From contig NZ_SULJ01000003.1 in the NCBI RefSeq assembly GCF_007115105.1, positions 62,001 to 126,000 of the forward strand: DNA of 64,000 bases. Direction: 5' to 3'. This DNA comes from Clostridium sp. HBUAS56010. GTDB taxonomy: Bacteria; Bacillota; Clostridia; Lachnospirales; Lachnospiraceae. The position numbers were made by a program, and so were the translations under genes. This document shows positions 1-64,000 of the stretch, one piece after another (positions within the stretch are counted from its first letter, which is position 1; the number at the start of each line of letters is the position of its first letter). The notes beneath the pieces are model-generated. The model was given only the letters and a program-made list of their open reading frames with translations. It was not told the DNA's origin and searched no databases.

Positions 1-82
1 TAAAGTTATGTGCCTGTATATTGGTATCCAGCCAGATCTTCATCACTTCTTCTAAATCTTTTTGCTCAAATTTTCTAATCAA
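1..82 (-). CDS. GNAT-family N-acetyltransferase, 5' part only
   Basis: Only the first 27 codons are in the window; the gene continues past the left edge. With TTG read as start the protein begins MIRKFEQKDLEEVMKIWLD, the usual opening strand and helix of GNAT acetyltransferases. An AAGGGG ribosome-binding site lies 8 bases upstream of the TTG at 80-82, whereas the in-frame ATG at 118 has no such site, so TTG is preferred. The substrate cannot be predicted from this fragment. Confidence 0.55.
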   Translation of the reverse strand, partial: MIRKFEQKDLEEVMKIWLDTNIQAHNF

Positions 83-150
83 AATAAGTACCCCTTCTTC
101 TTTATTAAAACGAAACATTCCCAGGGAATATCAAATACCGCTCCACACTC

Positions 151-990
151 TTACTCTGTCACCCAAGAGAATTCGTATTCCATATGATCCGGATTGTCAA
201 TTCCCGGATGTTCCAGTTTTTTAAACGTTCCTGGAAGATCCTTTTCCAGGGCTGCCAAATGGAAATGGCATGCAGCAATCCCCATGTCAACCTTTTGAAT
301 ATCAATCCTCTCTCCATTGGTTTTCAGCGCTCCATTCTTAAAAAAATGGAAGGAATCCTTATCCTTCATAACCCGCCATGGCTGTTTATTCACAGCAGAA
401 GGCGCCAGACGCAGCATTTCCAACGGAAAGGCATACTCCCCTGCATCTGACTGGCTTAAAGGTTTTGAAACATTCTCTATAAAATACAGATCCTTCCACT
501 CCTTTCTCTGATCAGACTTAGCTGCCAGCCTCATAAACGAATCCAGCAATCTCTTTTTGCTTATGGGATATCCAATTGGAGAAATACAGGGGAAAAGTTC
601 TCCCTCTTTTAAATTCATAGCTGATGCAAAACTACTTCGGTTAAATGTCCCGCCAAGCCAGCAGGTTCCAAGTCCAAGGGAGGTTAGATACAAAACCAGT
701 TTTTCAAAAGAATAGCCCAATGCTTCCAATGCCAGATCCCCTTGCACTACGGATGCTCCAATAAAGTCCACAGCCCCCTTGATAACACCATAGGTTCCAA
801 GCTTTTCTCCGTTGGCTGATGCCTCTTTTTCCAGCAATTGAAAGGAAATATCAATGGAAAACGGATTGGTCAATGATTTCATATATGCTTTAATCTGATC
901 CTTTTCCTTTGTGGAAAGAGTATGGTTATCATAAGTTCTCACACTATACCGTTGTTTCACTGTCTTTTCAATGGAAAATTCCATTTTCAT
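151..990 (-). CDS. nitroreductase family protein
   Basis: A 279-residue protein of the FMN-dependent nitroreductase fold, closest in look to the putative TM-type nitroreductase group, which carries two half-domains in one chain. Visible landmarks are the N-terminal RYSVRTY (14-20), the glycine-rich GLGTCWLGGTF (106-116) and the flavin-site strand SAVNKQPWR (198-206). Such enzymes reduce nitroaromatics, quinones or similar acceptors with NAD(P)H in the cytoplasm; the true substrate is unknown. Start at 990 is set by an AGGAGG site 9 bases upstream. It is a single gene between the partial acetyltransferase and a 2-hydroxyacid dehydrogenase on the same strand. Confidence 0.85.
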   Translation of the reverse strand: MKMEFSIEKTVKQRYSVRTYDNHTLSTKEKDQIKAYMKSLTNPFSIDISFQLLEKEASANGEKLGTYGVIKGAVDFIGASVVQGDLALEALGYSFEKLVLYLTSLGLGTCWLGGTFNRSSFASAMNLKEGELFPCISPIGYPISKKRLLDSFMRLAAKSDQRKEWKDLYFIENVSKPLSQSDAGEYAFPLEMLRLAPSAVNKQPWRVMKDKDSFHFFKNGALKTNGERIDIQKVDMGIAACHFHLAALEKDLPGTFKKLEHPGIDNPDHMEYEFSWVTE

Positions 991-1154
991 ATAAATGAAC
1001 CTCCTGATTATGTGGCAATGATTTGCCGTGGCTGAGTTGTGTTAATACCCTTTTTTCCCTACTCCGTGTGGATTCCAAAAATGGTTCCACATTCATCCGT
1101 ATTCCTTTCAAGCTGTTTTATTCTTCTTTCCAGGTGTCGAGACGATCTTGTTCC

Positions 1155-2105
1155 TTAATCCACCCGGTTGACTGGCTGTCCATCAGTAAATGCTTTGATA
1201 TTACCCTGAATTAATGACACAAGACGTTTCCTTGTCTCCAATCCTCTCCACCCCATATGAGGAGTGATAATCACATCTTCCATTGTATACAACGGGCTTG
1301 CATCATCCAGCGGCTCCGCTTCCTGCACATCCAATCCTGCTCCTGCAATTGTTTTATTATTCAACGCTTCAATCAGAGCTTTTTCATCAATCAGGGCCCC
1401 TCTGGCAGTATTGACTAAAAATGCGGTAGGCTTCATCATCGCTAATGTCTCTTTGTTAATCATATGTCTTGTGGATTCGTTTAATGGACAGCTAAGCGAA
1501 ATGAAGTCGCTTTGTGCTAACAATTTCTCGTTGGTTGTAAAATGAACATTCTCCGTATCTTCTCTGGGCGTTCTGGTGGATACTAAAATCTTCATTCCCA
1601 TGGCACGAGCTACTTTGATGGTTTCTTTTGCAATATTTCCATAACCGATCACTCCCAGTGTTTTGCCATTCAGTTCCACATGGTCTACCATTAAATGCTT
1701 ATGGAAATTATCATGATTGCTCTCTGCAAGCATACGAATCTGCTTCTGCATGGAACTTGCCAGATTTAAGATCATAAGGATTGCTGTATGTGCCACCCGC
1801 TCACTGCTGTATGCAGGAATGTTGCATAATACGATTCCTTTTTCACGAACTGCCTCCAAATCTATATTATTGTATCCGGTTCCTGCTTCGCAAATCATCT
1901 TCACGCTGTCAGGGAATTTTCTAATAATATTACCGGAAACTTTCATCTCTTTTGTTACAACCACAGTAAAACCATTGACCCGTTCTAATATCTTATCTTC
2001 CGGGGTTTCATCATAAATTACCACTTCCGATGCAATCGTTGAATAATCAACGTTCCCATCGTAATTTACCAGTCCGGCATTTAATACTACTGTTTTGTCA
2101 TTCAT
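1155..2105 (-). CDS. D-isomer 2-hydroxyacid dehydrogenase
   Basis: NAD-dependent dehydrogenase that interconverts a 2-oxoacid and a D-2-hydroxyacid (glycerate/hydroxypyruvate and lactate relatives). The Rossmann motif GVIGYGNIA sits near residues 151-159. The three catalytic positions are visible: Arg in NTARGALID (about 235), Glu in the DVQEAEPL stretch (about 262-264) and His in ITPHMGW (about 283). Length of 316 residues is normal. An upstream in-frame ATG exists at 2129, but the AGGAGA 6 bases before 2105 decides for the shorter form. A good promoter lies about 210 bases upstream, leaving a leader of about 200 bases in which no known riboswitch was recognised. Substrate is not predictable from sequence. 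Confidence 0.88.
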   Translation of the reverse strand: MNDKTVVLNAGLVNYDGNVDYSTIASEVVIYDETPEDKILERVNGFTVVVTKEMKVSGNIIRKFPDSVKMICEAGTGYNNIDLEAVREKGIVLCNIPAYSSERVAHTAILMILNLASSMQKQIRMLAESNHDNFHKHLMVDHVELNGKTLGVIGYGNIAKETIKVARAMGMKILVSTRTPREDTENVHFTTNEKLLAQSDFISLSCPLNESTRHMINKETLAMMKPTAFLVNTARGALIDEKALIEALNNKTIAGAGLDVQEAEPLDDASPLYTMEDVIITPHMGWRGLETRKRLVSLIQGNIKAFTDGQPVNRVD

Positions 2106-2312
2106 AACCAATCTCCTCATATGATCCATATGTTACCTTTTTTTAAATAAAAACTGCACTTTATCCAGTTTCTTACCCAAAGTACCAGAGTACTCTCTAA
2201 TATTTAATTTTACTCTTTCATTCTGCCAAAAACAATCCGGAAAATTATACTTTTTATTTTTTATCAAAAAAATTCAATGGAGGCATCGAAAAGCCAGCTA
2301 AAATATTTTTTA

Positions 2313-2341
2313 ATTATAGCATAGCCGTTATGACTTGTCAG
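2313..2341 (-). promoter_or_regulatory. sigma-A promoter of the 2-hydroxyacid dehydrogenase
   Basis: On the minus strand CTGACA (2336-2341) and TATAAT (2313-2318) are 17 bases apart, and TGC directly before TATAAT makes an extended -10. Transcription would start near 2306. Confidence 0.7.
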
Positions 2342-2411
2342 TATTGGCAAGGGCTGCTACTAATGGAATCTGTGATATCCGTTTATTCAGATCTTATTAA
2401 TAACATGAAAA

Positions 2412-2450
2412 TACGCCTCAGTATGGTCTGAAAAACCATACCAGGGCGTA
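2412..2450 (-). terminator. intrinsic terminator after the 496-residue gene
   Basis: TACGCC and GTATGGT pair with ACCATAC and GGCGTA around a 7-base loop, with a 3x3 internal loop. On the minus strand a short run of T follows (2408-2411). It lies about 90 bases past the stop of the 496-residue gene. Confidence 0.5.
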
Positions 2451-2538
2451 CGTTTATATATTCTTTTTGGTTGAAGCTCTCTTAAACCAGTTCTTTTGTA
2501 TTGTCTTCTTCGGAAAGAAGCTTTTTTATAATAGCCGG

Positions 2539-4029
2539 TTAAGCATATGTCACCAAATTGTACGTTTGTTCATATTCATTAATATTTGAATAATTCAGCC
2601 GGTTTGTTGATAGATCTCCACCCACTCCAAGCATTAAATCTATGTTTTGTACGTTACCATCATGAACGCTTTGTTGAAAATGATTGATTGTTATTGTATA
2701 TTTCTGTAAATCACTCAGTTCCAAATCATAAGGCTTATGCTTTCTGCTTTGAAAAAAATTATCCCAATTATCAATATCACTGTTATAACGTTGCACGCTT
2801 CTGTAGGTACCACTTTTCACTTTGTTATCATACAGATTTTCTCCATACTGTGCTCCGCTTACTAATGCCTGCCTCATATCACCATATCGTTGGTATTGGC
2901 TTTTTGTATATTGATAAACAGCCTGAACCGCCGAATGGTCCAAGGGTGCATATAATTGTTTGCTATTTGAAACCATAGAACGATCAGCATATTTTTTTAA
3001 CTGTTCATCAATCTTTTCCAGATAATTTTCCACATATCCATCAAACGTACGGTTAATAAGAGAAGCCATTCGATTGCTGATTCCAGAATTTTTAGTTAGA
3101 TAATCGGTTTTCATGGATTGAACTGCCAGATCAAGACCAATGCTTTCCTCGTTGCGTATTGTCCCTATCTGATCCAGAGATTCATACTGTTGTGAAGTCT
3201 GCTGCACATAAATAGCTGCAACCTCCAGATCGTGCAAAGAATACGCTGCTGCCTCCGATTTTTCTGACGTCTTCCCTGCAACGAGAGAATGATCCATCTT
3301 TTCCCGCAACTGGGCTGCCATGTAGCCATCATCCTGAAGCAGCCATTTATCGCTGTCCGAATCAATCTCAGCATAACTGTGATTGCTTTGTATATAATCA
3401 GAATATTCTTTGACACGATTCTCAATTCCAGCACGAATACTTTCTGTCAGATTTGCAGTTTCATCTCCCACACCATTGTCTTCCAGAAAACCGCCTACTA
3501 CATGAGCATAAGAATCTGCAAGCTTTTCTGTTGCCTTGGAAAACAAGGTATTCAATCTGTCCATTTGCTCTTCCAGGTCTTTCCCCGAATAATTCCCATG
3601 AATTCGATCTTGCATTACCGCATAGCGGGAAGCTATATAATCTGCTTTATTACTGAATTGATCAACCGTATTAAGGTAAATACCGACTGAAGAAAAATCA
3701 TATTCGATGCTCTTCCAGTTAATTTCATCTCCGAGGCCTTTTTTCTCCAGTTTATTGCGGAAGGTTTCTATTGCTTTCAAAAAAGAGTCATTATTTTTTG
3801 AATTTGGCAAGCCCACCTCTATAACCTTTCCTTTTCCACTTGCAAGCTCGTCAATGGTATATTTAATATCAAAATGTCTATTATACTGATAAATAACCGC
3901 ATCCTCTTTTGTATAAGTATCCTCCGACGGGACTCCAATACTTTTACTCAATCGGGAATCTGACTGAGCAGGTCTTGCTAAAGCTTCCAAATAAGGCATC
4001 TGCCTCATAATTGAATTAGATATTTGCAT
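2539..4029 (-). CDS. uncharacterised 496-residue protein
   Basis: I do not recognise the family. The protein is hydrophilic with no signal peptide, no membrane segment and only scattered helix-forming stretches. It opens MQISNSIMRQMPYLEAL, which loosely recalls the conserved N-termini of flagellar axial or hook-associated proteins, but no specific domain is visible. Start at 4029 has an AAAGGGG site upstream. The likely promoter (4224-4249) resembles the flagellar sigma-28/SigD consensus, so a motility- or chemotaxis-phase role is an inference worth testing. It is monocistronic, closed by a hairpin at 2412-2450, with no flagellar gene nearby. Alternative: a secreted or structural protein exported without a cleaved signal. 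Confidence 0.7.
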   Translation of the reverse strand: MQISNSIMRQMPYLEALARPAQSDSRLSKSIGVPSEDTYTKEDAVIYQYNRHFDIKYTIDELASGKGKVIEVGLPNSKNNDSFLKAIETFRNKLEKKGLGDEINWKSIEYDFSSVGIYLNTVDQFSNKADYIASRYAVMQDRIHGNYSGKDLEEQMDRLNTLFSKATEKLADSYAHVVGGFLEDNGVGDETANLTESIRAGIENRVKEYSDYIQSNHSYAEIDSDSDKWLLQDDGYMAAQLREKMDHSLVAGKTSEKSEAAAYSLHDLEVAAIYVQQTSQQYESLDQIGTIRNEESIGLDLAVQSMKTDYLTKNSGISNRMASLINRTFDGYVENYLEKIDEQLKKYADRSMVSNSKQLYAPLDHSAVQAVYQYTKSQYQRYGDMRQALVSGAQYGENLYDNKVKSGTYRSVQRYNSDIDNWDNFFQSRKHKPYDLELSDLQKYTITINHFQQSVHDGNVQNIDLMLGVGGDLSTNRLNYSNINEYEQTYNLVTYA

Positions 4030-4223
4030 ATACTACACCCCTTTCTCATTCTAGTGTGTCTGGAAACTGCCTGTTTCAAGATGTGCATTCCATTTTGTTG
4101 GATACTTGTTCCAAATGAAGACGACGCAGTAAGCACTAATTGAATTTGGTACAAATATACTGCAAAATAGGACATGCAGATCGGACCAATGAGTTTTCAG
4201 ATACATTATAGTACCTAAATAAG

Positions 4224-4249
4224 ATATCGACACATTAATTCTATATTTA
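4224..4249 (-). promoter_or_regulatory. sigma-28/SigD-like promoter candidate
   Basis: On the minus strand TAAA (4246-4249), 14 bases, then GTCGATAT (4224-4231). The Bacillus SigD consensus is TAAA-N13..15-GCCGATAT, so this differs at one base. It would give a leader of about 190 bases before the 496-residue gene. A sigma-A type TATAAT also occurs downstream near 4208, so the call is tentative. Confidence 0.4.
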
Positions 4250-4367
4250 AGCTTTTTTATACAATTAGATTTATCTTTATTACTATTACTGATCCTTTTA
4301 CTTCAGAAGGTGAAAATCTTTCTCTCATGACAGGATATTATCCATGAGCAAGGCTATAAGAGTCAAC

Positions 4368-4446
4368 ATGAAGCAAACTTCATTTTTTGTTGACATCAGC
4401 AGCTTTGTATGATAATATGAAGTCAGCTTCATACGAAGCACACTTC
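4368..4446 (+). promoter_or_regulatory. XRE gene promoter with three operator palindromes
   Basis: A near-perfect promoter TTGACA (4390-4395), 17 bases, TAATAT (4413-4418) drives the XRE gene. Around it sit three copies of a GAAG-N4-CTTC palindrome: 4370-4381, 4419-4430 and 4435-4446. The first two extend to ATGAAG/CTTCAT. One lies upstream of the -35, one overlaps the -10, one is just downstream, the typical layout for autorepression. I infer that the 76-residue XRE protein binds them. Confidence 0.7.
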
Positions 4447-4477
4447 ACATAAAGCTTATTTATATTAGGAGGCATTT

Positions 4478-4708
4478 ATGAAAACGAAAGTGAAAGAAAT
4501 GCGTTTACGCACTAAAATGACTCAGCAACAACTGGCAGACTTCGTTGATGTGTCTGCACGCACCATTATTTCTATTGAAAAAGAGCAATATAATCCATCG
4601 CTTATGTTGGCTTACCGCATGGCGGAAGTATTTGGTATGACGGTGGAAGAATTGTGCTGTCTTAAAGAAAATAAAGAATTGGAGGACAAAAAACATGAAA
4701 ACGATTAA
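4478..4708 (+). CDS. small XRE-family transcriptional regulator
   Basis: A 76-residue DNA-binding protein consisting almost only of an HTH of the Cro/CI type: TQQQLADFVDVSARTIISIE (about 15-34) carries the helix-turn-helix, followed by PSLMLAYRMAEVFGMTVEEL, the second family hallmark. An AGGAGG site precedes the ATG. Its 3' end overlaps the start of the membrane protein gene by 14 bases, so the two are translationally coupled. The palindromes in its promoter suggest negative autoregulation. Such short XRE/membrane-protein pairs are common in Firmicutes and usually have unknown physiological signals. Confidence 0.88.
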   Translation: MKTKVKEMRLRTKMTQQQLADFVDVSARTIISIEKEQYNPSLMLAYRMAEVFGMTVEELCCLKENKELEDKKHEND

Positions 4709-5114
4709 AAGTACAAGACATTTTTTTGCAGGTATGATTACCACCGCTTTGGCTATTACCTGTTTTTTGGTGATTTTGTTTAAAGGATATGAGGCTAGAT
4801 TTCTTACTACAGGTTTATTTCTACTGACCTGGTCTGTCACGAACTACTTCCTTGCTTTTTCTAAAACAACCATTTCTAAGGATATACTTGGAAAAATGGA
4901 TGAACGAGACAAATATATCACAATGAAAAGCGGGAAGATGTCCATTCAGATTTTGAATTACCTTATATGTGCCGTCTGCCTGCTCAGCATAATTCTATAT
5001 GGACTGCTTCATCTTTCTATTTTCATCACGGTATCCGCTACTCTTTCTGGTGTCTTGATTGCCCTGTTTATTATCACGTTATGCGTGAATATTTATTATG
5101 AAAAGCATGAGTAA
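4695..5114 (+). CDS. four-helix membrane protein coupled to XRE regulator
   Basis: A 139-residue integral membrane protein with four predicted hydrophobic segments at roughly residues 12-30, 37-54, 84-104 and 108-131. A charged central loop contains KMDERDKYITMKSGK, similar to the loop of DUF2178-type small membrane proteins. The start overlaps the XRE gene by 14 bases with GGAGG about 10 bases upstream, so both are made from one mRNA. Function is unknown; by context it may act as sensor, or as the protected or regulated partner of the XRE protein. A bidirectional terminator follows at 5215-5263. Confidence 0.75.
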   Translation: MKTIKSTRHFFAGMITTALAITCFLVILFKGYEARFLTTGLFLLTWSVTNYFLAFSKTTISKDILGKMDERDKYITMKSGKMSIQILNYLICAVCLLSIILYGLLHLSIFITVSATLSGVLIALFIITLCVNIYYEKHE

Positions 5115-5214
5115 AGAGTTTTAGTGGGCTGGATTTTGTGCTAAAACAGGTTTTTCCCAGATTTGCATTGACTTTCCCCTGCCTATAACAGTAAGACAAG
5201 GATAAAAGACAGAA

Positions 5215-5263
5215 AAATACCGTCCTTCCAATTTCAACGTTCAAAGTGGAAAAGACGGTATTT
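5215..5263. terminator. bidirectional intrinsic terminator
   Basis: AAATACCGTC pairs with GACGGTATTT, with an inner TTCCA/TGGAA helix. It lies between two convergent genes (plus-strand membrane protein and minus-strand cotransporter). The A-run at 5213-5217 gives T5 on the minus strand. Confidence 0.8.
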
Positions 5264-5277
5264 AATTTTAAAGGTTT

Positions 5278-7029
5278 TTATTTTTTCGGATTAGATTCCA
5301 CAGAAGGCTTACGGTCTTCCTCTTCTGCTTCTTTTGTTTCCTTTTCAATGGATTGCAATGCTTCTGTTTTACTTCCAGTAGTGGACCGAATGGAGAAAGC
5401 AACATTTACAATATGATCCGATATTCTTTGTAATGAAAACAGAACGGAATAAATGCTTTTTGATACTTCAACAGGATACATTCCGGAACTCAGGCGTATT
5501 ACATGTTCGTTACGTGTCGTGGATATCAGTCTTTTTATTTCTTTGTGAAGGTTTGAAATTTTTCTAAAACTATCCGTTTTACGTTTTGTAAACGCATCAA
5601 AGCCCAAATCAAACATTTCGGATATATCCCCGTAAATCTGGTTAAGCTCATCCTTGGTCTGATCTAAAAACTTCACATTATTTTCCTTCATGTAACTGGT
5701 TTCTTTTACCAAAAGAACTGCATAATCCCCTAATCGTTCAATGTCATTTGTTACATGATGCAATCCGCCGATCAACTTTTCATCATCAGCAAATTTAGTA
5801 ACTGATGAAATTTTAATAAAAAAGCTTGTAAGCTTATTTGTCAAAAAATCAATCCGATATTCAACATCGGCAATCTTTTTGCTCTCACTCATATCTTCGT
5901 TGACCAGGGAAGTAAAGGAACGATCAATATTTTCCTTTGCCAGAATCGCCATATCATGCAATTCCTTCAATGCCTGTTCAATGGCAACCGCTGGAGTCTG
6001 CAGGAAACGTTCATCAATATATGACAATTCCTCCAGTTCCTGATGCTTATCTTTGACCAGTCTTGTCACCAGATTAACCAAGGGGTCCAAAAACACCAGC
6101 AGTACCAGGGTATAAAGTGTATTATAAAGCAGGTTGAACGTTGCAAGGCTAAACTGTGGTTTTCCAGGGAACAGACCTTCAAACAGGCTGCTGACCGGTG
6201 CTCTGAAAAGAACCAGTATAATGGAAAAAGCGACCGCTCCAATTGTGCTGGTAATCACATGGAACAATGCAATTCGTTTTCCATTGGCATTGGTAGACAG
6301 AGAAGCCATAATGCCGTCACTGCAGGTTCCTATATTGGCACCCATTACTAAGAAAAATGACTGGTCAACATTACGGATTACTCCCGTTGCCAGGAACGCT
6401 ATAAAAACACCAGTTGCTGCTGTGGAGGACTGTATAATACCAGTAAAGAGAATTCCTAACAACACCAGCAAGATGGGATTTTGCATAATTTCATATTTAA
6501 ATATTTTGGAAAGCTGAATGCTCAGCGTTGAATCTGCCCCGCCGATTGCGGTTTCCATTACTTCCATTCCAATAAACAACATTCCGAATCCAATTAAAAA
6601 TGGCGCAATCTTATTCAGGGTTTCGTTACCGGTGGAAAAAACGATGATGACACCGACAAATGCAACCGCTGCAAAAACAGAACTGATGTTAAACCCGCCT
6701 TTGCTTATGCCTGAAAGGGCAAAGATAAACGCAGTAAGGGTTGTACCTACTTTTGCCCCCAAAATAAAACCCGAGCCTTGCTTGACTGTTACAATATTGG
6801 CATGGGCAAGTCCGACTGTCATGATGGAAGAAGCGGAGGATGATTGCACCAGTACGGTAGCACCGATTCCGATTCCGTAATTAAAGACTCTGTTTTTGTT
6901 GATTCTCTTAAAAAGATTTCGTATTCCTGATCCTGCGCTTCGTTCTAAGCCAGAGCTCATCTGCTTCATACCGAACATAAAAACAGCGACTCCACCCAAC
7001 ATAAGCAGTAAATTCATTAATATTTCCAT
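5278..7029 (-). CDS. Na/phosphate cotransporter family protein with PhoU-like tail
   Basis: A 583-residue protein of the Na+/Pi-cotransporter II-related family. The membrane half (about 1-320) has the two inverted-repeat signatures QSSSASS (62-68) and QSSTAAT (200-206), expected to line the phosphate and sodium site. The C-terminal half (about 345-555) is helical and PhoU-like, as usual in bacterial members, and probably links transport to phosphate signalling. Length and domain order are normal. It is transcribed alone and ends at a shared bidirectional terminator. No Pho box was identified. Bacterial homologues import phosphate, but some may move other anions. Confidence 0.9.
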   Translation of the reverse strand: MEILMNLLLMLGGVAVFMFGMKQMSSGLERSAGSGIRNLFKRINKNRVFNYGIGIGATVLVQSSSASSIMTVGLAHANIVTVKQGSGFILGAKVGTTLTAFIFALSGISKGGFNISSVFAAVAFVGVIIVFSTGNETLNKIAPFLIGFGMLFIGMEVMETAIGGADSTLSIQLSKIFKYEIMQNPILLVLLGILFTGIIQSSTAATGVFIAFLATGVIRNVDQSFFLVMGANIGTCSDGIMASLSTNANGKRIALFHVITSTIGAVAFSIILVLFRAPVSSLFEGLFPGKPQFSLATFNLLYNTLYTLVLLVFLDPLVNLVTRLVKDKHQELEELSYIDERFLQTPAVAIEQALKELHDMAILAKENIDRSFTSLVNEDMSESKKIADVEYRIDFLTNKLTSFFIKISSVTKFADDEKLIGGLHHVTNDIERLGDYAVLLVKETSYMKENNVKFLDQTKDELNQIYGDISEMFDLGFDAFTKRKTDSFRKISNLHKEIKRLISTTRNEHVIRLSSGMYPVEVSKSIYSVLFSLQRISDHIVNVAFSIRSTTGSKTEALQSIEKETKEAEEEDRKPSVESNPKK

Positions 7030-7764
7030 TATTCTTTTCCTAATCTGTATTATTTATTTCTTGTTTTGTATTTCCAGCAGCCTATATTGCGCATATCCGG
7101 CAGCCAGTTTCATATTGTACCGAGACAGATTTTCGCTTTCATACTGCTCAAGTTCACAAATTGAATGAATAAATCTTTGTATATTTGCATTATGTGTTCC
7201 TCTGCAACTTAATATTTATTATTTTCTCACCCAGCTATCCTTTTTTGTAATAACACATAGCGGAATATATTAATTTTTTGAATCCACCGACTCACCTCCC
7301 TGGATTATTCGCCATTTATATTATATTGTCTATTACAATGATAAGTAGGCAATATTAGCAATTTTCATTCATAAGATCACACATGATATTGTGTTTATAA
7401 TGTACTTATTACAGATATAGATGATATCAACACCATAAACTCAATGTCAATTTCAAAAAACCACGAAACTTCTAGAAAGCTATCATAAGACAACGGAATC
7501 CTCTGATGATAAGTTTGAATTATACCATTCCATGATATTCAAATGATTTATAATAAGTTTCCCCTTAATAATATAGCTTAAAGAGGACAAGCATACAAGC
7601 AAAAAGCGCCAAATACTTACAAAATAACCGAATTTTTTTAATAAAATCGAAGATTATGGTAATTTCAATTTCTATTATATAAAACAATATGCTTGTTTCC
7701 AGTTGTAAAACATGCCATACTGTTGTCAAGTTCTATATTCTATCATGTACTTGAGGTGATTATT
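7030..7764. other. 735-base divergent intergenic region
   Basis: AT-rich region between the minus-strand cotransporter and the plus-strand WYL regulator. It must hold both promoters, but I see no box pair good enough to name. On the minus strand, 7054-7190 reads as an open stretch ending FIHSICELEQYESENLSR and so on to a TAA, without a start codon in frame. A good AGAGGAA site followed by ATG lies just upstream in another frame, which could be a decayed small gene. I see nothing else. Confidence 0.4.
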
Positions 7765-8673
7765 ATGCAAATAAGCAGACTCTTTGAAATTGTATATATT
7801 CTTTTAAATAAAAAAACGACTACAGCAAAAGAACTTGCCCAGAGATTTGAGGTCTCTGTGAGAACCATTTATCGGGATATTGATACATTATCTTCGGCAG
7901 GCATCCCCATTTACACAAGTCAGGGAAAAGGCGGCGGTATATCCTTGCTGGATGATTATGTTCTAAATAAATCCCTTCTTTCAGAATCGGAACAAAATGA
8001 AATATTATTTGCTCTGCAAAGCTTAGCCATAACTCAAAATCCTGAAATCCACAAAGTTCTTTCAAAATTAAGCAACTTGTTCAATAAAAGCACGACCAAC
8101 TGGATTGAAGTGGATTTATCGCCCTGGGGAAGCGATAACAATAAAACCTGTGAATTTACACTCCTGAAAAATGCTATCCTTAACCATCAAATCATTGAGT
8201 TTACTTATTTTAATTCTTCCGGTAAGAAATGCGTTAGAAAAGTGGAACCCCTAAAGCTTATTTTTAAAGTCCATGCATGGTACCTCCAAGGGTTCTGTCT
8301 AACTAAAGATGGGTATAGAATTTTCAAAATCTCACGAATGTCCAATCTGGAGATAACACAAGATTGCTTTACAGATAGAGAATTGGAAGAAATGACTGCA
8401 GATCATAGGGAGAAAGACTCTCAAACCTTCATTGACGTGCAATTAAAGATTACTCCCCAAGGAGCTTATCGGGTGTTTGATGAATTTGAAGAAAAAGACA
8501 TAACCATAAATCAAGACGGCTCTTTTACCGTCATGGCTTCGTTACCAGAAAGTAAATGGCTGTTTCACTATATTCTTTCTTTTGGAACTGATATTGAAGT
8601 ATTGGCACCAAAAAGCCTACGTGAAATGATTGAAGAAAAATTAGATGAAATGATTCGAAAATACAAAAAGTAA
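7765..8673 (+). CDS. HTH/WYL-domain transcriptional regulator (YafY type)
   Basis: A 302-residue regulator with an N-terminal winged HTH (about 1-60; ELAQRFEVSVRTIYRDIDTL is the recognition region) and a C-terminal WYL ligand-binding domain; the WYL core here reads HAWYLQGFC near residue 171. WYL proteins sense small ligands or nucleic acids and act as repressors or activators. ATG 7765 is chosen because a TGAGGTGA site precedes it; an upstream in-frame ATG (7693) lacks one. The small SnoaL-like gene 164 bases downstream is the probable target or operon partner. Confidence 0.9.
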   Translation: MQISRLFEIVYILLNKKTTTAKELAQRFEVSVRTIYRDIDTLSSAGIPIYTSQGKGGGISLLDDYVLNKSLLSESEQNEILFALQSLAITQNPEIHKVLSKLSNLFNKSTTNWIEVDLSPWGSDNNKTCEFTLLKNAILNHQIIEFTYFNSSGKKCVRKVEPLKLIFKVHAWYLQGFCLTKDGYRIFKISRMSNLEITQDCFTDRELEEMTADHREKDSQTFIDVQLKITPQGAYRVFDEFEEKDITINQDGSFTVMASLPESKWLFHYILSFGTDIEVLAPKSLREMIEEKLDEMIRKYKK

Positions 8674-8837
8674 AATCATAACTTGACCCAATGATGTCAG
8701 GTTATCCTCAGTATAATCAGGATATGGTAAAAACAACCTGGAAAGTCTGGAAAAGAAAACTGTACCAGCTTTATTGGATTACTCCATTTTGGTATTTACT
8801 AACAATGAAAGCCCTAGAAGAAAGAAGGAAAATAACA

Positions 8838-9176
8838 ATGAAATTACAATTACCTGAAGCAATTGAAACTTACTTTCAGGCATCAAACTCTTATGAAAGC
8901 AGTCTGCTCGCCAAGTGTTTTACAGAGGATGCCATACTCTATGACGAAGGGTTGGCCTTTCACGGTCCAACTGCTATAGAAGCACATATTGTAGAAGCAA
9001 ATAACAATCTACTCGTTAAGACTGTTGTTACAAATGCGGTAGAAAAAAATGGACAGACAATTGTTACTGCTACAATTTCCGGTAATTTTGACGGAAGTCC
9101 GGCAGCACTTGATTTTTATTTCACCATGGAAGGACAGAAAATTTCTACGTTGAAAATTGTTTTTGCCGGGGAATGA
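8838..9176 (+). CDS. SnoaL/NTF2-like small protein
   Basis: A 112-residue protein of the NTF2-like (SnoaL) alpha+beta barrel fold. The family pattern is visible: an N-terminal helix (AIETYFQASNSYESSLLAKCF), the strand with AILYDEGLAFHGPTAIEAHI, and three long C-terminal strands ending in TMEGQKISTLKIVF. Proteins of this kind act as small hydrolases or isomerases, or as ligand binders. ATG 8838 has an AAGGAAA site; the longer reading from 8691 has none and its first 49 residues look non-coding. It follows the WYL regulator on the same strand and ends before a strong terminator. Confidence 0.8.
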   Translation: MKLQLPEAIETYFQASNSYESSLLAKCFTEDAILYDEGLAFHGPTAIEAHIVEANNNLLVKTVVTNAVEKNGQTIVTATISGNFDGSPAALDFYFTMEGQKISTLKIVFAGE

Positions 9177-9260
9177 GAGCGCAGGCGGGCTACTTTAATA
9201 ATCCTGTCTTTTTCAGCAGCAGGAGGTATGGCTCATATTTCTCTTATGCAATATTGTACA

Positions 9261-9297
9261 TTTAAAGGTGGGGTAATTCATTTACCCCACCTTTAAA
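9261..9297. terminator. strong bidirectional terminator
   Basis: TTTAAAGGTGGGGTAA pairs with TTTACCCCACCTTTAAA around a 4-base loop. It separates the convergent SnoaL-like and MerR genes. Confidence 0.85.
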
Positions 9298-9338
9298 AAG
9301 TCTCTTTCCTGTTTTACAGATAATCAAATAAACTAAAT

Positions 9339-10184
9339 TTAATTTAACACCCCATAATATTCCTGTATGGCCTGGGCAATGTATCCTGTAGTTCCAATTC
9401 CATACTGCTTATCTGTAGCTTCTGTTAGTTTTGAATGATGTAAATAGTCGTTTGCCAATTCCAATAGTATATATCTTGCATTATCAAGCCCAAACATAGC
9501 CTTATAATTTTCTGCAAGTTTTTCGACTGCTTCCATCGCTATGTCTGTATTGCCCGTTTCCTTAGCCAGTGAAAACTGTTTATAGGTTTTGTCGATTTTA
9601 TCCTGTTGTTTCTTAAGTTCTTCTTCATTTCCCGTCGATTTTAGACTTGCTTCTAGCGCCTTATCCTTGCTTCCATACATTTTAATCATATGTGCATTCA
9701 ATTTTTCGTCTTTCAAATTTTGGGCTAAAAAAGTACGATAATCATCAACGCTTCCAAATTTATTGATAATGGCTTTCATCGAGTCCTTTCCCTGTAATTC
9801 CAGTGAATGATCTATTATCTTTTTTACATCCTCATCATTAAATGCTTCAAAATTCATAGTATTGACTCCTTTCATCACGTCATTTATTAACTCAATAATT
9901 CCATTTAAACGATTTCGTTTATGCTCCAGTAAGGACTTTTGAGTTAACAAAATCTGTTCTTTATCATAATTGGGATTATCCATAATTTTTTTAATATCAA
10001 TTAATGGAATTTCCAACTCTCTAAAGAACATGATTTCCTGCAACTTCTCCAATGCTTTGTCATCATACTGCCGATAACCGGCTTCTGTTAATTTCGTAGG
10101 TTTTAATAACTCTATTTCATCATAATACCTCAGTGTTCTTATACTTACTCCGGTTATCTCTGATACATCCTTGACGGTTTTCAT
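9339..10184 (-). CDS. MerR-family regulator with TipAS drug-binding domain
   Basis: A 281-residue activator. Residues 1-70 form the MerR winged helix (VKDVSEITGVSIRTLRYYDE, then PTKLTEAGYRQYDD). A coiled-coil stretch follows to about 110, and 135-281 matches the TipAS antibiotic-recognition domain with its helical repeats. TipA-type regulators are induced by binding drugs or other amphipathic ligands and twist promoters with a long spacer. The ATG at 10184 has GGAGGAAG upstream; the ORF extends to 10235 without a better site. No efflux gene is next to it, so its target may be elsewhere or be the neighbouring hydrolase. Confidence 0.9.
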   Translation of the reverse strand: MKTVKDVSEITGVSIRTLRYYDEIELLKPTKLTEAGYRQYDDKALEKLQEIMFFRELEIPLIDIKKIMDNPNYDKEQILLTQKSLLEHKRNRLNGIIELINDVMKGVNTMNFEAFNDEDVKKIIDHSLELQGKDSMKAIINKFGSVDDYRTFLAQNLKDEKLNAHMIKMYGSKDKALEASLKSTGNEEELKKQQDKIDKTYKQFSLAKETGNTDIAMEAVEKLAENYKAMFGLDNARYILLELANDYLHHSKLTEATDKQYGIGTTGYIAQAIQEYYGVLN

Positions 10185-10256
10185 TGCTTCCTCCTTTCTG
10201 TTCCATCCTAAACCGTTACGCAGCGAGAGAGTCAATACTAAATTTCAAAAGCAAGA

Positions 10257-10298
10257 GGCTAAGTCTACATGTCATCAAAATTGACCCAAAACTTAGCC
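10257..10298 (-). terminator. probable terminator after the hydrolase gene
   Basis: GGCTAAGT (10257-10264) pairs with ACTTAGCC (10291-10298) around a loop of 26 bases. It lies 30 bases past the hydrolase stop; the following T-run on the minus strand is broken, so efficiency is uncertain. Confidence 0.45.
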
Positions 10299-10327
10299 CC
10301 TTATTTTTCTATTATTTTTAATGTATT

Positions 10328-11035
10328 CTATATGCGAATTGATTTTCGAATCCATTCCCTATAAACAGCCAGATCTTCTTCCCCATGGAAATAATGCTCT
10401 GAACTATCCGAAATAGAAAGATTACAATGAAAATTTTTACAAAAGGATGCAAGTATATCATACTCACAAAGTTCATCCTTTTTTCCATACAAAATTGATG
10501 TTGGCGTATTCCATTTCATAATTGGATTTTCCATAACATACTGATAATAATCCCAATACAGTATTTGACCAATCGGAGTAATAACTTCCTTAGTTCTGCG
10601 CAACTGTTCTTCTGTCACAGCAAACCTTTGCATCATATTTTGGATTACTCTCTTCATATCCACTACTGGAGAGAGAAGCAGACTTTGCTTTAACCTCTCA
10701 TTCTTATAAGCCAGGAAACTAAAATAGGCACCTATACTATTTGCCCATAAGCTGATTGTGTTCGTCCTTGAAGATGCAAATGCAAAAACTTTCTTTAAAT
10801 CTGAAACACAATTTTCTACCTTAAAAAGTGTCGGCTTATCTTTTCTGTCCCCATGCTCGGGCAAATCAAAGCTAAGTACCTGATAACCTAATGGAACAAC
10901 TTCTTCCGCAAAAATGCAGATTGGTATATCCGCTTTGGATGACATATTACCATGTACTGCAATGAAGATCTCTGTTTTTTCCTCTCCCCATAAAAGAGCA
11001 GGGATTCCTTCTATTACTATATTTTTCTTTAACAT
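10328..11035 (-). CDS. alpha/beta hydrolase
   Basis: A 235-residue alpha/beta-hydrolase fold enzyme. The oxyanion strand is FIAVHGNMSS (about 24-33). The nucleophile elbow reads WANSIGAY (Ser near 100), where the usual first Gly is replaced by Ala. The acid is probably the Asp in YGKKDELC and the base the His in SSEHYFHGE. Small-molecule esterase, lipase or thioesterase activity is possible; the substrate is not predictable. Start at 11035 has AAGGAGGAAAT immediately before it. A 16-codon ORF ends 12 bases upstream, and a perfect 7-bp palindrome lies in its promoter region, so expression is probably controlled. Confidence 0.85.
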   Translation of the reverse strand: MLKKNIVIEGIPALLWGEEKTEIFIAVHGNMSSKADIPICIFAEEVVPLGYQVLSFDLPEHGDRKDKPTLFKVENCVSDLKKVFAFASSRTNTISLWANSIGAYFSFLAYKNERLKQSLLLSPVVDMKRVIQNMMQRFAVTEEQLRRTKEVITPIGQILYWDYYQYVMENPIMKWNTPTSILYGKKDELCEYDILASFCKNFHCNLSISDSSEHYFHGEEDLAVYREWIRKSIRI

Positions 11036-11047
11036 ATTTCCTCCTTA

Positions 11048-11098
11048 TTACAGAGGAATTACCCTCCGTAAATCTTTGCCTGCACTCTTTTTATGCAT
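11048..11098 (-). CDS. 16-codon upstream ORF (possible leader peptide)
   Basis: Encodes MHKKSAGKDLRRVIPL. AAAGGAG lies 8 bases before its ATG, and the stop is 12 bases before the hydrolase start, overlapping that gene's ribosome-binding site region. It could couple translation of the hydrolase or be a regulatory leader. It carries no run of one amino acid, so classic attenuation is not indicated. Confidence 0.35.
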   Translation of the reverse strand: MHKKSAGKDLRRVIPL

Positions 11099-11121
11099 CT
11101 CATAGTCTCCTTTCTCAATTG

Positions 11122-11151
11122 ATTATATAAAATATCAAATGCAATTTGATA
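11122..11151 (-). promoter_or_regulatory. hydrolase promoter region with perfect palindrome
   Basis: TATAAT (minus strand, 11122-11127) is preceded by the inverted repeat TATCAAA-N5-TTTGATA (11133-11151), which would cover the spacer and -35 area. No consensus -35 is visible, which fits an activated or repressed promoter. The palindrome is a candidate operator for the neighbouring MerR or another regulator. Confidence 0.45.
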
Positions 11152-11538
11152 CTACATAAGCTGTTTTGTTTTTGCTGAGAATTTCTTCTCTTACTATGAA
11201 TTTTTATGAGATTTTATTATATCATCTATATTTCCGTCTAAAAACCAAGGCGTAAACCGGCTACTTTTGTGCCTGATTTTTGCCCACTCAAGGAAAAAAG
11301 TTTAATTATCTACCCTATCAATATGTAAACATAAACTTATAAAAATCAGGAACATGGATCATGAGATTATCGGATATAAAATTCATTTATAAAATCCCTA
11401 ATAATAACGTTTTTTCTGGAAAATGTAATATACATTTATGATGAATTTGATTTGAAATGACTCTTCCGAAAAATCTATAATAACTGAATACCAAAACCAA
11501 CTTCATCCATTATTTTATCAAAGATTAATTTATTGTGC
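11152..11538. other. intergenic, nothing recognised
   Basis: 387 bases of AT-rich sequence between the hydrolase promoter and the end of the 217-residue gene. No ORF, convincing hairpin or repeat was found. Confidence 0.5.
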
Positions 11539-12192
11539 TTATACGACAAGCAATGGGAATTTTCCTAAGCTACCATAATCAAATATATGATCTTCTTTTA
11601 AATCCATTTCTACATAATGATAAGAAATCCATTCGTTAAAGAAAATGCCAAATTGTTCAACAAATTCATATGCCTCCAATGCCTCATCTTTCAAACTGAG
11701 TGTTCTCTCCAATCCATTCTGTGAATCCACAATAACTTTTGACTTCTCAATAACTGCTATCTTCTTTTTATATTCATTGCTGTTTTTTAAAAGTTCTTTT
11801 GCTTGTTCTATTTGAAAACTGCCATTATAACTATAGTAGTTTATATCTTCATTAGGAACAAATGATTCTGGATCATCATAGTCATATCCTTCCGTTAGTC
11901 CTTCTTTATTAAAATAGCTCGCAAAGCTGACAATGCATTGATTCTTATCATAAATTTCATATGACCATCCATGATCTTCGGCATTTACATAGAAAACCAA
12001 TGGTTTAGTATTATATGTGAGCAATTGTTCACAGCAATTGAATTCAGATATTTGATCCTGTTCAATCACAAATGTAACAATGCCATCTTTCTCTGGAAAA
12101 ACATAACCATGTAAATTTGCATCTTTTAATAATTCTACTGCATCTTGCTGATTGGATGTGATTAAGTGATAACTTGTACTGAATTGACTCAT
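11539..12192 (-). CDS. uncharacterised acidic 217-residue protein
   Basis: I do not recognise the family. It is a cytosolic, acidic protein without signal peptide or membrane segment, rich in aromatic and Asp/Glu residues (for example EGYDYDDPESF, SWYEIYDKN-like strands and FFNEWISYHY near the C-terminus). Composition and size resemble the immunity proteins of polymorphic toxins, but no toxin gene adjoins it here, so this is only a suggestion. Start at 12192 has AAAGGA 10 bases upstream. Codon use is A/T-rich compared with the rlmD gene that follows, which may indicate acquisition. Confidence 0.65.
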   Translation of the reverse strand: MSQFSTSYHLITSNQQDAVELLKDANLHGYVFPEKDGIVTFVIEQDQISEFNCCEQLLTYNTKPLVFYVNAEDHGWSYEIYDKNQCIVSFASYFNKEGLTEGYDYDDPESFVPNEDINYYSYNGSFQIEQAKELLKNSNEYKKKIAVIEKSKVIVDSQNGLERTLSLKDEALEAYEFVEQFGIFFNEWISYHYVEMDLKEDHIFDYGSLGKFPLLVV

Positions 12193-12409
12193 TCTTTTTT
12201 TCCTTTCGTCTTGTTCAAGATATTAATTGTCATCTGGCTTCACTATATATAAATTTGAGTTTTTTCACTTTTTATGATATTATAAAACCCGCTTTTTCAA
12301 AACATTCATTTCTCTTACCCCCCCCGGTAACCGGAAACATATTGCGCCCCAATTAACCACAAAAACACACCTACATATCCCGCTAGAATCCCCGAACCCC
12401 TTAGATTTA

Positions 12410-13777
12410 CTAGGCTTTCCGCTCCAGCAATACGACGGTTTCAACATGTCCACTATGCCCAAACATATCGCACCCTCTTACTTTCACCACCTCATACCCA
12501 TTCCCCGCAAGATACTTCAAATCCCTTGCAAGTGTTGCCGAATCACAGCTCACATACACCACTCGTTTCGGTGCCATTTTTACGATGGTATCAAGGCAGA
12601 CCTGGTCGCATCCTTTCCTTGGAGGGTCAACCACAATCACATCCGCATAGACTTTGTTCTTTTCAAACTGTTCCGGCAGAACCTCTTCGGCCTTGCCTCC
12701 AAAGAACTCCACGTTCTCAATCCCGTTGATCTTTGCATTCTCCCTTGCATCTTCAATCGCCTGGGGCACAATCTCCACGCCATAGACCTTTTTCGCCTTC
12801 TGCGCCAGGAACAGGGAAATGGTTCCAATTCCGCAATAAAGATCCCAGACGGTCTCTTCTCCTGTAAGACCGGCATACTCAAGAGCGGTGCCATAGAGCT
12901 TCTCAGTCTGAACCGGATTTACCTGGTAAAAGGACAGGGGGGAGATCTGATATTTCACATCCCCGATATAGTCAATAATATATCCCGGTCCATACAGATT
13001 CTCCACCTGATTTCCCATAATGACATTGGTTTGTTCCCGGTTAATACTAAAAGAAATACTCTTCATACCTGGAATCTCCAAAAGCCTCTTTACCAGTTCC
13101 TCACTGTGAGGAAGAGTCTTTCCATTGATCACCTGGCATACCATCAGCTCCCCGGTCTTAAACCCTTTGCGGATTAAGATGTGACGGATCAGCCCTTTCT
13201 GTGTTTCCTCATCGTAAGGACGCAGGTCGTATTGCTCCATATAAGCCTTCATACGCTTTAATACAGCCTGATTCTCTTCTATTCCCAGTAAACAGTCGTC
13301 ACAGGGAATAATGGAGTGAGTACGGCCTGCATAAAAACCGGTAATCAAATTCCCTTCTTTATCGGTTCCCCATGGAAACTGTGCCTTATTCCGGTATCTC
13401 CATGGCTCGTCCATTCCCATTATGGGAAGCATGGGAATATCCGTAAATCCGCCGATTCTCACCAGATTGTTGTAAATCTTGTTCTGCTTGTAGCGGAGCT
13501 GTTCCTCATAATCCATTGATTGAAGCTGGCAGCCCCCACATTGCCTGGCAACCGGGCATAATGGCTCCACTCTGTTTTCGGAAGCCTTTATAATCCGTTC
13601 CAATCTTGCGAATCCATAAGACTTTTTCACTTTCATTGCCTTTGCCTCTACCTGGTCTCCAATTACTGTATCTTTAATAAACCAGGTAAATCCGTCGGTC
13701 TTGCCGATTCCTTCGCCTGTTTCACTCATATCCTCTATTGACACTTCTATTTTGTCATTCTTTTTCCATTCCGGCAT
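12410..13777 (-). CDS. rlmD: 23S rRNA (uracil-5-)-methyltransferase RlmD/RlmCD
   Basis: SAM-dependent methyltransferase of the TrmA/RumA family that makes 5-methyluridine in 23S rRNA (U1939, and in Gram-positives often U747 too). Order: TRAM RNA-binding domain (about 1-65), iron-sulfur cysteines C74, C80 and C83 plus a later one in the IPCDDC stretch, central domain, then the Rossmann methyltransferase with VWDLYCGIGTISLFL. The DPPRKGCD loop and the nucleophile motif YVSCDSATLARD are intact. Length of 455 residues is normal. ATG 13777 is chosen for its GGAGGAA site; the ORF extends to 13888 without one. RlmCD versus RlmD specificity cannot be decided by eye. Confidence 0.92.
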   Translation of the reverse strand: MPEWKKNDKIEVSIEDMSETGEGIGKTDGFTWFIKDTVIGDQVEAKAMKVKKSYGFARLERIIKASENRVEPLCPVARQCGGCQLQSMDYEEQLRYKQNKIYNNLVRIGGFTDIPMLPIMGMDEPWRYRNKAQFPWGTDKEGNLITGFYAGRTHSIIPCDDCLLGIEENQAVLKRMKAYMEQYDLRPYDEETQKGLIRHILIRKGFKTGELMVCQVINGKTLPHSEELVKRLLEIPGMKSISFSINREQTNVIMGNQVENLYGPGYIIDYIGDVKYQISPLSFYQVNPVQTEKLYGTALEYAGLTGEETVWDLYCGIGTISLFLAQKAKKVYGVEIVPQAIEDARENAKINGIENVEFFGGKAEEVLPEQFEKNKVYADVIVVDPPRKGCDQVCLDTIVKMAPKRVVYVSCDSATLARDLKYLAGNGYEVVKVRGCDMFGHSGHVETVVLLERKA

Positions 13778-13925
13778 AATTTCCTCCACTGATTCAGACA
13801 GCTTCTCTGCAATTTCTCTGTGCTTCGTCAATCCTATTTTGCATTGACTTTCCTGACTTATTGTAACTTTTTTTTCAGCAGGAAGCAAGCGGCTGTTTTA
13901 AATCCCTTTTTTATATTCCTGAAAA

Positions 13926-13977
13926 CGAAAACCGGGCAGAGAAGAAAAACAATCTTTTCTTCTCTGCCCGGTTTTCG
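13926..13977 (-). terminator. strong intrinsic terminator of the helicase gene
   Basis: CGAAAACCGGGCAGAGAAG and its complement form a stem of more than 20 bp around a short loop, ending in TTTTCG. It lies 6 bases past the helicase stop. Confidence 0.9.
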
Positions 13978-13982
13978 GAAAT

Positions 13983-15659
13983 TTACCTGCCTTTTCCGTT
14001 GGCTTTTTCCATATGGATATTCTTTCCCTTGATCTTAACATCTTTCATGGCTTTTAATACCACATCTGCGTTTTCTCTTGGGACTTCTACGAATGTATAT
14101 TTGTCATACATGTCGATGCTTCCAACCATCTTACCAGGCATACCGGATTCTCCGGCAATGGCACCCAAAATGTCTCCAGGTCTTACGTTCTGATTCTTTC
14201 CGATGTTGATGAAGAGACGAGCCATGTCTTCTCTTTCTCTGGAAGAATCTCCTCTTGAACGACCGTTTCCATTTCCGCCTCTGCCGCGTCCACGTCCGCT
14301 GTTGCCGTAGAAACTTTCCAGATCATCAAGAGAACGTGGTTCTCTGGTGTCAATCACATCTTCATTGTCTTCACCCATGGTCATCTTCAAAAGAGCTGCT
14401 GCCAGATCAAGAGAGGTGTAATCCTCTTCCAGCAGTTTCTTTTCAATGATGTTGACCATCTTGCTTAAGTCCATCTCATTGATGGTGCTGGCTACGCTCT
14501 CTAATACCTTATCTACCTTAATGGCAGTTACGTCATTGAGAGAAGGGATTGCCTGAGGCACAATCTTGGTCTTGCAGTAACGCTGGATGTCACGGAGTTT
14601 ATAAACTTCCTTGCCTACCACAAAGCTGAATGCAATGCCTTCGCGGTTGGCACGTCCGGTACGTCCGATTCTGTGTACATAATACTCATCATCCTGAGGA
14701 AGATCATAGTTGAATACCGCTTCTACGTCGTCTACGTCGATTCCACGGGCAGCTACATCTGTTGCCACTAAAATCTCTGTCTTACCGTTACGGAAGCTGT
14801 TCATGACCCTGTCACGCTGTATCTGCTTCAAATCACCATGAAGTCCTTCTGCAAAATATCCACGCCCCTGCAGTGCCTGTACCAGTTCGTCAACCTGCTT
14901 TTTGGTGTTACAGAATGCAACGGAAAGCTTTGGTGCGTACATATCTAACAAACGGCACATAACTTCTACTTTGCTCTTTGGTTTTACTTCATAGTAATAC
15001 TGGGTTACTCTCGGTACTGTCAGTTCCTTTTTAACCACCTTTACGGCTACCGGTTCCTTCTGGAACTTTCTTGCGATATCCATAATTGCTGATGGCATGG
15101 TTGCTGAAAACATAACCGTCTGGCGTTCTTCTGGAAGCTGACTTAAAATGGTTTCCATATCTTCTAAGAATCCCATATTTAACATCTCATCCGCTTCATC
15201 CATAACTACGGTATGAACATTATCAAACTTCACAGTTTTACGGCGCATATGATCCATCACACGTCCCGGGGTTCCGATAATGATCTGAGTTCCATCTTTT
15301 AAAGAACGGATCTGCTTTACAATATCCTGACCTCCATAGATTGGAAGAACTTTTACACCGTGCATATATTTTCCAAGCCGGCGAACCTCATCCGCTACCT
15401 GAATTGCAAGTTCTCTGGTAGGACAAAGTGCCACTGCCTGAAGTTTTTTTACCTTAGGGTCAATTTTCTGTAACAGGGGAATACCAAAGGCTGCGGTCTT
15501 GCCGGTTCCTGTCTGGGCCTGACCAATAATGTCTCTTCCTTCTACCTGGACCGGAATTGCCTGGGCCTGGATCGGAGACGCCTCTTCAAATCCCATATCT
15601 GCTACAGCCCGCAGAATTCTTTCATCCAGTTGTAATTCATCAAATCTAACTGTTTCCAT
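13983..15659 (-). CDS. DEAD-box ATP-dependent RNA helicase (DbpA-type C-terminus)
   Basis: A 558-residue RNA helicase. Motif I AQTGTGKT (48-55), DEAD (154-157), SAT (185-187) and the second RecA-like domain with ARGIDVDDVEAVFNYD and HRIGRTGRA are all intact. A Gly/Arg-rich linker (about 455-480, GRGRGGNGNGRSRGD) precedes a DbpA-type RNA-binding domain (about 480-550). Such helicases help ribosome assembly, RNA decay and cold growth. It is monocistronic, with a strong terminator directly behind it. An AAGGAA site lies about 10 bases before the ATG. Confidence 0.95.
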   Translation of the reverse strand: METVRFDELQLDERILRAVADMGFEEASPIQAQAIPVQVEGRDIIGQAQTGTGKTAAFGIPLLQKIDPKVKKLQAVALCPTRELAIQVADEVRRLGKYMHGVKVLPIYGGQDIVKQIRSLKDGTQIIIGTPGRVMDHMRRKTVKFDNVHTVVMDEADEMLNMGFLEDMETILSQLPEERQTVMFSATMPSAIMDIARKFQKEPVAVKVVKKELTVPRVTQYYYEVKPKSKVEVMCRLLDMYAPKLSVAFCNTKKQVDELVQALQGRGYFAEGLHGDLKQIQRDRVMNSFRNGKTEILVATDVAARGIDVDDVEAVFNYDLPQDDEYYVHRIGRTGRANREGIAFSFVVGKEVYKLRDIQRYCKTKIVPQAIPSLNDVTAIKVDKVLESVASTINEMDLSKMVNIIEKKLLEEDYTSLDLAAALLKMTMGEDNEDVIDTREPRSLDDLESFYGNSGRGRGRGGNGNGRSRGDSSREREDMARLFINIGKNQNVRPGDILGAIAGESGMPGKMVGSIDMYDKYTFVEVPRENADVVLKAMKDVKIKGKNIHMEKANGKGR

Positions 15660-15733
15660 AAATGATTAATTCCTTTCTCATGACCAGCCGGGTTCCTATG
15701 TTGCCGACGGCCGCACACAAACATTCGCAAACA

Positions 15734-15778
15734 AAACGAGAGGTATCAGGCACGTTTCAGACCTTCATCCTCTCGTTT
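15734..15778 (-). terminator. terminator at the end of the amino-acid ABC operon
   Basis: AAACGAGAGG (15734-15743) pairs with CCTCTCGTTT (15769-15778), a perfect 10-bp stem. On the minus strand CGTTTTGTTTG follows. It lies 100 bases past the cytidylate kinase-like stop; it could also be a structure in the helicase leader. Confidence 0.6.
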
Positions 15779-15877
15779 CACACAAAAGTAAAGTATAGCA
15801 GACTTTTTTTCCAGTGTCAAGGGCGAAGACTTTTATTTTTCGCACCTGACTGGTAATTTTTTCCACTTTTCTTCTGC

Positions 15878-16471
15878 TCATTCCCCGTATAACTGGTGTA
15901 CCACTCCGGCAATCAGCTTTGCTGTTCCAGTCACTCCAAGGAGAGAGGAATCAAGCATCAGATTGGTGTGTTCTGGATCATTTGGCAGATAGCCCGCATA
16001 TTTTTTATGATACGTTCTTCTGGCTTTATCAACAGATACGATCATCCGCTTTGCCTCACTTACGGTCATTCCAAGAGAATTCACACAGTTCTCTACCCGC
16101 TTTAAGTAAGGCGCATAAATAAAGATGTTAATATTGTTCTTCTGCTTTTCCAAAATATAATTGGAGCATCTTCCTACAACAATACAGCTTGACTGTTTTG
16201 CAAGATCAAGAATAATGTCCTTTTGAACATCAAAAATAATGTCCTGCATATAGTCCTCATCAGTCCCAAGGGGAAACATATGGGATAGAAAGTTCTTAGA
16301 CTTCTCCTCTTCGTTGCTGATTGTAGAAATAGGAAGATTCAGTTTTTTTGAAACCTCCTCCACAATATCACGGTCATAAAACTTTACCCCAAGCTCTTTG
16401 GAAAGTTCACGGGCAACAGAACTTCCAAGACTTCCGAATTCACGGGCAATGGTGATTGTAAACTTCTCCAT
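15878..16471 (-). CDS. cytidylate kinase-like family protein
   Basis: A 197-residue P-loop kinase-like protein of the Cytidylate_kin_2 family. It starts MEKFTITIAREFGSLGSSVA, where REFGSLG replaces the usual glycine-rich P-loop, and continues with FYDRDIVEEV and VVGRCSNYIL. These proteins are widespread in Clostridia; their substrates are not established, and the P-loop lysine of true Cmk is missing. It is the last gene of the amino-acid ABC operon, 16 bases after the permease, which suggests co-expression with nutrient uptake. Whether it is a nucleotide kinase or a regulatory protein is open. Confidence 0.85.
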   Translation of the reverse strand: MEKFTITIAREFGSLGSSVARELSKELGVKFYDRDIVEEVSKKLNLPISTISNEEEKSKNFLSHMFPLGTDEDYMQDIIFDVQKDIILDLAKQSSCIVVGRCSNYILEKQKNNINIFIYAPYLKRVENCVNSLGMTVSEAKRMIVSVDKARRTYHKKYAGYLPNDPEHTNLMLDSSLLGVTGTAKLIAGVVHQLYGE

Positions 16472-16487
16472 TTAAAAGAATCCCTCC

Positions 16488-17150
16488 CTAGCCAGTTACA
16501 ATGGTCTTCTGGTAATGCCTTACCACACTGCTTAACGCAAAACATACGGTGAAATAACAAAGGGCTTCAAACGCAAACAGCATAATCATACCCCTCACAT
16601 CGTAAATACTTCCCATTACAACAGAACTGTTTCTCATTAACTCCGCTACGTCAACCATCTTTAAAAACGAGGTATCTTTAATAATTGTAATAACCTGGCT
16701 TAACAGAGCCGGAATTACTTTCTTATAGGTCTGTGGAAGTACAATATACCAGAGTGTCTGGACAAATCCAAATCCCTGGGACTGGGCACCTTCAAACTGA
16801 CCTTTTGGTATGGAGTTAAGTCCCCCTCTGAATATCTCTGCCATAACGGCTGATGTAAACAGGGAAATAGCAAATACTGATACTCCAATCTTATTTCCCT
16901 TAACAGTAAAATAGATCCAGAGAATCCATAAAAGGTTGGGGGTACAGCGGAAAAATTCTGTATAAACTGCTACTAAGGCTCCTGCCCACTTCCATTTTCC
17001 ACTTGCATAAGTACGAATCAGGGCAAACAGCGTTCCAAAAAACATGCTGATCACCGTAGAAAAGATGGCAATCAGCACCGTCATACGCAATCCCTTTAAC
17101 ATGAAGAGAACATTTGCCGGTGTAAATATCTGGTGAAATAATTCTATCAT
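16488..17150 (-). CDS. amino-acid ABC transporter permease (second)
   Basis: A 220-residue inner-membrane permease of the His/Glu/Gln/Arg/opine family with about five membrane helices. The EAA loop that docks the ATPase is visible as FEGAQSQGFGFVQTLWYIVLP (about 118-138). It pairs with the permease encoded just upstream; the two reading frames overlap by 4 bases (ATGA), indicating translational coupling and equal dosage. Together with the lipoprotein and ATPase of the same operon it forms a polar amino-acid importer. Confidence 0.92.
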   Translation of the reverse strand: MIELFHQIFTPANVLFMLKGLRMTVLIAIFSTVISMFFGTLFALIRTYASGKWKWAGALVAVYTEFFRCTPNLLWILWIYFTVKGNKIGVSVFAISLFTSAVMAEIFRGGLNSIPKGQFEGAQSQGFGFVQTLWYIVLPQTYKKVIPALLSQVITIIKDTSFLKMVDVAELMRNSSVVMGSIYDVRGMIMLFAFEALCYFTVCFALSSVVRHYQKTIVTG

Positions 17151-17878
17151 GCGACCTCCTCATCTGCTGTAATATCAAGCTTCTTTGCAGTTGGCACCCG
17201 CATGGAACGAATCTCTAAATAACGGGCAAGCCTTGCCAGCGGGAAACAGATGATGAAGTACAAAAGTGCACTGGTAAAGTACGCCTGTGCAAAATATCCC
17301 CGGTCTGAGCCCCAGGAATCCGTAAAGTACATAAGATCCATACCGGCGACCATTGCCAGAACAGAAGTATTCTTTACCAGTCCAAGTGCCTGATTGGCAA
17401 GAGGCGGCAGGATGATCTTCATAGTCTGAGGCAAAATGATGTGATACATGGTCTCCAGATAGGAAAAACCCTGAGACGATGCTGCCTCAGACTGTCCCTT
17501 TGGTATGGCTTCAATTCCGGTTCTTATAACCTCCGCGATGTAGGCACCATGATAGATTCCCACACCAATAACTCCTAAAATAAACTTTGGGATACGAAAG
17601 CCTGAACTGGAAAACAGCATGGGCAGAACAGCGTAATAACACACCACCTGCAATGCCAGAGGGGTATTTTGTACTACTTCCACATAGATTCGTGATATAA
17701 TACGAAGCGGCTTTAACCTGGATGTGGAGAATATACCAAATACCACTCCCAGGGCCAGCGATACCGCCAGCCCTACCAGTGATATTTTCAGTGTCATAAG
17801 AAAGCCTGGTATATAATAATCGGGAAATGCCTGAAACAGGGCACTCCAGCGTTTTACATCAAAAAGACCTTTTATCAT
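17147..17878 (-). CDS. amino-acid ABC transporter permease (first)
   Basis: A 243-residue permease of the polar amino-acid uptake family. The EAA loop SEAASSQGFSYLETMYHIIL-like stretch lies near residues 137-157; the N-terminus is periplasm-facing before the first helix. It is 24 bases after the binding-protein gene and overlaps the second permease by 4 bases. Two different permease subunits in one operon point to a heterodimeric channel, as in glutamine or aspartate/glutamate importers. Confidence 0.92.
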   Translation of the reverse strand: MIKGLFDVKRWSALFQAFPDYYIPGFLMTLKISLVGLAVSLALGVVFGIFSTSRLKPLRIISRIYVEVVQNTPLALQVVCYYAVLPMLFSSSGFRIPKFILGVIGVGIYHGAYIAEVIRTGIEAIPKGQSEAASSQGFSYLETMYHIILPQTMKIILPPLANQALGLVKNTSVLAMVAGMDLMYFTDSWGSDRGYFAQAYFTSALLYFIICFPLARLARYLEIRSMRVPTAKKLDITADEEVA

Positions 17879-17902
17879 GTCAATTTTCCTTTACATAACC
17901 GC

Positions 17903-18778
17903 TTACTGCAATTCCCATTTATCCTGAAGCGTCTTCATGGAGCCGTCAGAGATCATGGTAGTAACTTTATCTTCAACCAGAGACGCAAGACCTTCATTCT
18001 CCTTTGCGGAAGCAACGCCGTACTCCTGCTCTGCAAAACGGTCTTCTAAAATCTGGTTTTTATCATTTACATATCCGGATAAAATTGCCCGGTCAACGGA
18101 AAAGCAGTCAATCTGCTTGGTTGCCAGTGCCTGGGCAAGAGCTGGATATCCGTCAAATTCCTGGAATTCCGGTTTAACGTTAAAGCCTTTTTCTTCCACA
18201 TATTTCTTAAATCCATCTTTTGTGTTCGCAGACTGGGCAACGCCTACAATCTTGCCATCAAGTCCCTCAATGGAAGTGATTCCGGAATCTTTATTTACCA
18301 AAAGACCAACTGCATCGGTGTAGTAAGGAGTTGAGAAATTATAAGTTTCTTTTCTCTCAGGAGTGATGGTAAAGGTAGCGATAACCAGATCAATCTCTCC
18401 ATTCTCTAACAGAGGACCTCTTGTTTTTGCAGTTACGCCCTGGAATTCAACCAGTTTCTTCTCTTTTGCTTCCTCAGGGGTACAGCCAAATATCGTGCCT
18501 GCGATCTCATAAGCCAGATCATCTTCAAAGCCTTCGTACTCGCCAGTAGCTGTATTTTGTAAACTGAATTTTGGAATGTCGGACTTGCATCCAACCTTTA
18601 AGGTTCCACGGTCAATAATCTTCTTCACGTCTGCAGTCACACCGTTTGCTGTATCACCGGCTTTTGTTTCTCCTGCTGATGCAGCAGCCGTTGTTCCCTG
18701 TTCTGGTTTGGAACCGCATGCAGTCAGTGCTGCAGCCATGGTAATTGCAAGTGCAAATGATAATATCTTTTTCATCAT
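17903..18778 (-). CDS. amino-acid ABC substrate-binding lipoprotein
   Basis: A 291-residue solute-binding lipoprotein. Signal peptide MMKKILSFALAITMAAALTA ends in a lipobox with Cys near residue 21 (TACGS). The mature domain is SBP family 3: RGTLKVGCKSDIPKFS, then EGFEDDLAYEI, TITPERKETYNFSTPYY, and a second lobe with the KQIDCFSVDRAIL ligand Asp. The TITPER arginine and the late Asp bind the alpha-carboxylate and amino group. Closest in pattern to PEB1/GlnH-type binders of Asp, Glu or Gln. ATG 18778 lies 9 bases after GAGGAGG. Confidence 0.92.
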   Translation of the reverse strand: MMKKILSFALAITMAAALTACGSKPEQGTTAAASAGETKAGDTANGVTADVKKIIDRGTLKVGCKSDIPKFSLQNTATGEYEGFEDDLAYEIAGTIFGCTPEEAKEKKLVEFQGVTAKTRGPLLENGEIDLVIATFTITPERKETYNFSTPYYTDAVGLLVNKDSGITSIEGLDGKIVGVAQSANTKDGFKKYVEEKGFNVKPEFQEFDGYPALAQALATKQIDCFSVDRAILSGYVNDKNQILEDRFAEQEYGVASAKENEGLASLVEDKVTTMISDGSMKTLQDKWELQ

Positions 18779-18821
18779 CTTATATTTCCTCCTCAATCAT
18801 ATTATTATATTAAACAATTCC

Positions 18822-19553
18822 CTAGTGCAGGATCTTGCTTAAAAACGCCTTGGTTCTCTCATGTTCCGGTGCTTCAAAAAAGTGTTCCGGTGTTCCCTCT
18901 TCTACAATATAACCGCCATCCATGAAAATAACACGGTCTGCTACCTGACGGGCAAATCCCATCTCATGAGTAACGCAGATCATGGTGATATTTTCTTTCG
19001 CCAGCTCCACCATAACATTTAAAACTTCCTGAACCATCTCCGGATCAAGGGCAGAAGTCGGCTCATCAAATAAAATCAAGGGCTGTTTTGTGCATAAAGC
19101 CCTTGCGATTGCCACTCTCTGCTGCTGTCCGCCGGAGAGCTGTACCGGATAATTACCTGCTTTATCCTTAAGTCCTACCCGTTCAAGGCATTTGATGGCA
19201 TTGGCTTTTGCTTCTTGCCTGGAAATATGCTGCAGCTTAATGGGTGCCAAAGTAAGATTTTCTAAGACAGTCAGATGGGGATATAAATTAAATTGCTGAA
19301 AGACCATGGATGAATACTTTTTTGCCATTTCCAGATGATTCTTTCTTGTAACTTCCGTACCTGCAACGGTGACTTTTCCGCTGGTAGGTTCCTCCAGGTA
19401 ATTAATGCACCGGATAAAGGTTGATTTTCCCGAACCAGAGGGTCCAATAATTACCAGCTTTTCTCCTTCTTTCACGGTAAGGCTGATATCTTTTAAAACC
19501 TCCAGGTCGCCGAAGTTCTTTTTTAAGTTCTCAACTTTCACCATATCTGGCAT
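18822..19553 (-). CDS. amino-acid ABC transporter ATP-binding protein
   Basis: A 243-residue GlnQ/HisP-type ATPase. Walker A GPSGSGKS (37-44), signature LSGGQQQR, Walker [15 protein letters not shown] and the switch His in VTHEMGFA are intact. It energises the two permeases encoded downstream. It is the first gene of a five-gene operon (ATPase, binding protein, two permeases, cytidylate kinase-like protein). AGAGGAG precedes the ATG. Upstream lie a strong promoter and an attenuator-like leader. Confidence 0.95.
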
Positions 19554-19593
19554 AATTTCATCTCCTCTCTAAGTAAAGAATCCTTCGATATGC

Positions 19594-19637
19594 AAAAAAA
19601 CGCCTAAGGGTATATACTCTTAAGCGTCCTCGCTTAG
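19594..19637 (-). promoter_or_regulatory. attenuator-like leader of the amino-acid ABC operon
   Basis: Read on the minus strand after the promoter there are three segments: CTAAGCG (19631-19637), CGCTTAAG (19619-19626) and CTTAGGCG (19601-19608), then T7 (19594-19600). Segments 1 and 2 can form a 6-bp hairpin with an AGGA loop. Segments 2 and 3 form a 9-bp hairpin directly followed by T7, an intrinsic terminator. The pairings are mutually exclusive, the layout of a transcription attenuator. No leader peptide ATG, T-box motif or known riboswitch was recognised. Confidence 0.6.
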
Positions 19638-19658
19638 TTTCTTTTTTTAATTGTTGTT

Positions 19659-19687
19659 ATTATAAAAAGATTTGAATGAAAAGTCAA
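19659..19687 (-). promoter_or_regulatory. sigma-A promoter of the amino-acid ABC operon
   Basis: On the minus strand TTGACT (19682-19687), 17 bases, TATAAT (19659-19664). Transcription would start near 19652, about 100 bases before the ATPase start and upstream of the attenuator hairpins. Confidence 0.8.
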
Positions 19688-19735
19688 GAATTATTTTTCT
19701 AATGTTTGAACGCCATCCTATGGAAAATGTCAGAT

Positions 19736-21382
19736 TTATAGGGGTTTTCTCCGAATAAAGAAAGTTCTTTCATAAGGCGTATAATCATTAAAATAGATGG
19801 TAAATCCTGTCTCATTGACTTCTTCTCCGGAATAATGTCCTCCGAATTCATGGGTGCCGTAGCCTGGTCCGATCAAAAGGCTTTCGTTCTCATGATTTAA
19901 GGTCAGATATCCGTCCCGAAGCACCATTTCGCCTCCCTTTGCCGTTTGAAAATAAAAATGTTCATTCTCCAGAATGCTTCCCGAGGGAATACAGATCTCC
20001 ACCCGAAGGGGAACCCGGTCAAGGCCATCGGATTTCACATTCACTTCCATTCCATCCGTCAGTTCCTTTACGGTAACCGTCATACAGATCTGGCTGCTGT
20101 TCAGGATTTCCCTCTTTTTATGGTCCATGTTCCACCAGTCACTGGTGTCCTGTTTCTCCTTAAATGGAAGATAATACCAGCCCTTTTCGACTGATGTAAG
20201 AATACAGCCGTCCTTTGTCTCCTCCATGGTTTGGGGAATAAAATTACGGATGCTGCAGTAGCTTTCTCCTATTTTTAAGTAGATCAGGGTCTTTCCGAAC
20301 TTAAGATATAAAAATCCACGTTTGCCTTTTAAAATACTGTATCCATACTGAGGCGTTTTTCCACGAATGACACCGGCTTCTAAAAAATGTTTATGATAGG
20401 TGTCCAAAAAACCATATCCCTTAAATTCATAATCTTTCATAATGTCATGCAGCATGAGAATATGAAGGCACTCCGGTGCCATGTCTCCCCTTGCCATATT
20501 ATCTTTTATGATCTTGTGTGCTGCTTTATCAAAGACTTCATTCCCTGTTCTTGCAGCCAGATAAAGGTACTGGTAGAAATATTTGTCCGCATAATCAGCT
20601 CTTCCCTGATCCTGTCTTGTGGAGTTCTGGGTAAATATCGTGTCGTCAGGATCTATGTAATAAAGCATCATCTTTAAATTCCGTTCCACATAGCCTAAGT
20701 AAGTTTCATCGCCGGTTTCTTCATACATGGACAGCATGGCACTGTTGACCACCGCATTATAATTGCCGGTGGAACGTTCGGCATATTCTCCGTCTTCATT
20801 TCCATCAATGCCCTCCATCAGATATAAATCGGCCCGGTTTCCCAGTTTTTCAGAGAAATCGGGATTTTCTTTCTCCAGCAGATGTGCGCCCTGCATAAGC
20901 GCCGCCGCAATTGCCCATCTGTGGTTGGGGGTATGAAATCCTCCATTTAAAAGAGCGTGCAGTCCACGGGTCAGAAGGAAACGGTATCCTGCCTTTAAGT
21001 TTCTAAGTTCCTCTTCTTTTGTAAATTTATAAAACAGGCGGTAAGTGGCAATCAGACGTTTAAAACAGAAAGACGTGTCCGGGGCTGAGAGGAAGTTGCA
21101 GGAGGGATAGTCAAAGCTTCCGTCTTCCCTCTGGCAGTTCCGGATAAATATCAGGGCGGATTCCATTGCCTTTAAAAGAATCTCATCCTTATAATACCGG
21201 CTGTCCGGATTTAAATAGACGGCCGCTGCATCCGCCATCACATAAACAGTGGGCTTACAATCAAGCACAGGTCGTTTCATCCCTCCGTAAAATGGGTCTC
21301 TCTCCTCCTTTACCTGGGTATTTAAAAAAATATCCACTCTTTTTTCTGCAGAGTGCAACAGATGTTCCATATACCGTTTCAT
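19736..21382 (-). CDS. putative polysaccharide lyase-like toroid protein
   Basis: A 548-residue cytoplasmic protein without signal peptide. Residues 1-330 are helical repeats of the (alpha/alpha)6-toroid kind (FIRNCQREDGSFDYPS, FHTPNHRWAIAAAL, GEYAERSTGNYN). The remainder is beta-rich with a sandwich look. This architecture is seen in heparinase II/III-like and related polysaccharide lyases, where Asn, His, Tyr and Arg in such loops act on uronic acids. I cannot assign a CAZy family. It precedes a ROK kinase gene by only 18 bases in the genome but is transcribed after it. An intracellular lyase for imported uronic oligosaccharides is an inference. Confidence 0.6.
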   Translation of the reverse strand: MKRYMEHLLHSAEKRVDIFLNTQVKEERDPFYGGMKRPVLDCKPTVYVMADAAAVYLNPDSRYYKDEILLKAMESALIFIRNCQREDGSFDYPSCNFLSAPDTSFCFKRLIATYRLFYKFTKEEELRNLKAGYRFLLTRGLHALLNGGFHTPNHRWAIAAALMQGAHLLEKENPDFSEKLGNRADLYLMEGIDGNEDGEYAERSTGNYNAVVNSAMLSMYEETGDETYLGYVERNLKMMLYYIDPDDTIFTQNSTRQDQGRADYADKYFYQYLYLAARTGNEVFDKAAHKIIKDNMARGDMAPECLHILMLHDIMKDYEFKGYGFLDTYHKHFLEAGVIRGKTPQYGYSILKGKRGFLYLKFGKTLIYLKIGESYCSIRNFIPQTMEETKDGCILTSVEKGWYYLPFKEKQDTSDWWNMDHKKREILNSSQICMTVTVKELTDGMEVNVKSDGLDRVPLRVEICIPSGSILENEHFYFQTAKGGEMVLRDGYLTLNHENESLLIGPGYGTHEFGGHYSGEEVNETGFTIYFNDYTPYERTFFIRRKPL

Positions 21383-21400
21383 AGCATTCCCCTCTCCTTT

Positions 21401-22351
21401 TTATGGCAGCAGAGCCGCACCAATCAGTCCTGCGTCATTGCCCAGCTCTGCCAGGGTAAGTCTTGTCCTTACCTTTGAATTCCTTGCATAGTCCTCCTGG
21501 TCTATAATTTCCTGCAGAGGCTTTATCAGTAAGTCTCCTGCCTGGCTGATTCCTCCTCCCAGGCAAATCCGCTCCGGCTGGAACAGATTGATCAGATCTA
21601 CAAGTCCGGTTGCCAGATAGGCGGTATACTGATGAAGCACCTGTCTTGCTGTCTCATCTCCTTTTCTCATCCCGTCAAATAGGGTCCTGCCCTCAATACG
21701 TCCCGTTTCACCCCCGCAAAGGTCCCACAGCAGGGAATCCCGGTCTTTTTCCATGGCAGCCCTTGTCTGGGCAATGAGGGCGGTTGCAGAGGCATATGCT
21801 TCAAAGCATCCCCTTCTTCCACAGCTGCATGCCACGCCATTCCGGTCGATGACCATATGACCGAACTCTCCCGCCCCATAGTTTATCCCTTCATACAAGG
21901 TTCCGTCTAAGATAATTCCACCGCCGATTCCGGTTCCAAGGGTAACAAAAAGCATGGACTTGCTTCCCTTGCCGCCGCCTGCCAGATATTCTCCCCAGGC
22001 GGCGGCATTGGCATCATTTCCAAACCTTATGGCAGTGCCTTTTAAATACTCTTTTGCCATGGCAACAATGGGCACGTCAAAAAAGCCAAGATTGTTGGCG
22101 TACTCCACAATCCCCGTCTTTCTGTTGGCAGTTCCGGGAACACCGATTCCCACCCGCCTGATCTTCTCCCATGCCACGTTATGACAAGCGGCGGCTTCTT
22201 TGGCTAAATCAGCCATATCCTTTACGATCTCACCGGCACTTCTTTCTCTTTGTGTGGGAACTGACAGACGGTTTATCAGTGCCCCGTCCTCTCCCACAAG
22301 CCCTGCTGCAATATTCGTTCCCCCAAGGTCAATTCCTATATAGTAATCCAT
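21401..22351 (-). CDS. ROK-family sugar kinase (glucokinase-like)
   Basis: A 316-residue cytosolic hexose kinase of the ROK family. Phosphate motif DLGGTN (8-13), catalytic Asp in GNDANAAAWG (Asp 113), and the zinc-binding ROK signature with His165 in GEFGHMVID and CSCGRRGC (175-182) are intact. Length and pattern match Firmicutes glucokinases; N-acetylmannosamine or fructose specificity cannot be excluded. It sits between an MgtC-like gene (15 bases upstream) and the toroid-fold protein (18 bases downstream), so all three probably share a transcript. Confidence 0.92.
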   Translation of the reverse strand: MDYYIGIDLGGTNIAAGLVGEDGALINRLSVPTQRERSAGEIVKDMADLAKEAAACHNVAWEKIRRVGIGVPGTANRKTGIVEYANNLGFFDVPIVAMAKEYLKGTAIRFGNDANAAAWGEYLAGGGKGSKSMLFVTLGTGIGGGIILDGTLYEGINYGAGEFGHMVIDRNGVACSCGRRGCFEAYASATALIAQTRAAMEKDRDSLLWDLCGGETGRIEGRTLFDGMRKGDETARQVLHQYTAYLATGLVDLINLFQPERICLGGGISQAGDLLIKPLQEIIDQEDYARNSKVRTRLTLAELGNDAGLIGAALLP

Positions 22352-22366
22352 GTACTTCCCCTCTCT

Positions 22367-23059
22367 TTATCCGCTGATGGACTCCACACGCTTGTCATTG
22401 GACCATTTCAGGATTAACTGGTTCTTTTGATATCCGGGTGGATAGAGAAGATCCAGCTCCAGCTTGGCAGAGTCTTTTGATTTCCCGATTTTCACATTTA
22501 AAACCTTCACCTTATCTTCCTGAAATGAGTCAAAAAGCTCCGTCACAACTGAATCGTACTGGGAAGTGCTGATCTTTAAAATCCCACGGTAAGGCTCTTT
22601 TGCCAGAAATGGAACATCATGGAGAATGATCTGGGTAAAGAGCAGCAAAATCCCGGCTCCCCCTCCCACATAATAGGCACCTGCTCCAATCGCCATACCA
22701 ACTCCTGCAGTTGCCCAGATTCCGGCGGCTGTCGTAAGTCCACTGACGGAATTGTTCTTAACAAATATGACACCGGCGCCCAGAAAACCGATTCCTGATA
22801 CAATCTGTGCTGCCACCCTGGACGGATCAAAGTCAGGAAGATCCTGAAAGCCATATTTGGACACCACCATCATAAGGGCGGCACCCATGGCAACAATCGC
22901 ATGGGTTCTCATGCCCGCCCCTTTATAGCGGCTCTTCCGCTCATATCCAATGAGATAACCGATCACTCCTGCAACAACAATTCTAAAAAACAGACCGGTC
23001 TGGTAAATAAGATCATATCTTTCTATCACTTCTGCCAGCATTGGCTGCATGTCATTCAT
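22367..23059 (-). CDS. MgtC/SapB family membrane protein
   Basis: A 230-residue membrane protein. The N-terminal half holds four to five helices with the family hallmarks GYLIGYERK, GAGMRTHAIVAMGAALM, RVAAQIVSGIGFLGAGVIF and TTAAGIWATAGVGMAIG. The C-terminal soluble part (about 150-230) is ACT-like. Family members influence magnesium or phosphate homeostasis, and MgtC inhibits the F-ATPase in Salmonella; the role here is unknown. ATG 23059 follows AAAGAGG by 6 bases; the ORF extends to 23098 without a site. Confidence 0.88.
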   Translation of the reverse strand: MNDMQPMLAEVIERYDLIYQTGLFFRIVVAGVIGYLIGYERKSRYKGAGMRTHAIVAMGAALMMVVSKYGFQDLPDFDPSRVAAQIVSGIGFLGAGVIFVKNNSVSGLTTAAGIWATAGVGMAIGAGAYYVGGGAGILLLFTQIILHDVPFLAKEPYRGILKISTSQYDSVVTELFDSFQEDKVKVLNVKIGKSKDSAKLELDLLYPPGYQKNQLILKWSNDKRVESISG

Positions 23060-23230
23060 TTTAAACCTCTTTTCTGCAATCAATGATATATTATTCATAT
23101 GCTACTAATGTACCATGTTTTACGGAAAACGTCAGCGCAGAATTTGCGATTCTTCCCAGCTTTCTTGTGCATTTCTTGTATTCTTACCCTGGAAGGGGTA
23201 TTTTCCTCTTTTCCGACAGCAGTGTGGTTA

Positions 23231-23272
23231 AAAAACACAGAGATACCCGGAAAAAGGCATCTCTGTGTTTTT
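23231..23272 (-). terminator. terminator of the inositol operon
   Basis: AAAAACACAGAGAT pairs with ATCTCTGTGTTTTT (14 bp) around a 14-base loop, with T-runs on both strands. It lies 3 bases past the iolB stop. Confidence 0.9.
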
Positions 23273-23275
23273 TCT

Positions 23276-24052
23276 TTATTTCACTTCTTTAATCCAGTTA
23301 TATCTTTCATCATCCACTCGTGTGGTCCATGGATTGCCGGTCAGATGCCGGATCATCCAGCAATAATACATTGGATACCCCGGTGCTGTGGTCTGCGGAT
23401 GGGTCTTCCCTCCTGGTATGAGGGCACAGCTTCCGTCTTTAATCTTAAATGCGTCTTCTCCAATGAAGCAGGCACCAAACCCTTCCGGACGTTCATAGCG
23501 GTAATAATAAACCTCAGGCTGTGGATGTTCATGGGGAACATAACTGGACCAGCCGCCCTGATGGGTAATAACCTCTCCATTTACCATGTTGGAATAAGGA
23601 GCGTTATTATAATCAAAGATGGTACGGACAGTCCGTTTCATCTTATTTTCCCACAGCCCTTCTCCAAAGATATCACAGGTACAGTCCTCCGGTTTATAAA
23701 ATACACTGTCAAAAACATTCTTATTTTCTGTGCACTGAACCAGTACTTCACTGTCTTTTTTTGCAGCAATATGAACCTTAACTTCTTTTGCTGTATGCAG
23801 ACAATAAGGTCCTTCTTCGATCAGATTTTCCCGCACTCCTTCTGCCTCTTTTTCTTCCCAGAAAAAGTGGACCTCTCCTGTCAGAAGGAGTACTGCCATC
23901 TCATTATCCGGGGTATAAAAGGTCCGCTCCTCACCGGCTTTGATCCGATAGACAGAAATATCCATTAACATGTCATTCCCTGAATCACCGGCTTTGCTCA
24001 ATTGCTTAACCCCTTCTTTGTCAAATGCCGGATAACAGAACAATTTACTCAT
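23276..24052 (-). CDS. iolB: 5-deoxy-glucuronate isomerase
   Basis: A 258-residue bicupin isomerase that converts 5-deoxy-D-glucuronate to 2-deoxy-5-keto-D-gluconate, the step after IolD. Metal-site histidines and Glu are seen in YVPHEHPQPEVYYYR (about 169-183), with a late GGKTHPQTTAPGY. Length matches the family. It is the last gene of the operon; its start overlaps the iolG end by 8 bases. AGGGAG precedes the ATG and a strong terminator follows. Confidence 0.95.
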   Translation of the reverse strand: MSKLFCYPAFDKEGVKQLSKAGDSGNDMLMDISVYRIKAGEERTFYTPDNEMAVLLLTGEVHFFWEEKEAEGVRENLIEEGPYCLHTAKEVKVHIAAKKDSEVLVQCTENKNVFDSVFYKPEDCTCDIFGEGLWENKMKRTVRTIFDYNNAPYSNMVNGEVITHQGGWSSYVPHEHPQPEVYYYRYERPEGFGACFIGEDAFKIKDGSCALIPGGKTHPQTTAPGYPMYYCWMIRHLTGNPWTTRVDDERYNWIKEVK

Positions 24053-25076
24053 GAAAACTCCCTTCTTCGATAATCTCAGAAATTTTAACCGGTCTGTGCT
24101 CTTTTACTGACTTTTTTGCCGCAAGTCCCATTAACACAGGCTTTAACCCATCTTCTACTCCAAGAGGAGTCTCCGTATCATTAACGATGGCTTCGATAAA
24201 GCAGTTAACTTCCTTTGCAAAGGACTGCATGTAGCGTTCCAGGAAAAAGTAAAGAGGCTTTTCTCCGGTCACCCCCTCAGCCGTACTTAATACCGCACTG
24301 GACTGGGTATCATTTGCAGTTGCCACCATTCCTCTGGAGCCGAATACCTCTGCTCTCTGGTCATATCCATAAGCAGCTTTTCTGGAATTGTCAATGACTG
24401 CAATTGCACCATTTTCCATTTTTAAAGTAATTACTGCCGTATCCACGTCTCCTGCTTCTCCAATCGCCGGATCTACTAAAACTGCGGATTCCACATAGAT
24501 CTCTTCGGCATCACAGCCAGCCAGGAAGCGGACCATATCAAAGTCATGAATGGTCATATCAAGAAACATTCCGCCGGAAACAGCCGCATATTCTGCACTG
24601 GGCGGCTCCGGATCTCTGGAGGTCACTTTAATAATGTGAGGTTCCCCGATCTTTCCTTCTGCTACCGCCTGTCTGACTGCTTCAAAGTTGTGATCAAAGC
24701 GGCGGTTAAAGCCTACCTGATATTTAACCTTACTGCCTTTTAACGCATGGATCACCTCTTTGATCTTTTCTACGTCATGATCAATGGGTTTTTCGCAGAA
24801 TACATGTTTTCCAGCCTGAATCGCCTCAACAGATATGGGTGAATGGGTGTTGGTGGAGGAACAGATTAAGACTGCATCAATCTCCGGATCCGCCAGAATC
24901 TCTTTGTAATCTCTGGTCGTACTTATAACGCCCATACTTTTTGCCCATTTGTCTGTCTCTTCATTCATAAACGGGTCCGCAATGGTTTTGATGGTTGCAT
25001 TTTTAACAATATTACAGATGCTTGTGGTATGAACCTTTCCAATTCTTCCTGCCCCAATAATTCCTACCGTTACCAT
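24045..25076 (-). CDS. iolG: inositol 2-dehydrogenase
   Basis: A 343-residue Gfo/Idh/MocA enzyme that oxidises myo-inositol to 2-keto-myo-inositol with NAD+, the entry step. Rossmann motif GAGRIG (8-13), the CEKPIDHD motif (about 93-100) and the family catalytic region with GGMFLDMTIHDFDMVRFL (Asp and His of the active site) are visible. Length and context make inositol specificity likely; scyllo-inositol or D-chiro-inositol are alternatives. It lies between iolE and iolB in one transcript. Confidence 0.93.
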   Translation of the reverse strand: MVTVGIIGAGRIGKVHTTSICNIVKNATIKTIADPFMNEETDKWAKSMGVISTTRDYKEILADPEIDAVLICSSTNTHSPISVEAIQAGKHVFCEKPIDHDVEKIKEVIHALKGSKVKYQVGFNRRFDHNFEAVRQAVAEGKIGEPHIIKVTSRDPEPPSAEYAAVSGGMFLDMTIHDFDMVRFLAGCDAEEIYVESAVLVDPAIGEAGDVDTAVITLKMENGAIAVIDNSRKAAYGYDQRAEVFGSRGMVATANDTQSSAVLSTAEGVTGEKPLYFFLERYMQSFAKEVNCFIEAIVNDTETPLGVEDGLKPVLMGLAAKKSVKEHRPVKISEIIEEGSFHE

Positions 25077-25106
25077 AATTTTTCTCTCCTTTTATTCTCT
25101 TCTGAA

Positions 25107-26009
25107 TTAAAGACCAGTTTTTTCTGCAATGAATTTTCTTGCGCGGATTGCATAAGCGAGGGGATTGGCTTTTGCCGGGTCCTGTTCCGCTTCCACTACC
25201 ATATACCCCTCATAGGAAACATTCTCAAGGACCTGGAAAATAGAATCAAAGTCAATACAGCCATCTCCCGGAATGGTAAATGCTCCGGCACGTACTCCTT
25301 CTAAAAAGCTCATTCTTTCCTGCCTTACTTTCTCCACCACCTCGGGGCGGATATCTTTTAAATGAACGTGACGGATTCGTTTGGCATATGTTTTAACCAT
25401 TGCTACCGGATCTTCTTGGCAGTATGCAAAATGTCCGCTGTCAAACAGAAGGCTTACATATTCCGGGTTGGTACCTGCCATCATGCGTTCCACCTCGTCT
25501 GCGCTTTGTACCACGGTTCCCATATGGTGATGAAACGTAAGATGAACCCCATATTCTTCTTTGGATATTTTCCCAAGGCGGTTTAATCCTTCACATAAAA
25601 GTTCCCACTCCCTGTCATCCATCTCATGTCTGCCTTCAAAAACCGGCTGATCTTCTATTCCCTGAGTACTGTAACTCTGCTCGGAAATACCTGCTACCTT
25701 TGCTCCCATATCAGCCAGAAACTTCACGTGCTCCCGGAAAGGAACCTCGGTTTCTTCAAAAGGCTTACTGATGAGAAAGGTGGAAAACCAGGCATTGCAA
25801 ATCTCTATTCCCCTTAACTCCAGAGCTTTCTTTAAGGTATCCACATCTTTTGGATATTTGTTGCCTACCTCGGAACCGGTAAATCCAGCTAGAGCCATCT
25901 CGCTGACACACTGCTCAAAAGTATTCTCACTCCCCAGGTCCGGAAGATCGTCGTTGGTCCATGCAATTGGGGCAATTCCTAATTTTACTTTCTCCTTATT
26001 TAACATCAT
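25107..26009 (-). CDS. iolE: myo-inosose-2 dehydratase
   Basis: A 300-residue TIM-barrel enzyme of the xylose isomerase-like fold that dehydrates 2-keto-myo-inositol to the trihydroxycyclohexane dione. KLGIAPIAWTNDD near the N-terminus is the IolE hallmark. Metal ligands are likely in HLTFHHHMGT, LFDSGHFAYC and HVHLKDIRP, with a final VVEAEQDP. It starts after GGAGGG, 27 bases behind iolD. Order C-D-E-G-B follows the reaction path closely. Confidence 0.95.
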   Translation of the reverse strand: MMLNKEKVKLGIAPIAWTNDDLPDLGSENTFEQCVSEMALAGFTGSEVGNKYPKDVDTLKKALELRGIEICNAWFSTFLISKPFEETEVPFREHVKFLADMGAKVAGISEQSYSTQGIEDQPVFEGRHEMDDREWELLCEGLNRLGKISKEEYGVHLTFHHHMGTVVQSADEVERMMAGTNPEYVSLLFDSGHFAYCQEDPVAMVKTYAKRIRHVHLKDIRPEVVEKVRQERMSFLEGVRAGAFTIPGDGCIDFDSIFQVLENVSYEGYMVVEAEQDPAKANPLAYAIRARKFIAEKTGL

Positions 26010-26035
26010 CGTATCCCTCCGTAGTTTTCAGATCC

Positions 26036-27964
26036 TTAATACCGCCGTGCCTTTGTGCGGTTTATGATCAGACTTTCATATGCTTTCTGCTGACTTTCTA
26101 CCCCTGTTACGCTTGCAAGCCCTACATTCCACCAGGAACGGTATCCGTCCGTCATGGTCTTAGGAAGGACTTTTATATCGATTAACGTGGAAACGGTTTG
26201 CTTTCTGGCTTCTGCCAGAGCGGCGCTTAATTCCTCCAGTGTTTTTGCCGTGTAGGTTTTTACCCCGTATCCTTCACACACTTTTGCATAATCAATTGGA
26301 ATCAGTCCGCCGTTTAATTGGCCGTCCTGGCTCCGGTAACGGAATTCCGTTGCCAGATTACCAATTCCGTTTGACATCTGCAGATTATTGATACAGCCAA
26401 AACCGCAGTTGTCAAACAGCAGTACATTGATCTTTACCCCTTCCTGCAAAGAGGTAATCAGTTCACTGTGGAGCATCTGAAAACTTCCGTCTCCACACAT
26501 GGAATACACCTCCTGCTGGGGGGCTGCCATCTTCACCCCAAGACTGGCAGATATCTCATATCCCATACAGGAATATCCATATTCCATGTGGTAAGAATCT
26601 TTTTTATCTGTGGTCCACATCCTCTGCAGACAGCCGGGCAGACTTCCCGATGCTCCCACCACAATGGCATCTTGTTCCATCTCTTTTCGAATCAGGGAAA
26701 TGGCTGCGGTCTGGGTAATGCTGGTTTGCGTAAGCTCTGCAAACTCTTTTACTGTCACTGGATTGCCTGCCTGAATCAGAGGTCTGAAATCATCGTCATA
26801 AATATAGGAAGAAAGACGTTCCATCTCCTGCTCCCAGGCTCTCTTTGCCGCCTCAATTTCTCCTGTATAGCCAGACGCATATCCCTTTTTTGAAAGAATG
26901 GGAGTAAGGGCTTCTATTGCTGCCCTTGCATCGGCAACCACAGGCAGGGCATCCATTTTGTAAGCATCGTATCTGGATATATTAATAGAAGCAATCCGTA
27001 CCTCAGGATTCCTAAACTGCCCCTTTGATCCTGTGGTAAAGTCACTTAACCGGGTGCCAACGGCAAGAATCAAATCCGCTTCTTCTGCAATGGTGTTGGC
27101 AGACAGATTCCCTGTCACTCCCAGACCTCCCAGGTTAAATGGATTTGAGGAATGACATGCACTTTTTCCTGCCTGGGTTTCTGCAAAAGGAATGTGAAAC
27201 CGTTCACAAAATTCCTCCAAAGCCTTTCCTGCTTCGGAATATCTTACCCCGCCGCCGCAGATGACCATAGGCTTGCGGCTCTTTATAATCCAGTCTGCAA
27301 GTTCTTCCAGATCCCGTTCACAAGGAAGAGGGCGGGAAATGCGGTGAACCCGTTTTTCAAAGAAATAATCTGGATAATCATAGCTTTCCCCCTGCACATC
27401 CTGAGAAAGTGCAACACAGACTGCCCCTGTCTCAGCCGGATCCGTTAAAACCCGCATGGCATTTACCATGGTTGTCATCAACTGTTCCGGGCGGACAATC
27501 CGGTCCCAGAACTTACACACAGGCCGAAAGGCATCATTGGTTGTGATGGCGGGACTAAAGCTCTGCTCCAACTGCTGCAGCACCGGGTCTGGCTGTCTGG
27601 ATGCAAAAGTATCTCCAGGAAGGAGAAGCAAAGGGATGTGATTAACCGTGGCGCAGGCAGCCGCTGTTACCATATTGGCAGCTCCCGGTCCAATGGAGGA
27701 AGCACAGGCAATGATCTTCTTCCGGTTACTCTGCTTTGCAAATCCAGTTGCCGCATGAGCCATCCCCTGCTCATTTCGCCCCTGATATACCTTTAAGTCC
27801 CCAGGATTTTCCTCCAGCGCCTGCCCCAGTCCTACCACGATTCCATGACCAAATATGGTGAAAACCCCTTCTACAAATTTTGTCACCTGTCCATCCTGCT
27901 CTACATACTGATTATCTAAAAACCGGACCAGTGCCTGCGCAGCCGTCATTTTGGTGTACCCCAT
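26036..27964 (-). CDS. iolD: 3D-(3,5/4)-trihydroxycyclohexane-1,2-dione acylhydrolase (ring opening)
   Basis: A 642-residue thiamine-diphosphate enzyme that opens the cyclohexane ring to 5-deoxy-glucuronate. The ThDP/Mg motif begins [12 protein letters not shown] and ends NCGFGCINN. The N-terminal pyrimidine-binding domain holds the active-site Glu region, and the middle Rossmann domain has [21 protein letters not shown] 27964 has GGGAGAAG upstream; an in-frame TTG at 27997 was rejected. It overlaps no neighbour and is 20 bases after the iolC stop. Confidence 0.95.
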
Positions 27965-27983
27965 ATGAATTCTTCTCCCTTCT

Positions 27984-29000
27984 CTATGCCCTTGCAATCA
28001 TCTCGCCATATTTTTCTTTGCTTTCACGGATAAATGCTTTCACCTGTTCCGTTCCCGGAAGATCCTCAGAACAGGAGTGGCTGGCTACCATCATGGCAGC
28101 TTCCGCACTTCCAAATTCCAGAGAGTCCATCATATCAAACCCCTGGAACAATCCGTATAAAAATCCAGAGCCATAACCATCTCCCCCACCAAAGGATTTT
28201 AAGGCTGTGACTGGAAATGGTTTAATGGTGTAACTGTTTCCGTCATTGGTATAGGCTGTGGAACCTTCTTTTCCATGTTTGATAATTACAATCTTCGCCC
28301 GCTCTTTATGCCACGCAGCCGCGCTTTCCTCATCCGTTCTTCCCGGACAGATCAGACGCTCTGTTAAATTAAATTCTTCTCTGGACCCCATAATGATATC
28401 TGCTTCCTTTGCCACCATGGAATAATAGATGGCAATCTCGTCTTCAGAAACCCAGTTATATGGGCGGTAATCAATATCAAAAATAATGGCTGTCTGGTTT
28501 TTCTTTGCCAGCATAACTGCCTTCAATGCGGCTTCTCTGGAAGGACTTGCGGCTAAAGCTGTGCCGGAGATCAGAATTGCCTTGGTCTCTTTGATGTATT
28601 CTTCATCAATGTCCGAGGGATTCAGTTGTAAATCCGCAATGGAATTACGGTACATCAAAATACTGCTTTCCGAAGGAGATAGAATCTCTGTAAACGTCAG
28701 ACCGATCTTTTCCCCATTTTCACAACGGCGTATTCTGCTTACATCAATTCCTTCTTTCTTAAAAAACTCTGTAACAAAATCTCCAAACTGGTCATCAGAT
28801 ACCCGTGCAAAAAAACCTGCTTTTAATCCATGTCTGGACACGCCTGTGGCAATATTGGCCGGAGAACCTCCCACATATTTTTTAAAAGTGGTACACTCTG
28901 CCAGAGGCTTAAAATAATCCACCGGATTAAAGTCCACTGCAATTCTTCCCAAAAGCACCAGATCCATGGGTCTTTTTTCATCAAATTTTATGTACTGCAT
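27984..29000 (-). CDS. iolC: 5-dehydro-2-deoxygluconokinase
   Basis: A 338-residue PfkB-family kinase that phosphorylates 2-deoxy-5-keto-gluconate at C6. [18 protein letters not shown] (about 41-58) is the substrate signature. The catalytic anion hole reads [15 protein letters not shown] instead of the commoner GAGDxF, keeping the base Asp. Some IolC proteins carry a fused aldolase-like domain; this one does not, matching the separate iolJ just upstream. GGAGGGG precedes the start. Confidence 0.94.
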
Positions 29001-29015
29001 CCTTTCCCCTCCCCT

Positions 29016-29864
29016 TTACTGCAAATCCTTATCCATCTGAAAGATATGGATGTGCTTGATTACATTGTCATAGGTTCCTCTTACCATGGCTTCATTTAAG
29101 CCGAAATAATCATGTTTTCCTTCTTCTGCAAGATAATCTGCCGCTTCTTTGGTCAGACGGTCAAAGCTGGCAGTGGCAATGTTAATCTTTCTGATTCCAA
29201 GGCCGATAGACTTTTTAAAATCCTCTGCTGTAATCCCGGTTCCCCCATGAAGTACCAGAGGAATATGGGTCTTTTCTGCAATGGCACCCAGCACATCAAA
29301 TGCCAGCCTTGGTGCTACCGGATAATTACCGTGCGCATTGCCAATGGCAACTGCCAGCGCATCAATTCCGGTCCGTTCTGCAAACTCTCTGGCTGCCTCC
29401 GGATCGGTCACACGGATTCCTTCGTCCGTGGTTCCGTCTTCGCTTCCTCCAACAAGTCCCAGTTCTGCTTCTACTGCCCCTCCATATTCCCTTGCCAGTT
29501 CCACCGCCTGTCTGGTTCTTTCTATATTTTCCTCAAACGGCAGGGCGGAACCGTCAAACATCACAGATGTAAAACCATAATCCAAAGCTTCTTTTAATAC
29601 TGCTCTGGTCTTTCCATGATCCAGATGAACAGCAATGTCCACCGAAGCGGTCCTTGCCGCCTCCACCATCATGGGACCCATAAGGGCAAGAGGGGAATAA
29701 GGAAGGCGAACCTCTGCAATCTGTAAAATAACAGGAGTGTTGGTATCCTCCGCCGCCTTTACTGCTCCCTTTACCATCTCTAAGTTCCCCACACTAAAGG
29801 CCCCCACCCCATGGTTTTTCTCTTTTGCCTGAGACAGCAGTTTTTTCATGTTTACCAATGCCAT
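29016..29864 (-). CDS. iolJ: 6-phospho-5-dehydro-2-deoxygluconate aldolase
   Basis: A 282-residue class II aldolase that splits the iolC product into dihydroxyacetone phosphate and malonate semialdehyde. Zinc ligands are seen in VHLDHGKTR (two His near 79-83), GNAHGNYP (about 177) and VLHGGTGI (about 206); the AVEAELGLVGG Glu is conserved. The family cannot be separated from fructose or tagatose bisphosphate aldolases by sequence alone, but the iol context decides. AAGGAG precedes the start. Confidence 0.9.
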   Translation of the reverse strand: MALVNMKKLLSQAKEKNHGVGAFSVGNLEMVKGAVKAAEDTNTPVILQIAEVRLPYSPLALMGPMMVEAARTASVDIAVHLDHGKTRAVLKEALDYGFTSVMFDGSALPFEENIERTRQAVELAREYGGAVEAELGLVGGSEDGTTDEGIRVTDPEAAREFAERTGIDALAVAIGNAHGNYPVAPRLAFDVLGAIAEKTHIPLVLHGGTGITAEDFKKSIGLGIRKINIATASFDRLTKEAADYLAEEGKHDYFGLNEAMVRGTYDNVIKHIHIFQMDKDLQ

Positions 29865-29881
29865 ATGCTTCTCCTTTTTAA

Positions 29882-31036
29882 TCAGTCCCAGAGCCTTTTA
29901 TAGATCTCCATCACATCTTCCTTTGTCATGCCTTTTCTGGTGTTTGAAGGACTTCCGCTCTCCATGGCATCTCCTGCCATCTTTTCTATGACTGCCAAAA
30001 ATGCTTCCCGGTCAATGCCATACTCCAAAAGCGACGGAATCTTTAACTCCTCACAGATTCCAACCACTGCATCTAAAAATCTTTTGCTGGCTTCTTCATC
30101 GGATAAATCCTCTGACGCAGCCCCTATTTCCCTTGCCATAATTCCAAACCGCTCATAGGTTCCGTCAAGGGCGAAGCGGAAACACTCCTTTAACAGCATG
30201 GCATTGGAGATTCCATGAGGTACATGGAACAATGCTCCAATTGGACGGCTCATGCCGTGAACCAGGGTTACGGATGCATTGTTAAAGGCAATTCCAGCCT
30301 CCAGAGCTGCCAGTGCCATCTCTTCTCTCGCCTGTTTGTCACTGCCGTCATGAAAGGCTTTGGGAAGCCACTGAAAAATCCGTTTTACTGCTGACAGGGC
30401 AAAAACATCGGATAAGGGCTGTGCCTTTTTTGAAGTATAAGCTTCCATGGCATGGGTTAAGGCATCCAGACCGGTTGCAGCGGTAATGAAAGGCGGAGCT
30501 GTCATGGTAAACCTGGGATCAATTACAGCCAGGTCCGGCATCAGCACGGCGCCTTTTAATAACATCTTTATATCTTTTTTCGTATCCGTAATAATGGTGA
30601 ACTGCGTGGCTTCGGAACCGGTTCCTGCTGTGGTAGGAATGGCGGTCATGAAAGGCATGGTGCCTGTAATGACTTTTCCCATATAATCAGCAGCCGTTCC
30701 TCCGCAGACAGAAAGAGCGGCAATTGCCTTCATGGCGTCCATCGGACTTCCCCCTCCCAGGGCCATAAGAAAATCACAGCCCTCTTCCTGATACCGTTTT
30801 AACCCGGCTTCAATCATTACGTCTGTGGGTTCTCCGTTTATTCCATCAAAAACTGCATACCCAATGTTCTCTTCTTCCAGCAGCTTTGTAAGGATGGTTA
30901 CATTCCCAAGTTTCCCCATCATCTCGTCTGTAACTATCAGTGCTTTCTTTCCCTGCTCTCTCCAATACACGCTGGCATCATAAAGGGCATTTTCACCGCT
31001 TACAATTCTGCCAGGCATGATAAAATCTCTTCCCAT
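29882..31036 (-). CDS. iron-containing alcohol dehydrogenase
   Basis: A 384-residue group III Fe-dependent dehydrogenase, first gene of the inositol operon. NAD motif GGGSPMDAMKA (about 94-104), TTAGTGSEATQF, and the metal-binding His residues in LDALTHAMEAYTS, LVHGMSRPIGALFHVPHG are intact. In this position it may reduce malonate semialdehyde to 3-hydroxypropionate, taking the place of the absent iolA; the family also reduces lactaldehyde, butanal and others. The first ATG is used, preceded by a GGAAGGG stretch. Confidence 0.9.
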   Translation of the reverse strand: MGRDFIMPGRIVSGENALYDASVYWREQGKKALIVTDEMMGKLGNVTILTKLLEEENIGYAVFDGINGEPTDVMIEAGLKRYQEEGCDFLMALGGGSPMDAMKAIAALSVCGGTAADYMGKVITGTMPFMTAIPTTAGTGSEATQFTIITDTKKDIKMLLKGAVLMPDLAVIDPRFTMTAPPFITAATGLDALTHAMEAYTSKKAQPLSDVFALSAVKRIFQWLPKAFHDGSDKQAREEMALAALEAGIAFNNASVTLVHGMSRPIGALFHVPHGISNAMLLKECFRFALDGTYERFGIMAREIGAASEDLSDEEASKRFLDAVVGICEELKIPSLLEYGIDREAFLAVIEKMAGDAMESGSPSNTRKGMTKEDVMEIYKRLWD

Positions 31037-31078
31037 GAGTCCCTTCCCTTCTCCTTATGGTCATATGTTAATTGTATG

Positions 31079-31182
31079 TTGGTTATATTTTGGTTATATA
31101 TTAGCATTTTCTCCGAAACCGGTCAAGAGTTTTTCCTAATTTCTTTCACATTTTGGTCATTTATTGGTATTATATTGATATT
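31079..31182. promoter_or_regulatory. five operator boxes with 11-bp period
   Basis: TTGGTTAT-type boxes start at 31079, 31090, 31153, 31164 and 31175 (TTGGTTATAT twice, then TTGGTCAT, TTGGTATT and TTGATATT). Spacing inside each group is exactly 11 bp, so all lie on one helix face. In Bacillus subtilis IolR binds tandem 11-mers whose complement has a TTGRT core, so these are probably the sites of the DeoR-family regulator encoded next door. The left pair covers the iol -10 and start; the right trio lies upstream and includes the regulator's -35. Confidence 0.65.
31098..31126 (-). promoter_or_regulatory. sigma-A promoter of the inositol operon
   Basis: On the minus strand TTGACC (31121-31126), 17 bases, TAATAT (31098-31103). 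Operator boxes overlap the -10 and lie about 30 bases upstream, which suggests repression in the absence of inositol catabolites. Confidence 0.75.
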
Positions 31183-31203
31183 TTTTTGTGCACCTGTTAT
31201 AAT
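31175..31203 (+). promoter_or_regulatory. sigma-A promoter of the DeoR-family regulator
   Basis: TTGATA (31175-31180), 17 bases, TATAAT (31198-31203). The -35 coincides with the fifth operator box, indicating autoregulation. Confidence 0.7.
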
Positions 31204-31249
31204 TCTATGAGAACATTCTGATCAAAACCCAGCAAATAAGGAGTACACC

Positions 31250-32026
31250 ATGAGAATTTCCCGTATTGACCAATTGGAAGAATATATAGTAGAACATAAA
31301 AACGTCTCGATTGATACGTTGTGCCAGGTGTTTGAGATATCTAAAAATACCGTCCGGAGGGATCTGGATGTTTTGGTTTCCAGAGGAACGGTAGAAAAGG
31401 TATACGGAGGCGTAACCGCCTGTGAAACCACCTCACCGATTCCAGGTCTGGTCACGTTCCAGGAACGTGCCAGTAAAAATGCCCAGAGCAAACAGCAGAT
31501 CGCTGCCCTTGCCGCTTCCTGGGTCAGGGAGCGGGACATCATTTTTCTTGACAGCGGCACCACAACCATGTATCTGGTGGATTACCTGACACATTTAAAC
31601 ATGGTTACCGTGATTACAAACAGCATTCAGGTAATCAATAAAGCCTTAAATTATCCCAATATCAACTTAATTGTCCTGCCTGGTTCCCTTAAACGGGATA
31701 CCGCTTCTTTAGTGGGAATCTCCTGTGTGGAGTATCTGGAGGACTTTAACATTGTGCGGGCTTTTATGGCATGTACCGGAATCTCCGCACAAGCCGGCGT
31801 CTGCAATGCTTCTACGGAAGAATATAATGTAAAAAGGGCTGCTTTAAAAAAAAGCCAGAAGCATTACCTTCTGGCTGATTCCTCAAAATTCGGACGAACC
31901 TCCCTAATGACCTTTGGAGAAGTGAATCAGTTTGATTCCATTGTCACAGACCAGATGCCTGAGGAAGCCTTCTGTTCTTACTGTGAGGAGCAGGGCTGCT
32001 CCATTGACATCGCTCCAAAGCTCTAA
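31250..32026 (+). CDS. DeoR-family regulator, probable inositol repressor
   Basis: A 258-residue DeoR/GlpR protein. The winged HTH occupies 1-58 (IDTLCQVFEISKNTVRRDLD is the recognition region). The effector domain has the family landmarks IFLDSGTTTMYLVDYL and VTVITNSIQVINK and ends LLADSSKFGRTSLMTF. Such proteins bind a phosphorylated sugar acid; B. subtilis IolR binds 2-deoxy-5-keto-gluconate 6-phosphate. It is divergent from the iol operon, with shared boxes between, so it most likely represses that operon and itself. AAGGAG precedes the ATG. Confidence 0.88.
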   Translation: MRISRIDQLEEYIVEHKNVSIDTLCQVFEISKNTVRRDLDVLVSRGTVEKVYGGVTACETTSPIPGLVTFQERASKNAQSKQQIAALAASWVRERDIIFLDSGTTTMYLVDYLTHLNMVTVITNSIQVINKALNYPNINLIVLPGSLKRDTASLVGISCVEYLEDFNIVRAFMACTGISAQAGVCNASTEEYNVKRAALKKSQKHYLLADSSKFGRTSLMTFGEVNQFDSIVTDQMPEEAFCSYCEEQGCSIDIAPKL

Positions 32027-32063
32027 GACGTGCAGACTGGAGCAAGGAGGGTTCAGACACCTT

Positions 32064-33386
32064 TTAGTGAAACGTCACATTTTCTGTGTGCAAAAGGGTG
32101 ACTTCCTCTTTGTAATAAGGTTTCATATCCTCTGTCACATGGATTTTTACACGATCAAACTGGATATCCCTGGCGTATTCTGCATGGATGGCAGATATTT
32201 TTGTCCGAATAATTCCCTCCCCCTGACAGGGGCGGATATCGTACCCTTCAATCTCCCATTTGGAAGTCTTTAAAAGTGTCAGATGAATGTTTTCAAAGCT
32301 TACATCCTCCACCGGATTATCTTCACTTCCCCGGATAAAGATTCCATTCTCCCCTATGCAGGTGATGTTTTGAAAGCGTACATTTCTCACATGACCGGCT
32401 TTTACCCCTGGCTTCCGGTCCTGAACCGTAATGCAGACAGGCTCTGCCCGCCCCCACCATTCGTGAGAAAAACGGCGTGTTTCAATGGTTATATTGGAAA
32501 ATACCACATTTTCCACATGACCCCCATCCCGGATCTGGAGAGAGATTCCCCGATTGCTCTTGCTGATGGTGCAATTTTCTACCAGAACATTCCGGAAACT
32601 GCACTCTCCTTCCGTTCCAAACTTAATGGCTGCACTTGTGGAGATCAGGGTGCAGTTGGAAATGACGATATTTTCACAGGGCCCATAGTGGTTATAATCC
32701 CCGGAATTCTTTAAGACAATGGCATCATCCCCACATTCAATGTGACAGCCGATGATGCGGACATTGGTGCAGTGATCCGGATCAATTCCATCGGAATTGG
32801 CCATCTGCAAGTTGTTGAGCAGCCGGATTCCTTTTATAAGAACATCGTTGCAGCCAACCAGATGGACGGTCCAGAAGGCACAGTTTATCATGGTTACATG
32901 TTCAATGGTCAGATGTTCGAATTTCTCCAGCAGCATAAGCGGAATTCTGGGATAATAGGTTCCCTCAATGTGATACCCGGAATTGGAACCATAAAAGATC
33001 TTTTCATTGGCATCAATGGTGCCAAAACCGGTAATCGCTACATTCTTCTGGTCATAGCCGTAGAGAAACGCATGAAACGGTCTGCCATTATATTCACTGT
33101 TTAAGAAGGAGGGAAGCCCGGATTCATGTGCCACAATCGTTCCCCCGTTTGCAAGGGGATAATAATCCTCCAAATCATCGCTTGCTTTTAATACAGCCCC
33201 CATCTCCAGATGAAATTCCACGTTGGATTTAAGAAGGAGGGAGCCACTGTTATAAACATGACCGCCTGGAAGCACTACCCGCCCTCCCCCGGCAGCCGAA
33301 CAGGTGTCAATGGCCTTTTGGATTGCCTGCCCGTCCTTTGTGATGCCATCTCCTTCTGCCCCAAATTCCAATACATTATAAGTCAT
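32064..33386 (-). CDS. glycoside hydrolase family 28 (polygalacturonase-like)
   Basis: A 440-residue right-handed beta-helix enzyme without signal peptide, so it should act on imported oligosaccharides. The GH28 catalytic residues are visible: NSDGIDPDHC (first Asp) and CGDDAIVLK (Asp pair); the third GHG-like motif is not obvious, and the Arg/Lys site is degenerate. Exo-acting galacturonidase or rhamnogalacturonan specificity is more likely than endo-pectinase. ATG 33386 follows GGGAGGT; the longer frame to 33425 was rejected. It is the last gene of a short set with an isomerase and an oxidoreductase. Confidence 0.88.
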   Translation of the reverse strand: MTYNVLEFGAEGDGITKDGQAIQKAIDTCSAAGGGRVVLPGGHVYNSGSLLLKSNVEFHLEMGAVLKASDDLEDYYPLANGGTIVAHESGLPSFLNSEYNGRPFHAFLYGYDQKNVAITGFGTIDANEKIFYGSNSGYHIEGTYYPRIPLMLLEKFEHLTIEHVTMINCAFWTVHLVGCNDVLIKGIRLLNNLQMANSDGIDPDHCTNVRIIGCHIECGDDAIVLKNSGDYNHYGPCENIVISNCTLISTSAAIKFGTEGECSFRNVLVENCTISKSNRGISLQIRDGGHVENVVFSNITIETRRFSHEWWGRAEPVCITVQDRKPGVKAGHVRNVRFQNITCIGENGIFIRGSEDNPVEDVSFENIHLTLLKTSKWEIEGYDIRPCQGEGIIRTKISAIHAEYARDIQFDRVKIHVTEDMKPYYKEEVTLLHTENVTFH

Positions 33387-33436
33387 AATTACCTCCCGCC
33401 TCTGTGCTCTCATTCGCGTCCTCAAATGATGGCATT

Positions 33437-33445
33437 ATTATAGCA
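33437..33445 (-). promoter_or_regulatory. extended -10 before the GH28 gene
   Basis: TGCTATAAT on the minus strand, with no clear -35. It would give the GH28 gene its own promoter within the 126-base gap behind the isomerase gene. Confidence 0.4.
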
Positions 33446-33512
33446 ATTGAACCAGCGAAAAGAAAGCCAGCCTGATGAAATAGACGGAATTGAATTGTAA
33501 AAAAGCCGTTTT

Positions 33513-34364
33513 TTATATGCCTGTTTTTGAAAGGATTTCTGTCAGTGCTTTATGAGCAAGTATAAAGGCTTCCTCTCCGCTTAATTTCTTCTTTTCTGCA
33601 CCTTGCTTTTCCAGTGCATGGAAACCGGTAAAATCTGCCAGGTGAGGTTCCAGTGAGAGAAATCCCTCATATCCACTTTTCTTTAACATTCCCAGTATCT
33701 TTTCCACATTTCCATCCCCATAACCTGCCGGGACCACGCTCCCATCGGCCCAGAGCGCATCCTTTACATGAATGTAGGCAATGTATGGTTTCAGCATCTC
33801 ATAAGCATCTAAGGTGTCCTGTCTGCACTGGACAAAGTTTGCAAAATCAAACACCGCTTTAAAATGTTCCCCGTAAAATTCCTTCATCAGCTCCAGACAA
33901 CGGTCTGCCTTATCCCCATAGATATCTTTTTCATTCTCATGAAGAAGAACCACCTGATTTTCTTTTGCGTAGTCCACAAATCGTCCCAATCTCTCCATGA
34001 CTTTTCCACGGAAAGGGGTATAGTCTTCCCCTTCCGGCATAAAAAAGCTGAACATCCGGATCAAGGGAGTCTCCATCTCATGAGCAAGCTCTACGGTGTG
34101 TTTATAAAGTTCCATATGAGGTTCAAACTCGTCTGTAATCTTGATCTTTCCAATAGGAGAACCAATTGCAGACAGGCGGATCCCCTCACCGTGAAGCTGT
34201 TTTTTTACTTCCTTTGCCTCTGCCAGAGAATGTTCCACAAGCCCCTTTCCATTGACTCCCCGCATCTCCACATAATTGATGGAACATTTTTTTAATACCT
34301 GTATCTGTTTTGTTAAATCAGGATCAATCTCATCTGCAAACCCGGATCGTTTAATCTTCCACAT
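33513..34364 (-). CDS. sugar phosphate isomerase/epimerase (TIM barrel)
   Basis: A 283-residue member of the AP-endonuclease-2/xylose-isomerase-like fold. Four metal-ligand strands are visible: Glu in VLLHENEKDIYGD, Asp in AVFDFANFVQ, His in YIHVKDALW and Glu in LSLEPHLADF. Relatives act on hexuloses, inosose or 3-keto sugars; the substrate here is open. It follows the Gfo/Idh dehydrogenase gene by 24 bases, a common pair for sugar oxidation and epimerisation, and precedes GH28. Confidence 0.85.
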   Translation of the reverse strand: MWKIKRSGFADEIDPDLTKQIQVLKKCSINYVEMRGVNGKGLVEHSLAEAKEVKKQLHGEGIRLSAIGSPIGKIKITDEFEPHMELYKHTVELAHEMETPLIRMFSFFMPEGEDYTPFRGKVMERLGRFVDYAKENQVVLLHENEKDIYGDKADRCLELMKEFYGEHFKAVFDFANFVQCRQDTLDAYEMLKPYIAYIHVKDALWADGSVVPAGYGDGNVEKILGMLKKSGYEGFLSLEPHLADFTGFHALEKQGAEKKKLSGEEAFILAHKALTEILSKTGI

Positions 34365-34388
34365 ATTTTTTCTCCTTTTCTTTCCCCT

Positions 34389-35543
34389 TTAATAACTGCC
34401 TTCCGTATCAAATACCACTCCGGTTCCCTCTTTTTTTCTGGAGGCTTTACGCCGTTTGTCCAGTTCTGCCAAAAACAGGTCTTCATCAAATGGAATGGAC
34501 ACCTTTCTTCCAAGCCAGCTTGACAAATGCATGGCATTGGAAAGAGTCAGACCGTGAATTCCCTCTACGCCCTCTGCGATAAGAGGAGTTCCATGAAGAA
34601 TTCTTCCTGCAAACGCTTTGATCACTCCCATATGCTGTTCATTGATTCCGTCTGTGGGAACCTCTGTAACTGTACATTCCGGCACGTCAAATCCACCTTT
34701 TGCCCTTTTACAGAATACCCGTTCATTTTCACTCAGCTTATAAAGCAGAAGCTTGTCATGTTCACATACTAGCTTTCCCATCTCCAGGGTTATTTCAAAC
34801 CGGTTGGTTCCGGGGGCATCGGCTGTTGTGGTGACAAACACTCCGGTGGCACCTCCCGGATATTCCATGTAAGCGGTTACATCATCCTCTACCTCAATAT
34901 CATGCCATTTTCCGTTGTGGCAAAAAGCCTGGACCTGATCAGGCATTCCACAGATCCACTGGAGCAGATCCATGTTGTGGGGGCACTGGTTTAACAGCAC
35001 ACCGCCTCCCTCGCCGTCCCAGGTAGCCCGCCAGCTTCCGGAATCATAATAGGACTGGGTTCTGTACCAGTCTGTAACGATCCAGTTCACCCGTTTTATA
35101 GCACCTAACTCTCCGCCTGTTACCAGTTGGTGCATCTTTCTGTATATGCAGTTGGTTCTCTGGTTAAACATCATGGCAAAGACCCGGTCACTTTTCTGTG
35201 CGGCTTCGTTCATTTCCCGTACCTGTCTGGTATAAACCCCAGCCGGTTTTTCACAGAGAACGTGAAGCCCATGTTCCAATCCGTAAATGGTCAGTTCGGG
35301 ATGCTGATAATGAGGAACTGCAATTAACACCGCATCACAGACATCTGCTGCCATCAGATCTATTCCCTCCTCATACACCGCTACTGATTCCGGCAGATGT
35401 GTCCTTGCCCATGTCCGCCGGTTTTCCTGACGGTCTGCAATGGCGGTGACAGCAATCTCAGGCACTTCCCCCTTTAATAAATTTTTGCAATGCCCGGTTC
35501 CCATATTTCCAAGTCCAACGATTCCAAGCCTTACCTGTTCCAT
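34389..35543 (-). CDS. Gfo/Idh/MocA-family oxidoreductase
   Basis: A 384-residue NAD(P)-dependent sugar dehydrogenase. Rossmann motif GLGNMGTGH (10-18), the CEKPAGVY motif (about 94-101) and the C-terminal sheet with GGVLLNQCPHNMDLLQWI are intact. Such enzymes oxidise pyranose hydroxyls, often with TIM-barrel partners like the next gene. ATG 35543 has AGAGGAG upstream; the ORF extends 93 bases further without a site. It is the first gene of the set and faces the AraC regulator. Confidence 0.9.
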   Translation of the reverse strand: MEQVRLGIVGLGNMGTGHCKNLLKGEVPEIAVTAIADRQENRRTWARTHLPESVAVYEEGIDLMAADVCDAVLIAVPHYQHPELTIYGLEHGLHVLCEKPAGVYTRQVREMNEAAQKSDRVFAMMFNQRTNCIYRKMHQLVTGGELGAIKRVNWIVTDWYRTQSYYDSGSWRATWDGEGGGVLLNQCPHNMDLLQWICGMPDQVQAFCHNGKWHDIEVEDDVTAYMEYPGGATGVFVTTTADAPGTNRFEITLEMGKLVCEHDKLLLYKLSENERVFCKRAKGGFDVPECTVTEVPTDGINEQHMGVIKAFAGRILHGTPLIAEGVEGIHGLTLSNAMHLSSWLGRKVSIPFDEDLFLAELDKRRKASRKKEGTGVVFDTEGSY

Positions 35544-35666
35544 TCTGATCTCCTCTTTTCTTTTTCCGGTTTGTGTGATACATTGATTATATACTTTACT
35601 TTGCGCCATTTGCTTGCGCAGATTGACTGGAAACATGCACAGATTGCTTTATGTGGAGGGGATCAT

Positions 35667-36512
35667 ATGAAAAAAGAAAGCCTTTACCAATACCGGGAAT
35701 TCTCCGAGCCATTCAGTTGTGATTTTACTACCAGCAGCATTGCTGGAAATGTGGACTTTCACATGCACAACAGCCATGAAATTTACTTTCTTATAGATGG
35801 TCAGATCCAGTATTTTGTGGAAAACTCCTGTTATGAGATGCAGGCAGGAAATTTAATTTTATTTTCCAACCGGGAGATTCATAAGGCGATCAATTCCGGG
35901 GGGAAACCATTTACCCGCCTGGTCATTCATATAAACCCCGGATTTATACGCCCTTACTGTACACAAAATACAGATCTGCTGGAATGTTTTTACCGGGACC
36001 CGGGCACCAACAATCTGATTCTGCTCTCAAAATCAGACCGGGAAGCCCTTATCTCCATGGCAAATACCTTGAATGAGGCAAAAAAAAATCACCGCTCCTA
36101 TGGCAGTGATGTAACAGCAATTACAACATTATTGCAGATTTTAATTCTGATTCATAAAACCTGGAGAAAGTCCAGCCTGGGAAAGACCTCTCCGCCGCCC
36201 CATAAAACCCAGGCAATCATGCGCTATATTGACCAGAACCTAACGACTCCCATGACTCTTGATTCCATTGCAAAGGCTCTCTCCATGGACAAATATTATT
36301 TAAGCCACTTGTTCAAATCGGAAACAGGAAGTACCATCTTCCAGTACATCATTGTGAAACGGGTGGCATTTGCAAAAGAACTGCTCATCAGGGGCTATAC
36401 GGTTTCCGAAGCCTGTCATCTGTCCGGCTTTCATGATTACTCCAACTTCATACGCACCTTCCGCCAGACCACAGGCCATACACCGGGGCAGTTCAAAGGG
36501 ATAAACCAGTAA
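35667..36512 (+). CDS. AraC-family transcriptional regulator
   Basis: A 281-residue regulator with an N-terminal cupin sensor (HMHNSHEIYFLIDGQIQYF about residues 33-51, then GNLILFSNREIHKA) and a C-terminal double HTH (about 185-280; LDSIAKALSMDKYYLSHLF and VSEACHLSGFHDYSNFIR). It is divergent from the oxidoreductase/isomerase/GH28 set, 123 bases apart, and most likely activates it in response to a sugar or uronate. ATG 35667 has GGAGGGG before it; the ORF from 35490 overlaps the divergent gene and was rejected. The stop is 1 base from the stop of the convergent DUF6062-like gene. Confidence 0.9.
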   Translation: MKKESLYQYREFSEPFSCDFTTSSIAGNVDFHMHNSHEIYFLIDGQIQYFVENSCYEMQAGNLILFSNREIHKAINSGGKPFTRLVIHINPGFIRPYCTQNTDLLECFYRDPGTNNLILLSKSDREALISMANTLNEAKKNHRSYGSDVTAITTLLQILILIHKTWRKSSLGKTSPPPHKTQAIMRYIDQNLTTPMTLDSIAKALSMDKYYLSHLFKSETGSTIFQYIIVKRVAFAKELLIRGYTVSEACHLSGFHDYSNFIRTFRQTTGHTPGQFKGINQ

Positions 36513-36513
36513 C

Positions 36514-37272
36514 CTACTTCATCTTATAGACCGGATCTGCAGGATAGCCACCCCGGATCTTCTGCATTCCTCTCTGGACAGCATCTTTGGACTGCTTCCA
36601 GTCCGCGTCTTTATTAATATAATCAAATTTCTCAATGAACCAGTCCACATCCTCCGACATCCGCTCCATATTCTCCTCCATAAGCTGAAAGAGAACGGGA
36701 TAGAATTCCTTTCGTTCCCCGTCACTTAAATACCGGTCCGCCCCGCTGCACAGATCCCCAAAGTGATGAAGGCAGAATCCCTTGCTGCCGGCTAACTTCG
36801 TCCGAAATTCGGAATCCTTTTTATATAGATGGAAAAATGTAGCTACAAACCGCTCATAACGTTCCGAAAAACGATCACAGATATAGCAGGTCTTTTCTCT
36901 GGAGGACACCCATTCTTTCACGGGATTGTCATTGCCCGCCTTTTTTGTAAACCGGTCCTTTAAGGAGGTTTTCTGAGGTGTAAAGCTTTTGAATTCTTCT
37001 TTCATCTCTTTGATCAGCTTTTTATAATAAGTCTTTAATATCCAGCCGTTTCCCAGGGCATTGCCGTAATCAAACATCTTCTTCTGATGGGTGCGGCAGA
37101 ATCCTTCCTTATCCGTATTCTCTCTGGTATCACTTTCCATATAAGAAGCACAGGACCCCAGAACAAAGTCCATCAGCTCCTGTTCCACCTTTCGCTCCAG
37201 ATAGCAGAACGGACACTCATCGTCTGCGTCCATGGCATCATTAAGCGGTATCTCATATAATTTTTCTTTCAT
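36514..37272 (-). CDS. DUF6062-like cysteine-rich protein
   Basis: A 252-residue cytosolic protein. Recurrent Cys/His pairs are the main feature: CPFCYLE (about 20-26), GFCRTHQKKM (about 57-66), KTCYICDRF (about 129-137) and GFCLHHFGDLC (about 165-175). They look like metal or redox sites. I associate this pattern with the DUF6062 group of Lachnospiraceae; function is unknown. GGAGGAAACC precedes the ATG. A strong terminator lies in the 63-base gap after the response regulator gene, so expression would rely on read-through or an unseen promoter. Confidence 0.8.
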   Translation of the reverse strand: MKEKLYEIPLNDAMDADDECPFCYLERKVEQELMDFVLGSCASYMESDTRENTDKEGFCRTHQKKMFDYGNALGNGWILKTYYKKLIKEMKEEFKSFTPQKTSLKDRFTKKAGNDNPVKEWVSSREKTCYICDRFSERYERFVATFFHLYKKDSEFRTKLAGSKGFCLHHFGDLCSGADRYLSDGERKEFYPVLFQLMEENMERMSEDVDWFIEKFDYINKDADWKQSKDAVQRGMQKIRGGYPADPVYKMK

Positions 37273-37292
37273 ATGGTTTCCTCCCTAAAGGC

Positions 37293-37329
37293 AAAAAGGC
37301 TGCGGGAGGGGATGCCCCATCACACAGCC
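37293..37329 (-). terminator. terminator behind the response regulator gene
   Basis: GGCTG/CAGCC and GGGG/CCCC helices form a GC-rich hairpin, followed by T5 on the minus strand (37293-37297). It lies only 20 bases before the DUF6062-like start. Confidence 0.75.
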
Positions 37330-37335
37330 AGCCAT

Positions 37336-38025
37336 CTATACTTTAAACCGGTATCCAACTCCCCAGATCGTCTCAATATACTGAGGTTTTGCCGTATTAA
37401 ATTCAATCTTTTCCCTGATCTTCTTTATATGGACCGTAACGGTGGCAATATCGCCGATGGATTCCATATCCCATATCTTATTAAATAATTCTTCCTTTGT
37501 ATATACATGGTTGGGATTCTGGGCAAGAAAGGTTAAAAGGTCAAACTCTTTGGTCGTAAAATTCTTTTCCTCTCCGTTGATCCATACCCGCCTTGCAGTC
37601 TTATCAATCTTCAATCCACGAATCTCAATAATCTCATTATCCGGCATTCCGCTTCCAATTAACCGCTCATACCGTGCCAGATGAGCTTTCACCCGGGCAA
37701 CCATCTCACTGGGACTGAAAGGCTTTGTAATATAATCATCCGCACCAAGCCCAAGCCCTCTGATCTTATCAATGTCTTCCTTTTTTGCAGAAACCATGAT
37801 AATGGGGGTGTTCTTCACTTCTCTTACTTTGCGGCAGATTTCAAATCCATCCACACCAGGAAGCATCAGATCCAGAATCAGCAGATCAAAATCCTCATGA
37901 AGTGCCAGAGACAGACCTTCCCTTCCATCATTTTCAATCTCAACCTCAAATCCGCTCAGTTCCAGATAATCCTTTTCCAGTTCCGCAATGCTTATCTCAT
38001 CTTCCACAATCAGTATTCTGCTCAT
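37336..38025 (-). CDS. OmpR-family response regulator
   Basis: A 229-residue DNA-binding response regulator. Phosphorylation site Asp52 in LLILDLMLPGVDG, acidic pocket VEDE (7-10), Thr/Ser and Lys switch in IIMVSAKKED and DYITKPFSPSEMVARV. The C-terminal winged helix (about 130-229) ends TIWGVGYRFKV. Its start overlaps the kinase stop by 4 bases, so the kinase is translated first, the reverse of the usual order. The signal and target are unknown; PhoP/VanR-like. Confidence 0.93.
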   Translation of the reverse strand: MSRILIVEDEISIAELEKDYLELSGFEVEIENDGREGLSLALHEDFDLLILDLMLPGVDGFEICRKVREVKNTPIIMVSAKKEDIDKIRGLGLGADDYITKPFSPSEMVARVKAHLARYERLIGSGMPDNEIIEIRGLKIDKTARRVWINGEEKNFTTKEFDLLTFLAQNPNHVYTKEELFNKIWDMESIGDIATVTVHIKKIREKIEFNTAKPQYIETIWGVGYRFKV

Positions 38026-39518
38026 TCCTGTATGACCTCCTGATATTTTCTTAACACAAAATGAATCTCCGTTCCAATGCCTTCCTTGCTGCTTGCCCAG
38101 ATCCTTCCGCCATGATCCTCTATGATCTTCTTCACAATGGAAAGTCCGATTCCGCTTCCCCCCTGAGAAGAATTTCTGGAAGAATCTGTGCGGTAAAACC
38201 GGTCAAAGATATTAGGCACATCCTTTGCCGGAATACCTTTGCCATTGTCTTCAATTCCCACCTGGATAAAATCACCTGCATCCTTAATCCGGATGTTGAT
38301 GATACCACTCTTTTTGTCCATATATTTAACAGAATTGCTGATAATATTATTAATTACACGGCGAAGCTGCTCTGCATCTGCAATAATCTCCACATCTTCA
38401 TCCACATAATTAAAATACCCAAGTTCTATGCTTCGTGCTTCCATCTCAAGTCCCACCTCATCCACGCAGTCCCTGAAATAGCCGGACACGCTGAGTTTGG
38501 AAAATGTATAAGGAATCTTATTGGTATCAATCTTGGAATAGAAGGTCAGCTCATCAATCAGTTTATCCATATCATTCGCCTTATTATACACGGTACGGAT
38601 ATAACGGTCCAGCTTCTCCGGGGAAGATGCCACTCCGTCTATAATCCCCTCCACATAGCCTTTAATCGCAGTGATGGGAGTCTTTAGATCATGGGAAATG
38701 TTACTGATCAGCTCCTTATTCTCCTTATCATACTGAACCTTCTCCTCTGCCGACTCCTTCAGACGCATCCGCATCTCTTCAAAGTCCTGGCAGAGCTGCC
38801 CGATCTCATCATCTTCCTCAATCTCAAGAGCAAAATCCAGATTCCCGTCCCGAATGTTCTTGGTGGCGGTCTTAAGCCGGCTTAAAGGGCTGATTACGGA
38901 CCGGTACACCCACATCATGAGGATGGCATCCGTAAATACAATAATCATGATTCCTGCAAGGAGCATCTCCCACATGAGAATCTTGATCTCAGGAAGAAGT
39001 CCGTCCACATTGGAGATAATAAATACACTTCCATGTCTCTGATCCGGAAATAAAAAATCAATCTGCTTCACCAGATGCTGGGTCTCCCCATCCAGATAGA
39101 TGGCACCATCTAAGGTACTGTCCATCTCTTCGTACCTGGGAAGCTGACTATATAGACCTTCCGTCACCCTGCTGTTCCCGTCAAAGATCACGGAATCTTC
39201 TTTCCGAACCACCACATAGGCATACTTGGATGCCAGAGAGCTGTTCAGCTTCTCCAGATACTCCTGATTGCCAAGCTGCCCGGGGTTCGTTTTTAACACC
39301 TGACTGACTTCCCTGACCTCCTGACTGGTCAGACGGTTGAATATCTGTACGGTATTACCGGATATGAGATCCACCTGATCCGACAGGTTGTGAGTCTTGC
39401 TGAATGCCTTTCTCTGATGGCTGCTAAGTCCCATAACCACCCCGCAGATCAGGGTCAGCGGAATTACGGTAATAATAATAAATGCAACGACCAGACGAGT
39501 CTTTAATCGTAATTTCAC
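38022..39518 (-). CDS. sensor histidine kinase
   Basis: A 498-residue membrane kinase with two membrane segments (about 8-30 and 183-208) enclosing an extracellular sensor domain of about 150 residues. HAMP follows (about 208-260), then the phosphorylated His276 in SNISHDLKTPITA, the N box RRVINNIISNSVKY and ATP loops DNGKGIP and GSGIGLSIVK. The GTG at 39518 has AGGAAAGG 8 bases upstream and is preferred over ATG 39554, which has none. Operon with the response regulator (4-base overlap). Ligand unknown. Confidence 0.9.
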   Translation of the reverse strand: MKLRLKTRLVVAFIIITVIPLTLICGVVMGLSSHQRKAFSKTHNLSDQVDLISGNTVQIFNRLTSQEVREVSQVLKTNPGQLGNQEYLEKLNSSLASKYAYVVVRKEDSVIFDGNSRVTEGLYSQLPRYEEMDSTLDGAIYLDGETQHLVKQIDFLFPDQRHGSVFIISNVDGLLPEIKILMWEMLLAGIMIIVFTDAILMMWVYRSVISPLSRLKTATKNIRDGNLDFALEIEEDDEIGQLCQDFEEMRMRLKESAEEKVQYDKENKELISNISHDLKTPITAIKGYVEGIIDGVASSPEKLDRYIRTVYNKANDMDKLIDELTFYSKIDTNKIPYTFSKLSVSGYFRDCVDEVGLEMEARSIELGYFNYVDEDVEIIADAEQLRRVINNIISNSVKYMDKKSGIINIRIKDAGDFIQVGIEDNGKGIPAKDVPNIFDRFYRTDSSRNSSQGGSGIGLSIVKKIIEDHGGRIWASSKEGIGTEIHFVLRKYQEVIQE

Positions 39519-39663
39519 GGTACACGCCTTTCCTAAATTAATAGCGAATTTCATAACAGAAAATCAGGGCGTGTCTGAAAACTGCTTGTGCCCTGATACA
39601 ATGTACTGGTATTATAACACATTCCGCCTGGAGAATTTATAAAACAATTCTAAAATTTAAAAA

Positions 39664-39701
39664 GCTGCTGCAAACAGGAAATACCTTCCTTTTGCAGCAG
39701 C
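39664..39701 (-). terminator. intrinsic terminator of metK
   Basis: GCTGCTGCAAA pairs with TTTGCAGCAGC, extended by an inner AGGAA/TTCCT helix. T5 follows on the minus strand. It is 24 bases past the metK stop. Confidence 0.9.
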
Positions 39702-39724
39702 CTTTTATGATTCTACAGCCAGTT

Positions 39725-40912
39725 TTATAAATACTTCTTTAAAAGCTCTACCTTATCCAGTTTCTCCCATGGAAGATCCAGATCATTTCTTCCAAAGTGT
39801 CCGTAAGCAGCGGTCTGCTTATAGATCGGACGGCGTAAATCAAGCATCTTGATGATTCCTGCCGGGCGGAGGTCAAAGTTCTCACGAATGATCTCAACCA
39901 GCTTTTCATTGCTGATCTTGCCTGTTCCGAAGGTATCAACCATAACGGAAGTAGGCTGTGCAACACCAATTGCATAAGACAACTGAATCTCACACTTGTC
40001 AGCCAGACCTGCAGCTACCATGTTCTTTGCCACATAACGGGCTGCATAAGCAGCAGAACGGTCAACCTTTGTACAGTCCTTTCCAGAGAAAGCGCCGCCG
40101 CCGTGACGTGCATATCCGCCGTAAGTGTCTACGATGATCTTACGTCCGGTTAAACCGCTGTCTCCGTGAGGTCCGCCGATTACAAAACGGCCGGTTGGAT
40201 TAATAAAGAACTTTGTATTCTTATCCACCAGTTCTGCAGGCAGAATGGCATCAAATACATATTTTTTAATATCTTTGTGAATCTGATCCTGGCTTACATT
40301 CTCATCGTGCTGAGTGGATAAAACCACAGCATCTAAACGAACTGGTTTGCCGTTCTCATTATATTCTACCGTTACCTGGGTCTTGCCATCAGGACGGAGG
40401 TAGGTTAAGGTTCCGTCTTTACGGACCTTGGTAAGCTGACGGGCAAGCTTGTGTGCCAGTGCGATGGGATATGGCATAAATTCTTCGGTTTCATTGCTTG
40501 CAAAACCGAACATCATACCCTGATCTCCTGCACCAATTGCTTCAATCTCTGCGTCAGACATTTTATTTTCTTTTGCTTCCAGAGCACGGTCAACGCCTAA
40601 TGCGATGTCCTGAGACTGTTCGTCAAGAGCCACTATCACGCCGCAGGTATCACAGTCAAAACCGTACTTTGCACGATCATATCCGATCTCCCGTACTGTC
40701 TCCCGTACGACCTTCTGGATATCAACATAGGCATGAGTGGTAATCTCTCCCATAACCATAACAATTCCTGTTGTGGTGCAGGTCTCACAAGCCACACGGC
40801 TCATCGGGTCCTGCTTTAACAGTTCGTCAAGTATGGCGTCAGAAATCTGGTCACACATTTTATCCGGATGTCCTTCGGTTACAGACTCGGATGTGAATAA
40901 TAATTTTTCCAT
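39725..40912 (-). CDS. metK: S-adenosylmethionine synthase
   Basis: A 395-residue enzyme that makes SAM from ATP and methionine, the cell's methyl donor. ATP motif GHPDKMCDQ (14-22), [10 protein letters not shown] (about 116-125), the glycine-rich P-loop GGGAFSGKD and the potassium/magnesium site residues are intact. ATG 40912 follows GAGGAGG; the ORF extends to 40939 without a site. It is monocistronic and controlled by an upstream SAM-I riboswitch and terminator, so SAM represses its own synthesis. Confidence 0.97.
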
Positions 40913-40950
40913 GATGTCATTTCCTCCTCTAATATACATGGGGGAATAAC

Positions 40951-40979
40951 AAAAAGAAAAGTCCGCAGCAATGCGGACT
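40951..40979 (-). terminator. riboswitch-controlled terminator before metK
   Basis: AGTCCGCA and TGCGGACT form a perfect 8-bp stem with a 4-base loop. On the minus strand it is followed by T-rich sequence (40951-40959). It is the expression platform of the S-box. Confidence 0.9.
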
Positions 40980-40996
40980 TGATCAAACTGTCAAAT

Positions 40997-41128
40997 CCTC
41001 TTATTGCTCGATTACTCGCTCAGGTTAGCACCTTCCAGCCTCATAGAATAGCGAAATGCCATCGTATGACCGGGGTTGCCGTGACTTCATAGATCCTCTG
41101 TATCTCCATCACTCTGAATAAGGGATAT
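40997..41128 (-). promoter_or_regulatory. SAM-I (S-box) riboswitch
   Basis: The minus strand carries the S-box landmarks: P1 arms TCCCTTATT and AATAAGAGGA, CAGAGTGATGGAG in place of the consensus AGAGAGGTGGAGGGA region, ATGAAGTCACGGCAACC with the invariant GGCAACC, and AAGGTGCTAACCTGAGC. It sits between a good promoter and the metK terminator. SAM binding stabilises P1 and favours termination, which is established for this class. Confidence 0.93.
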
Positions 41129-41179
41129 TACGTACTTTTCATTTGTTATTCAATTGTAAGGTACTTGAATTGCACCTAT

Positions 41180-41208
41180 ATATTATCCTATTCAGAAACG
41201 GATGTCAA
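41180..41208 (-). promoter_or_regulatory. sigma-A promoter of the metK leader
   Basis: On the minus strand TTGACA (41203-41208), 17 bases, TAATAT (41180-41185). It starts transcription about 45 bases before the S-box. Confidence 0.85.
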
Positions 41209-41216
41209 GTGCATTT

Positions 41217-42158
41217 CTATTGGATTGTTCCCTTTTTTCCCCACAGATTTTCGGGATAAAGACCGGAATCCTTTAAATCCTGAACTGCCTTTACCACGGT
41301 GGCTTTATCCTCTTTATAGGTCACCCCATACCAGCGGTCAGGACTTTTTAACACCGTTACCTCTGCCTTATTCTCCTTTAAGAGTTCATCCACCACAAAG
41401 GGAAGAAAATATTCGCACTTTAAGGGATTCTTCTCCATCTCACGGTCTAAAAAGGCAGTAAAACGGTTGGAAAGCTCCGTAAGGATGCTGGAGGTAAAGC
41501 CCCATAAATTCATGGATACATAAGTCTCTTTCGAAAGAGGAGTAAAGCTTTTTCCCTCGTCTTCCGTATACTCCGCAATCTCTCCGTGCTTTTCAATCCT
41601 GGTGCGTTCATGGATATCAAGAAGTTTTCCTCTCTCATCAACGGTGCACACCCCTCTTGCCACATGACCGTTCTCCGTCAGGGTATTATAAAGCTCATAC
41701 GCTACCATGGCATAGCGGTATTTGTCATCATCACAAACCTTCGTAAGCTGCTGATAGATGTTGACAAATGCCCGTTTCCCATAATAATCATCTGCATTAA
41801 TTACCGCAAACGGACCGTCGATCACATCGCTGCAGCACAGGATTGCATGACCGGTTCCCCATGGCTTTTCCCGTCCCTCAGGAACCTTATAGCCCTTTGG
41901 AAGCTTATCAAGTTCCTGATAGACATACTGAACCTTTACATACTTTGACAAACGGTTGCCGATATGCTCTTTAAATTCTTTTTCAATGGATTTCTTAATG
42001 ATAAATATAACCGTTTCAAACCCGGCTTCCACCGCATCGTATATGGAAAAATCAATGATCTTATTTCCGTAGGAATCCACAGGATCAATCTGCTTCAATC
42101 CTCCGTAGCGACTTCCCATACCTGCTGCCATGATTACCAGAACCGGTTTCTGATTCAT
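41217..42158 (-). CDS. sugar-phosphate nucleotidyltransferase-like protein
   Basis: A 313-residue NTP-transferase fold protein. The nucleotide loop is VLVIMAAGMGSRYGGLKQID (about 6-25), followed by FVNADDYYG-like AVINADDYYGKRAF for the metal-binding Asp pair. It resembles a group of Firmicutes nucleotidyltransferases whose sugar is not defined; glucose-1-phosphate or a cell-surface sugar are possibilities. ATG 42158 follows GGAGGTAAC. It lies 95 bases after the long M20/ABC operon and may be read from it or from its own promoter. Confidence 0.85.
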   Translation of the reverse strand: MNQKPVLVIMAAGMGSRYGGLKQIDPVDSYGNKIIDFSIYDAVEAGFETVIFIIKKSIEKEFKEHIGNRLSKYVKVQYVYQELDKLPKGYKVPEGREKPWGTGHAILCCSDVIDGPFAVINADDYYGKRAFVNIYQQLTKVCDDDKYRYAMVAYELYNTLTENGHVARGVCTVDERGKLLDIHERTRIEKHGEIAEYTEDEGKSFTPLSKETYVSMNLWGFTSSILTELSNRFTAFLDREMEKNPLKCEYFLPFVVDELLKENKAEVTVLKSPDRWYGVTYKEDKATVVKAVQDLKDSGLYPENLWGKKGTIQ

Positions 42159-42253
42159 TTTGTTACCTCCGCTCAACTGTTTCTTTCCTATCTCTGCCAT
42201 TTTAGCACGGAACCAGCCTGCTGTCCAGACAGGGAAAGAAAGCGCCAGAAGAG

Positions 42254-43435
42254 TTACTGGTCAATAACCGATCCATCGGTGGATACTCTGGTTAAAATAT
42301 GGCGTTTAGAGTAAGGATACTTTTCCGCCGCACCCTCTGCCAGTGCCACTCCGATTCCAGGGGTATCCGGCAATTCCATGAACCCGTCTTTGCAGGAAAA
42401 GGTTCTGGTGACCACATCCTTTTTCCTTACTCCCTGCTCCACGCTGGTAGAACCGTAGCGCTCTGACATGGCAGGTTTGTCATCTCCTGTATATTCAAAC
42501 ATGGAAAAGCTTGGGGAAACGGCAGCAATCTGGAGACAGGCGGCTGTGGATACGGGGCTTAAAGGACTGTGAGGCACTACCAGCACATCCATGGCTTCTG
42601 CCAGGGCAGATATTTTTTTTGCCGCAGTGATTCCGCCTACCATACACACATCAGGGCGAATATAGGCAACTCCATCCCGTTTCATCAGCATGGCAAAATC
42701 CTGAAGGGAATTAAACCGCTCTCCCGTTGCAATGGGAATGGTGGTCCGGGCTGCAATCATGGCAGTGGAATCAAAGTTATCCGGTGTTGTGGGATCTTCC
42801 AAGAACATGGGAAGGGCTCCCTCAATCTGTTTGGAAAAGCTGATTGCTTCTGCAGGATTCAGCCTGCGGTGAAGCTCCAGGCACAGATCCACATCTCTTC
42901 CAACCGCCTCCCGAAAGGCATAAACCCGGTCTACGGCATCTCCGATCTTTTTGCTGTAAGGCTCAAAGTAAGGTTCGGATCTGGTACTGTCTAAAAACGG
43001 AGACAAGTGACCCACTGCATGAAACCCTTCTTCTTTCGCCTCTTTTAGATTTTCAATGACTTCCTCATTGGTTCGGCCTCCCACATGATAATAGACCCGT
43101 GCCTTATTCCTTACCTTTCCTCCCAGGAGCTCATAGACAGGCACCCCGTAGTGCTGCCCTGCAATATCCCAGAGAGCAATGTCAACAGCACTTAACGCCC
43201 CCATAATGGCAGCCCCTCTGAAATGCCAGCAGCGGTAAAGATACTGCCAGTGGTGTTCAATGGTCAAAGGATCTTTTCCAATGAGATATTCTCCAAACAG
43301 CTCTGCAGCCTCCTTTGACGCATCTAAAAATCCCCACGCACCTGATTCGCCCACTCCTTTCAGTCCGGTATCCGTGGTAATCTCCACAAACAGATACCGA
43401 TTGATCAAAAGCGGTTTTACTTCCTGTATTTTCAT
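42254..43435 (-). CDS. enolase-superfamily acid-sugar dehydratase
   Basis: A 393-residue mandelate racemase/muconate lactonizing enzyme homologue of the mannonate/galactonate dehydratase subgroup. Metal ligands Glu187 (LELHRR, with His189 as probable base), Glu213 (FLEDP) and Glu239 (ATGER), and the second catalytic His289 (VVPHSPLSP) are present. Such enzymes dehydrate an acid sugar to a 2-keto-3-deoxy acid, but specificity is not readable. It is the last tightly spaced gene of the M20/Dpp operon, 22 bases after the GNAT. This ties a sugar acid to the operon's substrate. Confidence 0.85.
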   Translation of the reverse strand: MKIQEVKPLLINRYLFVEITTDTGLKGVGESGAWGFLDASKEAAELFGEYLIGKDPLTIEHHWQYLYRCWHFRGAAIMGALSAVDIALWDIAGQHYGVPVYELLGGKVRNKARVYYHVGGRTNEEVIENLKEAKEEGFHAVGHLSPFLDSTRSEPYFEPYSKKIGDAVDRVYAFREAVGRDVDLCLELHRRLNPAEAISFSKQIEGALPMFLEDPTTPDNFDSTAMIAARTTIPIATGERFNSLQDFAMLMKRDGVAYIRPDVCMVGGITAAKKISALAEAMDVLVVPHSPLSPVSTAACLQIAAVSPSFSMFEYTGDDKPAMSERYGSTSVEQGVRKKDVVTRTFSCKDGFMELPDTPGIGVALAEGAAEKYPYSKRHILTRVSTDGSVIDQ

Positions 43436-43457
43436 AAGAATTCCCTGACCTTTCCTT

Positions 43458-43949
43458 TTATTTTGAGAAAACCTTTTCCATATAGACTGTGTGATGCTGT
43501 TTTCCTTCTAACTGGACTGTATTAAAAGGAACAAATCCCATGCCTTCATACATTGAGACCAGCCAGGGGTGTTCTTTTGCAGTTCCAAGGGTAACAGACG
43601 GGGTTTTTAATTCTTTTGTTAATACGTTCTTCTCCAGCTCATGAAGAAGCTTTTTCCCATAGCCATGCCCCTGGAAATCCGGATGAGTGACAAACCAGCC
43701 GATATGAGGCACCTTCTTAGGTCCCGGCAAAGGTCCCCATGGCATCCGGAGGGAAATGGAAGAAGCCAGTCTTCCATTTTCAAAAAATCCATAAGCCGGA
43801 TGAGCAGAAAACCAGGCAAGAGCCGTTTCTTTTGAAGCATGGATGGCTCCAAAGGTAATAGGGTAGTCTTTTAACGGGCTGTACCCTTCATGAAGCACCT
43901 CATACCACGCCTGCCCGTCTTCCTCTTCCAGTATGCGAAAACCATTCAT
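43458..43949 (-). CDS. GNAT-family N-acetyltransferase
   Basis: A 163-residue acetyl-CoA-dependent acyltransferase. The acetyl-CoA loop is FQGHGYGKKLLHELE (about 76-90), preceded by the strand HIGWFVTHP; the C-terminal strand reads MYEGMGFVPFNTVQLEGKQHHTVYM. AGGAAGGGG precedes the ATG. Embedded in the M20/Dpp operon between the lyase and the dehydratase. It may acetylate an amine released by the lyase, opposite to the M20 deacylase at the other end; this is inference. Confidence 0.85.
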   Translation of the reverse strand: MNGFRILEEEDGQAWYEVLHEGYSPLKDYPITFGAIHASKETALAWFSAHPAYGFFENGRLASSISLRMPWGPLPGPKKVPHIGWFVTHPDFQGHGYGKKLLHELEKNVLTKELKTPSVTLGTAKEHPWLVSMYEGMGFVPFNTVQLEGKQHHTVYMEKVFSK

Positions 43950-43983
43950 GTTACCCCTTCCTCTCTAAACATCGTTACTTCCT

Positions 43984-45342
43984 CTATAGATACCCTTTCT
44001 TTTTCAGGGCAAGAATCACCTCTTCCACTTTTTCTTCTGCAAGTCCGGTGTAGGTTTCCGGCACCAGCCAGCTCTCCACTTCCGTCCGGTCAAAACGAGC
44101 CGCAATCTCCGGCTGTTCCATTAATACATCTGCAAAAGAACGGTGCTCCTCATAGGACTTCATGGACGCTTCATAAACCAGATGATGAGCGGTCTGTTTT
44201 CCAAGCTTTTCTCCTACTTCAAACATTACCTTTTCAGAAAGAAGCAGACCATGCTGGGAATTTAAATTCTCATACATCCGCTCTTTATTTACTGTAATCC
44301 CCTGTAAGATTCCAATGAGAGAAGTAAGCTGATAAGAGGTATAAATATTGATTTCCGGAAGGGCAATCCATTCCAGACGCCAGGACATGGCATCTCTTTC
44401 ATGTTCCATATGGGCGGACTGGTAGATTAAACCAACGCTCTGTAATACAGCCGGTGTCAGACTGGCCAGACCTTCAAATGCGGCAGGGTTCCGTTTATGG
44501 GGCATGGTGGAAGAACCGATTTTTCCTTTGGTAAACTGTTCTTCAATCTCCCCGATTTCCGTACGCATCAGATTATAAAATTCATTGCCGATTTTCCCAA
44601 GAGTTGCTGAAATGGATGCCAGAACAGAAGCATATTCCGCAAACCGGTCACGGGCAGACTGCCAGCAGATATTGGGTGCATTTAAACCCAGATATTCCAT
44701 GGTCTTTTTTTCTACTTCAATGCCCCGGGGACCAAAAGAAGCATAGGTTCCTACCGCACCGCTCATACTTCCGGTAAATACCCGGTCTTTTAATGCTTCC
44801 AGACGTTCCCTGTGACGGCCGAATTCATCCAGCCAGACAGCCAGTTTATAACCAAAGGTAATGGGAAGCGCGTGAACTGCGTGGGTACGTCCTACCATGG
44901 GAAGAGACTTATATTTCTCCGCCATTTCCGCCAGAACACGGATCACTTCGCTGACATCCTCCAAAATATACCCATACGCCTGCTTTAGCTGAAGCATTGC
45001 TCCTGTATCCACAATATCCTGGGTGGTTGCACCGTAATGCACATATTCCCCTGCCTCTCCGGCAAGGGTCTGCAAGGTATGTATGGTTGCCATCAGGGAA
45101 TGTTTTGATGCGGCGGCTTCTTTTGCTACCTTCTCCACATCAAAATATTCTGCTTTTGCTGCTGATACAATGGCTTGTGCCGCTTCCTTGGGAATAATTC
45201 CCAAATCCGCTTCTGCCTTTGCAAGAGCCGCTTCTGCCTGAAGCTGTGCTGTGATACGGGCGGTGTCATCCCAGACCTTTCGCATCTTTTCCGTTCCAAA
45301 ATTATTTTGAAGCATGATGAGATCTATTACATGTGAAGCCAT
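43984..45342 (-). CDS. fumarase/adenylosuccinate-lyase superfamily lyase
   Basis: A 452-residue enzyme of the fumarase/aspartase superfamily. Conserved blocks: HYGATTQDIVDTG (102-114), GRTHAVHALP (151-160) and the fumarate-lyase signature SSTMPHKRNP (277-286) with catalytic Ser. It lacks context for purine synthesis: it sits in a catabolic operon, next to an MmgE/PrpD gene. Members of this superfamily cleave C-N bonds and release fumarate (adenylosuccinate, argininosuccinate, EDDS, iminodisuccinate) or cyclise muconates. I infer a C-N lyase on an N-substituted aspartate. Residence as the true PurB is possible but less likely. Confidence 0.85.
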   Translation of the reverse strand: MASHVIDLIMLQNNFGTEKMRKVWDDTARITAQLQAEAALAKAEADLGIIPKEAAQAIVSAAKAEYFDVEKVAKEAAASKHSLMATIHTLQTLAGEAGEYVHYGATTQDIVDTGAMLQLKQAYGYILEDVSEVIRVLAEMAEKYKSLPMVGRTHAVHALPITFGYKLAVWLDEFGRHRERLEALKDRVFTGSMSGAVGTYASFGPRGIEVEKKTMEYLGLNAPNICWQSARDRFAEYASVLASISATLGKIGNEFYNLMRTEIGEIEEQFTKGKIGSSTMPHKRNPAAFEGLASLTPAVLQSVGLIYQSAHMEHERDAMSWRLEWIALPEINIYTSYQLTSLIGILQGITVNKERMYENLNSQHGLLLSEKVMFEVGEKLGKQTAHHLVYEASMKSYEEHRSFADVLMEQPEIAARFDRTEVESWLVPETYTGLAEEKVEEVILALKKKGYL

Positions 45343-45403
45343 AGTGTTCTCCTTTTTTGTTTTATTTCAAACAGTTTTATTTCTTCGTTATGATTTACAT
45401 TGG

Positions 45404-46738
45404 TTAAAAGGGTCTGTGAATCCGGGTCAGTACCTCACACATTTCGGTTTTTTCCAAATCCCATATGGCGGCAACCAGCAATCTTTGCTCTTTTCCGTTT
45501 CCGAAAGAAAGGGAAAGCTTTTCCAGTTCATCATCAAGGGTGAGCGGATTATTGGGGGAACCTTTCGGAAATACAATGGACCGGGTCTCTTCGGATCCGT
45601 CATTTTTGACCACTGTTACGCTGGTATAAGGATCTCCATCTACTTCTGTAACTGTATAGCGGGTGATCCGTTTCAAATTTTCCCTCATGGTTTCTGACAG
45701 TTTTTTCTTTGAAAAACGTTCCAGATCATAAGTTTTCCCAGTCAGCCCCAGCCAGACAATATATTCAATAGAAAATCTCCCCTCTTCTCCGGTTTTGGGA
45801 TCTCTGGAATACAGGGCAGAATCCTTTCCCGGAAAAAATCCGATCCTTACTTCCTTTATATCATCTGTTTCATAAGCGAACTGCTGGCGAAGCTCCATAG
45901 CGGCATCGGCTCCCGGCAAAGCAGCAGAGCAGAACGGATATTTTTTCAGCCATAATCCTGGTGAAGCAATCCTCCAGCTTTTCCCCCAGTCTTTTTGAAG
46001 GGCATTTTTATACAGAAGCTCATTGTCTGATTTATAACCAAACAGATCAAAGAAACCAAACTTTTTATACAGGAATTCTGTCTCCCCATAAATTCCTGCC
46101 TGTACCAGCCTTACGGCTTCCAATGCGTTCCGGGCAGCAAAACCAATGTGCAACGCTTTTGCAGGTGTGCCAAACTGAGCACGCATTCCGCCGGACTGGG
46201 TCGCACCAATTCCCATGGCATGAGCTGTCTGAACCGGACTGAGTCCCATCAGACGGGAAAGTGCCGCTGCGGCTGCTATACTGCCAAGGGTGGAGGTGTT
46301 GTGCCAGCCTTTTAAATAGTGTTCCGGGTTCACTGCTTCCCCCAGTCGTGCCATGACTTCCACTCCCGTTATATAGGCCGCCAGAAAATCTTTTCCCGAA
46401 TGCTCCGGCGTTGCTGCGGTCAGCAGAGCAGATAAAATCACCGCACCGGGATGTCCCCTTACATCACCATGGACGTCATCAATATCCAGAAGATGGGCAC
46501 GGAATCCATTGACAACCGCTTTGGCACTTTCCGGCACCTCTTCCTGTAACACTGTGGATATTCCTTTAAAATCTCCCATGCCATATACCTGCTGTACCGT
46601 TTTTAATTCCTCTTCTCCTGTGGCAAGAAGGGAGGACGCAAGGTAATCCAGAAGCCCGACTTTTGCAGCACTGACTGCCTCAGAATCTTTTATAGGATCT
46701 GTTTCAATAACCATCTGCGCCAATTTCAGACTATCCAT
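45404..46738 (-). CDS. MmgE/PrpD family protein (epimerase or dehydratase)
   Basis: A 444-residue member of the 2-methylcitrate dehydratase/iminodisuccinate epimerase family. The conserved acidic-His block LDIDDVHGDVRGHPGA (84-99) and the C-terminal G-P-N-PLTLDDEL-EK region are present. Family members include methylcitrate dehydratase, cis-aconitate decarboxylase and, in Agrobacterium, an iminodisuccinate epimerase that works with a C-N lyase. Here the next gene is exactly such a lyase-superfamily enzyme. No methylcitrate synthase or lyase is near, which speaks against propionate catabolism. GGAGGT lies within the preceding gene's end. Confidence 0.88.
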   Translation of the reverse strand: MDSLKLAQMVIETDPIKDSEAVSAAKVGLLDYLASSLLATGEEELKTVQQVYGMGDFKGISTVLQEEVPESAKAVVNGFRAHLLDIDDVHGDVRGHPGAVILSALLTAATPEHSGKDFLAAYITGVEVMARLGEAVNPEHYLKGWHNTSTLGSIAAAAALSRLMGLSPVQTAHAMGIGATQSGGMRAQFGTPAKALHIGFAARNALEAVRLVQAGIYGETEFLYKKFGFFDLFGYKSDNELLYKNALQKDWGKSWRIASPGLWLKKYPFCSAALPGADAAMELRQQFAYETDDIKEVRIGFFPGKDSALYSRDPKTGEEGRFSIEYIVWLGLTGKTYDLERFSKKKLSETMRENLKRITRYTVTEVDGDPYTSVTVVKNDGSEETRSIVFPKGSPNNPLTLDDELEKLSLSFGNGKEQRLLVAAIWDLEKTEMCEVLTRIHRPF

Positions 46739-46741
46739 CTC

Positions 46742-47644
46742 TTAATACCTCCCTGCTTCATCACATAATACAAAATGCCCTTTGGAAACTTCTCTCAGTT
46801 TCTTCTCTGCCCGATCTGTTTCATCAGGAACGTAAGGAATCGCCTGCCGTTTCCGCTCAATCAATGGTTCTGGAACGGGTATGGTTGAGAGAAGGCTTTG
46901 TGTATAGGGATGTATGGGATTTTCATACAGTTCCTCGGCAAAAGCCAGTTCTACCAGCCTGCCCCGGTACATGACTCCAATCCGGCGGCTGATGTATTTT
47001 ACCATGGACAGATCGTGAGCAATAAACAGATAGCTGAGGTTCTTCAACTGCTGCAGATCCCGCAGGAGATTGACAATCTGCGCCTGCACAGACACATCTA
47101 AGGATGAGATCGGCTCATCACAAACCACCAGTTCCGGCGTTACCGCCAGTGCTCTTGCAATTCCGATTCTCTGCCGCTGACCACCGGAAAATTCATGGGG
47201 ATAGCGGTCCATATGAGACTTCTCCAGTCCAACCAGTTCCAGCAGTTCTCCCACCTTTTCTCTCTTTTCATCCCTTGAATTTACCAGGGAAAAAATCTCC
47301 ATGCTTTCTCCAATCACGCTTTCAATGGTCATCTTGGGATTTAAGGAGGAATAAGGGTCCTGGAAGATCATCTGAATGGATTTCCGGTAAGCCGCCCTTT
47401 CCTGTCTGTTTTTTAAATGAAGAATGGACTGGTCCCGGAAACGAATGTCTCCGCTGGTTGGTTTATGAAGCTTTAAGATGGCTTTTCCCGTTGTGGATTT
47501 TCCGCACCCCGATTCCCCAACCAGACCAAAGGTTTCCCCTTCCTCTATTTCGAAACTCAAATCATTCACTGCCTTTACAGGCTTTGGTGAATAACGGTTA
47601 TAAACATGGGTCAGATGATCCACGGTTAATATGGTTTTACTCAT
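46742..47644 (-). CDS. oligopeptide/dipeptide ABC ATPase (DppF/OppF type)
   Basis: A 300-residue ATPase. Walker A GESGCGKS, signature FSGGQRQRIGIARAL, Walker B LVVCDEPISSLD and the C-terminal oligopeptide transporter extension (YTQSLLSTIPVPEP) are intact. ATG 47644 with GAAAGG 8 bases before it is preferred to ATG 47674. It stands last of the transporter genes in the operon and forms a heterodimer with the DppD-type ATPase. Confidence 0.92.
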   Translation of the reverse strand: MSKTILTVDHLTHVYNRYSPKPVKAVNDLSFEIEEGETFGLVGESGCGKSTTGKAILKLHKPTSGDIRFRDQSILHLKNRQERAAYRKSIQMIFQDPYSSLNPKMTIESVIGESMEIFSLVNSRDEKREKVGELLELVGLEKSHMDRYPHEFSGGQRQRIGIARALAVTPELVVCDEPISSLDVSVQAQIVNLLRDLQQLKNLSYLFIAHDLSMVKYISRRIGVMYRGRLVELAFAEELYENPIHPYTQSLLSTIPVPEPLIERKRQAIPYVPDETDRAEKKLREVSKGHFVLCDEAGRY

Positions 47645-47680
47645 AATAAAAACCTTTCCCTTTCCATGGGGCATCCCCTG

Positions 47681-48745
47681 CTATAATGATGCACTGCCAT
47701 AAGATTTTAATTGAAGCAGATCGTCATAGATCTTATATCGTCTGGCAATCTCCGGTGGAAGCGTTACTTCCGGTGCATCAGAAGCCAGAAGCCAGGTAGC
47801 TGCATAATGGGTCTCTGTTATGGGAAAAAGAGGTGCTTCCTCCAGTGCGTCCCGGTCCAGAGCAAAATAGTTGCGGGGTGCAAACGGATCTCCCGTAACC
47901 GGATTCATTAAATTAGGCGGTGAACCCGGTATGGTAAAGAGCCGTTCCTCTCCTGTTTTGGTGGTTGGCATCGCCTCAAGCAGCCCCCAGGTATAAGGAT
48001 GATTTGGATGGTAAAACACTTCTTCTGCCGTACCGATCTCCACAATACGCCCTGCATACATAACTGCCACCCGGTCTGCAATGTTTGCTACCACACCAAG
48101 ATCGTGGGTAATGAACAAAATGGCAGTTCCGGTCTTTTTCTGGATGTCTTTGAGCAGATCCAGAATCTGTGCCTGAATGGTAGTATCCAGGGCAGTGGTG
48201 CACTCGTCTGCAATCAGAATATCAGGCTCACAGGCAAGGGTAACGGCAATTAAAAGCCGCTGTCTCTGTCCGCCGGAAAACTGGTAAGGGTACTTTTTCA
48301 GACATCCTTTCGGGTCTGGAATTCCCACCAGTTCCAGCAGTTCCAGCACTCGTTTCTTCACCGTTCTCCGGTCTGTAAGATGATGATTTTTAATGGACTC
48401 TGTAATCTGAGCTTCGATGTTCATACTGGGATTTAAGGAAGTCATGGGGTCCTGAAAGATCATTCCAATGGATCTCCCACGAAATTCCTGCCATTCCTTT
48501 TTGCTCTTCTGATAAACGTCTTCTCCCTGGAACAGCACCGTCCCTCCGGTTACAGAGGCATTCTCAGGCAAAAGCCCCATAAGGCTTTTGCTGGTTACGG
48601 ATTTACCGGAACCAGACTCCCCTACCAAAGCTAAGGTTTCTCCTGCTTTTAAATCAAAGGATACTCCCCGGATAATCTCTGCCTTTTTCGATTTGGTCAA
48701 AAAAGTGACTTTTAGATCTTTTACTTCCAATAATGGCTGGCTCAC
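47681..48745 (-). CDS. oligopeptide/dipeptide ABC ATPase (DppD/OppD type)
   Basis: A 354-residue ATPase of the peptide/nickel family. Walker A GESGSGKS, signature FSGGQRQRLLIAV, Walker B ILIADECTTALD and the C-terminal iron-sulfur-like or oligopeptide extension with PGSPPNL are visible. The GTG start at 48745 follows AAGGAGGAGGAA; the ORF reaches 48844 but overlaps the binding-protein gene there. It is 16 bases after the binding-protein stop. Confidence 0.92.
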   Translation of the reverse strand: MSQPLLEVKDLKVTFLTKSKKAEIIRGVSFDLKAGETLALVGESGSGKSVTSKSLMGLLPENASVTGGTVLFQGEDVYQKSKKEWQEFRGRSIGMIFQDPMTSLNPSMNIEAQITESIKNHHLTDRRTVKKRVLELLELVGIPDPKGCLKKYPYQFSGGQRQRLLIAVTLACEPDILIADECTTALDTTIQAQILDLLKDIQKKTGTAILFITHDLGVVANIADRVAVMYAGRIVEIGTAEEVFYHPNHPYTWGLLEAMPTTKTGEERLFTIPGSPPNLMNPVTGDPFAPRNYFALDRDALEEAPLFPITETHYAATWLLASDAPEVTLPPEIARRYKIYDDLLQLKSYGSASL

Positions 48746-48761
48746 TGGTTCCTCCTCCTTT

Positions 48762-50321
48762 TTATTTACTGAATATAATCTGTGATAAATCTGGCTGCTG
48801 TCTGGAATCAAAGACAAAGTTGGTGATCTTGTTGGTATAGCCATAGCTTACTTTCTGGAATACAATGGGAATGGAATAATAGCTGTTCCAGCAGTACTCC
48901 TGAAGTTCCTTATAGATTTCTTTCCGTTTTGCATCGTCTGATTCTGCTCTTCCCTTTGCCATCAGCTCATCAATATGAGGATCATTGGCATTTAAAGCGC
49001 CCTTATAACCAGACTGCCAGTTCGCAAGGGCATGATCCGGGTCTCCGGTAGAAGTGGTAAAGTTACTTCTGCCAAAACGGGTCAGTCCAGCCGCATTGTT
49101 ATCTTTATAGGTTGCCTGATCAAGCGGAGTAATGGTTACCTTAATTCCTGCCTCTGCCCACATCTGCTGTGCAATCTCAAGAGCCGCCTGTGTGGTGGCA
49201 CTTTCTCCAAACGTGATCTCTGTCTGGATTCCGTCTGGATATCCTGCCTCTGCCAGAAGACGTTTGGCTTCTTCTACATCCTGCTTGATCGGTCCGATGG
49301 AAACGTGTCCGTACACCTTATCACTGAAAATAGAATCCGCCGGTTCTCCAAGCTCTCCCCATACTGCATTTACGATGGAAGGTACATCAAGAGCCAGTGA
49401 CATTGCTTTTCGTACACGAATATCTGAAAATTCATCGGCAGTCATGCTCAAAAGAAACAACTCATGGGTAAATCCAGTTCCAACCTCTGTTATCAGATCA
49501 GGATTTGATTTAATCCGTTCGTAATCTGCCGGATAGATATCAAAGAGAAAATCCACGCCTCCGGATTCCAGTTCAATGGAGCGAACGCTGGCATCTGGAA
49601 TAATTCTTGCGATAAAGTTCTGGTAAGTTGCTTTGGGTCCCCAGTAATCAGGATTTCTCTCCAGAATAATCCGGTCACCAGATTCCCACTTAGAGAACTG
49701 GAAGGGGCCGGTTCCAACTGGTTCCAGTCCAAATCCGTCTAACCCCTTTTCTTCTGCTGCCTTTTTGGATACAATATATCCTCTTGATGTTGCCAAATAA
49801 GCCAGTGCACCGGAAAATGGTTCTTTTAACTTTACATCAACGGTGTAATCATCAACCACAGCGGTATTCTCTCCGTCAAATGCTTTAAAGATAGACGCGG
49901 AAAGCGGAATCTCTGTAGCTCTCTGAATGGTATAACGTACATCTTCTGCAGTCATTTTCTCTCCGTTATGGAACGTTACATCCTGGCGAAGATGAAACCG
50001 GATAGTAAGGGGATCAGGAAACTCCCAGGATTCGGCTAATGAAGGCTTAATGTCTCCATTTTCCTCTCTGGCTACCAAGGTGTCAAACATCTGTGCCTGC
50101 ACCTGATAAGCAGATACCACACCTACATTCTGAGGATCTAAAGACCCTGGCTCATTGGCAATGGCAACTACAAGAGTGTCTCTGGCATTTTTTACTTCGC
50201 CCTGTGTTTCACTTGCATTTCCGGATTCACCGGCTGCTGTTGCTGCAGATTCTGTTTTTCCGCAGCCGCTTAATAACACCATAGATAACAGTCCTGCTGC
50301 AAGTATCATTCTTTTCTTCAT
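48762..50321 (-). CDS. ABC substrate-binding lipoprotein, family 5
   Basis: A 519-residue extracellular lipoprotein. Signal peptide with lipobox LLSGCGK (Cys near 20), a Ser/Thr/Glu-rich linker, then the SBP_bac_5 domain: NEPGSLDPQNVG, PLTIRFHLRQDVTFHNGE, GTGPFQFSKWESGDRI, LERNPDYWG. The family binds di- and oligopeptides, nickel chelates, opines and glutathione. Start codon 50321 overlaps the S9 peptidase stop by 4 bases, so peptidase and binder are co-translated. Ligand unknown; operon partners suggest an N-substituted amino acid or peptide conjugate. Confidence 0.92.
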   Translation of the reverse strand: MKKRMILAAGLLSMVLLSGCGKTESAATAAGESGNASETQGEVKNARDTLVVAIANEPGSLDPQNVGVVSAYQVQAQMFDTLVAREENGDIKPSLAESWEFPDPLTIRFHLRQDVTFHNGEKMTAEDVRYTIQRATEIPLSASIFKAFDGENTAVVDDYTVDVKLKEPFSGALAYLATSRGYIVSKKAAEEKGLDGFGLEPVGTGPFQFSKWESGDRIILERNPDYWGPKATYQNFIARIIPDASVRSIELESGGVDFLFDIYPADYERIKSNPDLITEVGTGFTHELFLLSMTADEFSDIRVRKAMSLALDVPSIVNAVWGELGEPADSIFSDKVYGHVSIGPIKQDVEEAKRLLAEAGYPDGIQTEITFGESATTQAALEIAQQMWAEAGIKVTITPLDQATYKDNNAAGLTRFGRSNFTTSTGDPDHALANWQSGYKGALNANDPHIDELMAKGRAESDDAKRKEIYKELQEYCWNSYYSIPIVFQKVSYGYTNKITNFVFDSRQQPDLSQIIFSK

Positions 50322-52234
50322 ATAATTTTCCCTCTTTCTTCTATTCCAGATGATGGTTTTAAATAGGACGCAAACCATTTCCGGATCTCCCTGCTGTGTT
50401 TCAACCTTGCCTGAGGTTTCCCGGTTGCAGTCAGTCCGTGGCTCTCTCCTTTAAATATCACTAATTTTGCGGGCACTCCGCTAAGTTTTAAGGCGGTATA
50501 CATCTGAATGGCTTCCTCTATGGGACAGCGCAGATCCCCTTCTGCATGAACGAGCAACGTGGGTGTTGTGCACTGGCTGATATATTGGACAGGAGAAGCA
50601 TCCCAGAATTCCTGGAAGTCTTCCCACACCCGGTTATGAAGTCTTACCAGAGGATAGCGAAAGCCCGTGTCGCTTGCCATCTGCTTGCTGATCCGGTTAC
50701 TGATACTGCGCACCGAAACCGCACAGGCAAACCGATTGGTCTGGGTGATCATCCAGTTGGTTAAATATCCACCGTAAGACCCTCCTGTAATCCCAATCCT
50801 CTGGGGATCAATCTGCTTCCAGGTTTCTAAAGCAAGATCCAGAGACTTTAAAATATCCTCCATATCAGTTTTTCCATTGTTTCCGATTACATCGGCAAAC
50901 TGATTATCCAGTCCGTCGCTGCCTCTTGGATTACAGAATATAACAAAATATCCCTCATCCGACCATAACTGAAAGTCAATCATCAGCGCATCTCTGCCAT
51001 ATGCCATCTTATGTCCGCCATGTATGGACACAATCGCCGGACAACATCGGACTCCCTCAGGCAGATGCCTGGGAGGAAGAACAAAATAATCCACCGGCTG
51101 TCCCTCCGGAGAAAATTCACCGGGAACAGGTCGGACTGGCTTCAACTTATCATTTATATCCGGATGAAAGTCTGATACTTGTTTTTTGATGCCTGCCTCA
51201 TACACATACAGTTCATCAAACCCAAGCAGATAAGACCCTGATACCAGAAGCCTTCCATCAAAAAAGCACTGGAAATCATCGGTTACACCTTCTTCATGAA
51301 GTGCGGTGGTTATAGTTCCTTCCCAGTCCAGTTTTTTTATAATTCCGTCTCCCCGGAACGTGGAAAGATAATAAAGCCCGTCTTTTCCCAAGCCATATCG
51401 TCTGGCTGTGGATTTCCAGTCCCGCACTACGGTATGACTGGCGCTCTCTTCGTTGGCAGCAAATAAAGTAAGACTGCCGGACTCACTAAGCTTATAAAAA
51501 TCAGGATTCTGGTTTGGACCAAAACGCTTCATATCCGATGCAGCCAGTAAAAGGTAATCGCCCCATGGCTGTATGGTATCAATCCGGTAAATGAAATCTT
51601 TCAGCAGCAGCCGGGGCACCTCTTCCCCATCCCATGGGATTTCGTACACGGCACTGTGCTGAAAATCAACCCGGCTTTCCTGTCTTTCATATCCCGTTAT
51701 ATAGATCCTGCCCTTTAATACCGTCACCAACTGAACCTGATATTGTGCTGATACAATCCGTTTCCATGTCTGGCTTTCCTTATTCAGAACCCATAACGTG
51801 CCAAACTGTCTGATGTAGCCTTTCCCATCTGCCAGAAAAGGAAGACTTTCTGTTGTGAAAAAGTCCGGGTCCTGCAAGATCTCTTCCTGCAATTTAAACA
51901 GGAGATGATCGGAATCCAGGAAAAGCACCTGCTCCACCCTTGCCGGGCAGGAAAAACCAGACTTCTCACCCGTTCTTACGTCAAGAACCCGGTAATCATG
52001 ATCCTTTTCCCATATCAGAAGACAGTTGTCTGACAACCACCATACACTTGCCTGCTGTACCGGATCTGCGTCAAGGACTGGCTTCCATGTATTTGAATCA
52101 TAAACGGAAAGCTGATATTCATTTTTATTTTCTTCCAGATTTGGCTGTCTGCGGACCACTGCCGCCAGAGCTTCATCTGGAGACTTTTGTATGCAGGTAA
52201 TGACTCCCTGCCCAATGTATTGTTCGTCTGTCAT
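50318..52234 (-). CDS. S9-family (prolyl oligopeptidase-like) serine peptidase
   Basis: A 638-residue acylaminoacyl-peptidase-type enzyme without signal peptide. Residues 1-370 form a beta-propeller-like domain; the alpha/beta hydrolase domain follows. Catalytic triad: Ser486 in GGSYGGYLTNW, Asp567 in HAEGDLRCP and His599 in GESHGL. It would hydrolyse small acyl-peptides after import. It is inserted between the permease genes and the binding-protein gene, an uncommon but informative position: peptide import and cleavage are coupled. The start at 52234 has AGAGG upstream. Confidence 0.9.
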   Translation of the reverse strand: MTDEQYIGQGVITCIQKSPDEALAAVVRRQPNLEENKNEYQLSVYDSNTWKPVLDADPVQQASVWWLSDNCLLIWEKDHDYRVLDVRTGEKSGFSCPARVEQVLFLDSDHLLFKLQEEILQDPDFFTTESLPFLADGKGYIRQFGTLWVLNKESQTWKRIVSAQYQVQLVTVLKGRIYITGYERQESRVDFQHSAVYEIPWDGEEVPRLLLKDFIYRIDTIQPWGDYLLLAASDMKRFGPNQNPDFYKLSESGSLTLFAANEESASHTVVRDWKSTARRYGLGKDGLYYLSTFRGDGIIKKLDWEGTITTALHEEGVTDDFQCFFDGRLLVSGSYLLGFDELYVYEAGIKKQVSDFHPDINDKLKPVRPVPGEFSPEGQPVDYFVLPPRHLPEGVRCCPAIVSIHGGHKMAYGRDALMIDFQLWSDEGYFVIFCNPRGSDGLDNQFADVIGNNGKTDMEDILKSLDLALETWKQIDPQRIGITGGSYGGYLTNWMITQTNRFACAVSVRSISNRISKQMASDTGFRYPLVRLHNRVWEDFQEFWDASPVQYISQCTTPTLLVHAEGDLRCPIEEAIQMYTALKLSGVPAKLVIFKGESHGLTATGKPQARLKHSREIRKWFASYLKPSSGIEERGKII

Positions 52235-52247
52235 ATCAGCCTCTTTC

Positions 52248-53135
52248 TTACTTTTCCTGTGGATCTAAGGCATCCCGCAGACCGTCGCCAAGAAGATTCA
52301 GCGCACAGACCGTCGCCATAATGGCAATTCCCGGAAATGTGACAATCCACCAGGCATTTCTGATATAAGCCCTTCCTGCGGATATCATACTGCCCCATTC
52401 AGCCGCCGGGGGCTGAACGCCTAATCCGATAAAGCTTAAACTGGCAGCGGTTAATATGGCTCCTGCCATACCGGCAGATGCCTGAATGACAATAGGGGCA
52501 AGGATATTGGGAAGAATGTGGCGCATGATAACTCTTGCCGAACCCGCACCGCTGACAATGGCGGCATCTACAAAATCAAGCCCTTTCACATCCAAAACAC
52601 TTCCCCGGACAATCCTTGCATAAACCGGAATAGAACTGATGCCTACCGCAATCATGGCATTGACCAGTCCTGGTCCCATGGCAGCGGATAAAGCAATGGC
52701 AAGCAAAAGCCCTGGCACCGACTGCATGATATCAATGACACACATCACCGCATGATCTACAATCCCTCCCCACCATGCCGCCATAATTCCAGCAAAGGTT
52801 CCGATGGAACAGCCGATCCCAACGGAAATCAGGCCAATCACAAGGGATACTCTGGAACCGTAAATTACACGGCTGAACACATCTCTGCCAAAATTATCGG
52901 TTCCAAAGAGATGGGCATTGGATGGCGGTGCATAGAGATTTTTCAAATCCTGCCCTTCAAAGGAATAAGGGGCAATCTGAGGGGCAAAAATAGCGATCAG
53001 TGCAAAAATCAGTAAAATGACTGTCCCCACAACAGCCATGGGATTTTTACAAAACCGTCTGCCGAAATGTTCCCTCTGCTGCTGTACGTCGGCAGTCTTT
53101 TCTATCAGCCCTTCTACATAAGGTACTCGTTCCAT
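52248..53135 (-). CDS. peptide ABC transporter permease (DppC type)
   Basis: A 295-residue permease with six membrane helices. A short cytoplasmic N-terminus carries the OppC N domain (FGRRFCKNPMAVVG). The EAA loop is DAAIVSGAGSARVIMRHILPN (about 192-212). ATG 53135 is 7 bases after GGAGG; the ATG at 53141 is too close to that site. It pairs with the DppB-type permease, 12 bases upstream. Confidence 0.92.
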   Translation of the reverse strand: MERVPYVEGLIEKTADVQQQREHFGRRFCKNPMAVVGTVILLIFALIAIFAPQIAPYSFEGQDLKNLYAPPSNAHLFGTDNFGRDVFSRVIYGSRVSLVIGLISVGIGCSIGTFAGIMAAWWGGIVDHAVMCVIDIMQSVPGLLLAIALSAAMGPGLVNAMIAVGISSIPVYARIVRGSVLDVKGLDFVDAAIVSGAGSARVIMRHILPNILAPIVIQASAGMAGAILTAASLSFIGLGVQPPAAEWGSMISAGRAYIRNAWWIVTFPGIAIMATVCALNLLGDGLRDALDPQEK

Positions 53136-53147
53136 TCTCATTCCTCC

Positions 53148-54089
53148 CTAATCCCGCCGAAGCTGTTCTTTGATCTGCGGGTTAATATGGGTATACAAAA
53201 TATCCACAAACAGATTGATCAGACAATAGGAAATGGAAATCAGGAAGACACTTGCCTGAACAACGGGATAATCCCTGGATTTAATCGAATCTACAATCAG
53301 CTTTCCAAGACCGGGAAGAGCGAAGATGGATTCTGCAATCACAGAGCCGCTTAAAGCATTTCCGAATCTCAGCCCCACAACCGTTACAATGGGAATTAGG
53401 GCATTCATTAACGCATGTCTGGTGATGACCTGAAATTCCGTGGTTCCCTTGGCTCTTGCGGTCATAATGTAATCTTTTTTCAAGGTGTCCAGCATACTTG
53501 CCCTTGTAATCCTTAAAATAGTGGACGCCATATGGATTCCGATGGTCACGGACGGTAAAATCCAGTATTTCCACCCGTAGGAGCCGCTGGCTGGAAGCCA
53601 TCGAAGCTGAAGGGAAAATACAAGAATGAATAAAATCGCCTGCCAGAACTGGGGCATGGATACGCCTAACAGGGCAATCAGTCTGGACAGGTTATCAATC
53701 AGCTTATTCTGATAAATAGCAGATAAAATTCCCAGAGGAATGGCAATCAAAAGTGCCACCAGGGTACTTAACAGAGCCAGTTTAATGGTCGTTGGAAAAC
53801 GGGAGAGAATATCTCCTGTAACCGGGCGCCCGGTTACATAGGAAACACCCAGATCTCCTTTTAAGACATTTGAGATAAACCGAAGATACTGTTTTCCATA
53901 AGGCTGGTTCAGTCCCAGTTCATCCTGCATTTTTGCAATCTGCTCTTCCGTTGCCTCATCTCCAAGAATCATTCTCGCAGGATCTCCAGGTGTAAAGTAA
54001 AGCAGTGTAAAAATCAGCACTGAAACCCCAAAGAATACCACGACCATGGACAGAAGCCGTTTTGAAATATATTTTAACATTGCTGTCAT
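53148..54089 (-). CDS. peptide ABC transporter permease (DppB type)
   Basis: A 313-residue permease, six helices, starting LKYISKRLLSMVVVFFGVSVL, with the DppB periplasmic loop FTPGDPARMILG and the EAA loop MTARAKGTTEFQVITRHALM (about 199-218). GGGAGG precedes the start. It follows the M20 gene by 14 bases and is the first transporter gene of the operon. Confidence 0.92.
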   Translation of the reverse strand: MTAMLKYISKRLLSMVVVFFGVSVLIFTLLYFTPGDPARMILGDEATEEQIAKMQDELGLNQPYGKQYLRFISNVLKGDLGVSYVTGRPVTGDILSRFPTTIKLALLSTLVALLIAIPLGILSAIYQNKLIDNLSRLIALLGVSMPQFWQAILFILVFSLQLRWLPASGSYGWKYWILPSVTIGIHMASTILRITRASMLDTLKKDYIMTARAKGTTEFQVITRHALMNALIPIVTVVGLRFGNALSGSVIAESIFALPGLGKLIVDSIKSRDYPVVQASVFLISISYCLINLFVDILYTHINPQIKEQLRRD

Positions 54090-54103
54090 AGCCTCCCTTT
54101 TTG

Positions 54104-55396
54104 CTATTGATCATATCTTTTTGGTACCGGACGGTTGGCTGCTTTGCGGAAATCATCAATATCTCCCTCAAATGCCTGGAAATCCGCCGGAACGTCCCGT
54201 TTCTCGCTTAAATAGGTAAGTGCCAGGGAACAATAAAGTGCCGTTCCATAAGGCAATCCTTCCTCATCAATATCAAAATCTGACTGATGTGCCGATGCCG
54301 TGATTCCTTTTTCTTCATTGCCAACTCCTATCCGTAAAAAAGAGGAAGGATAAAATGCCGACAGGGTCGAAAAACTTTCTGATCCCATACCAACCGGCAC
54401 TTCCACCACATGGTCCTGAGCTACAACGTTCTCTGCAGCCTCTTTGGCAATGGCACTGTTGACAGGTTCGTTATAAACCGGAAAGCTGGGTCCGGTAAAC
54501 TCCACAAATTCAGCCGTACAATCATAAACCTGACTGATTCCTTCAATGGTCTGACTCATCTTTTCTTTAAAGATCAGACCGGATTCCCGTTCATGAAACC
54601 GGACTGTTCCAAGAAAGGTCAGGCTGTCGGGAACGATGTTACGTTTTTCCCCGCTATGTACGCTTCCAATGTTATAGGTAATTGGACTGTTGGGGGATAT
54701 ATACTTCATTCGAAGGTCTTTCAGCGCATTACCAATTGCGAGAAAACAGTCAATGGGATTATTGGCTTTATCTGGTCTGGAACCATGCCCCTTTTTGCCA
54801 TGAAGTCTGATCTCAAAGTTTACATTACCCGAATTGACAGTTCCAGTTCGAAGTCCTATGGTTCCTACGGGAAATGACGTATCTACATGAATGCCATAGC
54901 AGGCATCAATTTGAATCTTTTCCTTTTGTATTTCCTTCATTACATAATAAATGCAGTTCCCGCCTTCTTCCCCTCGCTCAAAGAGGAAATAAATCCGCCC
55001 CGCAAACTGGCTGGTCTTGTCTTTTAAAATCTTTACTGCACTGAGAAGCATCGCCGTATGAGCATCATGACCGCAGGCATGGGCAACTCCTGGAACTTGA
55101 CTGACACAGGTCTTTTGATACCTGGTGTTATTCTCTGATTCCTGTATAGGCAGCGCGTCGCAGTCCGCCCGTAACAAAACGCTTTGCCCTTCTTCTGCCC
55201 CATCTAACCAGGCAAGCACTCCCCCATCCGGGATATTTCTGTAAGAAACCGTTTCTGCCTCAAGTTCCTTTATGATATAAGCGATGGTCTGAAATTCTCT
55301 GGAAGTCAACTCCGGGTGTTCGTGTAAGTGCCTTCTGATTTTCAGACTGTAAGAATACAGCCTTTTTGCTTCCTCAAGCCATAATAAATCTGACAT
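54104..55396 (-). CDS. M20-family amidohydrolase (aminoacylase/carboxypeptidase-like)
   Basis: A 430-residue zinc amidohydrolase of the M20D (IAA-amino acid hydrolase/HipO) type. Metal ligands and base are visible in RADCDALPI, HACGHDAHTAML and LFERGEEGGNC; the dimerisation lid follows (about 185-300). It removes an acyl or amido group from N-acyl amino acids or small peptides in the cytoplasm. First gene of the long operon; GGAAGGAG precedes the ATG. It is the nearest gene to the repeat-rich leader, so any leader control acts on it first. Confidence 0.9.
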   Translation of the reverse strand: MSDLLWLEEAKRLYSYSLKIRRHLHEHPELTSREFQTIAYIIKELEAETVSYRNIPDGGVLAWLDGAEEGQSVLLRADCDALPIQESENNTRYQKTCVSQVPGVAHACGHDAHTAMLLSAVKILKDKTSQFAGRIYFLFERGEEGGNCIYYVMKEIQKEKIQIDACYGIHVDTSFPVGTIGLRTGTVNSGNVNFEIRLHGKKGHGSRPDKANNPIDCFLAIGNALKDLRMKYISPNSPITYNIGSVHSGEKRNIVPDSLTFLGTVRFHERESGLIFKEKMSQTIEGISQVYDCTAEFVEFTGPSFPVYNEPVNSAIAKEAAENVVAQDHVVEVPVGMGSESFSTLSAFYPSSFLRIGVGNEEKGITASAHQSDFDIDEEGLPYGTALYCSLALTYLSEKRDVPADFQAFEGDIDDFRKAANRPVPKRYDQ

Positions 55397-55435
55397 CCGA
55401 TACAGCTCCTTCCTTTATGTGCATTTTAGTTTCTC

Positions 55436-55582
55436 TTGGTTTTTGTTGGGTTTGATTCTTGTGTTATCATTTGGTGGTTGTGTTTGTTGGTTTCTGTATT
55501 ATTTGGTGGTTGTGTCAGTTGGTTTCTGTGTTACCTGGTTTCTGTGTTAATTAGTTTTTGTGCTGACTGGTTTTGGCATTAA
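55436..55582 (-). repeat. 16-bp tandem repeat array in the M20 operon leader
   Basis: Seven units of exactly 16 bp run without gaps from 55471 to 55582 (starts 55471, 55487, 55503, 55519, 55535, 55551, 55567). On the plus strand the consensus is TTGGTTTCTGTGTTAN, with a variant TTGGTGGTTGTGTNNG alternating in units 1 and 3. Two looser units precede it at 55436 and 55452. It lies within the presumed transcript, 40-186 bases before the M20 start; the RNA would be A/C-rich and unstructured (TTAACACAGAAACCAG per unit). Confidence 0.85.
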
Positions 55583-55630
55583 GAGGTTTTCGCTTTATCT
55601 TATTTCAGATACAACTGTTTTTTCCTAATT

Positions 55631-55649
55631 ACATACCACTATTGTATGT
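55631..55649. promoter_or_regulatory. palindrome at the M20 operon start site
   Basis: ACATAC-N7-GTATGT, a perfect inverted repeat just downstream of the predicted transcription start near 55654. It is a candidate repressor operator; the regulator is unknown. Confidence 0.45.
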
Positions 55650-55660
55650 TAATATGCAGA

Positions 55661-55689
55661 ATAATAACATAAATGTTTTCTATCGTCAA
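55661..55689 (-). promoter_or_regulatory. sigma-A promoter of the M20/Dpp/lyase operon
   Basis: On the minus strand TTGACG (55684-55689), 17 bases, TATTAT (55661-55666). Transcription starting near 55654 would leave a leader of about 258 bases. Confidence 0.7.
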
Positions 55690-55990
55690 TCACCTATTTT
55701 TACATATTAATCCATGATATGTCAGATAGTTTATATACTATTATCATTTATTTAAACATCTAATAAAAACAAGTTTTAAAATCTGTATTATGAATAAAAT
55801 TCGTCTTAATTCGACAAATCTTATGTGCTGCACTTAGTTAGAAACTATACCTGGCTATAAAATAATTATTATGTTCTTTCTATAATACGCAAAACATTTT
55901 GCCAAATTAAAAGAGCCAAATTCTTCATAAAACATAAAAATTTTCGCTCTTTTAAACTAATATATTTTTATATTTTTACTTATTTGTATA

Positions 55991-56164
55991 TCAATGTTTG
56001 TTTTGTAAATCTACTTTTGCTTTTTCAATCTGATCTTGGAACCAGGCTTTATATTCACTTTCTTTAAAATTCTTCTTCCAATATTTTTGTTTCAAGCTCG
56101 CCATTTTCCCACATTGGAGACACAAAAAAGGGAACCTGTCTATATAAACAGATTCCCTTTTCAT
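55991..56164 (-). CDS. candidate small protein (57 or 37 residues)
   Basis: An open frame from ATG 56164 encodes 57 residues with CLQCGK (15-20), half of a zinc-ribbon pattern, then a Lys/aromatic-rich helix KQKYWKKNFKESEYKAWF and QIEKAKVDLQNKH. An internal ATG at 56104 would give 37 residues. The composition looks protein-like, but neither start has a good ribosome-binding site, and the murA terminator hairpin lies within its first codons. It may be the truncated 3' part of a former gene. I do not know the family. Confidence 0.3.
   Translation of the reverse strand: MKRESVYIDRFPFLCLQCGKMASLKQKYWKKNFKESEYKAWFQDQIEKAKVDLQNKH
56125..56161 (-). terminator. intrinsic terminator of murA
   Basis: AAAAGGGAA pairs with TTCCCTTTT, plus an inner CTGT/ACAG helix; T6 follows on the minus strand. 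It lies 19 bases past the murA stop. Confidence 0.88.
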
Positions 56165-56179
56165 TATGATACTGCCGAC

Positions 56180-57472
56180 TTAACCGACTTTTAATTTAAA
56201 TTTTTTTGCTTCCTTCTCGGAATCAACCTTTTCTATCATAGCACCAAGGCCCTGAAGCTTCTCTTCAAAGCATTCATACCCTCTCTGGATATAACCAATC
56301 TCATCCACGACTGTATATCCATCTGCCGCCAGTCCTGCAATCACCAACGCAGCACCTGCACGCAGATCAGGAGCATTGACAAATGCACCGGTAAACGCAC
56401 CAACTCCATCAATCACTGCCACATTCCCCTCTACCTTTATACTGGCTCCCATACGGGAAAGCTCATCCACATAGCGGAAACGGTTTTCGAAAATACTCTC
56501 GGTTACCACACTGGTTCCATTAGCTAAAGCTAGTGTAACCGCCATCTGCGGCTGCATATCCGTAGGAAAACCCGGATATGGAAGAGTCTTTATATCTGTA
56601 TGCTTCTGGCTCGTCTTTCCAACCACACGAACCGCATCATCAAACTCTACAACTTCACATCCCATCTCCAGAAGCTTCGCAGAAATTGCTTCTAAATGCT
56701 TGGGAATAACATTCTTTACCATGATATCGCCACGGGTAATGGCTGCAGCACACATGAAAGTTCCTGCCTCAATCTGATCCGGAATAATCGAATACTCGGT
56801 TCCATGAAGCTTTCTTACACCACGGATGCGGATGGTATCTGTACCGGCTCCCTTGATATTGGCTCCCATACTGTTCAGGAAATTGGCAACGTCAACCACA
56901 TGAGGTTCCTTTGCCACGTTTTCCAAAATAGTCTGTCCTTCTGCAAGGGTTGCCGCCATCATGACGTTAATGGTTGCACCAACACTGACCACATCCAGAT
57001 AGATGTGGCTTGCCACCAAATCAATGGCATGGGCAATCACTGCCCCTCTTTCAATCTTCACCTCAGCACCAAGTGCACGGAAACCTTTTAAATGCTGGTC
57101 AATGGGTCTGCTTCCAATGTTACAGCCTCCCGGAAGTGGAACCTGGGCACTTTTATACTTTCCAAGCATTGCTCCAATAAAATAGTATGACGCCCTGATC
57201 TTACGAATATAATCATCATCAACCGAAACTTCCCGAATGGTTCCTCCATTGATGCGAACCGTATGTCTGTCAATCCGTTCAACGCCTGCACCAATCTCTT
57301 CAATCGCTTCTAATAAAACATTAATGTCGCGGACATCGGGTAAATTATCAATAAGAACGTCTTCATCTGTCATGATTGCTGCTGCCAGAATTCCTAAAGC
57401 GGCATTCTTTGCCCCGCCAATGGTGACTTCACCAACCAGGGGATTCCCGCCCTTCATAATATACTGCTCCAT
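56180..57472 (-). CDS. murA: UDP-N-acetylglucosamine 1-carboxyvinyltransferase
   Basis: A 430-residue enzyme that transfers enolpyruvate from PEP to UDP-GlcNAc, first committed step of peptidoglycan synthesis. Conserved GGAKNAAL (19-26, Lys22) and the fosfomycin-target Cys117 in PGGCNIGSRPID are present, so the enzyme should be fosfomycin-sensitive. Firmicutes often have two copies, murA and murZ; which one this is cannot be told. It is transcribed after the 833-residue protein gene, with a 108-base gap, and ends at a strong terminator. Confidence 0.95.
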   Translation of the reverse strand: MEQYIMKGGNPLVGEVTIGGAKNAALGILAAAIMTDEDVLIDNLPDVRDINVLLEAIEEIGAGVERIDRHTVRINGGTIREVSVDDDYIRKIRASYYFIGAMLGKYKSAQVPLPGGCNIGSRPIDQHLKGFRALGAEVKIERGAVIAHAIDLVASHIYLDVVSVGATINVMMAATLAEGQTILENVAKEPHVVDVANFLNSMGANIKGAGTDTIRIRGVRKLHGTEYSIIPDQIEAGTFMCAAAITRGDIMVKNVIPKHLEAISAKLLEMGCEVVEFDDAVRVVGKTSQKHTDIKTLPYPGFPTDMQPQMAVTLALANGTSVVTESIFENRFRYVDELSRMGASIKVEGNVAVIDGVGAFTGAFVNAPDLRAGAALVIAGLAADGYTVVDEIGYIQRGYECFEEKLQGLGAMIEKVDSEKEAKKFKLKVG

Positions 57473-57580
57473 TTCACACCTCTGATTATCATGTCATATA
57501 TTAAAAATATCTTACTTTTTTTTGATTAGCCTTTAATGATTATAACATATCTTGGGGATTTGTAAAGAGAACGCGCTTTC

Positions 57581-60082
57581 TTATTCCACAAATAGCCCGC
57601 AGACAAAGTCATTTCCCTGTCCTGCAAAGAGAACAGAGGCATCATTAATACCCATCTTCTGGCTTTCACCATTTTCCGGATTAAACAACGTCACATTATA
57701 CTGATCATAACCAGATATGAGCAGATAGCCTCCCTGCCCTGTGTAAACCACAGCCGGACAGCCCTTTCCCACAAAATAGAGGATCTGATTCAGGCTGCAT
57801 CCTCTTGCATCAATCATAAGAACACGCCCTCTTTTGTTTCTGGTTCCGTCAAAGTCTCTCAGGTTGTTTAAGAATTCGGCTCCAGTCTTTAGAGGATCCT
57901 TCATGTTCCGAATCGGCGGACGATTCACGCGGTTCCACAAGATCTCCTGGTTCTGATCCGTTACCACTCCCATTTTATCATAGGCAAGGGACAGTGCATC
58001 AGAAAAGTCTCTGCGGCTTCCAAGGAAATGTCCACCTCCGTAAGCGTAATAAAGAGGTTCCCGACTTTTCTGGCTGCTTTTTAACTCCACCACTTCTGTG
58101 GATTCATAAGCTACTTTCTTCGGAACCGTAACCCGTACCTCCTTGCTTTCAACCTCATGACCAAGCTGTACAAAATACATTTTTTTTCGATCTGGAGAAG
58201 CATAGAATCCAACGCCTTCTGACTCCCCATCTGTTAATTCCTGATTGCAGACAATGGTATCACGCTTGGAAACAGAATAGGAAGACTCCCCGCTCTTTAC
58301 CACCTGTGACAGATGAATACGGCTGTCATCGACAGAAACATCAGAAATCTTTGTGTTTTCCTGTTCGTATTCTTTTACAATCCTGCCTGCCTGATCCATG
58401 ATCTCAATCCGGCGCATGGGGACATCCATGATTCTTCCATTCTGAATCCACATATCTCCTGCCTGTGCAATTCCATAGACAAAATCATCTCCCACAAAGC
58501 CCAGAGGACGGTATAAATCTTTTTCTCCGCCTTTGACTTCCCTTTTTGCTCCTGTATCTAAGTCCATCAGATGAATAACGTCTGCACCATAGATCTGATC
58601 GCCCTCCTGCCAGGCAAAATGACGTTCTGTACCGCTGACTGCATATCCACCTTCCATCAAGGAATCCACTAAAACCATATACTCATTGCTATTTAAATCA
58701 ATTCCATAAACAGAACGGTCTGCCATAAGATAAAGCATGCCATTGGTTCCCACATGGGCAAGCTGTTCCACATCTTCTTTCAGCATTTCAAAAGACAAAG
58801 TAACGGGTGTAAAGAACCGCTCTTCAATCGCATTATCCTGACTGCTGTACTGGTACAGGGCTATGCCCACATTTCCTTCATGAATTCCCCGGTTCATATA
58901 TCCATACACAAGAAAATTCACATCGCCATTATCACTGACGGACAATATCTTAATGTCATGTTGGTTATAACCGCTTCGCAGTCCATCATCCGCTCCGCTG
59001 CGGAAAGAAAAAACCTTTACTCCATGTTGCCCCTTCTCGTCAAATGTCCATAGATCCCGGTTAACCACATACGCCCTCTGATTGCCTGATGCACTTTTCG
59101 CTGTGCGGACCTCTTTGGGATCTACAATTCCCAATACAACTCTTTTTCCCGAGAAAAGTTCCTTACTGCCGGAAAAAATCTGATTGGTATTCCGTTCAAA
59201 ATCCATGAGGTAAATTCTACGGCTATCCCATTTCATGGTGAAAGTATCTTCCACCTCATAATATTCCTTCTGGTCTCCTTCTTCATCCCGTGAGATAAGG
59301 TATTCCAGTTCCACATTACACATAATTCCATTTAAGTCTTTCAGGGTTACACGGATATCTCCTACCGGTTTAACGGCTAGCCCGCCCCAGGTCAACTGGG
59401 AAAAACTTGACCGTATGGAAACATGGCTTAAAGAACTGTTGTCTTCGGAATCACTGGTTTCCAGATAAGTGGTAAGATCCCTCGCCTGATCATAATTAAA
59501 TGTTTTATTGGTAAAATCCACGGCAAAGTCAATCATATCTTTGGCATTGGTACTTTCAGTCCAGAGAATTCTGGTGTAGTAAAGAACCTGTCCGCGATCT
59601 GATGTATCCAGTGTAAGAATCAAAAGGTACTCTTTATCCTTTGTCAGAAGATTCTGAATCGGAAGAGTGGCTGTCACAGAACTTTCTCCCTGATTCCACT
59701 GTTCAACCGTCGTTCGTTCCACCAGCCGCTCCAGATCAAGACTGCGCACTTCATAGGTAATTCCCTTTATTGCACCCTTATAATCGGATATTTCAATGTT
59801 CATGCTGCGGTCAGCAGGAAGTACGGTCAGAGCCTGTCTGGACACAGTCTGCTTCATATCCTGGGTGTATCCATGAAGCAGGTTCATCTTCCGTCCATAC
59901 ATATCAGCAGAGACAACGGGCAGAGATGCTTCCTCCATGGAGGTATATACCATAGCATCCTTTTTTTCCGTACTTCTTAAATTCCAAATAAAATAAACTG
60001 CGACTGTCGCAATAAAAACCGCAGATAAAATGACGATCTTTTTCATTAATCCATTCATGGCAGACTTCCTTTGTTTTTCCAT
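57581..60082 (-). CDS. membrane-anchored 833-residue protein, possible C39-like C-terminus
   Basis: I do not recognise the full-length family. One N-terminal membrane helix (about 15-34) anchors a large extracytoplasmic part. Residues 60-260 are beta-rich. About 260-640 has repeated beta strands with propeller-like patterns. The last 130 residues (MIDARGCSLNQILYFVGKG, then VYTGQGGYLLISGYDQYN and LFNPENG) resemble a C39-like peptidase fold, where Cys and His of true peptidases are not clearly kept. It precedes murA, suggesting a cell-wall link. Two starts are possible (60082 and 60058); the first is given. Confidence 0.75.
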   Translation of the reverse strand: MEKQRKSAMNGLMKKIVILSAVFIATVAVYFIWNLRSTEKKDAMVYTSMEEASLPVVSADMYGRKMNLLHGYTQDMKQTVSRQALTVLPADRSMNIEISDYKGAIKGITYEVRSLDLERLVERTTVEQWNQGESSVTATLPIQNLLTKDKEYLLILTLDTSDRGQVLYYTRILWTESTNAKDMIDFAVDFTNKTFNYDQARDLTTYLETSDSEDNSSLSHVSIRSSFSQLTWGGLAVKPVGDIRVTLKDLNGIMCNVELEYLISRDEEGDQKEYYEVEDTFTMKWDSRRIYLMDFERNTNQIFSGSKELFSGKRVVLGIVDPKEVRTAKSASGNQRAYVVNRDLWTFDEKGQHGVKVFSFRSGADDGLRSGYNQHDIKILSVSDNGDVNFLVYGYMNRGIHEGNVGIALYQYSSQDNAIEERFFTPVTLSFEMLKEDVEQLAHVGTNGMLYLMADRSVYGIDLNSNEYMVLVDSLMEGGYAVSGTERHFAWQEGDQIYGADVIHLMDLDTGAKREVKGGEKDLYRPLGFVGDDFVYGIAQAGDMWIQNGRIMDVPMRRIEIMDQAGRIVKEYEQENTKISDVSVDDSRIHLSQVVKSGESSYSVSKRDTIVCNQELTDGESEGVGFYASPDRKKMYFVQLGHEVESKEVRVTVPKKVAYESTEVVELKSSQKSREPLYYAYGGGHFLGSRRDFSDALSLAYDKMGVVTDQNQEILWNRVNRPPIRNMKDPLKTGAEFLNNLRDFDGTRNKRGRVLMIDARGCSLNQILYFVGKGCPAVVYTGQGGYLLISGYDQYNVTLFNPENGESQKMGINDASVLFAGQGNDFVCGLFVE

Positions 60083-60195
60083 TTTCTTTCCTTATTGTAT
60101 ACAAAAACAGGGAAAACTACAATGAAAACTTTATTAAACATTCATGAATCTACAGGAATCTACAAATGCAGGGGTGAGTGCGGTTATTTTATTAT

Positions 60196-60483
60196 CTACG
60201 CTATTGGTCCCATAAATCTGTCGCCATTTAAATGTATCATACAATTCGACATTTCAGAAATCCACACTTCTGTTTCCCAGGCCAAGCTAGCAGAAAACAT
60301 TTTAAACATACTTAAATTCTGAAATGCTATGACAAAAATTTTTCTGATATTATTCTTTTTGTCATTATTCTTAAACAAATCCTTTTCTATAGTATCCCGC
60401 ACATACAAGCATTCCGAACCAGGTGCAAATCTTGGGGCAAATTCCCCAACAATTGCTTTTTGCAATTCGTTGTGCTTCTCCAC
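60196..60483 (-). pseudogene. remnant of BsuBI/PstI-type restriction endonuclease
   Basis: A 95-codon frame begins with EFAPRFAPGSECLYVRDT and ends with LAWETEVWISEM and MIHLNGDRFMGP. These are the two ends of the BsuBI/PstI endonuclease C-terminal domain. The 60-80 residues normally between them, holding the catalytic PD-(D/E)xK core, are missing; the junction lies near NNDKKNNIRK. The upstream coding part is broken too: a plausible MINNIVEQANLYF start is in another frame. The gene cannot make an active enzyme, and no methyltransferase lies beside it. Confidence 0.8.
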
Positions 60484-60915
60484 CGAAAATATAAATTAGC
60501 TTGTTCCACAATATTATTAATCATTATTTCAACTTCTTAATTTGAAAATGTGTCCGAAAAGTTAAATACATCTCACAGATATCTCTATAACTACTACTAA
60601 TTATATAAAAAGTAGTCACAATTCTCAATGAGAGTTGTGACCAGCTTTGAAATGTTTGAAAGTTATAATACTGAAAATGCTTTTGTACGCACATAATGAT
60701 GTCTATATATTGTCAGGTTAAGGAACCAACATTTTAATGTTTTTCCAGTCCAAAGATATGTTTCTTTTTTTGAATTAATACCCAAACCTATATATCCTTT
60801 CATCTGTTATGTATAAGCTATTTGGAATATTACCGAAACCGGTCACTTAAGTAATTGTGTCAACTTAACAATACCTCACTCATAAATATAATATTATGTA
60901 TTGCTAGTTATAATA
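60484..60915. other. intergenic with one terminator
   Basis: 432 AT-rich bases between the endonuclease remnant and the first immunity gene. They hold the hairpin at 60615-60641 and a short frameshifted piece that may belong to the broken endonuclease (near 60520-60480). Nothing else was recognised. Confidence 0.5.
60615..60641 (-). terminator. terminator of the orphan toxin/immunity cassette
   Basis: GTCACAATTCTC pairs with GAGAGTTGTGAC, 12 bp including one G-T pair, with a 3-base loop. T5 follows a few bases later on the minus strand (60607-60611). Confidence 0.75.
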
Positions 60916-61437
60916 TTAATTCTGAATAACTTCCATAACACTACTGAGTATTCCATTGAATTTATTTATAACCTCTTTATGCCCGTTTGAAATCTTTAGT
61001 ATAACATTTTCATTATCAAAAACTGACTCATATCCTATCATTACATTATTAATACTATACTTTTTCTGCATCATAATTAGTACATCTGTAACTTTTTTTA
61101 ATTTAAGTTTTAATTCTTCACTACCACAATTACAAATATCATCTTCTTTAAAATTTAATATGATATCACCAAAATCTTCATCAAAAGACATAACCACCAT
61201 AACATTATATAACTTTTCTCCTAGTGTTATTTCTCTTATAAAAACATTTCCGGTGTTTGGTATTGAAAAATAATTAACTAAACTATTAATTTCTTCATAT
61301 TCTTTATCTCTTTGTTCTAATCTATTAAAGAAGTGAGAAGAAATTACTGCATCATTTTTTATGTTTAGTTCTTGCCTTATAATTAGATCAACATCCTTTT
61401 TATTTACATCCTGTAACATGATCTCTATATATTCCAT
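60916..61437 (-). CDS. probable immunity protein of the orphan Rhs toxin
   Basis: A 173-residue soluble protein, very A/T-rich in codon use compared with the core genes. No known domain is recognised. It lies 11 bases behind the toxin tip gene, on the same strand, the usual place for the cognate immunity protein of a polymorphic toxin. Features: MEYIEIMLQDVNKKDVDL start, a helix-rich C-terminus and a Cys pair CNCG near the middle. It should bind and block the toxin domain; this is inference from position. Confidence 0.6.
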   Translation of the reverse strand: MEYIEIMLQDVNKKDVDLIIRQELNIKNDAVISSHFFNRLEQRDKEYEEINSLVNYFSIPNTGNVFIREITLGEKLYNVMVVMSFDEDFGDIILNFKEDDICNCGSEELKLKLKKVTDVLIMMQKKYSINNVMIGYESVFDNENVILKISNGHKEVINKFNGILSSVMEVIQN

Positions 61438-61448
61438 AGTTATTCTCC

Positions 61449-62189
61449 TTATCTAATTCGATCTATGAAACCTTTAAAGAAACTATCTAAGTTTAACCTC
61501 ACCCCTCTTCCATCTGACAACATTTTTTCCCAAAATTGAATACCTTCATCAGTAGTGAAAATTTCAAATTTTCCAGATCCATTAATTATATCATTCATAT
61601 GCTTCAGAGCCTGCTTATTTATTTGATCTGCATTCCCACTCACTTTCCCCCATATTCCAGGATTTCGACCAGCGTGTTTTTGCAATGCATGACCTACAAT
61701 AGTTTCACCACCTTTGCGAAGTTGTTGTGCAGTTTCGAGTGCTCTATTTATATTTGGCTGTCCTTCCGCCCCCGCAACAACTCTCATCTGCTGTGCCTGC
61801 ACCAATTGCCGTGCCTGTGCGAATCCAGCTGCATATGCAAGAGCTGCTCCTCCGGTTATACCAATTGTTCCGCCAATTGCCGCACCTTTAAAAACTGCAT
61901 TCCACGAAAATTTACCACTAAGGGCTGATGATATTCCACCGAAAAGTGCTCCCGCTACACCCCCAATAATTCCCGTAACAACTAAAAACGGAACATGTCC
62001 GGTCGGATCATTATAAAGAGTTGGATTATTGTGACAGTATGTATATTTATTTAGGCTTAGAGAATCATCAATACCCTTTCCATCAGGCATTTTACGGACC
62101 GTCTTATCAACGCTGTCCTCGGTTAAGAATCGACCGGTTTCAGCTCTATAATGCCTTGCTCGTAAATAATAGGTAAGGAAGATCTGTTT
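61449..62189 (-). pseudogene. orphan Rhs C-terminal tip with toxin domain
   Basis: The frame opens after a TAA at 62190-62192 with YYLRARHYRAETGRFLTEDS, the end of the Rhs core, continues through SLNKYTYCHNNPTLYNDPTGH, a Gly/Ala-rich helical linker and the constant junction AAGFAQARQLVQAQQMRVVA, then a variable toxin domain (GHALQKHAGRNPGIWGK, and DGRGVRLNLDSFFKGFIDR). The His/Arg pattern recalls BECR-fold RNases; this is a guess. The first ATG is 62090. The N-terminal Rhs shell is absent, so this is a displaced cassette, silent unless recombined with the full gene to the right. Confidence 0.75.
61766..61832. repeat. 67-bp perfect direct repeat, copy 1
   Basis: Identical to 63469-63535. It encodes the constant junction between Rhs core/linker and variable toxin and would allow homologous exchange of toxin tips. 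Confidence 0.9.
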
Positions 62190-62646
62190 TTACAGAGATA
62201 TCCTCACACACTCCTTTTTCTTGATATTATTATAAAACTATTTTAAAATTTCAAATAATATTGTCTTTCATTATTTTAATTGCATTTTCAGGATAGTAAA
62301 TTTCTCGTCTTATTTTACTCCAAAAATAGGGTTGACCCATGGGGGCTAAAATGATGCTGGTTAAAGAGCCGGGCAAACGCTTCCCCGGCTCGGCTAACAT
62401 CAGCCTGCAATGCGAGCTGAGAGCACTTTATAATCAGAGTCGAATTCTTGCAATTGGGGGCGAATTTGCACCGAATGCCCATTTATGCAAAAGAGTTACA
62501 GAATTATGAATAACTCCATTTAAACTAATATTGAACCAACGAATAAACAATCACTAAATCCTTTGAATTTACTTGTACAACAAAAAAACTAATTTCAACT
62601 TCTTATATAAAGAAACAGAAATTGACACGTTTTTTCAATATTTTAT
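62190..62646. other. intergenic with GC-rich inserted remnant
   Basis: The stretch is AT-rich at both ends, with a sharply more GC-rich block at about 62331-62509 (see that entry). The right part, 62510-62646, shows nothing. It separates the second immunity gene from the orphan toxin tip. Confidence 0.5.
62331..62509. mobile_element. GC-rich remnant, possibly an insertion-sequence end
   Basis: About 180 bases clearly richer in GC than their surroundings. GAGCCGGG and CCCGGCTC (around 62368-62395) form a perfect hairpin stem. Both strands are open: 62339-62509 plus encodes 56 residues (starting MGAKMMLVKEPGKRF), and the minus strand reads ADVSRAGEAFARLFNQHH. Sharp borders and GC jump suggest a fragment of a transposable element between the two toxin cassettes. 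I cannot name the family and no intact transposase is present. Confidence 0.4.
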
Positions 62647-63132
62647 TTATTCTTCATACATAGTAATTGATAAACCTAGTTCCCCCATAATTTCTTGATT
62701 AACTTCAATCCGAATATTCCTAGAAGGAAGTATTTCCTTTAATCTTCTTGTCCAATTATAAATTAAGACATCTCCAAATTGCTTAAGCAGTATATCATTA
62801 TTCATTGATGGTGTATCTTTGCCAAAAAAGAAATCCCCTAAGCTTCTACTATTAACATATCGCTCTATATCTCTTTTACAATAGTTAAACTGTTTTTCTA
62901 ATCTTCTAATTTCCTCAATTGCGTCTTCTCCTCTTTCCTCGAACAAATCTCCCAAGAATATGTAGTCCTCTACCACTATTATATCCGGACATAGTACATA
63001 AGCAATTGATAGAAAATCTTCAATTGATGGACTATTCGAAGCATGGTTAAATAAACTCACCCCATTTTGTTCATAAAAAGATTTAAAAATCTCATTTTTT
63101 ACAATTCCCGTATATAAATTTACTTTTTCCAT
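62647..63132 (-). CDS. probable immunity protein of the Rhs toxin
   Basis: A 161-residue soluble protein of unknown family (MEKVNLYTGIVKNEIFKSFY start, acidic middle with DLFEERGEDAIEEIRRLEKQF, and ILPSRNIRIEVNQE near the end). ATG 63132 is one base after the Rhs stop, so translation is coupled; a TTG 15 bases upstream was rejected. The position behind an Rhs toxin tip marks it as the cognate immunity protein. Confidence 0.65.
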   Translation of the reverse strand: MEKVNLYTGIVKNEIFKSFYEQNGVSLFNHASNSPSIEDFLSIAYVLCPDIIVVEDYIFLGDLFEERGEDAIEEIRRLEKQFNYCKRDIERYVNSRSLGDFFFGKDTPSMNNDILLKQFGDVLIYNWTRRLKEILPSRNIRIEVNQEIMGELGLSITMYEE

Positions 63133-63133
63133 T

Positions 63134-64000
63134 TTATCGCCACCCAAATATATTTTTTATTGAATCCGGCACATCACCTTTTAATTTTACATCCTTATAG
63201 AACTCCTGGCCTGTATTGGGATTTATATGAAGCTCAAATCCTTTAACTCTACTACTACTAATGTCATATATTAACTTTCCTTTGGAATCATATGTAAAAA
63301 TATGTTCCCCATTTGCGGTTTTATAATAACTGTTTGGAGTACTAGTTAAAGGTCTATTACTACCAGATGTATTAACTTTAATTGTGCCATTATCTGTTAG
63401 TCCATTAAAGGTATTAGGATCTAATTCTGAAGCAGTTTTAACATTACGATCAAATTTTGCAACGTTCCCCGCCCCCGCAACAACTCTCATCTGCTGTGCC
63501 TGCACCAATTGCCGTGCCTGTGCGAATCCAGCTGCCCCAGCAGGTCCCACTGTTGTTACACCATATCCAAGACTTGATGCAACTGAACCCGTTGATGCTA
63601 ATACGCTGCCAGTAACTCCATATGCCAGTGCTCCTCCTCCAGTCAGACCAATGGTCGCACCAATTGCAGCTCCTTTAGCAACTGAAGTCCATGAAAATCC
63701 ACCTTGCATAGATGATGACACTGCACCTGCAATTGCTCCGGCAACTAAACCAGCTATAGCTGTTAAAACTAAAAGTGGAATATGACCACTAGGGTCAGTA
63801 TAAAGTAATGGATTATTATGACAATAGGTATACTTATTTAAACTTAGCGGATCTGTGATTTCCTGTTCATTGGGCATTTTCCTTGTAACGCTTCCAACAC
63901 TGTCCTCAGTAAGAAAACGACCAGATTCTGACCTATAGCTTCTTGCCCGGAGATAGTAAGTATTGGTATCTGAATCCAGGAATTCCCCACAATATCGAAA
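63134..64000 (-). CDS. Rhs repeat protein, C-terminal part with toxin domain (5' end outside)
   Basis: The last 288 residues of an Rhs/YD-repeat polymorphic toxin; the frame is open to the right edge. YCGEFLDSDTNTYYLRARSY and SGRFLTED are the end of the Rhs core cage, followed by DPLSLNKYTYCHNNP and DPSGH, a Gly/Ala-rich hydrophobic linker of about 70 residues, the constant AAGFAQARQLVQAQQ junction and then a variable toxin of about 110 residues (TANGEHIFTYDSKGKLIYD, ELHINPNTGQEFYKDVK). I do not recognise this toxin domain. The core would autocleave and release the tip for contact-dependent delivery; this is known for Rhs proteins in general. Confidence 0.85.
   Translation of the reverse strand, partial: FRYCGEFLDSDTNTYYLRARSYRSESGRFLTEDSVGSVTRKMPNEQEITDPLSLNKYTYCHNNPLLYTDPSGHIPLLVLTAIAGLVAGAIAGAVSSSMQGGFSWTSVAKGAAIGATIGLTGGGALAYGVTGSVLASTGSVASSLGYGVTTVGPAGAAGFAQARQLVQAQQMRVVAGAGNVAKFDRNVKTASELDPNTFNGLTDNGTIKVNTSGSNRPLTSTPNSYYKTANGEHIFTYDSKGKLIYDISSSRVKGFELHINPNTGQEFYKDVKLKGDVPDSIKNIFGWR
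63469..63535. repeat. 67-bp perfect direct repeat, copy 2
   Basis: Identical to 61766-61832; encodes the conserved junction before the toxin domain of the right-hand Rhs protein. Confidence 0.9.

Follow-up and report, generated by a model that had tools for sequence, protein, structure and literature searches.

In disease, fumarate overload is marked by S-(2-succino)cysteine (2SC), the product of cysteine alkylation by fumarate; only two bacterial routes for 2SC breakdown appear in the literature covered here. The yxeKLMNOPQ (scm) operon of Bacillus subtilis follows a scheme of acetylation, breakdown and deacetylation in which the breakdown enzyme, YxeK, is oxygen-dependent (PMC9706529; accessible text of PMC12757645). 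Loci of Enterococcus italicus and Dickeya dadantii carry an S-(2-succino) lyase (2SL) (PMC9706529). The 2SL of E. italicus DSM 15952 (E6LDH5) was assayed and converts N-acetyl-S-(2-succino)cysteine to fumarate and N-acetylcysteine; it also complements B. subtilis yxeK (PMC9706529). A yxe/scm locus has been defined as a cluster of at least three of the components YxeK, YxeL, YxeMNO, YxeP and YxeQ (PMC9706529). According to PMC12757645, free 2SC is a substrate of the published enzymes whereas succinated proteins and glutathione (GSH) are not, so that larger molecules need prior hydrolysis. The function of YxeQ is given as unknown in PMC9706529, and the accessible part of PMC8752978 lists the protein as uncharacterised in a table. 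Our literature search, which took in few subscription papers and no supplements, found YxeQ named only in these two papers, 'scmQ' in no matched paper, and no text joining 2SL to a peptide importer.

The window analysed here is a stretch of 64,000 nucleotides from Clostridium sp. HBUAS56010. Positions 42254-55396 hold eleven genes, all on the minus strand, and there is good reason to regard this operon as a variant breakdown route for 2SC. From the upstream leader onwards, the features are:

55397..55689, minus strand: upstream leader with a promoter-like TTGACG-17-TATTAT at 55689-55661 (consensus match only)
54104..55396, minus strand: M20 amidohydrolase, first gene, 430 aa, a YxeP/ScmP relative of a distant branch
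53148..54089, minus strand: DppB-type permease (Pfam and NCBIfam profile matches)
52248..53141, minus strand: DppC-type permease (Pfam match; 77% identical to the L012 counterpart)
50318..52234, minus strand: S9 acylaminoacyl-peptidase-like serine peptidase with a GGSYGG motif (PDB S9 peptidase 7EP9, 295 bits)
48762..50321, minus strand: SBP_bac_5 solute-binding protein (SBP) with a lipoprotein-like N terminus, start at MKKRM (listed ORF from 50378)
47681..48844 (ORF as listed), minus strand: DppD-type ATPase, true start probably a GTG near 48745
46742..47674, minus strand: DppF-type ATPase (Pfam match)
45404..46738, minus strand: YxeQ-type MmgE/PrpD protein, proposed to epimerise the succinyl stereocentre
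43984..45342, minus strand: 2SL of the fumarase/aspartase superfamily, by homology (66% identical to the E. italicus lyase)
43458..43949, minus strand: GNAT acetyltransferase of YxeL/ScmL type, proposed 2SC N-acetyltransferase (54% identical to the GNAT of the E. italicus locus)
42254..43435, minus strand: enolase-superfamily protein, acid-sugar-dehydratase subgroup (profile matches)

The first-pass annotation of this DNA had described eleven tightly spaced same-strand genes that join an importer to enzymes, and this description is borne out. The gaps between the open reading frames as listed are 3-61 nt, except at the SBP and DppD frames, which overlap the adjacent ones; if the SBP begins at its probable start, an ATGA at 50318-50321 joins the stop of the S9 gene to the start of the SBP gene. 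All eleven proteins score above the cut-off for their expected Pfam families. The leader contains an A/C-rich repetitive stretch ahead of the M20 gene. A promoter scan gave a small excess over shuffled sequences (38 versus 27.5 ± 4.8) and a terminator scan none (17 versus 15.8 ± 3.8), and no riboswitch or T-box was detected upstream of the operon at Rfam gathering thresholds. The eleven genes likely form a single transcript. The block recurs in Scatolibacter rhodanostii (L012), with 11 of 11 genes in identical order and 54-89% identity, and in a Clostridiales MAG (L013), with 10 of 11 genes, in a different order and with the PrpD gene split in two; this recurrence shows that the arrangement is not due to chance.

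With the 2SL-containing yxe/scm loci (PMC9706529) the window shares a 2SL-type lyase, a YxeL-type GNAT, a YxeQ-type PrpD protein, an M20 amidohydrolase and an ABC importer, all in one cluster. It differs from them in having a five-part Dpp/Opp-type importer rather than one of the amino-acid type, in the added S9 peptidase and enolase-superfamily protein, and in an M20 of a distant branch. With the B. subtilis operon it has in common YxeL- and YxeQ-type proteins, an M20 related to YxeP and probably the acetylation-breakdown-deacetylation scheme; there, however, breakdown depends on oxygen, whereas the window has an oxygen-independent lyase, and the importers differ. No YxeK was found in the operon, as all eleven proteins belong to other families. 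Of the defining components, YxeL and YxeQ are represented, the YxeK-or-2SL component is present as 2SL, and the Dpp-type importer stands in place of YxeMNO. If the M20 is not counted as YxeP, the window holds two of the five components plus 2SL, and therefore falls short of three of five.

The lyase shares 66% identity with its counterpart in E. italicus DSM 15952 (locus L014), although in the fumarase superfamily high identity does not guarantee the substrate (PMC9706529). We equate the L014 lyase with E6LDH5 from strain and locus rather than from an accession match. In a phylogenetic tree, the window lyase falls into one clade (96/89) with the E. italicus lyase and lyases of other 2SL loci, while the PurB and ArgH of the same genome, 3C8T and Tad1 all lie outside it. 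The protein retains 117 of 119 positions that are invariant in 36 other lyases, compared with 52 in the genome's own PurB, 82 in 3C8T and 75 in Tad1; the reference set for this count omits L055 (the window's own copy), the partial L048 and L050, L057 (a PurB), L012 and L013. By these sequence measures the window lyase qualifies as a putative orthologue of the assayed 2SL, and the bond that it cuts is probably C-S, not C-N.

The GNAT shows 38-42% identity to GNATs encoded close to YxeK-like genes in L009, L011 and L056 (the alignment left out L055 and kept the plasmid-locus rows). Among the 40 loci returned by a scan for lyase loci, all have a GNAT, 36 have a PrpD protein, and 36 carry an amino-acid-type permease and SBP as in E. 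italicus. Because the nearest assayed protein is a C-S 2SL and this type of lyase travels with a 2SC-type GNAT, the substrate is most likely succinated cysteine. The M20 enzyme matches B. subtilis YxeP (1YSJ) with 172 bits, its second-best PDB match. YxeP/ScmP is an N-acetylcysteine deacetylase, and the window M20 is predicted to be a deacetylase or a peptide/acyl hydrolase. The deacetylation step is uncertain, since the window M20 and that of the E. italicus locus share only 30% identity, and L012 carries a second, separate M20 that is closer to the E. italicus one (42%).

The closest solved structures to the PrpD protein are bsIRG1 (7BRA) and then iminodisuccinate (IDS) epimerase; mammalian IRG1 and MmgE/PrpD dehydratases are further off. 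In Agrobacterium, IDS epimerase is paired with an IDS lyase. The kinship to this epimerase that had been proposed for the window protein is supported: the proposed catalytic bases H99 and Y145 are both kept, as H96 and Y141 (compare PMC7347537). Overall identity to it is only about 31%. The analogy extends to the adjoining fumarase-superfamily lyase, but in the window this lyase is of the S-succino clade, and a GNAT and an M20 are present. Assignment to the YxeQ type uses the identity of 7BRA with YxeQ, which we infer. On the basis of docking, the authors of that structure take bsIRG1 for a cis-aconitate decarboxylase, and they report that the active-site residues H277 and Y318 of mammalian IRG1 are not conserved in it (accessible text of PMC7347537). 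Duplicates in a first PrpD alignment (L055, L005 and L006) were removed for a recount, and the two-piece PrpD of L013 fell below its length filter. We infer that the PrpD protein would epimerise the succinyl centre.

The first-pass annotation had read the locus as importing an N-(1,2-dicarboxyethyl) amino acid, such as iminodisuccinate, EDDS, an opine or a glycation product, whose C-N bond the lyase would cut with the PrpD protein as epimerase. Some superfamily members do cleave N-succino bonds (PMC9706529), and the conserved epimerase bases and the Dpp-type importer would suit such a substrate. Yet the closest relative whose chemistry was assayed is a C-S lyase, with which the window enzyme shares its clade (IDS and EDDS lyases lay outside that comparison), and the 2SC-type GNAT accompanies this lyase type in 40 of 40 related loci, so we consider C-N cleavage very unlikely. 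For an opine, glycation or aminopolycarboxylate pathway, superfamily membership is the one argument, and we set it aside. It is slightly easier to imagine, though still improbable, that the same core acts without acetylation on another succinated thiol, either a small thiol or a peptide conjugate. 2SL enzymes are promiscuous on small thiols (PMC9706529), the importer type has changed, and more distant lyase-PrpD pairs (L060, L061) lack a GNAT match and have other transporters beside them; against this, the window retains the GNAT and an M20, which fit acetylation, breakdown and deacetylation, and published 2SL enzymes do not act on GSH or CoA.

The least credible reading, to which we give almost no weight, is a paralogue of adenylosuccinate lyase or 3-carboxymuconate cycloisomerase (CMLE) in an unrelated peptide/sugar-acid operon. 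CMLE and Tad1 are among the solved structures nearest to the lyase, which exceeds the cut-off of the purB equivalog TIGR00928 (NCBIfam; 380.7 versus 326.2) almost as far as the genome's own PurB (388.2). However, the lyase of the E. italicus 2SL locus also passes (367.7), so that this model does not discriminate PurB from 2SL, and automatic annotation as adenylosuccinate lyase can mask 2SL genes. The genome encodes three Lyase_1 proteins (E <= 0.001), namely the window lyase, a PurB adjoining purF that is 23% identical to it, and ArgH; the window lyase is thus not the only PurB, and the locus context also speaks against this role. Aconitate or itaconate metabolism, which Tad1 and IRG1 among the nearest solved folds might suggest, is considered unlikely: in the tree the lyase is separate from Tad1, and mammalian IRG1 is further from the PrpD protein than are bsIRG1 and IDS epimerase.

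In the 2SC route that we favour, the Dpp-type importer would take up 2SC-containing peptides and/or 2SC, and the S9 and/or M20 hydrolase would free 2SC. By homology, the GNAT would N-acetylate it, and the YxeQ-type PrpD protein might interconvert both diastereomers at the succinyl carbon, making both usable. The lyase, a close homologue of the assayed enzyme, is predicted to eliminate N-acetylcysteine and release fumarate, and an M20 enzyme, the window's or another, would remove the acetyl group. The resulting cysteine could serve as a sulphur and nitrogen source, and fumarate could enter central metabolism. The core of this pathway was already described in 2022 (Hillmann 2022, PMC9706529), and the earlier statement that the combination lacks a description fails for this part; it may hold for the Dpp, S9 and enolase-superfamily additions. 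What is new is the coupling to peptide-type importer and peptidase genes, which may supply succinated peptides to the pathway; published work leaves this step open.

The locus thus suggests a way to obtain 2SC from larger, peptide-bound material and offers a concrete, testable role for YxeQ. A more specific, tentative proposal, which we think somewhat less probable than its negation, is that the importer and peptidases scavenge 2SC from fumarate-damaged proteins for the oxygen-independent lyase, with the YxeQ-type PrpD protein as dedicated epimerase; if true, it would fill in both the source of 2SC and the role of YxeQ in the published pathway. Peptide import is not certain, because the SBP has matches among binders of peptides, nickel, heme and agrocinopine alike and because, of the NCBIfam models listed for DppB, the single one whose cut-off it exceeds is named as a nickel permease (Opp2B, 361.5 versus 350).

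The enolase-superfamily gene occurs in only two of the 40 related loci (L012, 88%; L013, 51%), and the L013 protein has Cys in place of the Asp that aligns with the usual His-Asp dyad. We therefore assign the protein no pathway step, and a sugar-acid substrate deduced from this gene was discarded. Next after the L013 cluster come genes for a GshA-like ligase, a cystathionine-lyase-type enzyme and a PatB C-S lyase; this sulphur context favours the 2SC reading. Five of 126 PrpD-matching plasmid records were examined, and four of them carry a gene for a YxeK-like monooxygenase, the exception being L010.

The operon comprises eleven genes on the minus strand of the window (42254-55396), transcribed in the order M20 amidohydrolase, DppB, DppC, S9 peptidase, solute-binding protein (SBP), DppD, DppF, MmgE/PrpD, lyase, GNAT and enolase-superfamily protein; for all eleven products the expected Pfam family was found above cut-off. 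The block of eleven same-strand genes described in the first-pass annotation is indeed present, with intergenic gaps of at most 61 nt and an ATGA overlap between the S9 and SBP genes. The G+C content is 46.6%, compared with 42.7% for the window. An A/C-rich leader (55400-55600, minus strand) contains recurring words such as CACAGAAACCA. The operon is flanked by the following features:

56180-57472, murA, upstream flank
41217-42200, nucleotidyltransferase-like ORF (judged by inspection; NCBIfam gave no match at 1e-60), downstream flank
40998-41124, minus strand, SAM riboswitch (Rfam RF00162, 59.5 bits), immediately ahead of metK
39725-40939, metK, beyond the nucleotidyltransferase-like ORF

The operon core is probably a pathway that has been described before and is identified in this genome for the first time: breakdown of S-(2-succino)cysteine (2SC) by a yxe/scm-type gene cluster, in which S-(2-succino) lyase (2SL) splits N-acetyl-2SC into fumarate and N-acetylcysteine. 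Scanning genome contigs with the window lyase returned 40 loci, with the top matches in Scatolibacter rhodanostii (83%), a Clostridiales MAG (75%) and Enterococcus italicus DSM 15952 (66%). The 2SL of the latter strain (UniProt E6LDH5) is described as having been cloned, releasing fumarate from N-acetyl-2SC and 2SC, and complementing a B. subtilis delta-yxeK strain (PMC9706529). We equated the lyase of the E. italicus locus with E6LDH5 on the basis of the strain and the yxe-type make-up of the locus (PrpD, lyase, GNAT, amino-acid ABC transporter and M20). Given this similarity to the lyase of a strain with an assayed 2SL, the N-substituted amino acid proposed initially as substrate is not favoured, and succinated cysteine is the most likely substrate.

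A role of the lyase in purine synthesis was also considered. The protein scores 380.7 bits against NCBIfam TIGR00928 (purB; cut-off 326.2), and 461.5 bits against the adenylosuccinate lyase subfamily model, which has a cut-off of 626. Because TIGR00928 scores the E. italicus locus lyase (367.7) and the genome's own PurB (388.2) similarly, the purB label is uninformative. The first-pass annotation had named a lyase that is the sole PurB as the case against its pathway; the genome encodes three Lyase_1 proteins, namely the window lyase, a separate PurB adjoining purF, and ArgH (642.7 bits).

A GNAT homologous to that of the window occurs in all 40 lyase loci and PrpD in 36 (absent from L036, L038, L042 and L050), and therefore GNAT and lyase form the constant core, joined in most loci by PrpD. 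The GNAT gene adjoins the lyase in 38 loci (37 by gene count and L050 by lyase-match range), and lies upstream, about 5 kb start to start, in L026 and L032. An M20 protein of whatever branch was found in 19 loci, in 18 of them at least 40% identical to that of E. italicus. The amino-acid permease and SBP of E. italicus type are present in 36 of the 40, the exceptions being L012 (S. rhodanostii) and L013 (the Clostridiales MAG), which have the Dpp type instead, and the short contigs L043 and L045. S9 was found in one locus, and the enolase-superfamily gene and the Dpp-type SBP in two each. L036, L038 and L042, without a PrpD match within the stretch examined, each combine 2SL with a YxeK-like monooxygenase (56-57% to the Staphylococcus cohnii plasmid protein); L029 has a weaker match (44%). 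Two other yxe-type clusters were noted:

L009, 4611-10029, S. cohnii plasmid: monooxygenase, GNAT, amino-acid ABC transporter, PrpD
L057, 8396-16205: PrpD, amino-acid ABC transporter, GNAT, then directly purB and purA; no match to 2SL proper or the YxeK-like query; PurB might substitute there

The window operon has a variant make-up in common with L012 and L013, combining a peptide-type importer with an enolase-superfamily gene. In L012 all eleven genes stand in the window order (54-89% identity), with an extra M20 (13182-14318; 42% to E. italicus M20) right behind the enolase-superfamily gene. In L013, S9 is absent, the gene order is changed and the PrpD gene is split in two pieces (180-1520). 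Downstream of its cluster lies a sulphur-metabolism neighbourhood, with an esterase, a protein with weak, sub-cut-off ATP-grasp matches, a GshA-like ligase, a cystathionine-lyase-type enzyme and a PatB C-S lyase.

For the variant parts (importer, peptidase and enolase-superfamily gene) we infer the function. The window M20, one candidate for the deacetylation of N-acetylcysteine, is only 30% identical to the E. italicus M20 and 36% to the best other M20 of its own genome; B. subtilis YxeP (1YSJ) is its second-best solved-structure match (172 bits). The S9 protein is of acylaminoacyl-peptidase type. Matches of the SBP are scattered across many ligand classes; DppC scores best, though always below cut-off, with models for D,D-dipeptide, oligopeptide and glutathione permeases, and DppB exceeds the cut-off of a model labelled nickel permease. 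According to PMC12757645, the published 2SC enzymes use only free 2SC, so that larger molecules need prior hydrolysis. A peptide importer and peptidases in the operon could provide this step, which would be the new element of the 2SC pathway.

Close homologues are rare. With the own genome included each time, a search at E 1e-40 gave a close PrpD in one of 299 genomes of the family, and searches at E 1e-60 gave one in 391 for the class and three in 398 for the phylum. For a close lyase the figures are one of 392 genomes in the order (E 1e-130), with none in the four other genomes of the same genus listed in that search, and three of 398 in the phylum (E 1e-120). Both horizontal gain and wide loss are possible explanations. 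A yxe operon has already been noted in the Clostridioides difficile pangenome (PMC9170149).

The two other phylum matches, without a GNAT match in the stretches examined, pair more distant lyases (46-50%) with PrpD proteins (28-29%):

L060, 192-7363: lyase (50%), PrpD, serine-dehydratase-alpha-family protein, TctA/TctC-type tricarboxylate transporter
L061, 5773-16342: lyase (46%), TRAP transporter, two-subunit fumarase, succinate dehydrogenase/fumarate reductase genes, PrpD

Their tree positions rule out both lyases as 2SL orthologues: on long branches, that of L060 falls beside the 2SL clade (97/78) and that of L061 with 3C8T and Tad1 (98/84). The serine-dehydratase-alpha family includes cysteine desulfidases, and CyuA appears as a remote fold match; the L060 cluster may provide a direct pathway for 2SC or some other succino-adduct. 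In both PrpD proteins H96 and Y141 are kept and R94 is replaced by Ile. The analogy drawn earlier with a PrpD epimerase acting alongside a fumarase-superfamily lyase is sound here, and the recurrence of such pairs suggests that they may form a recurrent module for succino-adducts.
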